NCBI GenBank assembly: GCA_028712175.1
Contig: JAQTQQ010000006.1
Span: 57,226 to 92,421, forward strand
DNA from: Candidatus Omnitrophota bacterium
GTDB taxonomy: Bacteria > Omnitrophota > Gorgyraeia > Gygaellales > Profunditerraquicolaceae
Direction: 5' to 3'
DNA: 35,196 nucleotides
Below the pieces are notes generated by a model. It did no database searches, was not told where the DNA came from, and worked only from the letters and a program-made list of their open reading frames with translations. Made by a program: the position numbers and the translations under genes. Positions within the stretch are counted from its first letter, which is position 1. Every line of letters begins with the position of its first letter. Positions 1 to 35,196 of the stretch are shown here, piece after piece.

Positions 1-20
1 TATTTTATAACCGAAAAAAC

Positions 21-60
21 AAACTACAAGCTAAGAGCTACGAGCTAAAAACTAAATTAG
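21..60. repeat. Partial copy of heptamer-based interspersed element (site C), truncated by the window edge
   Basis: aaactacaagctaagagctacgagctaaaaactaaattag directly follows the carB stop. Same GAGCTAA/ACGAGCTAA units as at 1776-1882 and 11761-11874. Confidence 0.7.
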
Positions 61-61
61 C

Positions 62-1720
62 CTATTTTTCGTAGGTAGAATAGAAATAAGGAGTGTGCGC
101 CATAAACTCTGCGGCGCATGTATCAACCAACTTAAAATCCGCGGCTAAATCATACGTTTTTCTCAAATTACAAACTTCACTTTCCCCTAAAGATAAAAGT
201 TTGCCTAACTGCCTGTCACTAAACCCATATTCTTTGGCGCGCTTAAGCAACTCTTTTGAAACATCCCCTTTTGTGCCGAGCAATTCCTTTTCGCAATCAA
301 TAATCTCTTGAATATTGCGTAAAAACCATCGGTCAATTTTAGTTAATTCATAAATTTTTTCGATATCAACCCCTGCGCGGAAGGCATCACCGATATAAAA
401 AATTCTCTCAGCGTTAGGTTGTTTTAATTTCTTGTAAATTTTATCTAAAACCTCACCGTTGAGTTTAATATCTGAAGAGCTAAAAACTATGCTTTCAAGT
501 CCAAATTTCTTAATCTCTAAGGAACGCAGGCCTTTCTGCAAAGACTCTTTGAATGTGCGCCCAATAGACATCGCCTCGCCTACTGATTTCATGGAGACCC
601 CAAGGGTATTATCCGCTAACGCAAACTTCTCAAAAGTAAAACGTGGGATCTTAACCACGCAATAATCAATTGCCGGCTCAAAACAAGCAGGGGTCGAACG
701 GGTAATATCATTCGGGATCTCATCCAGCGTATAACCCACGGCAAGCTTAGCGGCAATCTTAGCGATAGGAAAACCCGTAGCTTTGGAAGCTAATGCGGAA
801 CTGCGGGAGACCCGCGGATTCATTTCGATAACTACCATTCTTCCTGTCTTCGGATTAACAGCAAACTGGATATTAGAACCACCTGTTTCAACGCCGATCT
901 CGCGGATACAGGCAATAGCGGCATCGCGCATCCGTTGATACTCCCTGTCTGTCAATGTCTGGATAGGGGCAACAGTAATACTATCTCCTGTATGTATACC
1001 CATAGGGTCAAAATTCTCAATACTGCAAATAATCACCACGTTATCTTTTAAATCGCGCATAACCTCGAGCTCAAATTCCTTCCAGCCAATTACAGATTCC
1101 TCGATCAGAATCTCATTAATCGGGCTAGATTCCAGGCCGCGCTTGGCCAAAACTTTAAATTCTTCCATATTGTAGGCAATTGACCCGCCGGCTCCGCCCA
1201 TAGTAAAACTGGGACGAATAATTAAAGGGAATTTGATCTTTCCTGCAGCATTAACCGCATCAGCTAGATTATAAGCCTGCTCGCTCTTAGGCAAATCAAG
1301 CCCGATCTTTTTCATCGCTGTTTTAAACTGCTTACGGTCCTCTCCTTTTTTAATCGCTTCTATGTTGGCTCCGATTGTTTCAACTTTATATTTTTTCAAT
1401 ACGCCTTTTTTCGCAAGCTCTACAGTCGTATTTAACGCAGTCTGCCCCCCAAGAGTAGGCAGAAGCGCATCCGGTTTTTCTCTGGCAATAATATCTTCCA
1501 CTATTTCGGAGGTTATCGGCTCAAGATAGGTCCTGTCGGCAACATCCGGATCCGTCATGATTGTTGCGGGATTAGAATTTACCAAGATTACCTTATAACC
1601 CTCCTGCTTTAAAACCTTGCAAGCCTGGGTACCAGAGTAATCAAATTCACAGGCCTGGCCTATAACAATAGGCCCGGAACCAATAATCAATATTTTTTTA
1701 ATGTCCGTCCTTTTAGGCAT
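62..1720 (-). CDS. carB: Carbamoyl-phosphate synthase large subunit, N-terminal half (split or truncated CarB)
   Basis: Translation [37 protein letters not shown]... is typical CarB. It ends at ...[21 protein letters not shown], which is the mid-point of a full-length (~1070 aa) CarB. Confidence 0.93.
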
Positions 1721-1775
1721 TATTGTGTAATGTTAATAGTTACATGAACTAAGCCCTGTTTACCGATAGAATCTA

Positions 1776-1882
1776 TTTAGCTCTTAGCTCTTAGCTCTTA
1801 GCTCTTAGTGTTCACTGTAATCCCTTAAGGCTATATTGATAAATTTTCTACGGACTAAGACCTAAGAGCCAAGAACTAATTA
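1776..1882. repeat. Heptamer-based inverted-repeat element (site A), between carA and carB
   Basis: tttagctcttagctcttagctcttagctcttag at one end; ttttctacggactaagacctaagagccaagaactaatta at the other, running into the carA stop codon. Confidence 0.75.
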
Positions 1883-2968
1883 CTTTTTCGACCTTCTCAT
1901 CATTTCTATAAATTCATCGAATAAATAAACGGCATCATGCGGTCCGGGAGAAGCCTCGGGATGAAACTGGACGGAAAATAAAGGGAATTTTTTGTGGCGC
2001 AGGCCCTCCGCAGTCCCGTCATTTAAATTTACATGGGTAAGTTCAATATCTTTTTTATTTAATGAAGCAATATCTACGCAAAACCCATGGTTCTGGCTGG
2101 TTATAACAACTTTTTGCGTCCTTAGGTCTTTTACCGGGTGATTTGCCCCATGGTGTCCGAATTTAAGCTTATAGGTTTTACCTCCTAAGGCAAGTCCGGC
2201 TATCTGATGCCCAAGACAGATCCCAAAAATCGGCACCTTTCCGATTAAAGAGGCAACCGTCTTAACCAGATAATCTAGAGCCGATGGATCGCCGGGACCG
2301 TTAGAAAGCAATACTCCGTCGGGATTAAGCTTAAGTATTTCCTCTGCGGTTGCATAAGCAGGCACAACTATAATATCGCACTTTTTGCGCGCTAATTCTC
2401 TTAATGAATTCAACTTAACACCGCAATCTAAAATTATTACTTTAAATCTATTGCCTTTTACCTTTGCGTAAACATATTGTTTTTCGACAGTAACCTCTCT
2501 AACCAGATCCAAACCAATGAGCCCCCTGCTTTTTCTTACTTTATTAAGCAGGCTTTGAACGCTTGAATCCTGCGTAGATAAAACCGCTTTCATCGCGCCT
2601 TTTTCCCTAATATGAAGGGTCAATCTGCGGGTATCTATTCCTTCAATTGCCGGGATATTATTTTCCTTTAAATATTCACCCAGCTCCCGGTCATGCCTCC
2701 AGTTGCTTGCAAGCTTACTGTACTCCTTAACCACAAAACCTTCTAAAAAGGGTTTACGGCTCTCCGCATCCTCTGAATTAATACCGTAATTACCGATTAA
2801 AGGATAGGTCATTGCCACAATCTGGCCCTTATATGAAGGGTCAGTAATAATTTCCTGGTACCCGGCCATACTGGTATTAAAGACAATCTCGCCGTATGCC
2901 TCCGTGCTTGCGCCAAAAGAGGTTCCCTGAAATACCACGCCGTCTTCTAAAACAAGATGTGCCTGCAT
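1880..2968 (-). CDS. carA: Carbamoyl-phosphate synthase small subunit (glutamine amidotransferase)
   Basis: MQAHLVLEDGVVFQGTSFG...; class I GATase motif PIFGICLGHQIAGLALGGKTYKLKFGHHGANHPV; QFHPEASPGPHD. Confidence 0.97.
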   Translation of the reverse strand: MQAHLVLEDGVVFQGTSFGASTEAYGEIVFNTSMAGYQEIITDPSYKGQIVAMTYPLIGNYGINSEDAESRKPFLEGFVVKEYSKLASNWRHDRELGEYLKENNIPAIEGIDTRRLTLHIREKGAMKAVLSTQDSSVQSLLNKVRKSRGLIGLDLVREVTVEKQYVYAKVKGNRFKVIILDCGVKLNSLRELARKKCDIIVVPAYATAEEILKLNPDGVLLSNGPGDPSALDYLVKTVASLIGKVPIFGICLGHQIAGLALGGKTYKLKFGHHGANHPVKDLRTQKVVITSQNHGFCVDIASLNKKDIELTHVNLNDGTAEGLRHKKFPLFSVQFHPEASPGPHDAVYLFDEFIEMMRRSKK

Positions 2969-2970
2969 AA

Positions 2971-4572
2971 TTATTTTTTTTCAGCCGCAGCGCGGATAAA
3001 CTCCCTGAACAAAGGATGCGCCGCATCGGGTCTGGATTTAAATTCGGGGTGAAATTGAACAGCAATAAAAAAAGGATGATTTTTTAGCTCGACAATCTCA
3101 ACCAAATTTTTCTTCTTATAAATCCCTGAAAAAACAATTCCTTTAGCCTCAAGCTTACTGCGGAATTTATTATTAAACTCATACCTGTGGCGGTGCCGCT
3201 CAAAAATTAAGTTTTTCTGATAAACTCTTGAAGCCAGAGTATTCTTTTTTATTTCACAAGGATAAGCACCCAGCCGCATAGTCCCACCCATATCCTTAAC
3301 ATCTTTCTGCTCGCTCAAAAGGCTGATCACCGGGCTTTTAACCTTAGGATTAAACTCGGTAGAATTGGCTTCTTTTAAGGCGCATATAGAGCGCGCAAAA
3401 TCAACGACCGCACACTGCATCCCCAGGCAAATACCTAAAAAAGGAATTTTATTCTTGCGGGCAAAACCAATCGCCTTGATCTTACCCTCAATGCCGCGGG
3501 TACCAAACCCTCCGGGGACTAAAACCGCATCAACCCCCTTAAGCAGCTTTTCAGAGCCGAATTTTTCAATATCTTCGGAATCAATCTTTTTAACATCTAC
3601 TTTGACCTGGTTACTAATACCTCCATGGGTAATTGCCTCATAAATAGACTTATAAGCATCCTGCAAGCCGATATATTTGCCTACCACAGCAACCTGAACA
3701 GCTTTCTTAGGACTAAACATACGCTCTACTACATTCTTTTCCCAATCTTTCAGGTCTGATGGCTTGGAGATAAGCCCGAAATGGCTTAAGATTATTTCAT
3801 CCAAAATCTGCCCCTTAAAAACCAGCGGCACCTGATAAATCGACTCTACATCGCGCGACTCAATAACCGCTTCCTTCCTCACATTGCAGAATAAAGATAT
3901 CTTTTCTTTAACATCATCGGAAAGAGTTTTCTCAGTACGACAGATCAATATATCAGGCTGAATGCCAATTTCACGCAAAGTCTGTACGCTGTGCTGTGTT
4001 GGCTTGGTTTTAATTTCATCTGCAACTTTAATATAGGGAACCAATGTAAGATGGATATAGAGAACATTTTTCTCTCCGGCATCTAATTCAAATTGGCGTG
4101 CAGCCTCTAAGAACGGGAGGCTTTCGATATCGCCCACCGTTCCCCCCACCTCAATCAATACGATATCCGCACCGCTAACTAGAGCGACTTTCTTGACCCT
4201 ATCTTTTATTTCACCTGTAATATGGGGAATAACCTGAATAGTCTTGCCTAGATAATCACCTTTACGCTCGCGCAAAATTACCGCATTATAAACCTGGCCG
4301 GTAGTAGCGTTATTAAATTTGGTCATTGCGGCTTTCGTAAACCTCTCGTAATGGCCCAAATCTAGGTCGGTTTCTGCACCGTCATCAGTGACATAAACCT
4401 CCCCATGCTGATAGGGATTCATTGTGCCCGGATCAACATTAATGTAAGGGTCTAACTTCATCAATGTAATCTTAAGGCCGCGGGATTCCAGTATTTTACC
4501 GATAGAAGCAGAAGCTATCCCCTTACCCAGGCTTGAAATTACGCCACCAGTTATGAATATGTATTTTGCCAT
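2971..4572 (-). CDS. pyrG: CTP synthase
   Basis: [33 protein letters not shown]...; GATase motif [18 protein letters not shown]; full length, 533 aa. Confidence 0.98.
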
Positions 4573-4584
4573 TTTTTACATAGA

Positions 4585-4625
4585 AAAGGCGCTTAGTGCC
4601 GACTATCTGGCCTCTAAACGCCTTT
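4585..4625 (-). promoter_or_regulatory. 5'-UTR hairpin of the pyrG-carA-carB transcript
   Basis: aaaggcgcttag (4585-4596) pairs with ctaaacgccttt (4614-4625): 12 positions with one G-T type mismatch. Followed on the minus strand by a short T run (CCTTTTC) just before pyrG ATG. Confidence 0.55.
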
Positions 4626-4634
4626 GTTTGAATA

Positions 4635-4662
4635 AATATACCATACCACATGGAAATGTCAA
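4635..4662 (-). promoter_or_regulatory. Sigma70-type promoter for pyrG operon
   Basis: Minus strand TTGACA (4662-4657), N16, TATATT (4640-4635), with TG one base before the -10. Confidence 0.65.
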
Positions 4663-4681
4663 CCTATTTTTGCCTGGCGTT

Positions 4682-6016
4682 TTAACGGCCAAGAGCAAGA
4701 TATTCTTTACCCTCCTTCCAGGGATTAAGATAACGTTCAATGTTTATCTCTTCTTTCAACAGATTAACCGAACGTCTTTTTTCCGCAGGGGCAACTATTT
4801 CAACTATCGGCCGCTGAATATCAGATTCATTCTGTCCGGTAACCAATGCAATACTTCCGTCACTTAATTCAACTACTGAACCAACCGGCCAAAGGCCCAT
4901 ATACCGGAAGAATTTATCCAAGAGACCCTGGTCAAAAGAACTGCCTTTTTCTTTATTCATTATGTTATACACTACATCCGGGGAATAATCCTGTTTATAG
5001 CCGCGCCTTTGTGAAAGGGCATCATAAACATCGCAGATAGAAACAATTTCCGAGGCTATATGCTGTTTTTTTAAAAGAGGCAAGCGGGGATATCCGGAAG
5101 AATCATATTTCAAATGATGTTCAAAACTGGTCACGACCGGCAAAATACCCATGGTGTCAACATACTTAAGCATAATCTCTGCGCCCAAAAATGTATGGCT
5201 TTTAATACGGCTAAATTCCTGCTCCGTAAGCTTCCCGGCTTTATGCAATAATTTACGCGAAATGAACAATTTACCGATATCATGGAATATCGCAGCCATG
5301 CCGATATTTAAAACATTTGTCTTATCAAAACCGAGGCGGGAAGAAAAAAACATAGAAAAAATAGCCACGTTAAGCATGTGCATATAAGTTTCCATGTCAT
5401 ACCTCTTCATTGTAGCCAATTTAAGCAGCTCATAACGCTGTGTACTTAAGTTTTCCAAAATGTTGCTTAAAGAAAACCTAAGCGCCAAATGGTCAATCTT
5501 CTCGGCATTAAGCACCCCGTTTAAAGCCTGGTCAATCTTTTTAGCGGAAGAATCGTAAAGATCTATCTGTCCGGAAGAAAGAGAGCCTTTAGTCTCTTTA
5601 TTGTCATTAATTTTAAGTTTTCCTACGCTGATATGTTCAACCTGCACAAGGCTAAACGCATCCTGCGGGTCAGTTTTAAAATCTTCTTTGGGCCGGGCAA
5701 TAAAATCCATGAATAACCGTAGTTCCTCTTTATTCAGCCCACGGTAGAATGCCAACCTTTCGATATTCCTTTCCTTTAAATAAAGAATTGCCGGGCGCAA
5801 AAGCTTTCCCAAATCAAAGAGGATTTCTTTTTCAAATGCCAGTTCCTCTCCGATTATCCCGACAACTATCTCTTGGCGGTCCACTAAAGCATCGCTAAAA
5901 ACAATATAAGCGTTGTCCAGAGATTTCTCAAACATCGGGTGGGCCGGGCCATACATCTTAACACTCTGCAAGCAATTAAGCAGACTCTGAAAAGCAGTTT
6001 CGACTTTAGAGAACAT
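4682..6016 (-). CDS. HD-GYP-type phosphohydrolase domain protein with conserved N-terminal sensor-like domain
   Basis: AAIFHDIGKLFISRKLLHKAGKLTEQEFSRIKSHTFLGAEIM...SFEHHLKYDSSGYPRLP...VSICDVYDALSQRRGYK: HD motif and GYP-like motif. N-terminal ~130 aa resembles that of the upstream 652 aa protein. Confidence 0.85.
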   Translation of the reverse strand: MFSKVETAFQSLLNCLQSVKMYGPAHPMFEKSLDNAYIVFSDALVDRQEIVVGIIGEELAFEKEILFDLGKLLRPAILYLKERNIERLAFYRGLNKEELRLFMDFIARPKEDFKTDPQDAFSLVQVEHISVGKLKINDNKETKGSLSSGQIDLYDSSAKKIDQALNGVLNAEKIDHLALRFSLSNILENLSTQRYELLKLATMKRYDMETYMHMLNVAIFSMFFSSRLGFDKTNVLNIGMAAIFHDIGKLFISRKLLHKAGKLTEQEFSRIKSHTFLGAEIMLKYVDTMGILPVVTSFEHHLKYDSSGYPRLPLLKKQHIASEIVSICDVYDALSQRRGYKQDYSPDVVYNIMNKEKGSSFDQGLLDKFFRYMGLWPVGSVVELSDGSIALVTGQNESDIQRPIVEIVAPAEKRRSVNLLKEEINIERYLNPWKEGKEYLALGR

Positions 6017-7964
6017 TCCACTCCTTTAGGATTTGTTTTGCTTTGTTGCGTAATTGGATATTCCAGAAAAACCTCTTGCCGCTTAAATCCCGGATACCTT
6101 CTGCGGCCTCAGTAAAACCTAATTCGTAAACTATCTGCATATTTTCAATAAGAAACTTGTTTTTTGTGCCGAAAGGACTGGGAATTTTAAATAATAAATT
6201 TAAAACTGTTCCTTTGGCTTGAGGGTCCAGCATAAGAACGGAATAGATAGCCTTTCTAAGCGCAAATGAATCCGTATTTAATTGTTGTATAAGAAAAGCG
6301 GTATCGGCTTTTTTCAGCCTGCGCATAACATTCAAAGCATCCAATTTAATCAATTCGTTAGCGGAGGAATAGATATGTTCAAGAAGTTCTAAGCTTTCAG
6401 GTATATCAAACTGGCTGAGCGCCTTAACCAAATTTGAGAGAAACTCCATATCCTGCAACTTCTGGGACAATCTTTCATGAAAGATGCCCAAGTTACCCGG
6501 GAAAAGTTTAAAGAATAAAGTTAACACCTGTTTATTGATTTTTCCATAATTAAATATCTTATCCAAATAATAATTAAGATCATACGCAGACTGAGAAATC
6601 ATCTCGGTTAAAAACTCCTGCTCGAAAGAAAGGGATTTGTTGAAAATAATATTTTCAACAAAAGCAGAGAACTTGTTTTCAAGTTCAATGCACGCACCTA
6701 CCCCTTCTTTCTTGCTTTTAACCAGCTGATCATATAAGTCTTTTAGAAAAGCGTTGTCATTGCTTTCAAACGCAGGAACAAATTCTTTTTCTATCATCTG
6801 CGAAACCAGCTTCAAGCTATCTTCCTCTTTTTCGATCGAAAGCATGCTTAAGATTATATAGCGGTAATTTTCCTTAAGCGTTTCCTGGTCAAAAGACAAC
6901 ACCCCGCTTGAAGAAACGTTTTTAATCAAGGATTCAAGTATATTGCGATATACAGCCGAAGCCTGATCGTTTTGGCTGGTTTTCACTAAATCCTGGATTT
7001 TCTTTGCCAGATGAGGATTCTCCGTTAACTGCTGCGATTGGCCTGCCTGATTCAACAGGCCTTCGGCAATCTTAGGCTGGTCTTTCTGCTCAGAGATTTT
7101 CGAGAAAAGCTGTAAACTTAAGGCGTCAAAATCATCCTCATGCGTTAACCCCTCCCAGAGAATGGCACTAAGATCTTCATTGCTTAAGTCTTTAAAAACC
7201 GGTTTAAATTTTTCAATTTTATCCCCACCAAGTGATTTTCTATGATGTAAAAGCCACTGAAATGTCTCTTTTGAGCATTTTGAAAATTTTTCGCTGCCTT
7301 TCTCTTTTAAAGAACTCAAAAATTCGCCGATATTGGCAAGGGCCTCATCGTTACCGATAATATCTTGTTCTGCGGAACGCTTGATAAAATTTCCAAAATC
7401 ATCGGCTGCCCTATTTAACTCGTAAGTATTATTAGAACGCACTGCTTCTTTAAGCATATAGCTCCAAATATCCGTACATTCCTGGCCGGCCTCCTCTAAA
7501 AAAGCGGAATAATCCAGCTCCTCTATAATCAAATGCGGGGATTGCTGTTTTTTAAGAATAGAGTTAACGCCACCGTTTTTAAAAATATCTTTCGGGGACA
7601 TGGAGATAACGGAAAAAAAGCCAATTAACTCCGCGATGGTTGCATTATCTCTAATTTCAATGCTTTTGATTTTACGCTGATGGAACAAACGGGCTAGTTC
7701 ATCATAAAAACCGACCTTGGTCAGGTTTTTCCCGTCAACAACAAGGGCCAGGTTAGTTACACCGATCTTAAGCGGATTTAAACTAATAAGCGTACTTTCC
7801 AATTTAGACTTAAAATTTTCGACTGATTTGATAAAATAGGGATGGTCTTTGGAATAAGAAAATGAGTTGGTAAGGGCAACCTTAAAGCTGCGGAAAAAAT
7901 CTTCGATAACCTCTTCTTTATTATTCACAAATATTATTTTACAACCTAACGGCGGAGCTTGCAA
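6006..7964 (-). CDS. HEAT-like helical repeat protein of unknown function (true start probably GTG near 7928)
   Basis: 652 aa ORF overlapping the HD-GYP gene by 11 bp. Leucine/helix-rich C-terminal part (ESLELLEHIYSSANELIKLDALNVMRRLKKADTAFLIQQLNTDSFALRKAIYSVL). Confidence 0.7.
   Translation of the reverse strand: MQAPPLGCKIIFVNNKEEVIEDFFRSFKVALTNSFSYSKDHPYFIKSVENFKSKLESTLISLNPLKIGVTNLALVVDGKNLTKVGFYDELARLFHQRKIKSIEIRDNATIAELIGFFSVISMSPKDIFKNGGVNSILKKQQSPHLIIEELDYSAFLEEAGQECTDIWSYMLKEAVRSNNTYELNRAADDFGNFIKRSAEQDIIGNDEALANIGEFLSSLKEKGSEKFSKCSKETFQWLLHHRKSLGGDKIEKFKPVFKDLSNEDLSAILWEGLTHEDDFDALSLQLFSKISEQKDQPKIAEGLLNQAGQSQQLTENPHLAKKIQDLVKTSQNDQASAVYRNILESLIKNVSSSGVLSFDQETLKENYRYIILSMLSIEKEEDSLKLVSQMIEKEFVPAFESNDNAFLKDLYDQLVKSKKEGVGACIELENKFSAFVENIIFNKSLSFEQEFLTEMISQSAYDLNYYLDKIFNYGKINKQVLTLFFKLFPGNLGIFHERLSQKLQDMEFLSNLVKALSQFDIPESLELLEHIYSSANELIKLDALNVMRRLKKADTAFLIQQLNTDSFALRKAIYSVLMLDPQAKGTVLNLLFKIPSPFGTKNKFLIENMQIVYELGFTEAAEGIRDLSGKRFFWNIQLRNKAKQILKEWNVL
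7936..7964 (-). promoter_or_regulatory. Candidate promoter for the HEAT-like/HD-GYP pair
   Basis: Minus strand TTGCAA (7964-7959), N17, TAAAAT (7941-7936). Confidence 0.45.
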
Positions 7965-7982
7965 CTAGTATTATAAATAAAC

Positions 7983-8009
7983 AGCGCCCCGGACGTATTC
8001 CGGGGCGCT
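7983..8009 (-). terminator. Intrinsic-type terminator downstream of gdhA
   Basis: Perfect 11-bp stem agcgccccgga/tccggggcgct with 5-nt loop. On the minus strand it is followed by the T-rich GTTTATTTATAA. Confidence 0.75.
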
Positions 8010-8033
8010 TAAAGGTAAACTTAACGGCTTAAA

Positions 8034-9371
8034 TTACACCAAACCCTGATCGAGCATGGCATCTGCTACTTTGACAAAACCGGCGATATTGGCTCCGTTA
8101 ACGTAGTTAACATACCCTGACTCTTTACCATATTTAACGCATTGCTGATGTATAGCAATCATTATATCGTGCAGCCTTCTATCCACCTCTTCACGGGTCC
8201 AAGAAAGCCTCAGGCTGTTCTGGCTCATTTCAAGGCCTGATGTGGCAACGCCGCCGGCATTTGAAGCTTTGCCCGGTGCATAAAGTATTTTTGCCTTCTG
8301 AAAAACCTCTACCCCTTGAGGAGTCGTCGGCATATTTGCGCCTTCGCCGATTGCAATACATCCATTTTTTACTAAAGCCCTGGCATCACTTTCATCTATC
8401 TCATTTTGAGTAGCAGAAGGGAACGCCACATCGCATTTCACATTCCACGGCCTTTGTTTCTCAAAAAACTTACAGTTAAATTCCTTGGCGCATTCCTTAA
8501 TCCTGCCGCGCTTGACATTCTTTAACTGCAGTACACAGTTCAACTCTTTACTATCAATACCGTCTTTATCATAAATATAACCGTCGGAATCAGAGAGCGT
8601 GACTACCTTAGCGCCCATTTGAATAAGTTTCTCAACCGTATATTGGGCAACATTACCCGAACCGGATACCGCACAAATTTTTCCTTTTAATGAATCACCT
8701 TTGGTCTTAAGCATTTCTTCCACGAAATATACACAGCCGTAACCGGTAGCCTCGGGCCGGATTAAACTTCCTCCCCAATTAAGCCCCTTGCCTGTAAGAA
8801 CCCCGGTAAATTCATTACGTAACCTTTTATACTGGCCAAAGAGGTACCCTATTTCACGCCCGCCTACACCGATATCTCCGGCAGGGACATCCGTATTCTG
8901 GCCGATGTGCCTGGAAAGCTCTGTCATAAAACTTTGGCAGAACTTCATTACCTCGTTATCCGATTTTCCTTTAGGATCAAAATCTGACCCGCCTTTTCCA
9001 CCACCCATAGGTAAAGTGGTGAGCGCATTTTTAAAAACCTGCTCAAATGCTAAAAATTTTAATATACCTAAATTCACACTGGGATGGAAACGCAAACCGC
9101 CTTTATATGGCCCAATGGCACTATTCATTTCAATACGAAACCCACGGTTAATTTGAATTTCTCCTTGGTCATCAAGCCAGGGAACGCGGAATATTATTGT
9201 CCTTTCAGGCTCGATCATCTTCTCCAGAATCTTGGCCTTCTGGTATTTAGGGTTTTTCTCGATAAAAGGCATTACTGATTCGACAACCTCTCTTACCGCC
9301 TGATGAAATTCCGTTTCTCCGGGATTTCTTCTTGCCACTAAATCCATAAAATCTTCAATTTTTTTTGACAT
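8034..9371 (-). CDS. gdhA: Glutamate dehydrogenase
   Basis: 445 aa; FRVPWLDDQGEIQINRGFRIEMNSAIGPYKGGLRFHPSVNLGILKFLAFEQVFKNALTTLPMGGGKGGSDFDPKGKSD is the hexameric Glu/Leu dehydrogenase signature. Confidence 0.97.
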   Translation of the reverse strand: MSKKIEDFMDLVARRNPGETEFHQAVREVVESVMPFIEKNPKYQKAKILEKMIEPERTIIFRVPWLDDQGEIQINRGFRIEMNSAIGPYKGGLRFHPSVNLGILKFLAFEQVFKNALTTLPMGGGKGGSDFDPKGKSDNEVMKFCQSFMTELSRHIGQNTDVPAGDIGVGGREIGYLFGQYKRLRNEFTGVLTGKGLNWGGSLIRPEATGYGCVYFVEEMLKTKGDSLKGKICAVSGSGNVAQYTVEKLIQMGAKVVTLSDSDGYIYDKDGIDSKELNCVLQLKNVKRGRIKECAKEFNCKFFEKQRPWNVKCDVAFPSATQNEIDESDARALVKNGCIAIGEGANMPTTPQGVEVFQKAKILYAPGKASNAGGVATSGLEMSQNSLRLSWTREEVDRRLHDIMIAIHQQCVKYGKESGYVNYVNGANIAGFVKVADAMLDQGLV

Positions 9372-9373
9372 CC

Positions 9374-10801
9374 TTATTCTCCTTTTTTAGACAACCTATC
9401 TATTATTGCCCTGGCTGCTTTTTTCGCCATACCCATAGCCTCAATGACAGTACCCTCTCCTCCGACAATATCCCCTCCGGCAAAAACTTCTTTAATAGAA
9501 CTTTCCATGGTTTCAGGGTCCACGATGACATCTGAATATTTATCGGTTTTTAGTTCCGGAGTGGCATTGATCAGGATCTGATTAGCTTTAAGGCCCACGG
9601 CAATCACGCATAGATCACAATCAAGCTCAAATTCACTTCCCTCTATAATTATGGGCCTTCTTCTGCCCGAACTATCAGGTTCCCCTAATTTAGATCTAAG
9701 ACAGATCAGTTTTTTAACAAACCCCTCTTGGTCGCCGATGAATTCTTTTGGTTGTACCAAAAACTCAAATTTTATTCCTTCTTCCCGGGCATGTTCGATC
9801 TCAAGGCGGCGGGCGGGCATTTCAATTTCGGTCCTGCGGTAGATAACCATAGTATTAAGCGGCAGCCCCTTTATCTTCTGCATGCGCAAGGCAACTCTTG
9901 CGGCATCCATAGCAGTATTGCCGCCGCCAACAACCAAAACATTCTTACCGATATTAACCGGGGTATGGAATTCTGGAAACTTATACGCGGACATAAGATT
10001 CACCCGGGTCAGGAATTCATTCACTGAATAAATATTACAAAGGTTTTCTCCTTTAATCCCGAGGAATGAGGGCACCCCCGCCCCAAGACCGAGGAATACA
10101 GCGCTATAGCCTTGGCTAAACAATTCTTTAATGGTCTTAGCTTTACCAACAAGAAAATTGGTAATGATATTTACCCCTGATTTCTTAAGGTAATCTATTT
10201 CAAAATCTAAGACGTCCCAAGGCAACCTAAACGGCGGAATACCATATCTTAAAACTCCTCCAGTCTTATGTAAGCTCTCAAAGATATCGACCTTTATGCC
10301 TTTACGAGCTAGCTCCCCGGCACAGCATAATCCCGCCGGGCCGCTTCCTACCACCGCTACTTTAAATTTAGAAAATTTTTCTTCTTTTTCTGTCTTAACA
10401 TCCAATTTATTATTTTTACCGTAGTCTCCGACAAAACGTTCCAAAAAATGTATATTAATTGCCTCTTCAGAAGCAAAAGGCGAACCTTTTTTGGTAAGTA
10501 CGCACGCCTTGCGGCATTGATATTCAGCCGGACAGACCCTTCCGCATATAGAGGGAAAATTATTTTTCTCCCTAATCGTAAAATATGCGGCCTTATAATC
10601 TTTTTGCCTGATATGGTAAATAAACTGCTTTATGTCTATGCCTACGGGGCATCCGCTGGAACAAACCGGGTTTTTACACTGCAGGCATCGTGCGGCTTCC
10701 AACAGGGCTTCTTCTTCAGAATACCCTTTGACTACCTCCTGGAAATTACCTACCCTAAGCTGCGCAGGTACTTCTTTGACTTTTACCGGCTCTTTTTTCA
10801 T
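9374..10801 (-). CDS. nfnB: NfnB/GltD-like NADPH-dependent oxidoreductase (large subunit of NfnAB-type transhydrogenase)
   Basis: EAARCLQCKNPVCSSGCPVGIDI...SICGRVCPAEYQCRKACV; two GxGxxG nucleotide-binding folds; directly downstream of nfnA. Confidence 0.88.
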   Translation of the reverse strand: MKKEPVKVKEVPAQLRVGNFQEVVKGYSEEEALLEAARCLQCKNPVCSSGCPVGIDIKQFIYHIRQKDYKAAYFTIREKNNFPSICGRVCPAEYQCRKACVLTKKGSPFASEEAINIHFLERFVGDYGKNNKLDVKTEKEEKFSKFKVAVVGSGPAGLCCAGELARKGIKVDIFESLHKTGGVLRYGIPPFRLPWDVLDFEIDYLKKSGVNIITNFLVGKAKTIKELFSQGYSAVFLGLGAGVPSFLGIKGENLCNIYSVNEFLTRVNLMSAYKFPEFHTPVNIGKNVLVVGGGNTAMDAARVALRMQKIKGLPLNTMVIYRRTEIEMPARRLEIEHAREEGIKFEFLVQPKEFIGDQEGFVKKLICLRSKLGEPDSSGRRRPIIIEGSEFELDCDLCVIAVGLKANQILINATPELKTDKYSDVIVDPETMESSIKEVFAGGDIVGGEGTVIEAMGMAKKAARAIIDRLSKKGE

Positions 10802-10804
10802 AAT

Positions 10805-11632
10805 TTAAGGCTTTAGAAGGCGACAAATATGTTTTTCTTGTTCGCTGTAGACCTTGTTTCTTTTTTCAAGTTCATCCCAATCTACGCCGTGGCCGTCAAA
10901 ATCAGGGCCGTCAACACAGCTAAACTTTACCTGCCCGGAAACACTCACCCTACAGCAACCGCACATGCCGGTTGCATCAACCATAAGCGCATTAAGCGAT
11001 ACTAAAGTTTTGGTATTATATTCCTTACTCGCCGCCGCCACCCTTTTCATCATGGGGATCGGGCCGACTGAATAAATCAAATCGTATTTTTCTTTACTTA
11101 AAAGCTCGCCTAACATATCGGTAGTAAACCCTTTTTTACCGGCAGAGCCGTCATCGGTCATAATATAAATCTGATCGGATGTTTCTCTAAGTTCGGCTTC
11201 TAAAATAAGCAGGTCCTTATTCCGCGAGCCTAAAATAGTAGTAATCTCGTTACCTGCTTCTTTCAGTGCGCGGGCAACCGGGAGAATTTCGGCTATCCCT
11301 ACTCCGCCTCCTACTAAAATTACTTTTCCAAATTTTTTTACTTCTGTAGGATGCCCTAACGGGCCAACTAAAGAATAGAGGGATTCTCCGGGGCTTAATT
11401 TGCCCAGACTTTTGGTAGTAAAACCTGCTTCTTGAAAAATCAAGCTCACTATTCCTGTCTTCTTATCCGCATTAACCAAAGTTAAAGGAATGCGTTCACC
11501 CTCATGGCTTACCATTAACATTACAAACTGGCCCGGCATTGCCTTAGAAGCAATATCAGCGGATACGATATCTAATTGCGTGATCCTTACGCCTCCTACA
11601 TCATTAATAATTTTCTTATTGACTATTTTCAT
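10805..11632 (-). CDS. nfnA: NfnA-like ferredoxin-NADP reductase subunit (FAD/NAD domain with C-terminal 2Fe-2S)
   Basis: MPGQFVMLMVSHEGERIPLTL...VGGGVGIAEILPVARAL...VDATGMCGCCRVSVSGQVKFSCVDGPDFDGHGVDW. Confidence 0.88.
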   Translation of the reverse strand: MKIVNKKIINDVGGVRITQLDIVSADIASKAMPGQFVMLMVSHEGERIPLTLVNADKKTGIVSLIFQEAGFTTKSLGKLSPGESLYSLVGPLGHPTEVKKFGKVILVGGGVGIAEILPVARALKEAGNEITTILGSRNKDLLILEAELRETSDQIYIMTDDGSAGKKGFTTDMLGELLSKEKYDLIYSVGPIPMMKRVAAASKEYNTKTLVSLNALMVDATGMCGCCRVSVSGQVKFSCVDGPDFDGHGVDWDELEKRNKVYSEQEKHICRLLKP

Positions 11633-11667
11633 ATCTGGCTTTGCCTAATTCTTAGGCATAAAAATAG

Positions 11668-11701
11668 AAAAAAAGACGGCCGAAAGAATTTCCGGACGTC
11701 T
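11668..11701 (-). terminator. Intrinsic terminator in the nfnA 5' leader (candidate attenuator)
   Basis: Minus strand AGACGTCCGGAAA-TTC-TTTCGGCCGTCTTTTTTT: imperfect ~11-bp stem then T7, located between the promoter and nfnA ATG. Confidence 0.65.
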
Positions 11702-11726
11702 CTGTCCTTGTTTAGCGAACTTTCGT

Positions 11727-11755
11727 ATAATATTACTAAATACTATAGTTGTCAA
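11727..11755 (-). promoter_or_regulatory. Sigma70-type promoter for nfnA-nfnB-gdhA
   Basis: Minus strand TTGACA (11755-11750), N17, TATTAT (11732-11727). Confidence 0.7.
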
Positions 11756-11760
11756 GTCCA

Positions 11761-11874
11761 ATTTAGCTCTTAGCTCTTAGCTCTTAGCTCTTAGCTCTTA
11801 GCAAAACCATTTCATACTACCTTATTAGATATGATTTTCTACGACCTACGAGCTAAAACCTACGAGCTAATTTA
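11761..11874. repeat. Heptamer-based inverted-repeat element (site B), between hydF and nfnA
   Basis: atttagctcttagctcttagctcttagctcttagctcttagc at one end; ttttctacgacctacgagctaaaacctacgagctaattta at the other, ending on the hydF stop codon. Confidence 0.78.
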
Positions 11875-13086
11875 AATATCTAATTCCACCAACCCATCCT
11901 TAAAAGGAGCGATTACCCGCTCTAAAATTCCCGAAAGATAGGCCATTAATATCCCATAGTTAGTGATTGGAACCCCTGCCGCTTTGGCTTTTTCAATGCG
12001 GTGCATAACCTCTCTGCGGTTAACCATGCAGCCACCGCAAGAAATAATCAATTTATAGCGGCCTAGCTCCTCAGGAAAATCCCCTCCGGCGGTAACTTCA
12101 TAATGAAGGTCTTTTTTAGTATAATCCAGGAGCCAAGTGGGAATCTTTGTGCGGCCGATATCTTCAGGCTGCACATGATGCGTACAGGCTTCGGCGACCA
12201 AGATTTCGTCGCCATCCTTTAGGCTCTCTAAAGCATAAACTCCTTTAATATAAACATTTAGGTCTCCTTTATGCCGGGCAAAAACAGTTGAGAAAGACGT
12301 TAAGGGCATATCGGAAGGCAGCATATCGCGCACACTCTCAAAAACCTGAGAGTCAGTAATTACAAGGCGTGGCCTGGCTTTTAACGCCTTAAGGGAATCT
12401 AATAGTTCGGTTTCCTTTGTAACCATGGCCACGGCATTATTATCCAGGCAATCGCGCATGACTTGCACCTGCGGCAAGATAAGCCTGCCTTGCGGCATGG
12501 CGCTATCAATTGGACAAACTAAAACTATCACATCCTTAGGCTTAATTATATCCCCAACTAGCGGGATAGGCGACCAGTGACCGGGCGCCAAAGCCATAAT
12601 CTTTTGCTTAAGCTCATCAATACCCTGGTTAGTTTTGGCGCTCACCAGAATATATGGCAGCTTATTCTCTTCTAAACACTTCTGCGCAAGACAGGCGGAT
12701 AAATCGCATTTATTAACAACAAATAAAAACGGGAGTTTCTTATTTCTAAAAGTATTGACCAATTCCTCTTCAAAATTATCAATTTTAGTATCACAAGAAA
12801 CAACGATTAAGCCGATATCGGTTTTTCTTAAAACTACCAAAGTGCGCTTAACCCGCTCATCACCCAAGAGCCCTGCATCATCGATGCCCGCGGTATCAAT
12901 TAGCATACAAGGCCCAATAGGTAAAATCTCCATTGGTTTATACACTGGATCCGTGGTCGTCCCGGCAACAGCAGAAACAATCGCCGTATCCTGGGCCGTA
13001 ATTGCATTAATCAAACTTGATTTCCCCGTATTTCTTTTTCCAAATATTCCGATATGCAGCCTGTTGCTTGCAGGTGTTTTATACAT
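11872..13086 (-). CDS. hydF: [FeFe] hydrogenase H-cluster maturation GTPase HydF
   Basis: LHIGIFGKRNTGKSSLINAITAQDTAIVSAVAGTTTDPVYK (GTPase); C-terminal CTHH...IISCGGCMVNRREVM cluster ligands. Confidence 0.96.
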   Translation of the reverse strand: MYKTPASNRLHIGIFGKRNTGKSSLINAITAQDTAIVSAVAGTTTDPVYKPMEILPIGPCMLIDTAGIDDAGLLGDERVKRTLVVLRKTDIGLIVVSCDTKIDNFEEELVNTFRNKKLPFLFVVNKCDLSACLAQKCLEENKLPYILVSAKTNQGIDELKQKIMALAPGHWSPIPLVGDIIKPKDVIVLVCPIDSAMPQGRLILPQVQVMRDCLDNNAVAMVTKETELLDSLKALKARPRLVITDSQVFESVRDMLPSDMPLTSFSTVFARHKGDLNVYIKGVYALESLKDGDEILVAEACTHHVQPEDIGRTKIPTWLLDYTKKDLHYEVTAGGDFPEELGRYKLIISCGGCMVNRREVMHRIEKAKAAGVPITNYGILMAYLSGILERVIAPFKDGLVELDI

Positions 13087-14149
13087 TAGCGCTTACCTTT
13101 CTTTCTTTTAAAGAATCACCCCTTGAGTAATCAATAAACCTTCCGATCTCTTTTGCCATATTGTCCATACAAAAGCTGCATCTACCTACCGGCTCATCAA
13201 CGCATCTTTTCCCCGGATATATTTCATAAAGCTTCCTATATGGCTGCGGGGTAAAATTCGGCATCAAAACATTTGCCCCGCATTTTAAACCGTCAAACCT
13301 GTAATCCTTATCCATACTTCCAAGGGCAGTTGTCGCCGGGATATGCGCATTTTTCGTTACTATGCGGGTAAGCGCGATTGCCTTTAAACAAAGATTAACC
13401 TCGCCTTTTTGCCTATTGGCAAACGCGGTATCCTGATGCGGAATAAACGGCCCTATACCGATCATATCAAAATCACCGCGTTTAAAGAATATAATATCCT
13501 GTGCTATCATTTTCAAGGTTTGGCCGGGTAAACCTATAATATTACCCGAACCCAGCTGGTAGCCTAAGGCCCTAAGGTAATTAAGGCATTTTATTCTATT
13601 ATCTAAACTCATGCCGCTATGGACCGATTCATAAAGCTCTTTATCAAAGGTCTCTATCTTAAGCAGATACCGATCGGCTCCGGCTTGGCGCCAAACCCCA
13701 TATTCATCCATACTCTTCTCGCCCAAGGAAAGAGTAACCGCCATATCAAATTTAGATTTGATTTTTGAAATAATATCTTTAAACCACAAGGCATCCAAGC
13801 TGTCATCTTGGCCGGATTGCAAAACCAGCGTTTTAATCCTGCAAGACGCCAGATACTCAACTGCTTTAAACAACTCATCTTCGCTCATGCGATAACGTTT
13901 AAGCTTATGGTTGCTTTTGTGCAATCCGCAATAGAAACATTCCCGGCTACAATAACTGGAGAACTCGATTATCCCCCGCAAAAGAATCCCATCCCCGCAA
14001 AACTCTTTCCGGACAGTATCGGCAAAAGAAAACAAAACATTTAACTGCTTGGGGTCATTTAAAGACAACACCTGTTCTAAATCTTTTAACTCGGGCAGCC
14101 GAGCGGTATAAATTCTGTTTAAAAGTTTACTCAAATTAAACATATTCAT
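13079..14149 (-). CDS. hydE: [FeFe] hydrogenase H-cluster radical SAM maturase HydE
   Basis: GIIEFSSYCSRECFYCGLH (CX3CX2C); located between hydG and hydF. Confidence 0.95.
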   Translation of the reverse strand: MNMFNLSKLLNRIYTARLPELKDLEQVLSLNDPKQLNVLFSFADTVRKEFCGDGILLRGIIEFSSYCSRECFYCGLHKSNHKLKRYRMSEDELFKAVEYLASCRIKTLVLQSGQDDSLDALWFKDIISKIKSKFDMAVTLSLGEKSMDEYGVWRQAGADRYLLKIETFDKELYESVHSGMSLDNRIKCLNYLRALGYQLGSGNIIGLPGQTLKMIAQDIIFFKRGDFDMIGIGPFIPHQDTAFANRQKGEVNLCLKAIALTRIVTKNAHIPATTALGSMDKDYRFDGLKCGANVLMPNFTPQPYRKLYEIYPGKRCVDEPVGRCSFCMDNMAKEIGRFIDYSRGDSLKERKVSANV

Positions 14150-15524
14150 CCCTTATCCCGGAATCGACATGCGCAAAGAATAATTTTAGCCTCTTTTGGT
14201 CAGGCGCATCCAGCTGCTTAAAATAACGCGCAATCATTTTATAGCCTTCCTCTTTGACCTTAAAAGAAGCAAAATCATCAAGATACTCCTTAAGCGTTAC
14301 CAGCGCATTCATACTGCATTTACCTTTGATTGTTCCGGGTTTAGCCAACCGCATAAAAACCTCGCCAGTTCTTTCCATGCGGTAACATGCAGCGCAAAAG
14401 CTAGGAATATAATCATGGGCGATCAAGCTGCCGACAACCTGGTCTAAACTGCGGTGGTCGCCGAGAGAAAATTGCCCCCCTGCTTTTTTTGCGTCTTCGG
14501 CGCAATATCCTCCGGGAGATGTACTTGATTCAGCGCTGATCTGGGAGACGCCTAAGCTTAAAAGCAAATCCCGCATTTCGGCAGTCTCACGCGTAGACAT
14601 AATTATCCCGGTATACGGCACAGATAGCCTCAAAACCGCAACTATCTTTTTAAACTCCTCGTCTGATATTTTATACGGCGGATTAAAAGACAACTCTGCG
14701 CCCTCTGCCGGCTCAATGCGCGGAACAGAAATAGTATGCGGGCCCACCTTAAACTTTTCTTCCATATGCTCAACATGGCTAAGCAGGCCTAAAGTTTCAA
14801 ACTTATAATCATACAAACCATAAAGCGCCCCTATTCCGATATCATCTATTCCTGCCAAAAAAGCGCGGTCAACCGCCTCGATCCTGTTATCAGGATCGCT
14901 TTTCGGCCCTTTTGGATGCATCTGGAGATAAGTGGCCTGATGATAGGTCTCCTGAAATATCTGGTAAGTACCGATACCGGAATTTTTAAGTTTTTTAAAC
15001 TCTTCAACATTAAGCGGAGCGCAATTTACATTTACCCTTTTTACTTTATTTTTTCCTACCTCTGCCTCATAAATAGAGTTAACCGCATCAACATAATAAT
15101 CAATATTTGTTTGGCCCAGAGGAGCTTCTTCACCGCAGACCATAAGTATCCTTTTATGCCCCCGGCGCAACAACCATTCAGTCTGCGCCTTGATTTCAGA
15201 AACAGTTAAAGCCTTACGCTTAATCAGCCGGTTATCGGATTTGAATGCGCAATACAAACAGGCATTGGCACAAAGATTGCTGATATAAAGCGGAGCAAAA
15301 AGTACAACCCTTCTTCCGTATATTGCATCTTTGACAAAACTTGCCGCGGCAAATATTTTTTTGATATATTCGGGGTCCGTAACCATAAGTAAAGCCGCAG
15401 ATTCAGCTAAGCTTAAACGTTTAAGGGATTTTGCCTTATCCAGGATTATATCCAAAGCCTGGCTGTCAGCTTTAGCCGTATCCACTAATAAATTATTTAT
15501 CTTCTCTTCATTTATATATATCAT
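14136..15524 (-). CDS. hydG: [FeFe] hydrogenase H-cluster radical SAM maturase HydG
   Basis: APLYISNLCANACLYCAFK (CX3CX2C) and C-terminal FCAACYRMERTGEVFMRLAKPGTIKGKC (CX2CX22C). Confidence 0.96.
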   Translation of the reverse strand: MIYINEEKINNLLVDTAKADSQALDIILDKAKSLKRLSLAESAALLMVTDPEYIKKIFAAASFVKDAIYGRRVVLFAPLYISNLCANACLYCAFKSDNRLIKRKALTVSEIKAQTEWLLRRGHKRILMVCGEEAPLGQTNIDYYVDAVNSIYEAEVGKNKVKRVNVNCAPLNVEEFKKLKNSGIGTYQIFQETYHQATYLQMHPKGPKSDPDNRIEAVDRAFLAGIDDIGIGALYGLYDYKFETLGLLSHVEHMEEKFKVGPHTISVPRIEPAEGAELSFNPPYKISDEEFKKIVAVLRLSVPYTGIIMSTRETAEMRDLLLSLGVSQISAESSTSPGGYCAEDAKKAGGQFSLGDHRSLDQVVGSLIAHDYIPSFCAACYRMERTGEVFMRLAKPGTIKGKCSMNALVTLKEYLDDFASFKVKEEGYKMIARYFKQLDAPDQKRLKLFFAHVDSGIRDEYV

Positions 15525-15550
15525 TTTAACTTTCTTAAGCTTGTTCTTGC

Positions 15551-15802
15551 TTATTCTGCCTTGCTTAAGCCGGATTTTACCGAAACCCCTGTAATTTTTC
15601 CGAGCTTTCCGGTTAATGCCCCTAATTCATCGGTCGAGGCATTGACGATCAGCACAATTACGCTTAATTCTCTTTTTATATGAGGAATTCCCATGCGCCC
15701 AACAATCAATTCGCCGAATTCGGTTAATATATTATTAACTAGCGGCGCAGTTTTTTTACGGTTATGAACGATCACCCCCACAAAACCTAAACGTTTTTCC
15801 AT
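15551..15802 (-). CDS. TM1266-family putative iron-only hydrogenase system regulator
   Basis: 83 aa ACT-like protein MEKRLGFVGVIVHNRKKTAPLVNNILTEFGELIVGRMGIPH..., located between hydA and hydG. Confidence 0.88.
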   Translation of the reverse strand: MEKRLGFVGVIVHNRKKTAPLVNNILTEFGELIVGRMGIPHIKRELSVIVLIVNASTDELGALTGKLGKITGVSVKSGLSKAE

Positions 15803-15824
15803 ACAGCCTCCTTATTTAGCAATG

Positions 15825-15854
15825 CACCCCGCGCTAATCTGTATTGCGCGGGTG
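15825..15854 (-). promoter_or_regulatory. Strong hairpin upstream of the TM1266-like gene
   Basis: caccccgcgc (15825-15834) pairs with gcgcgggtg (15846-15854) with a single bulge; RBS AGGAGG lies downstream of it. Confidence 0.6.
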
Positions 15855-15868
15855 TACTCCTGGTAGCG

Positions 15869-15919
15869 AAAAAAATCCCAGCCTCATTACCCACATAATC
15901 CTGCAGAGAGGTTGGGATT
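15869..15919 (-). terminator. Intrinsic terminator between hydA1 and the TM1266/hydGEF genes
   Basis: Minus strand AATCCCAACCTC...GAGGCTGGGATT (11 of 12 pairs) followed by T run (T7). Confidence 0.75.
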
Positions 15920-15922
15920 CAT
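15887..15922 (-). CDS. Candidate 11-codon leader peptide MNPNLSAGLCG
   Basis: ATG AAT CCC AAC CTC TCT GCA GGA TTA TGT GGG TAA, preceded by GGGAGG at 8-nt spacing; it overlaps the terminator hairpin. Confidence 0.4.
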   Translation of the reverse strand: MNPNLSAGLCG

Positions 15923-15989
15923 TGTTTTATCCTCCCTTGGGTATAGAGTCATTAATGATCCTTACCGCAGGATTCCTATTGTAATTTAT

Positions 15990-17741
15990 TTATTTTACGT
16001 AAACTGGACGAGCCTTATAATGCACATGCAGGAGTTTTTCCGACTTCTCCCCCAAAGGCTTGCCTAAAAATTCTTTGTATAATCTTTTTATATAAGGATT
16101 CTGATGGCTGCAGCGGACCTGCTTTTGGTCGTCGTCCTGATACAGCGCCTGTGCCCTTTTAATTCTTAATTCATCCGTAACCATATAAGGCTGTCCGCCT
16201 CCTCCAACACAACCGCCAGGACAAGCCATTACTTCGATAAAATGGTAAGGCATCTCTTTACCGTTATTTTTAGCCTCTCTAACTTTATTTAAAATATACT
16301 CAACATTGCCTAAACCATGGGCAACAGCAATTTTAAGCTTCTTTGCGCCGATTTCGATTTCGGTTTCCTTAACCCCTTTTAGCCCGCGCACATTCTCAAA
16401 TTCTACCTTTTTTAATTCTTTGCCGGTAACAAAATAATGCGCCGTCCTAAGCGCTGCCTCCATGACTCCTCCTGTGGCGCCAAAGATTACGCCCGAGCCG
16501 GCATATTCTCCTAAAATGCTATCGCACTCCTCATCCGGAAGGCTGTCGAAATCTATTCCAGCTTGTTTAATCATGCGCACCAGCTCCCTGGTACATAAAA
16601 CCGTATCAATATCCTGATACCCTGAAGCAAACATCTCATCATTACGGGTAATTTCGTATTTCTTGGAGGTGCATGGCATAATCGAAACCATAAAAATCTT
16701 GGAAGGGTCAATTTTATTTTTTTCTGCATAATAAGTCTTAGATAACACCCCTAATATTTCATGCGGAGATTTACAGGAAGAAAAATGATCAATCATGTCC
16801 GTATAGAATTTTTCCATGAAATCTACCCAAGAAGGGCAGCATGTAGTAATTAAAGGTAACGGCCGCCTGCCATGCAAGAGCCTGTCCTCAAATTCGCTGG
16901 CCTCTTCCATAATCGTAACGTCCGCGGCAAATGAAGTATCAAAAACTGCATTAAACCCTAAACGCCTTAATAATGCATAAAGTTTTTTGGTAAAATTTTT
17001 GCCCGTATAACCAAAGGCTTCGCCTATAGAGACCCTGACAGCAGGAGCAATCTGCACCACGCAGTATTTATCAGGATCCTGTAATGCCTTCCAAGCCTGC
17101 GCAGTATGATCCTGCTCGACGAACGCTCCGGTAGGACAATGCGCTGAACATTGCCCGCAGCGCACGCACGGAGAATCCGCCAATTGGATATCTCCGGCAG
17201 GAGAAATACGTGTTTTCATGCCTCTTTCCAAAAATGATAACGCCCAGACATCCTGCAGCTCTTGACATACATGCACACAGCGCCCGCAAAGAATACATTT
17301 TTTCGGGTCAAGATCAACAGCCTTGGTAGACCTGTCTATCGGCAAATCCCTTAAAAACTGCGGGAATGATTCTTCTTTAATCCCAAAATCCGCTGTTAAT
17401 TTTTGCAGTTCACATTCATTGTTCCTTGCGCACTTAAGGCAATCATTGGGATGATTAGACAGGATAAGCTCGATTACCGTCCTTCTGATCTCAACAATCT
17501 CAGGGTCATGCGTTATAATATCCATACCCTCCTCAAGCGGAGTGCAGCAGGAACGCAACATTTTATGAGAACCTTTATTTTTGACGATACAAATTCCGCA
17601 TGAAGCCGAAGGCGGCAGGTCCGGATGCTTGCAAAGAGTAGGAATTTTTATCTGCACTCTCTTAGCTGCTTCTAAAATAGTGGTGCCTTCTTCAACCCTT
17701 AATAAAATGCCGTTAATTTTTGCTTGAATTATTTTTTTCAT
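15990..17741 (-). CDS. hydA: [FeFe]-hydrogenase catalytic subunit HydA (copy 1)
   Basis: 2Fe-2S N-terminus (CKHPDLPPSASCGIC), HPNDCLKCARNNECELQ, two 4Fe-4S motifs; H-cluster motifs TTCCPSW, MPCTSKKYE, EVMACPGGCVGGGGQP. Confidence 0.96.
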   Translation of the reverse strand: MKKIIQAKINGILLRVEEGTTILEAAKRVQIKIPTLCKHPDLPPSASCGICIVKNKGSHKMLRSCCTPLEEGMDIITHDPEIVEIRRTVIELILSNHPNDCLKCARNNECELQKLTADFGIKEESFPQFLRDLPIDRSTKAVDLDPKKCILCGRCVHVCQELQDVWALSFLERGMKTRISPAGDIQLADSPCVRCGQCSAHCPTGAFVEQDHTAQAWKALQDPDKYCVVQIAPAVRVSIGEAFGYTGKNFTKKLYALLRRLGFNAVFDTSFAADVTIMEEASEFEDRLLHGRRPLPLITTCCPSWVDFMEKFYTDMIDHFSSCKSPHEILGVLSKTYYAEKNKIDPSKIFMVSIMPCTSKKYEITRNDEMFASGYQDIDTVLCTRELVRMIKQAGIDFDSLPDEECDSILGEYAGSGVIFGATGGVMEAALRTAHYFVTGKELKKVEFENVRGLKGVKETEIEIGAKKLKIAVAHGLGNVEYILNKVREAKNNGKEMPYHFIEVMACPGGCVGGGGQPYMVTDELRIKRAQALYQDDDQKQVRCSHQNPYIKRLYKEFLGKPLGEKSEKLLHVHYKARPVYVK

Positions 17742-17743
17742 AT

Positions 17744-19486
17744 TTATTTTTTAGAAATCGCTTTAAATTTACAAACATCAAAACAGCGCCCGCATTTTAT
17801 ACATTTCTCCTGCGCTATTAAATACCCTTCCTCCTTACCTCCGCTAATTGCCTGCACCGGGCAGTTAATTACGCAAAGCCCGCAGCGCTTACATTTATCT
17901 TCTACAATTTCGTAAGTCACAAGGTTACTGCATTTTCCTGCCGGGCACCTCTTATTCAAAATATGCTCATTATATTCATGTTCAAAGTATTTTAAAGTAG
18001 AAAGCACCGGGTTTGAAGCGGTCTGGCCTAGCCCGCATAAAGATGCCTTCTGCATAGCCAGAGACAGCCTTCTTAATTGCCCCAAATCATCCGCTACGCC
18101 TTTTCCTTCAGATATCTTCTTCAGATAACCCAGCATTTGAAAACCTCCGATACGGCAAGGAGCGCATTTTCCGCAGGATTCCTCCACGCAAAAACCGAGG
18201 TAAAACTTGGGAATATCAACCATGCAGTCATCCTCGTCCATAACAATCATTCCGCCTGAACCCATGATCGAACCTAATTTCTGTAAATTTTCGTAATCTA
18301 CCGGGGTGTCTAAAAGCGCTTCGGGAATTACTCCGCCGCTGGGCCCGCCGGTTTGCACTGCTTTTATCGGCTTACCGGATAATGTCCCTCCGCAGATATC
18401 CATGACGATCTCCCTTAAAGTCGCGCCCATGGCAATCTCAACCAACCCTGAATTTTTAACTTTTCCGGTTACCGCAAAAACCTTTGTCCCTTTTGAAGCT
18501 TGCGTGCCGATTTGAGAAAACCATTTACCGCCATTTGAAATAATTACCGGTATATTCGCCAAAGTTTCGACATTATTTATAACCGTAGGCTTTCCCCATA
18601 AACCCTTTACAGAAGGATACGGCGGACGCGGATGCGGAGTGCCTCTTTTGCCCTCGATAGAAGAAATCAAAGCAGTTTCCTCTCCGCAAACAAAAGCTCC
18701 GGCACCCAGCCTTATTTCTATATCTAAATTAAAGGAACTGCCGAGAATATTCTGGCCCAATAAACCGAAATCATAAGCCTGCTTAATTGCCTTATGAATC
18801 CTTTCAACTGCCAAAGGATACTCCGCGCGGATATAAAAATACCCTTTAGGAGCGCCAATGGCAAAAGCAGCTATAATCAAACCCTCAACAACAGAATGGG
18901 GATCACCCTCTAAAATGCTTCTGTCCATATAAGCACCTGGGTCTCCTTCATCGGCATTACATATTACAAATTTCTCAGTTGAAGCTGCCTCCCGGGCAAA
19001 ATTCCACTTCATCCAAGTCGGATACCCTGCACCTCCCCTTCCCCTGATACCGCTTAATTTTATCTCTTCGATTAGTTTTTGCTGGCCTAATTCACCAAGA
19101 ACTTTTTTTAAACCCAAATACCCGCCGCAGGCTATATATTCTTCTATGCTCTCGGGATTAATTTTTCCGCAATTGCGTAAAACAAGCCTGTGCTGTTTTG
19201 CTTTGAGCTTAAAAACTAGGTCTTCAATAATTTTCCCCTGATCTAAAGTCGAATCGACTATGCGCTTAATATCAGAGTCCTGCACATTGCAGTAGATAAT
19301 CTTATCCGGAAGAATCTTTATTACCAACCCCTTGTCATATACACCTATATCAGCAACCCTAACTACCTGAATCTGGGAATGCAGGTTGCTTCCCCGAAGA
19401 TAATCCAAAAGGTGAGTATAAAACTCGCGCGTTTTATCCTCTCTTTTTAAATCAGTGTCTTTTACTAAAATAACCTTGGTATACAT
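17744..19486 (-). CDS. hydB: HydB/NuoF-like subunit (FMN, NADH, 4Fe-4S) with C-terminal 2[4Fe-4S] ferredoxin domain
   Basis: GIRGRGGAGYPTWMKW, CNADEGDPGAYMDRSILEGDPH, ESCGKCAPCRIGG, C-terminal CKRCGLCVINCP...CIKCGRCFDVCKFKAI. Confidence 0.94.
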   Translation of the reverse strand: MYTKVILVKDTDLKREDKTREFYTHLLDYLRGSNLHSQIQVVRVADIGVYDKGLVIKILPDKIIYCNVQDSDIKRIVDSTLDQGKIIEDLVFKLKAKQHRLVLRNCGKINPESIEEYIACGGYLGLKKVLGELGQQKLIEEIKLSGIRGRGGAGYPTWMKWNFAREAASTEKFVICNADEGDPGAYMDRSILEGDPHSVVEGLIIAAFAIGAPKGYFYIRAEYPLAVERIHKAIKQAYDFGLLGQNILGSSFNLDIEIRLGAGAFVCGEETALISSIEGKRGTPHPRPPYPSVKGLWGKPTVINNVETLANIPVIISNGGKWFSQIGTQASKGTKVFAVTGKVKNSGLVEIAMGATLREIVMDICGGTLSGKPIKAVQTGGPSGGVIPEALLDTPVDYENLQKLGSIMGSGGMIVMDEDDCMVDIPKFYLGFCVEESCGKCAPCRIGGFQMLGYLKKISEGKGVADDLGQLRRLSLAMQKASLCGLGQTASNPVLSTLKYFEHEYNEHILNKRCPAGKCSNLVTYEIVEDKCKRCGLCVINCPVQAISGGKEEGYLIAQEKCIKCGRCFDVCKFKAISKK

Positions 19487-19509
19487 AAGTTAGCTGCTTT
19501 CCTTATATT

Positions 19510-19857
19510 TTAGCCTAATACTTCAAAGATACAGTCATTGACCAGCATTTTAGAAATAACGTGCTTCTCCAGTATTTTGGTCGCGACTTCTTTATTTACC
19601 GCGCCATAGACTACCGGAGGCAGGCCGGCAACGCTTACCTCAACCAGAGGCTCGGCATAACAAGCTCCCGCGCAACCGCATTTTTTAATCTCAATCTGCA
19701 AATTTCTCTTTTTGACTTCCTCAATAAAAAAGTTAAAAACATCATCTGCCCCTGCGGCAATACCGCAGCTGCTCATACCCACCTTAATCCAGTCTTTAGA
19801 TGCACCACTGGAAGCCTGATGCATTTTTTCTAAATCATGCGGGGTCAATTTATTCAT
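19510..19857 (-). CDS. Small thioredoxin-like [2Fe-2S] ferredoxin-domain protein of the hydrogenase operon
   Basis: 115 aa: KVGMSSCGIAAGADDVF...KKCGCAGACYAEPLVEVSVAGLPPVVYGAV; related to the N-terminus of the 1048 aa fusion. Confidence 0.85.
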   Translation of the reverse strand: MNKLTPHDLEKMHQASSGASKDWIKVGMSSCGIAAGADDVFNFFIEEVKKRNLQIEIKKCGCAGACYAEPLVEVSVAGLPPVVYGAVNKEVATKILEKHVISKMLVNDCIFEVLG

Positions 19858-19863
19858 AGCTAA

Positions 19864-20337
19864 TTATTCCTCTTTAATATATTTGGACAGGATATCGGCA
19901 ACCTCATTCTTTTTAACCTTGCCGTATACTTTATCATCAATCATAACAACCGGGGCTAAACCGCAGCACCCTAAACACCTTACCACATCCAGATAAAAAA
20001 GCCCGTCCTTGGTTGTCTGGCCTTCTTTAATACCTAAGATATTTTTTATTTCATCCAAAATTACCGCGGCGCCCCTTAAATAACAAGCCGTCCCCATGCA
20101 TAGGGCAATACGATGCTTACCGGGAGGGCTCAACTTAAAGAAATTATAAAAAGTAATCACCTCGTAAATCCTGGCCAGCGGCACATCCAGCATTCTAGAT
20201 AATTCCAATGACAATTCCCGAGGCACATAACCGTGATGGTTCTGAATCTCATGCAGAATCATGATTAAATTGCCTTTTTTGCCCTGCCACTGCTGGACAA
20301 GATTAACTAATTCCGGATTGAGTTTTTTATGTTCCAT
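19864..20337 (-). CDS. hydC: HydC/NuoE-like [2Fe-2S] subunit (copy 1)
   Basis: NHHGYVPRELSLELSRMLDVPLARIYEVITFYNFF...CMGTACYLRGA...CLGCCGLAPVVMIDDKVYGKV. Confidence 0.93.
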   Translation of the reverse strand: MEHKKLNPELVNLVQQWQGKKGNLIMILHEIQNHHGYVPRELSLELSRMLDVPLARIYEVITFYNFFKLSPPGKHRIALCMGTACYLRGAAVILDEIKNILGIKEGQTTKDGLFYLDVVRCLGCCGLAPVVMIDDKVYGKVKKNEVADILSKYIKEE

Positions 20338-20433
20338 GGCTTTAGAAGATTAATTTTTAAGTTTGATTTTTAAGTTCTTACTTCGTCTTCCTAAGGGGGG
20401 ACCAAGGCATGAAACTTCAAAATCAGCGTAAAA

Positions 20434-20461
20434 ATTTTATCATATCTTGTTTAAAAAACAA
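20434..20461 (-). promoter_or_regulatory. Candidate internal promoter for hydC1
   Basis: Minus strand TTGTTT (20461-20456), N16, TAAAAT (20439-20434), in an otherwise unexplained 139-bp spacer. Confidence 0.4.
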
Positions 20462-20476
20462 GAAAAATCTTATTTA

Positions 20477-22252
20477 CTAAATCCCTGCGCGTTCTGTATA
20501 ATGCGTATGCAATAAATGATGCGATTTCTCTCCCAGAGGCTTGATTAAAAATTCTTTATACAACGCCTGCACCGCAGGATTTTCATGCGACTTTCTAAGG
20601 GTTTTATTTTTATCCTCCCGATAAATCGCCTCCATCCTTTTTAACCTAACCTGATCATTTGTCGGTATTGGCTGGCCTGCACCTCCGAGGCATCCTCCAG
20701 GACAAGTCATAATCTCAATAAACGCATAAGGCGAACAGCCGGCCTTAACTTCTTCTAACAATATACGCGCATTGCTTAAGCTATTAGCCACGGCAACCTT
20801 AACTTTTAACCCCTCGATATCTACTTCGGCGACCTTGATTCCGTTAAGCCCTCTTAAATCCATAAAGTCCAATTTCTCTATCTGCCTGCCTGTGAGCACT
20901 TCATAAGCCGTCCTTAATGCCGCCTCCATTACCCCTCCGCTTGCTCCGAATATAACAGCCGCTCCGGTAGAAATACCAAGAGGCTCATCAAAATCTTCTC
21001 CGGAAAGGTTTAAAAAATCAATCCCCGCCTCTTTAATCATAGAGGCTGCTTCCCGCGTAGTTAAAACATAATCCACATCGTAAAATGATTCATTGTCTTT
21101 AAGGCCTAATTTATTTTTCCAGTAATCAAATGCGCTTTTCATCTCAGGGCGCTTTGCCTCAAATTTTTTAGCAGTACAGGGCATAACCGAAACAACTACA
21201 ATGTCCCTTGGGTCAAGATTATATTTCTCGGCATAATAGGTCTTAGCAATTGCCCCAAACATCTGCTGCGGGCTTTTACAACTTGAAACATGCCCTAATA
21301 TACCCGGGAAAAAATGCTCGGCAAATTTTATCCATCCCGGCGAACAAGAGGTAACCATAGGAAGAAGTCCTTTATTTTTAATCCGCTCGATTAACTCATA
21401 GCCTTCTTCCATAATTGTCAGATCCGCGGAAAACTGAGTATCAAAAACTTTAGCAAAACCCAGCCTGCGCAGACCTTCGGCTAATTTAGCCGTAACCAAG
21501 GTGCCTGCCGGAAGGCCGAATTCTTCTCCGATTGCCGCCCTTACTGCAGGAGCGACTTCAACAACAACAAATTTCTTAGGATCGGATAGCGCCTGCCATA
21601 CATTTTCTGTAGCGATATTTTCGGTAATTGCGCCCGTGGGGCAGACCAAAAGGCATTGGCCGCAGTTAACGCATACGCTATTGGCCAGGCCGGAATCAAA
21701 AAAAGTAGTCACTTTACTTGCCTTGCCGCGGCCGGTAAAATCAATCGCTTTAACGCTTTGGATCACCGAACAAACAGCAACGCAGCGCCCGCATAAAATA
21801 CATTTATTGGGGTCTCGGATTAAAGACGCAGAGGTAGAGTCTAAAGGCAATTCTATTTTTGTTAGCTTAGGAAACCGCACCTCTTTTATCCCCATATCGG
21901 AAGCAAGTTTCCTTAATTCGCAAGTTTGGCTCCTATCGCAGCAAAGACAATCCTTAGGATGCCCCGCCAAGAGCAATTCTAAATTCAACTTTCTTGCGTT
22001 TCTTACCCGTGGAGTATTGGTAAAAATCTCCATGCCTTGCCTGACGTAAGTAACGCATGAACGCGCAAGATTTTTGGCGCCTTTTATTTCGACTAAACAA
22101 ATCGAACAGGCGCCTTCTTTGTTAATATCCTTTAAGTAACAAAGCGTGGGGATATTAATACCGTTTTCCCCGCAAGCCTCCAATACAGTCAAAGATTGAC
22201 CGCACTTACAAGCCTTGCCGTTAATTTTTAAAGATATGGGAGGTTTTTCCAT
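20477..22252 (-). CDS. hydA: [FeFe]-hydrogenase catalytic subunit HydA (copy 2)
   Basis: 2Fe-2S N-terminus, HPKDCLCCDRSQTCELR, two 4Fe-4S motifs; H-cluster motifs TSCSPGW, MPCTAKKFE, EIMTCPGGCLGGAGQP. Confidence 0.95.
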   Translation of the reverse strand: MEKPPISLKINGKACKCGQSLTVLEACGENGINIPTLCYLKDINKEGACSICLVEIKGAKNLARSCVTYVRQGMEIFTNTPRVRNARKLNLELLLAGHPKDCLCCDRSQTCELRKLASDMGIKEVRFPKLTKIELPLDSTSASLIRDPNKCILCGRCVAVCSVIQSVKAIDFTGRGKASKVTTFFDSGLANSVCVNCGQCLLVCPTGAITENIATENVWQALSDPKKFVVVEVAPAVRAAIGEEFGLPAGTLVTAKLAEGLRRLGFAKVFDTQFSADLTIMEEGYELIERIKNKGLLPMVTSCSPGWIKFAEHFFPGILGHVSSCKSPQQMFGAIAKTYYAEKYNLDPRDIVVVSVMPCTAKKFEAKRPEMKSAFDYWKNKLGLKDNESFYDVDYVLTTREAASMIKEAGIDFLNLSGEDFDEPLGISTGAAVIFGASGGVMEAALRTAYEVLTGRQIEKLDFMDLRGLNGIKVAEVDIEGLKVKVAVANSLSNARILLEEVKAGCSPYAFIEIMTCPGGCLGGAGQPIPTNDQVRLKRMEAIYREDKNKTLRKSHENPAVQALYKEFLIKPLGEKSHHLLHTHYTERAGI

Positions 22253-25200
22253 CTATTTACCTTCTTTAACATCGCATCTTAGGCATCTGCCAGCTTCAGC
22301 GTGGGCCTGCTTTAAAGAAAGCCCTAAAGAAACTTCTTTAAAGTTCTTCTTTCGTTTATTAATATCTAATTTAAGGCCTCCCTGTTTTCGTACCGCTTTT
22401 GATTCCAGAGGTGCCTTAAATTCATAGGAAAATTTACGAAACAGCCTGTCGAACCTGTCAATTGTACTTAAAGCCAAATCAATCGACTTAGCAGCCTTTT
22501 TACCGCAAGCCATGGCTTCCACAGCAGTAGCCGGCCCCATGGTTAAATCTCCTCCGGCATAAACTTTATCCAAGCTTGTTTTTAAATCAGAACTTTCGAC
22601 TTTAACTGTACCATCCTGATTTACTAAAATCCCGCACTCTTTGATAAAATTCGAGTCTACTCTTTCTCCAATCGCCAGAAGCAGCGTATCGCAAGGAATT
22701 TCAGAAAACTCATCCGTAGCAACCGGTTTTCTCCGTCCGGAAATATCAAATTCTCCCAAGGTCATTTTAGTTACGCTTAAACCTTTTACCTTTCCTTTAG
22801 CATCCCCCAAAATAACTTTAGGCCCGGCTAAAAATATGAACTTTACGCCTTCTGCCTCAGCGCCTTTAATTTCATCTTTATTGGCAGGCATATCTTCTTT
22901 TTGACGGCGATAGACAATAGTAACGTCACTGTCTAACCTTAAAGCTGTGCGGGCAGCATCAACTGCTACATTTCCTGCCCCTATTATTACTACCTTCTTG
23001 CCAATAGACGGAATTTTGCCGACTGCCACATCTTCCAAAAAAGCGGTCCCGGATAAAACTCCTTTTAGATCTTCTCCCGGGATACCCAAGCTCATATCTT
23101 TATAAGCGCCGGTTGCTAAAAATACAGCGTCGGCAGCTTTGATTTTATTTTGTAAATCTTTTGTTCCGAATTTTTTACCGTATAAAATCTTTACACCCAT
23201 CTTTTCTACAAAAGAAATTTCTTTCTTTAGGACTGATTTGGGCAGCCTATATTCAGGAATACCGTAACGTAAGACTCCTCCTGCTTCTAGGTTAGCTTCA
23301 TAAATAGTAACTTCATGGCCCAGCCGGGCCAGATAATATGCAGCTGTCAAACCGCTCGGCCCTGCGCCGATTACCGCAACTTTCTTTCCTGTCTTTGGCA
23401 GTTTTTCCTTAACTAACCGCTGAATAATTTTGGTTTCTTTTTTGCCTTTATATATATTGTCGGCTACATACCGGTGAATTTCACCTTGAGCCACCGGATA
23501 ATCGATATCCTCCCGGCGGCAACGCATTTTACAGTGAAAATGACAGATTCTGCCGCTTGAAGACGGAAAAGGATTGTCCCGGATAATACATTCAAAAGCA
23601 TCCTCGAGACTGCCTTCTTTAAATAACTGCAAGAATCCGGGGATGTTCATATGCAAAGGACAGCTGTTTTCGCAGGGAGAAACAAAAAGATCCGAACACA
23701 CCCCGCCGTCGCAACGCTGCTCTTTGATATGCTCTTCATATTCATGCTTAAAATATTTGAGCGTAGTCAAAACGGGATTTGGCCCGGTTTGCCCTAAACC
23801 GCAAAGAGCCGTGTCTTTAATCACCGCCCCCAGATTTTCCAGGTCATCTAAATCTTTAAGGATAGCCTTACCCCTTGTAATATTATTCAGGATGTTTAAA
23901 TTTTGATTCAATCCTTCACGGCAAGGCGTACATTTACCGCAAGACTCGCTGGTTGTAAACTCCGTAAAATAACGCGCAACATCAACCATACAGTTATCAT
24001 CGTCCATAACAACCATCCCCCCGCTGCCCATGATCGCCCCCAATGAAGCCAAAGTTTCATAATCAATAGGGGTATCGAACAATGAAGACGGGATACATCC
24101 TCCGGAAGGCCCTCCGCTTTGAACTGCCTTGATCTTTTTATCTGTACCGGTTCCAGAGCCGACATTATAAATAAGCGTTTGTAAAGTTGCCCCTAAAGGC
24201 AGCTCCACCAACCCGGTATTCTTTATCTTGCCCACGAGAGAAAAAACTTTTGTGCCGGAGCTATTTTTGGTCCCCGTTTTTATAAACCAACCGGCTCCTT
24301 TTGCCATAATAACCGGTATATTGCTCCAAGTTTCGACATTATTAATATTAGTAGGTTTATCTAAATAACCTTTTTGTGCAGGAAACGGCGGACGGGTATG
24401 CGGCCTTCCTGATTTACCCTGAAGTGAAGAAATTAAAGCCGTCTCCTCTCCGCATACAAATGCGCCGGCGCCTTCTACCAGATCCAGATCAAAAGAAAAA
24501 CCACTGTCAAATATATTTTCACCCAAGAAACCGTAATCTCTGGCTTCAGTGATTGCCTTTCGTATCCTTTCTACTGCCAAAGGATATTCCGCGCGCACAT
24601 AAATAATCCCTCTTGATGCGCCCATCGCATAGGCCCCGATAACCATTCCCTCTAAGAGCATATGCGGGTCGCTTTCGCTCTCATTACGGTTCATATAGGC
24701 TCCGGGGTCTCCTTCGTCCGCGTTACAGATAACGTATTTTTCATTTGAAATTTCCTTGCGCATTAATTCCCATTTTACTCCAGTAGGAAAACCTGCACCT
24801 CCCCTGCCTCTTAGCTTTGAATCTTTAACTTCAGCAATAACAGCTTCAGGTTTTGCCTCTTTTAAAACCCGCTGCAGGACACTATATCCTCCTACGGCAA
24901 TATACTCCTCTATATCTTCCGGATTAATTAACCCGCAGTCCCTTAGCACAATTTTCTTCTGCCATTTAAAAAACGGAATTTCGTACCAATTCGGTATCTT
25001 CTGAAAACCCTGCCCATAAGTAATTTGTCCGGTTATATGGTCCCAGGATTCAATTTTACACAACGCCCTTTTAGGATTGATATCGCCTCCTGCCAACTCC
25101 CTGACAATAGAATCTACATCTCTGGGTAAAACAGAATTTAAAATAACTAAAGGTTTTCCGGGCAATGAAATATTTACCAGCGGCTCCTCGGCACAAAATC

Positions 25201-25399
25201 CGAAACAACCGACCTTAGTAAGCAAAGCAGGTATTTTCTTTTTTGATAGCGAAGCTTTAAAAACATTAAAAACTTCCTCTGCGCCGTTACCGATGCCGCA
25301 GGTGCCTGTTCCAACCGCTATACGCGGTTCTTTAGGCAACAGCTTTGCCAAGCCAATGTCTTTAATCAACTTCAGCTCTTCAGCAGTTTTTATTTTCAT
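22253..25399 (-). CDS. Fusion protein: [2Fe-2S] Trx-like + HydB/NuoF + NfnB/GltD-type FAD-NAD(P)H oxidoreductase
   Basis: 1048 aa: TCGIGNGAEEVF...VGCFGFCAEEP; RGRGGAGFPTGVKW, CNADEGDPGAYMNR, ESCGKCTPCREG; then CENSCPLHMNIPGF..., VAVIGAGPSGLTAAYYLARLGHEVTIYEA, VVIIGAGNVAVDAARTALRL, YAGGDLTMGPATAVEAMACGKKAA, C-terminal RCLRCD. ATGA overlap with hydC2 stop. Confidence 0.94.
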   Translation of the reverse strand: MKIKTAEELKLIKDIGLAKLLPKEPRIAVGTGTCGIGNGAEEVFNVFKASLSKKKIPALLTKVGCFGFCAEEPLVNISLPGKPLVILNSVLPRDVDSIVRELAGGDINPKRALCKIESWDHITGQITYGQGFQKIPNWYEIPFFKWQKKIVLRDCGLINPEDIEEYIAVGGYSVLQRVLKEAKPEAVIAEVKDSKLRGRGGAGFPTGVKWELMRKEISNEKYVICNADEGDPGAYMNRNESESDPHMLLEGMVIGAYAMGASRGIIYVRAEYPLAVERIRKAITEARDYGFLGENIFDSGFSFDLDLVEGAGAFVCGEETALISSLQGKSGRPHTRPPFPAQKGYLDKPTNINNVETWSNIPVIMAKGAGWFIKTGTKNSSGTKVFSLVGKIKNTGLVELPLGATLQTLIYNVGSGTGTDKKIKAVQSGGPSGGCIPSSLFDTPIDYETLASLGAIMGSGGMVVMDDDNCMVDVARYFTEFTTSESCGKCTPCREGLNQNLNILNNITRGKAILKDLDDLENLGAVIKDTALCGLGQTGPNPVLTTLKYFKHEYEEHIKEQRCDGGVCSDLFVSPCENSCPLHMNIPGFLQLFKEGSLEDAFECIIRDNPFPSSSGRICHFHCKMRCRREDIDYPVAQGEIHRYVADNIYKGKKETKIIQRLVKEKLPKTGKKVAVIGAGPSGLTAAYYLARLGHEVTIYEANLEAGGVLRYGIPEYRLPKSVLKKEISFVEKMGVKILYGKKFGTKDLQNKIKAADAVFLATGAYKDMSLGIPGEDLKGVLSGTAFLEDVAVGKIPSIGKKVVIIGAGNVAVDAARTALRLDSDVTIVYRRQKEDMPANKDEIKGAEAEGVKFIFLAGPKVILGDAKGKVKGLSVTKMTLGEFDISGRRKPVATDEFSEIPCDTLLLAIGERVDSNFIKECGILVNQDGTVKVESSDLKTSLDKVYAGGDLTMGPATAVEAMACGKKAAKSIDLALSTIDRFDRLFRKFSYEFKAPLESKAVRKQGGLKLDINKRKKNFKEVSLGLSLKQAHAEAGRCLRCDVKEGK

Positions 25400-25944
25400 T
25401 TCTTGTTTCCCCGCAAGGCGATACTTTTAATAATTTTCTGCAATTTCTGCGTAGTCATACGGCTATAAATATTGCCGTCTATCTCAACTACCGGCGCCAG
25501 GGCACACTGCCCAAAACAGGCAACGGTTTTTATCGTAAATTTATTATCCTTTGTAGTCAGGTATAACTTGCCATCCTGGCTAAAATCATCCTCTTTAAAA
25601 CCGAATAAATTAATCAAGAAATCGAGGAGATTTTTTGAACCCCGCGTATGGCAGGCCGTACCCCGGCAGACAATAATCGAATGTTTGCCTTGGGGCTTGA
25701 GGTTAAAAAAAGCATAAAAAGTAATAATATTATATATTCGGGAGAGGGGAATATTGGCCCTCTTAGCAATATACTCTAAGGAATCTTGAGTAAGATATTT
25801 ATGCTGGTTAGACTTCTGCGCATCTTCTAATATACCCAGGATACTTCCAGGTTTGCCAATATACCGAGAGATAATCTGATCTAATTCCCCCCTGTCCAAA
25901 CCAACCTGCGGAAGATTTCTTTTATTTTCTGCGGCTTTAGCCAT
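25396..25944 (-). CDS. hydC: HydC/NuoE-like [2Fe-2S] subunit (copy 2)
   Basis: IPLSRIYNIITFYAFFNLKPQGKHSIIVCRGTACHTRGS...CFGQCALAPVVEIDGNIY. Confidence 0.93.
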   Translation of the reverse strand: MAKAAENKRNLPQVGLDRGELDQIISRYIGKPGSILGILEDAQKSNQHKYLTQDSLEYIAKRANIPLSRIYNIITFYAFFNLKPQGKHSIIVCRGTACHTRGSKNLLDFLINLFGFKEDDFSQDGKLYLTTKDNKFTIKTVACFGQCALAPVVEIDGNIYSRMTTQKLQKIIKSIALRGNKK

Positions 25945-25959
25945 TTTCGTCCTATATTG

Positions 25960-26586
25960 TTACCTGGTCTTCTCCGTTACGTTGACGAAATAAATCAAGT
26001 TCTCTAACTCAATTTCCAGATTAACATTATTAATAATGCATCCCTCGGTACCCTTCAGCCCGAGAGGAGCAAAATTAAGTATCCCCTTAATCCCCGAAGC
26101 GCAAATTATATCTGTTGCCTGCTGGGCTGCGATATCCGGAACAGCCAAGATAGCTATACGGATACTATGAGTTTTAATAAAAGCCTTGGCTTCATCTAGA
26201 GGCAGGACAGGAACAAAACTAGAGCGGTTGATTTTGGCCGGGTCTATATCAAAACCGGCGACAATTTTAATCCCCTCTTTTTCAAATCCGCGGTAACGCA
26301 TAAGAGCGCTACCGATATGTCCGGCTCCTACAACAATAACTTTCTGTAGTTGATCCTTACCAAGAATACTGTTTAGCTTTTCAAGCAGCGAATCAATCTG
26401 GTATCCCCCTTTTTTGTTCCCGGAAATACCAAAAATCGAGAAATCTTTCCTTACTTGAGAAGCAGTACCGCTTACGGCATCCGCAAGATTATCTGAGAAA
26501 ACTTTCACAAAACCCAGTGCCTGCAACCTATAAAGAGCGTTTTTATATCGGGAAAGCCGAATGATGCAGTTCTTATTTGTAATCAT
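25960..26586 (-). CDS. rex: Redox-sensing transcriptional repressor Rex
   Basis: RLSRYKNALYRLQALGFVKVFSDNLADAVSGTASQVRKDFSIFGISGNKKGGYQID...KVIVVGAGHIGSALMRY; winged helix plus Rossmann fold. Confidence 0.95.
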   Translation of the reverse strand: MITNKNCIIRLSRYKNALYRLQALGFVKVFSDNLADAVSGTASQVRKDFSIFGISGNKKGGYQIDSLLEKLNSILGKDQLQKVIVVGAGHIGSALMRYRGFEKEGIKIVAGFDIDPAKINRSSFVPVLPLDEAKAFIKTHSIRIAILAVPDIAAQQATDIICASGIKGILNFAPLGLKGTEGCIINNVNLEIELENLIYFVNVTEKTR

Positions 26587-26587
26587 A

Positions 26588-26605
26588 TTGTTCCATTTTT
26601 CACAA
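26588..26605. promoter_or_regulatory. Rex-operator-like site
   Basis: TTGTTCC-ATTT-TTCACAA: 18 bp. The right half is a perfect TTGTGAA inverted half-site; the left half keeps TTGT. Lies between the predicted promoter and rex ATG. Confidence 0.7.
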
Positions 26606-26615
26606 TAACAAGGTT

Positions 26616-26643
26616 AATATAACACCTCGGCTTTATTTGTCAA
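26616..26643 (-). promoter_or_regulatory. Sigma70-type promoter for the rex-hyd operon
   Basis: Minus strand TTGACA (26643-26638), N16, TATATT (26621-26616). Confidence 0.7.
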
Positions 26644-26659
26644 GAAAATTTTTGATATT

Positions 26660-28030
26660 TTAGTGAATCAGGAAAATTACCGAAAGATAGGCAACCGTGG
26701 TTGTTATAATGCCTACAACCAGGCCGACCTTAAGCCAGGTAAAAAAACTTATTTTTAACCCGCAGTTTTTATCCAGGATATCCATAGCCACAATATTAGC
26801 GGTAGAGCCGATAATGGTAATATTGCCCCCGTAGCATGCTCCGAATAAAATCGACCACCAGAGAGGATTTATATTAATATTGAGATTGCCTAAACTTTGG
26901 ACGATCGGGATATAAGTTGCTACTACTACTGTATTATCAAGCATGGCTGAAAGCAGGCTGCTTGAATAGATCAATACCCCTGATAACATTGCTGGATCGC
27001 TAAACTTCTTTAATAACCCATTTGCGAGAATATCGGAAATTCCGCTGAATTTTACCGCCCCTGCAAGGGCAAAAAGGAATAAAAAGAATAAAACTGATGT
27101 CCATTCTACTTCCCGTTCGACATAATGGCGCATTCTGTCGCGGCGATAAAGCAGGGCAATGCCGGCAAAGACTATAGGAGTAATCATCAGGATACTGTTT
27201 TCCTCAAGCCCAAAAACAGCTTCAATTCTGCGGTGAAAGAAGATAGTCACGAGCATGCCAAAAAAGATACTTATGCTTATTTTGGTTTTCTTATCTGTCG
27301 GGATTGTAATAAGCGAGATAAAAAAGGAGTTTTCTTTCAAGGGGATCAGCCGTTCATTCATCTTTTTTATGGTTTTTCTATACCATAATAGTAAAATCAT
27401 TATGGTGACCGTAAAAACAATGGCAGTTGCCGGAAAAGCATTAATCATAAAATCTTCAAAGCTTAAGTTTGCCCGGGCAGCGATCAAAACCCCCACCGGA
27501 TTACCCAGCAATGTTCCGGAAGAGCCAATATTGGTGGCTAAAACCGAGGCCATAATTAAGGGAACAGGATCAACATCTATAAGATGGCATATATCAATTA
27601 TTACCTTGGCCATTATAATTATAGAGGCAACTTCGCCGACTAACCCTGATAATACGCCGGATAAAAGCATGATCATAAAAAAGAGTTTTTTACCGGTTAT
27701 CTTCTTGATCCTTAACAGCCGGGTTATCAGCCAATAGAAAAAACCGGCATCATTAAGCATGCCAACCAGGATCATTGTACCGATTAAGAACAAAACTACA
27801 TCCAGAGAGGCAAACTTTATAAAATTCTCCAGGTCTATCGAGCGGGACAAAAGCATAATACCGCCGCCTAAGAAAACAAAGCTCAGGCGAAGGTCCCAGT
27901 AAAGCAATACACCCATAATTGATGCGCAGAATATAGATGCAACCACCGCCTGATGGGCGGAAAGCCCGAGATGGGGGCCTCCGAAGGCGATAATTAGCGT
28001 AGTTATGATAAGGCTAAGTAATTTTTTCAT
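26660..28030 (-). CDS. ArsB/NhaD-family ion transporter (putative Na+/H+ antiporter)
   Basis: 456 aa polytopic protein; GLVGEVASIIIMAKVIIDICHLIDVDPVPLIMASVLATNIGSSGTLLGNPVGVLIA and SAMLDNTVVVATYIPIV...FGACYGGNITIIGSTANIVAMDI. Confidence 0.87.
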   Translation of the reverse strand: MKKLLSLIITTLIIAFGGPHLGLSAHQAVVASIFCASIMGVLLYWDLRLSFVFLGGGIMLLSRSIDLENFIKFASLDVVLFLIGTMILVGMLNDAGFFYWLITRLLRIKKITGKKLFFMIMLLSGVLSGLVGEVASIIIMAKVIIDICHLIDVDPVPLIMASVLATNIGSSGTLLGNPVGVLIAARANLSFEDFMINAFPATAIVFTVTIMILLLWYRKTIKKMNERLIPLKENSFFISLITIPTDKKTKISISIFFGMLVTIFFHRRIEAVFGLEENSILMITPIVFAGIALLYRRDRMRHYVEREVEWTSVLFFLFLFALAGAVKFSGISDILANGLLKKFSDPAMLSGVLIYSSSLLSAMLDNTVVVATYIPIVQSLGNLNININPLWWSILFGACYGGNITIIGSTANIVAMDILDKNCGLKISFFTWLKVGLVVGIITTTVAYLSVIFLIH

Positions 28031-28069
28031 TTAAAACTATCCTTTAGGGCACTGCTCTTAAAAAACAGG

Positions 28070-28098
28070 ATTATATATTATTCCCCGCACCATAGCAA
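28070..28098 (-). promoter_or_regulatory. Candidate promoter for the transporter gene
   Basis: Minus strand TTGCTA (28098-28093), N17, TATAAT (28075-28070). Confidence 0.55.
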
Positions 28099-28106
28099 GT
28101 AATTTC

Positions 28107-30686
28107 TCAGCGTATCGCTTCAGAAAAACATACCACCTTCTGGGATATTACATCCGACATTATTCTCAAATTCTTAGCTCCTGCATCATAAACTCCGATT
28201 ACTTCATCATATCTGGCACACTCTGGTATGAGCTTGATAAACAAGTTCTCAAAACGCTCAAGATACTTATCATTAAATAGAACTTCCTTTTTCTCAGGGA
28301 ATAAGGCAAGGTAAAAAATATTGGTTTCTACCAGATCCTGGAAGAAATGCGTTCCGAAGGATAGTTCGGGCATAAGGTTGCCGGCTGAAAAAGCAATTTC
28401 ACAGAGCGCAGCCACATTATTAATTTCGGCGAACTTTACCGGAACCCCTAAAGATGGCGTGGTAGTCCCCCACCTGCCGGGCCCCATTAGTAAAGCAGGG
28501 ATTTCCTCTTTGTTTTTAATGATCGCGTTCAGTTTACCCACTGTCCGGGCAATTTCATATTTATCGGTTAAATTAAGTTTATTATATTTCTCCGGATTAA
28601 CGTAGATTATCCATTTTATTTTCTGGGAAATATTTCCACCCAGAAAATAGCCGCGGGAATCGAGCAAAGTTGCTGTCTTATCGGTTTTTTCCGGCAGGCT
28701 GACCTTTTGCCCCAGGCCGCGAGTCTGCAAAGGCCGGCATTGTAAAAGGTTTATCTTAAATCTATCGGCTTGATCGTAATTAATCGTAAATTCTATCTCA
28801 ACCGGATAATGATACGCTGCCTGGAGTGATTTTAATATTCTTTTAAAATAATTCACCAGTTTATTGTCTTTAAAAACATCGTCGAGAGTTAATATCCAAT
28901 AGCTCTTCTCTGACACGCCCTTTTCACTCATCAGCTGCATAGATTCGGTATCCTTAACCGCTACACGTTCGACATGCGAATATAATTTTGCGCTGATGAT
29001 TCTTTCAAAAGATACGGTTTCAAGTAGATTGTCTTTAGTGTTTATAATGTCTACCTCATGCTGTGAGTATTTTCTTAAATCGTCTTTTTCGGCATACGGC
29101 CGCCTGGAAGGCTCGCTTAATGCTAACATCCTGGGATAATCACCTTCCACCCGGTTAACTGCCCTGGTCCCTAATCCGAATACCACCCTAAGCATGCCAA
29201 CCTCAGGGTCGATTTGCTTGTTCCATACATAGGTATTGTAAGAAACACCAACTCCGGCAAGGTCGGGGAAAAAATAATGTTTATGGTGGGCGCCTGAAAC
29301 ACGCTGAACTAACAGCGCCATCTGTTCGTCTAATTTATCCAAGCCTCTTTGCTTTCTATAGACCAGGGCGTCATTACTCATTGTGCTTGCATAAATCTTT
29401 TTAACAGCTTCGGCAAATTGGATATACCTCTGCTCCGGACTGCCCTGATTCGCCAGGAAGATACTCTCATATTTCCCGGCAAAGGCATTGCCAAAATCAT
29501 CCTCTAATAGGGAGCTTGAACGGATAATAATAGGTGAGGATCCAAAGTATTCTATAATCTGCTGGAAATACTCCATTATCTCCTCCGGGAACACCCCGAA
29601 GAGCATTTTTTCTTTTAAAACCTGAGCAATGTTAAAATACCCCTCTTCGGTTTTATGCTGAACATGCAATTTCCACCAGCGGTTATGCACTATATATGAG
29701 TAGAATATATCTGAACCAATATAGAATGAATCATGCGACTCTGAAAAATCCTGCCAATCGGGAATTTTTTTAGAAAGAATCTTCCTGGCTAAAAGCATGC
29801 CTACGGCTTTGCCTCCGATAAAACCTGTACCGATCAACCTTGATTTGATCTCAACCAGCTCCTCCAGCGAAAAATTCTCCAGTGCCAGAGAAAGGATCTT
29901 CTTGTTTTTAGTGATCATGATGCCGCTTAGCTTTTTGACCATTTCTTTTATTTTCTCTTGTGACGCGCCTTTTTTATACAACTCCTCGGCCTCAATAAAC
30001 AAACGGTCCCAATAATCAAGGTTTCTCTTTACGCTCTCCGAACCTTTCTGGCTGATATAATTAAGCAACCTTGCGGAGTTTGCGCTATCCGTAATGGGCG
30101 TACAGCGGTCAAGTTTTTTCAAGTGGGGAAGAAACATGGTCGGTGAATAACGGTTCCAGACCTTTAAAGGATGGATATAACAGCTAGCCCCACAGTGGTA
30201 CACATCAAGTAATAGCTGGGTAGTTTCACGTATGCGGGCAATAGATTTAAAAGAATGGTGGTTGCGTAATATTGAAAAGTAAGTGACGGTTTTAAGTTCA
30301 AAAAGATAAGGGCAGGTGACCATGAAAAAATCCCCGATCATAAGGTCCGTAGCCCAGGCTAAAAGAAGCTCCGAAAGGCAGTCAAAGACATAATAGGCTC
30401 CCTCACCTTCCTGAGTAATAATATTGTTTACCTTAGTGGTGAAGGTCTCAAATCCCGCATGAGCATTTAATTCATACCGCTTTATATTCTTTGAAGGCTT
30501 AAGCAGCTCTTTATGTTGGGCAAACCTTATATATACAACCTTTTTGTTTTCTTTAAGCGCCCGCTGAACAAAAGGTTCCACAAGGTCAATATAATCAATT
30601 ATCTTATCTATCTGCCAAACTACATTATCCCCGCTCCTTAAACCGGTAATCATTTCATCCAAGCCTTTTATTCCCGTCGAGATCAT
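28107..30686 (-). CDS. Degenerate KaiC-like domain fused to PEP-synthase/PPDK N-terminal ATP-binding domain
   Basis: N-term STGIKGLDEMITGLRSGDNVVWQID...VVYIRFAQH...YYVFDCLSELL (KaiC-like, no P-loop); then TGFIGGKAVGMLLARKIL, PIIIRSSSLLEDDFGNAFAGKYESIF, VQRVSGAHH (PPDK_N). No swivelling-His or PEP/pyruvate TIM-barrel domain recognised. Confidence 0.78.
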   Translation of the reverse strand: MISTGIKGLDEMITGLRSGDNVVWQIDKIIDYIDLVEPFVQRALKENKKVVYIRFAQHKELLKPSKNIKRYELNAHAGFETFTTKVNNIITQEGEGAYYVFDCLSELLLAWATDLMIGDFFMVTCPYLFELKTVTYFSILRNHHSFKSIARIRETTQLLLDVYHCGASCYIHPLKVWNRYSPTMFLPHLKKLDRCTPITDSANSARLLNYISQKGSESVKRNLDYWDRLFIEAEELYKKGASQEKIKEMVKKLSGIMITKNKKILSLALENFSLEELVEIKSRLIGTGFIGGKAVGMLLARKILSKKIPDWQDFSESHDSFYIGSDIFYSYIVHNRWWKLHVQHKTEEGYFNIAQVLKEKMLFGVFPEEIMEYFQQIIEYFGSSPIIIRSSSLLEDDFGNAFAGKYESIFLANQGSPEQRYIQFAEAVKKIYASTMSNDALVYRKQRGLDKLDEQMALLVQRVSGAHHKHYFFPDLAGVGVSYNTYVWNKQIDPEVGMLRVVFGLGTRAVNRVEGDYPRMLALSEPSRRPYAEKDDLRKYSQHEVDIINTKDNLLETVSFERIISAKLYSHVERVAVKDTESMQLMSEKGVSEKSYWILTLDDVFKDNKLVNYFKRILKSLQAAYHYPVEIEFTINYDQADRFKINLLQCRPLQTRGLGQKVSLPEKTDKTATLLDSRGYFLGGNISQKIKWIIYVNPEKYNKLNLTDKYEIARTVGKLNAIIKNKEEIPALLMGPGRWGTTTPSLGVPVKFAEINNVAALCEIAFSAGNLMPELSFGTHFFQDLVETNIFYLALFPEKKEVLFNDKYLERFENLFIKLIPECARYDEVIGVYDAGAKNLRIMSDVISQKVVCFSEAIR

Positions 30687-30698
30687 CTCTATGCTCCT

Positions 30699-32144
30699 TT
30701 AAATTAGCGGCAGACTGCTGCTGCCCATTAAATACTGGTCTATAAAATAGGCGGCAGACCTTCCTTCCGAAATAGCCCAAACCACCAATGACTGCCCGCG
30801 CCTCATATCACCGGCAGAAAAAACTTTTTTAACTGAAGTCATATAGGATCCATTTGTCTTGACATTGCCGCGCTCGTCAAACTCAACATTAATCTCCTTA
30901 AGCAAACCTGAATGTTCGGGTTGTAAAAAACCGATAGCAATAATTGCCAGATCTGCATCAATTTCAAATTCGCTACCCGGAATCTCCTTCATTACAGAGC
31001 AAGCCTGTCCTTGAATTCTGTTAAATTCCACCCTTACACAAGAAATTCCTTTTAAACGGCCGCCCTTCTGAATAAAACTTTTTGTCAGCACTGTCCAGAG
31101 CCGCTCTGCGCCTTCTTCATGGCTGGAAGTTGTTTTTAACAACAAGGGATATGCCGGCCAAGGATATGCTTCTGTTCTGCAGCCAGCCGGCTGCGGTAAT
31201 ACCTCTATCTGGGTTATACAAGAAGCCCCCTGCCTGTTAGCCGTACCGACACAGTCGGCTCCCGTATCTCCTCCACCGATCACAACGACCTTCTTCCCCC
31301 TGGCATCAATCAGCTTGTCTATAGGATTCAGCTCTTTTGACAGGCGCTTGTTTGCCTGAATCAAATATTCCATGGCAAAATAAATGCCTGTGGCATCCCT
31401 TCCCTCTATTTTGATATCCCTGGGCAAAGCGGCGCCGCCAGCAAGGCAGACCGCGTCAAAATCTTTTAAAAGTTTTTTAACCGGATAATCAACTCCGACA
31501 TTAATATTTGTCTTAAATTCAACTCCTTCTTTCTTAAATATATTAATACGCCTGTCGATAATTTCTTTCTCAAGTTTAAAATCGGGGATCCCGTAGCGCA
31601 AAATTCCTCCGGGCATAAGCGAGCGTTCAAACACAATTACGCGATGCCCTGCCTGATTAAGCTGGCTAGCACAGGACAATCCCGCAGGGCCGGAACCTAC
31701 AATAGCTACTTTCTTTTTCGTTCTTTTACTTACATTTTTAGGCTTAATCAAACCATTCCCAAAACCAAACTCGGCTATTGCCAGTTCATTTTCACGGACA
31801 CAAACAGCATCATCATTTAGGCCTAAAACACAGGCATGCTCACAAGGCGCTGGGCAAAGCCTTCCGGTAATCTCAGGAAGGCCATTCGTGCTCTCCAGCA
31901 ATTCGACTGCCTCTTTCCAATTACCCCGGAACATATAGTCATTCCACTCCGGAATATAGTTTCCTATCGGGCATGCTGAATGGCAAAACGGAGTTGAGCA
32001 ATCCATACATCTACTAGCCTGTTCTTGCGACTGTTCAGGCGGCAAAATCTTACCTACCTCCTTGAAATCACGGATGCGTTCGCAGACCGGCCTGTATTGA
32101 TTACCTTTTCTGGCTATTTTTAAGAAACCCTTAATATCACCCAT
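30699..32144 (-). CDS. gltD: Glutamate synthase small (beta) subunit
   Basis: GFLKIARKGNQYRPVCERIRDFKEVGKILPPEQSQEQASRCMDCSTPFCHSACPIGNYIPEWND...; directly downstream of gltB. Confidence 0.96.
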   Translation of the reverse strand: MGDIKGFLKIARKGNQYRPVCERIRDFKEVGKILPPEQSQEQASRCMDCSTPFCHSACPIGNYIPEWNDYMFRGNWKEAVELLESTNGLPEITGRLCPAPCEHACVLGLNDDAVCVRENELAIAEFGFGNGLIKPKNVSKRTKKKVAIVGSGPAGLSCASQLNQAGHRVIVFERSLMPGGILRYGIPDFKLEKEIIDRRINIFKKEGVEFKTNINVGVDYPVKKLLKDFDAVCLAGGAALPRDIKIEGRDATGIYFAMEYLIQANKRLSKELNPIDKLIDARGKKVVVIGGGDTGADCVGTANRQGASCITQIEVLPQPAGCRTEAYPWPAYPLLLKTTSSHEEGAERLWTVLTKSFIQKGGRLKGISCVRVEFNRIQGQACSVMKEIPGSEFEIDADLAIIAIGFLQPEHSGLLKEINVEFDERGNVKTNGSYMTSVKKVFSAGDMRRGQSLVVWAISEGRSAAYFIDQYLMGSSSLPLI

Positions 32145-35100
32145 CTATTTTTGCCCCTTCTAAAATACGTTTGTATTCAAGCGGCATAACCCGGATGAAC
32201 CTCTTAAACTCTTCATGCATATTATCAATGATTTGTTTTGCTTTTACGCTTTTAGTGTATTTAAAATGATTACGCAACAGATGATAAATTGTATCCCGGT
32301 CTTCTTCTCTGGCAGCTTCAAGCTCAACCATATCCTTATTACATTTGTTGCTAAATGTTTTATCTACATCATAAATATAAGCTATGCCTCCTGACATTCC
32401 CGCTGCGAAATTTACTCCTGTTTTACCCAACACCAATACTCTTCCTCCGGTCATATATTCGCACCCATGATCACCCACGCCTTCTACAACCGCATATAAC
32501 CCGGAGTTTCTTACGCAAAACCTCTCTCCGGCAACGCCACAAATATAGGCTTCCCCGGAAATAGCTCCATAAAAAGTTGTATTGCCCATAATAATATTTT
32601 TATCCGGAGCATATGTCGAGCTTTTATGCGGATAAATTATAATCTTGCCTCCGGAAATACCCTTACCCACATAATCATTAGCCATACCTTCCAGCTCAAA
32701 AGTTACTCCTTTAACCAAAAAGGCCCCGAAGGATTGACCGGCGGTACCGGTAAATTTCACGCGTATCGTATCCTCTAACAATATTCCATCCCCACATTTT
32801 CTGCAGATCTGGCCACTAAGCATTGCCCCTACAGCCCTATCAGTATTATTAATTTCAGATGAAACTTCGACCGGTTTGTTTTCTAAAATTGCCTTCTCGG
32901 ACAATTTTAGAAGTTTCACATCCAGAACATTTTCTAACTGAGCATTCTTTCTAACGGTGCCTATTTTAACAGCACCTTTGCAGCCTTCCGGGGCATAAAG
33001 AATATTGGAATAATTTACCCCCCTGGATTTAGCAGGGAGGATATCGCCGTTAAATTCCAACAGGTCCACCCTGCCGACTAATTCATCAACCGTTCTTATT
33101 CCAAGTTCGGCCATAATCAAACGCAGCTCCTCTGTAACAAAATTAAAATAATTCACTATGAATTCCGCTTTCCCCCTAAACCTCTTCTGCAGAATATCAT
33201 CCTGTGTAGCTACCCCGACAGAACAGTTATTGAGATGACAGTGCCTTAACATGACACAGCCGATTACTACGAGCACCGCGCTGCAAAACCCAAATTCCTC
33301 GGCTCCCAGTAAAGCGGCTATTGCAACGTCGCGGCCGGTACGCATTTGCCCGTCAGTTTGCAAGCATACTCTCGAACGCAGGTTATTAAGAACCAGCGCC
33401 TGATGTGTCTCGGAAAGCCCCAATTCCCAGGGAAGCCCAGCATGCCTTATGGAGCTTCGCGGGGAAGCGCCGGTGCCTCCGTCTCCGCCTGAAATAAGGA
33501 CCATGTCTGCATGCCCCTTGGCAACACCTACGGCAATTGTGCCCACCCCAATCTCAGAAACCAGCTTAACGCTAATACGTGCGTGCGGGTTAACATTTTT
33601 TAAATCAAAAATAAGTTGTGCCAGGTCTTCTATTGAATAAATATCATGATGCGGCGGCGGAGATATTAAGGTAACTCCGGCGGTTGTATACCTGGTGCGC
33701 GCAATTATCTGGCTTACCTTGTGCCCGGGCAGCTGCCCTCCTTCTCCGGGCTTTGCCCCTTGGGCAATTTTTATCTGGATCTCGTCAGCATTAACAAGAT
33801 AATTTGCAGTAACTCCAAACCTTCCTGATGCAACCTGTTTTATGGCGCTCCTTCTTGAATCCCCGTTGGGTAAAGTAACAAACCTATTGGGATCCTCTCC
33901 GCCCTCTCCGGTATTGGATTTTCCGCCTATTCGATTCATGGCAATAGCAATAGTTTCATGGGCAATACCGCTTATCGAGCCAAAACTCATCGCTCCGGTA
34001 ACAAAACGCCGCATAATCTCTTTTGCGGGTTCAACCTCCTCTAGAGCAATAGGATTTACTTTCTTAAGCCTAAAAAGGCTCCTTAAGGTAGTCGGATTTA
34101 CCGACTGATCATTGATCAAGCGCGCAAATTTTTTGTATTTTTCATAATCATTATCACGCGCCGCGTCCTGAAGCGCAGCGATACTTTCCGGGCGCCAAAG
34201 ATGGAATTCACCGTCTTTTTTCCATTGGTAAACCCCCCCGCTGGGCAGGATATTACCGATACCGCTTTGATTATAGGCCAGCCGATGCCTCTCTATGGTT
34301 TCCTCAATTATCCCCTCAAGGCCAACCCCGCCTATTCTTGATGCGGTACCGGTAAAATAACGGCCGATAAAATCAGATTCCAAACCCAAGGCCTCAAATA
34401 TCTGGGCGCCGCGATAGCTCCTTAAAGTAGATATCCCCATTTTTGACAATATTTTTAATACACCGTCTGTTAAGGCTTTGCGGTAATTCTTTATCGCTGC
34501 TTTAAAATCAAGGGTAATTTGTTTTTCGCGGACTAAATACTCTACCGCCTCATAAGACAAATAAGGGTTCAGGCAATCAGCTCCGTAACCAAAGAGCAAA
34601 ACAAAATGATGCACTTCCCTGGGTTCGGCGCTTTCTACAATCAAAGCTACCTGCGAACGGATACTCTTTCTTACAAGATAATGATGAACCGCACTAACCG
34701 CAAGCAACGCAGGCAGTGCAATATTATTTTCATCAACTCCGCGATCGCTAAGTATAATAAAAGCATATCCTTTTTCAATGGCGTATTCCGCCTCAGAACA
34801 AATTCTTTCTATCGTGCGCAGGAAACCATCGTTAGCGTTTTTTGAATCAAAAAAAGTATAGATGGTTTGTGCCCTAAAAGAATTTATACTAATATCGCGT
34901 ATTCTGGCAAGCTCCTCATTAGTCAGGATAGGATTCTTAATTTCAAGTTTATGACTGTGCTCTGGAGACTCCTTTAAAATATTTCTTTCAGGCCCGATAA
35001 AACTCTCAAGGCTCATAACGTTTTTTTCCCTTATGGAATCTATCGCGGGATTAGTAACTTGCGCAAAAAGCTGTTTGAAATAGCTATAGAGCAACTGCGG

Positions 35101-35196
35101 TTTTTTTGATAAAAAAGCATGCGGGCAATCATTGCCCATAGACCCTACAGGCTCCTTGCCTTCTTCTGCCATAGGCGCCAATATCATTTTAAAATC
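32137..35196 (-). CDS. gltB: Glutamate synthase large (alpha) subunit, partial (5' end outside the window)
   Basis: MGNDCPHAFLSKKPQLLYSYFKQLFAQVTNPAIDSIREKNVMSLESFIGPERN... is an internal GltB region; frame stays open to the window edge. FMN-domain motif SNTGEGGEDPNRF and C-terminal GXGXG-type domain present. Confidence 0.96.
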   Translation of the reverse strand, partial: DFKMILAPMAEEGKEPVGSMGNDCPHAFLSKKPQLLYSYFKQLFAQVTNPAIDSIREKNVMSLESFIGPERNILKESPEHSHKLEIKNPILTNEELARIRDISINSFRAQTIYTFFDSKNANDGFLRTIERICSEAEYAIEKGYAFIILSDRGVDENNIALPALLAVSAVHHYLVRKSIRSQVALIVESAEPREVHHFVLLFGYGADCLNPYLSYEAVEYLVREKQITLDFKAAIKNYRKALTDGVLKILSKMGISTLRSYRGAQIFEALGLESDFIGRYFTGTASRIGGVGLEGIIEETIERHRLAYNQSGIGNILPSGGVYQWKKDGEFHLWRPESIAALQDAARDNDYEKYKKFARLINDQSVNPTTLRSLFRLKKVNPIALEEVEPAKEIMRRFVTGAMSFGSISGIAHETIAIAMNRIGGKSNTGEGGEDPNRFVTLPNGDSRRSAIKQVASGRFGVTANYLVNADEIQIKIAQGAKPGEGGQLPGHKVSQIIARTRYTTAGVTLISPPPHHDIYSIEDLAQLIFDLKNVNPHARISVKLVSEIGVGTIAVGVAKGHADMVLISGGDGGTGASPRSSIRHAGLPWELGLSETHQALVLNNLRSRVCLQTDGQMRTGRDVAIAALLGAEEFGFCSAVLVVIGCVMLRHCHLNNCSVGVATQDDILQKRFRGKAEFIVNYFNFVTEELRLIMAELGIRTVDELVGRVDLLEFNGDILPAKSRGVNYSNILYAPEGCKGAVKIGTVRKNAQLENVLDVKLLKLSEKAILENKPVEVSSEINNTDRAVGAMLSGQICRKCGDGILLEDTIRVKFTGTAGQSFGAFLVKGVTFELEGMANDYVGKGISGGKIIIYPHKSSTYAPDKNIIMGNTTFYGAISGEAYICGVAGERFCVRNSGLYAVVEGVGDHGCEYMTGGRVLVLGKTGVNFAAGMSGGIAYIYDVDKTFSNKCNKDMVELEAAREEDRDTIYHLLRNHFKYTKSVKAKQIIDNMHEEFKRFIRVMPLEYKRILEGAKIDG

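Follow-up and report, generated by a model that had tools for sequence, protein, structure and literature searches.

The window analysed here, a stretch of 35,196 nt from the genome of an uncultured Omnitrophota bacterium (draft assembly in 24 contigs), contains an operon in which a gene for a HydB(BfuB)-GltD fusion is encoded together with a BfuC-like and a BfuA-like partner, hydC2 and hydA2 (Table 1). The fusion gene is a single intact open reading frame with an ATG start and no internal stops. Its position between hydC2 and hydA2 and its ATGA overlap with the former, both recorded in the initial annotation, were found again, and the ATG of hydA2 directly follows the TAG of the fusion. The hydA2 product, which carries TSCSPGW, MPCTAKK and MTCPGGCLGGAGQ, scores 855 bits against NCBIfam FeFe_hydrog_A6 (cut-off 765) and falls into the NADH-dependent group A6. 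A Rex operator scan gave no support, with 3 matches against 2.3 expected. The same window encodes HydB1, which has a ferredoxin arm, and an nfnAB pair (9374-11632). Genes of the pyruvate:ferredoxin oxidoreductase family are present in the host, while no match in it was found for G6PD or NiFe-hydrogenase.

Table 1. Genes of the hydC2-fusion-hydA2 locus and predicted domains of the fusion protein (positions in the window)
Feature	Position	Strand	Evidence
rex, NAD(H)-sensing repressor upstream of hydC2	25960..26586	-	Profile match; also adjacent in nearest relatives
hydC2, NuoE/HydC-like [2Fe-2S] subunit (cluster C1), PF01257	25396..25944	-	ORF, Pfam; ATGA overlap with fusion
HydB(BfuB)-GltD fusion, 1048 aa	22253..25399	-	ORF, domain matches, homologues, AF2 model
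N-terminal thioredoxin-like domain (~residues 25-105), three of four cluster Cys: C34, C65, C69	25085..25327	-	Sequence comparison
FMN/NAD(H) domain, Complex1_51K residues 191-362, E229 invariant	24314..24829	-	Pfam, comparison
NuoF-type [4Fe-4S] domain, B1 ligands C487, C490, C493, C533	23729..23983	-	Pfam, comparison
C-terminal B2 ligands H557, C563, C568 (C470 upstream), just before junction; putative low-potential branch point	23696..23731	-	Alignment
DPD_II two-cluster domain (residues 569-651): C576, C580, C619, C623, C627, H642	23447..23695	-	Pfam, comparison
FAD/NADP(H) two-Rossmann domain (residues 672-978), GAGNVA motif at 807, R831/R832, R718	22466..23386	-	Pfam, comparison
C-terminal RCLRCD (C1039, C1042)	22271..22288	-	Sequence comparison
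hydA2, [FeFe]-hydrogenase catalytic subunit	20477..22252	-	NCBIfam FeFe_hydrog_A6

A Pfam search of the full reading frame agrees with the earlier view of a HydB/NuoF module followed by a complete GltD/NfnB-like module: Complex1_51K (PF01512, 153.7 bits), NADH_4Fe-4S (PF10589, 106.4 bits; residues 473-557), Fer4_20/DPD_II (561-651) and Pyr_redox_2 (672-964) were all matched above the cut-off, and an SLBB match was weak and below it. The switch lies where it had been placed, QRC(563)DGGVC(568)SDL being followed by PC(576)ENSCP. Neither Pfam nor the alignment revealed a Fer4 dicluster (B3/B4) domain in the fusion, DPD_II and the GltD module standing in its place; C1039 and C1042 likely complete the distal cluster of DPD_II. 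In the AF2 model (pLDDT 88.7, pTM 0.82), the first half resembles HydB/StnB chains and the second half StnC/NfnL chains. The N-terminal thioredoxin-like domain is present as annotated, but its [2Fe-2S] Cys set (B5) is incomplete, with Gly at position 39 instead of the fourth Cys, and it is uncertain whether the domain binds a cluster; StnB likewise deviates at this Cys set and still bifurcates. The invariant E229 presumably corresponds to E183 of E. coli NuoF, the Glu that disfavours NADPH. Assignment of the GltD half to a glutamate synthase was rejected, as neither a glutaminase nor a synthase domain occurs in the fusion and a separate gltB-like/gltD pair is located at 30699-35187.

The B2 ligands C470, H557, C563 and C568 do not vary among 65 aligned fusions, and all 23 HydBs that carry a ferredoxin arm have them, while all nine armless HydBs, which represent only about three lineages, lack them. 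This distribution suggests that B2 is retained only if it has an output arm to supply with electrons. In the Bfu family, B2 includes a His that non-bifurcating homologues do not have (Schut et al., 2022), and the fusion retains the whole set with this His (H557). The Bfu-family ferredoxin-type B3/B4 domain (IPR017896) is missing from it, and none of the 65 aligned fusions has the ferredoxin arm of HydB/StnB. B2 and the first Cys of DPD_II are eight residues apart in every one of the 65, compared to 12-13 between B2 and the arm in HydBs of the ferredoxin-arm kind; Thr is found at position 508 in most of the fusions.

It is very likely that HydC2 and HydA2 assemble with the fusion into a single complex in which H2, NAD(H) (in the FMN half) and NADP(H) (in the FAD half) each have a site, the use of NADP(H) being predicted from motifs. 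This much of the H2/NAD(H)/NADP(H)/ferredoxin hub initially proposed has held, the HydC-fusion-hydrogenase unit being conserved across phyla; ferredoxin as the fourth substrate is not supported, because the proposed 2[4Fe-4S] docking domain of HydB and StnB is replaced here by the NADPH arm. The complex would then be a HydABC-type hydrogenase with the ferredoxin output arm swapped for an NADP(H) arm. HydA2 would exchange electrons with H2 and the FMN with NAD(H), and the low-potential branch would run from the HydC2 cluster via B2 and the two DPD_II clusters to FAD and NADP(H), not to ferredoxin, with 2 H2 coupled tightly and reversibly to NAD+ and NADP+ in a 1:1 ratio. In a fermenter, H2 would likely be formed from NADH and NADPH, and at high H2 both would be produced. 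We regard it as about an even chance that NADP(H) has in this way taken over the low-potential role of ferredoxin.

Ferredoxin could still be used alongside NAD(H), NADP(H) and H2 if it docked at the distal cluster of DPD_II as on NfnB, DPD_II being the ferredoxin-side domain in NfnAB; moreover, ferredoxin is in use in the cell, since HydB1 and the nfnAB pair are encoded in the window. We consider this unlikely, as the ferredoxin arm is absent throughout the fusions, the same two clusters in Stn hand electrons onward and not to ferredoxin, and the entry to DPD_II is tethered close to B2. It is also rather improbable that the enzyme does not bifurcate and is a simple bidirectional hydrogenase in which NAD(H) and NADP(H) are separate, uncoupled outlets, so that it would act as a transhydrogenase between NADH and NADPH by way of H2: B2 is fully kept in the fusions, while its His is absent from non-bifurcating homologues and its ligands are lost in armless HydBs. 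In favour of such a scheme, hydrogenases without B3/B4 do not bifurcate, and both reactions would be near equilibrium across ordinary H2 pressures if potentials of -280 and -380 mV are assumed. As computed at assumed cellular potentials, the two pools joined by NAD(H)-NADP(H) coupling differ by only ~100 mV, and a gated mechanism is therefore less necessary than with ferredoxin; the corresponding H2 ceilings would be ~145 Pa for NADH plus NADPH, ~3 Pa for NADH alone and ~15 kPa for NADH plus ferredoxin.

The GltD half of the fusion is closest to StnC, its nearest solved relative. All DPD_II Cys, the CxxC of the C-terminal tail, GxGxxA and R831 are conserved across the fusions, and R832 in 64 of 65. 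His642 is invariant in fusions of the window's type at the position where StnC has a cluster-ligating Lys (Lys170) and NfnB a Glu; in 12 K-type fusions this position is occupied by Lys, the isolate Pelotomaculum terephthalicicum having a fusion of this Lys type. With NfnAB the fusion shares a GltD-like FAD/NADP(H) module with two [4Fe-4S] clusters, but NfnB works with an NfnA partner and bifurcates, whereas no NfnA is encoded in the hydC2-fusion-hydA2 unit. A second bifurcating centre at the FAD of the GltD arm, in addition to the FMN-FeS site, was considered in the paragraph on this architecture by Zheng and Huang (2024; PMC11406978). Homology to NfnB, whose FAD bifurcates, and conservation of the Arg near flavin N5 (R718) would fit it; however, the sequence is nearer to StnC, in which the same Arg is kept and FAD passes electrons of NADPH through two [4Fe-4S] clusters with no bifurcation. 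Together with the replacement of the proximal-cluster Glu of NfnB by His and the missing NfnA-like partner, this makes two bifurcating centres quite improbable.

Several known systems resemble the proposed ferredoxin-free complex in part. First, HydABC/BfuABC enzymes (T. maritima, A. woodii, T. kivui, and HydABCSL of A. mobile) have in common with it the A, B and C subunits, the FMN half, B1, B2 and the HydC cluster, but possess the B3/B4 ferredoxin arm where the window has the putative NADP(H) arm. Second, the component parts match those of Stn/Nfn-Bfu (StnABC of Sporomusa ovata, NfnABC of T. sibiricus and C. saccharolyticus), to which the initial annotation had likened the fusion, including a HydB-like and HydC-like core; the layout, however, differs. 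In Stn, the GltD module belongs to the A-side (NuoG-like) subunit StnC and delivers mid-potential electrons, low-potential electrons go to ferredoxin, and StnB keeps the ferredoxin arm; in the window, GltD is on the armless B subunit and hydA2 carries the H-cluster domain instead. Third, HydDB [FeFe] group A2 also pairs the hydrogenase with a GltD-type partner, but it is defined by GltD without NuoF downstream of hydA, whereas here both are in one chain encoded upstream of hydA2. Finally, the fusion architecture itself is not new: one paragraph of Zheng and Huang (2024) already described it as "sub-type I BfuB", a group with sequences from Hydrogenedentota in which, as in the window, the B3/B4 domain is replaced by DPD_II and a C-terminal FAD/NAD(P) domain within an [FeFe]-hydrogenase cluster. 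The likeness is one of architecture, and that paragraph contains no NiFe- or formate dehydrogenase-linked forms, B2/arm rule, NADP(H) assignment or His. The present analysis adds the B2/arm rule with the eight-residue spacing, a clade of ~13 phyla and the Stn-like GltD half with His. No experimentally characterised member was found in the open-access literature.

Full-length homologues with 77-85% identity occur in five genomes of the same genus, and others in many further phyla. An assembly or annotation error joining two genes, conceivable in an uncultured draft genome, has a negligible probability: the identical architecture in many independent, unrelated assemblies, including the complete genome CP006772, rules out the misassembly or frameshift near the junction that had been a concern at the outset, and the high pLDDT extends over the whole chain. 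The window's type forms one clade, and a count of its gene neighbours, as had been proposed, showed that 46 of its 52 further loci include a hydrogenase (35 FeFe; 11 NiFe, with Propionivibrio and Rhodospirillales as examples), most of the remainder stopping at a contig edge; this type probably also pairs with formate dehydrogenase. The same arm swap in many bacterial phyla suggests a possibly ferredoxin-free coupling of H2 to NADH and NADPH.

To our knowledge, all HydABC-type bifurcating enzymes have been held to need ferredoxin. More generally, the HydBC bifurcating core may have exchangeable output arms: across this widely distributed lineage, with NADP(H) in place of ferredoxin, hydrogenases of both the FeFe and the NiFe kind as well as formate dehydrogenases would bifurcate without ferredoxin, connecting H2 or formate to NADH and NADPH, and would have a His-ligated [4Fe-4S] cluster beside FAD; we put this forward tentatively, at somewhat less than an even chance. 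Where the output arm alone is naturally exchanged and B2 stays in place, the bifurcating core is set apart from the ferredoxin dock, so that the contested role of B2 and the arm can be tested directly. If true, such an exchange would account for the way in which many uncultured fermenters, as well as Proteobacteria and Acidobacteria with the NiFe form, can keep H2 and NADPH in balance; existing classification tools would probably list their enzymes just as NAD/ferredoxin-linked.

A single origin of all fusions was rejected by the HydB-core tree (AU test, p 6e-84, for a set containing long branches and defined with knowledge of the tree). In the tree of the GltD halves, the type found in the window is sister to the Pelotomaculum type, and exchange of arms between HydB cores is thus as likely as repeated fusion.

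Our analysis confirmed that a HydB/NuoF half and a GltD-like half are joined in one frame in the fusion: the Pfam domains Complex1_51K, NADH_4Fe-4S, Fer4_20 (DPD_II) and Pyr_redox_2 follow one another along it, each above cut-off, and its placement between hydC2 and hydA2, proposed in the initial annotation, was borne out by coordinates and overlap. The AF2 model is of high confidence (pLDDT 88.7, pTM 0.82), confidence being low around the NAD/FMN loop 231-235. HydA2 scores 855 bits (cut-off 765) against the NADH-dependent [FeFe]-hydrogenase group A6.

Features at the fusion locus of the window
Feature	Position	Strand	Remark
rex	25960-26586	-	
hydC2	25396-25944	-	ATGA overlap with fusion
fusion	22253-25399	-	one open frame, 1048 aa
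hydA2	20477-22252	-	start directly abuts stop codon of fusion

Beyond hydA2, the minus strand continues with hydC1, a small [2Fe-2S] Trx-like gene, hydB1, hydA1, hydG, hydE, hydF and an nfnAB pair. Two hydrogenase sets, one with the fusion and one with HydB1, which has a 2[4Fe-4S] ferredoxin output module (arm), stand in tandem (15990-25944) ahead of the last four. Several relatives of the same phylum preserve the gene order from rex to hydA1, and in most of them hydG comes next. The Trx-like protein (115 aa, 19510-19857), with weak NCBIfam matches only, is similar to the Trx domain at the N-terminus of the fusion.

The fusion is a real gene, full-length in independent genomes, including five of the same genus (77-85% identity). 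A scan of genome contigs with two peptide patterns yielded at least 79 loci, and in most of these the fusion is full-length; counts among the matches listed are samples, not censuses. These matches come from the window's own phylum, Omnitrophota, and from Margulisiibacteriota, Elusimicrobia, Bacteroidetes, Lentisphaerae, Akkermansiaceae, Spirochaetota, Ignavibacteriae, FCPU426, Acidobacteria, Proteobacteria, Planctomycetota, Kiritimatiellae and Opitutales, with more distant fusions in Pelotomaculum, Atribacteria and others. Full-length homologues in so many genomes, among them a complete Bacteroidetes genome (CP006772), rule out a misassembly or frameshift at the junction. In a sixth genome, from another genus of the same family (G028), the gene is split by a frame change (L013:1501-3354), either a sequencing error or real inactivation.

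Ligand sites were mapped in 65 fusions, the window's included, using published positions of A. mobile BfuB and S. ovata StnC. The ligands of clusters B1 (C487, C490, C493, C533) and B2 (C470, H557, C563, C568) and the DPD_II cysteines (C576, C580, C619, C623, C627) are invariant, as is the C-tail pair C1039/C1042 in all fusions long enough to include it. We take the DPD_II cysteines to be split into a distal and a proximal cluster, as in known DPD/Nfn structures. In the predicted FAD/NADP(H) domain, all 65 retain R718, the GxGxxA motif and R831, and 64 also have R832. NADP(H) and NAD(H) are assigned to the fusion from motifs and should be read as predicted. Position 642, aligned to Lys170 of StnC and a Glu of NfnL, differs from both in the window's fusion: it is His, a putative cluster ligand, in 53 sequences including this one (H-type), and Lys in 12 (K-type).

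In HydABC and the Sporomusa-type transhydrogenase Stn, FMN sends electrons partly to NAD+ and partly into a low-potential branch running from a C-subunit cluster through B2 to the ferredoxin arm. The fusion shares this branch, intact as far as B2; beyond B2, its own chain provides the DPD_II/FAD/NADP(H) arm as the next acceptor. In Stn, electrons travel through this FAD and these clusters without bifurcation. From the complete B2 branch, the nature of the arm and the non-bifurcating FAD of Stn, we propose that NADP(H) would take the place of ferredoxin as low-potential partner. According to Zheng and Huang (2024; PMC11406978), the arm swap has been reported as "sub-type I BfuB" in Hydrogenedentota and relatives in several phyla, and a second bifurcating centre was suggested for it. 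HydDB lists group A2 as putatively glutamate-synthase-linked. The fusion lies outside Bfu as formally defined, a ferredoxin-type domain being required in BfuB (Schut et al., 2022); it probably operates on the Bfu principle.

With cellular potentials assumed after Schut et al., the computed H2 ceiling from NADH + NADPH is about 145 Pa, and 2 H2 -> NADH + NADPH is favourable above about 145 Pa. A link between H2 and NADPH would be useful to the host in either direction, because its genome (95% complete) contains pyruvate:ferredoxin oxidoreductase family genes and gave no match to the glucose-6-phosphate dehydrogenase C-terminal domain or to NiFe-hydrogenase.

Among 32 non-fusion HydB-like proteins from the fusion loci and the window, all 23 with a C-terminal 2[4Fe-4S] arm have the B2 set, as the fusions do, and all nine armless ones lack it (Bacteroidales forms of 399-402 aa, L079/L083 and L086/L087). 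The simplest reading is that B2 supplies whatever arm a HydB has; the pattern is strong but not a statistical proof, since the armless cases represent about three lineages. The last B2 cysteine and the first arm cysteine are separated by 8 in all fusions versus 12-13 in ferredoxin-arm HydBs. In Bacteroidales (L045, L047, L050, L051, L059), the armless HydB belongs to a second HydC-HydB-HydA set beside the fusion operon. The proteins of L086 (7974-9683) and L087 (7980-9686), encoded downstream of a prismane/CO-dehydrogenase-like gene, end just ahead of the B2 His/Cys motif.

Partners were assigned by script in the 52 H-type loci other than the window among the matches listed. HydC lies directly upstream of the fusion in 48. 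Among the four exceptions, two begin at a contig start, and in the remaining two HydC overlaps or is one gene further upstream. An [FeFe] catalytic subunit is present in 35 loci, and a short HoxU-like A subunit with NiFe small and large subunits (the large one nearest VhuA) in 11. Six loci remained without assignment, four of them stopping at or near a contig edge; one of the six (L069) matches a NiFe small subunit, and another (L039, Elusimicrobia) has a formate-dehydrogenase-like subunit beyond two unrelated ORFs. Because [FeFe], NiFe and formate-dehydrogenase-like partners all occur beside H-type fusions, the HydC-HydB-GltD core works with different catalytic subunits on H2 and probably on formate.

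In the HydB-core tree, H-type fusions fall in one clade (SH-aLRT 99, 54 rows), and K-type cores are placed apart. A single clade of all fusions was rejected, for a set that included long branches and was chosen with the tree in view. The GltD tree also groups the H-type (100/100) and splits all fusions plus StnC from NfnB (100/98); Phmmer and Foldseek agree on StnC/NfnA of the Stn type as nearest relative of the GltD half. A Rhodospirillales locus (L063:6031-11168) carries a ferredoxin-arm HydB and a fusion in tandem. This HydB lies within the H-type clade and, because it is sister to the neighbouring fusion, its arm was apparently swapped back in a recent exchange. Elsewhere in the window, a 652-aa ORF (6006-7964) between an HD-domain gene and glutamate dehydrogenase had zero Pfam matches.
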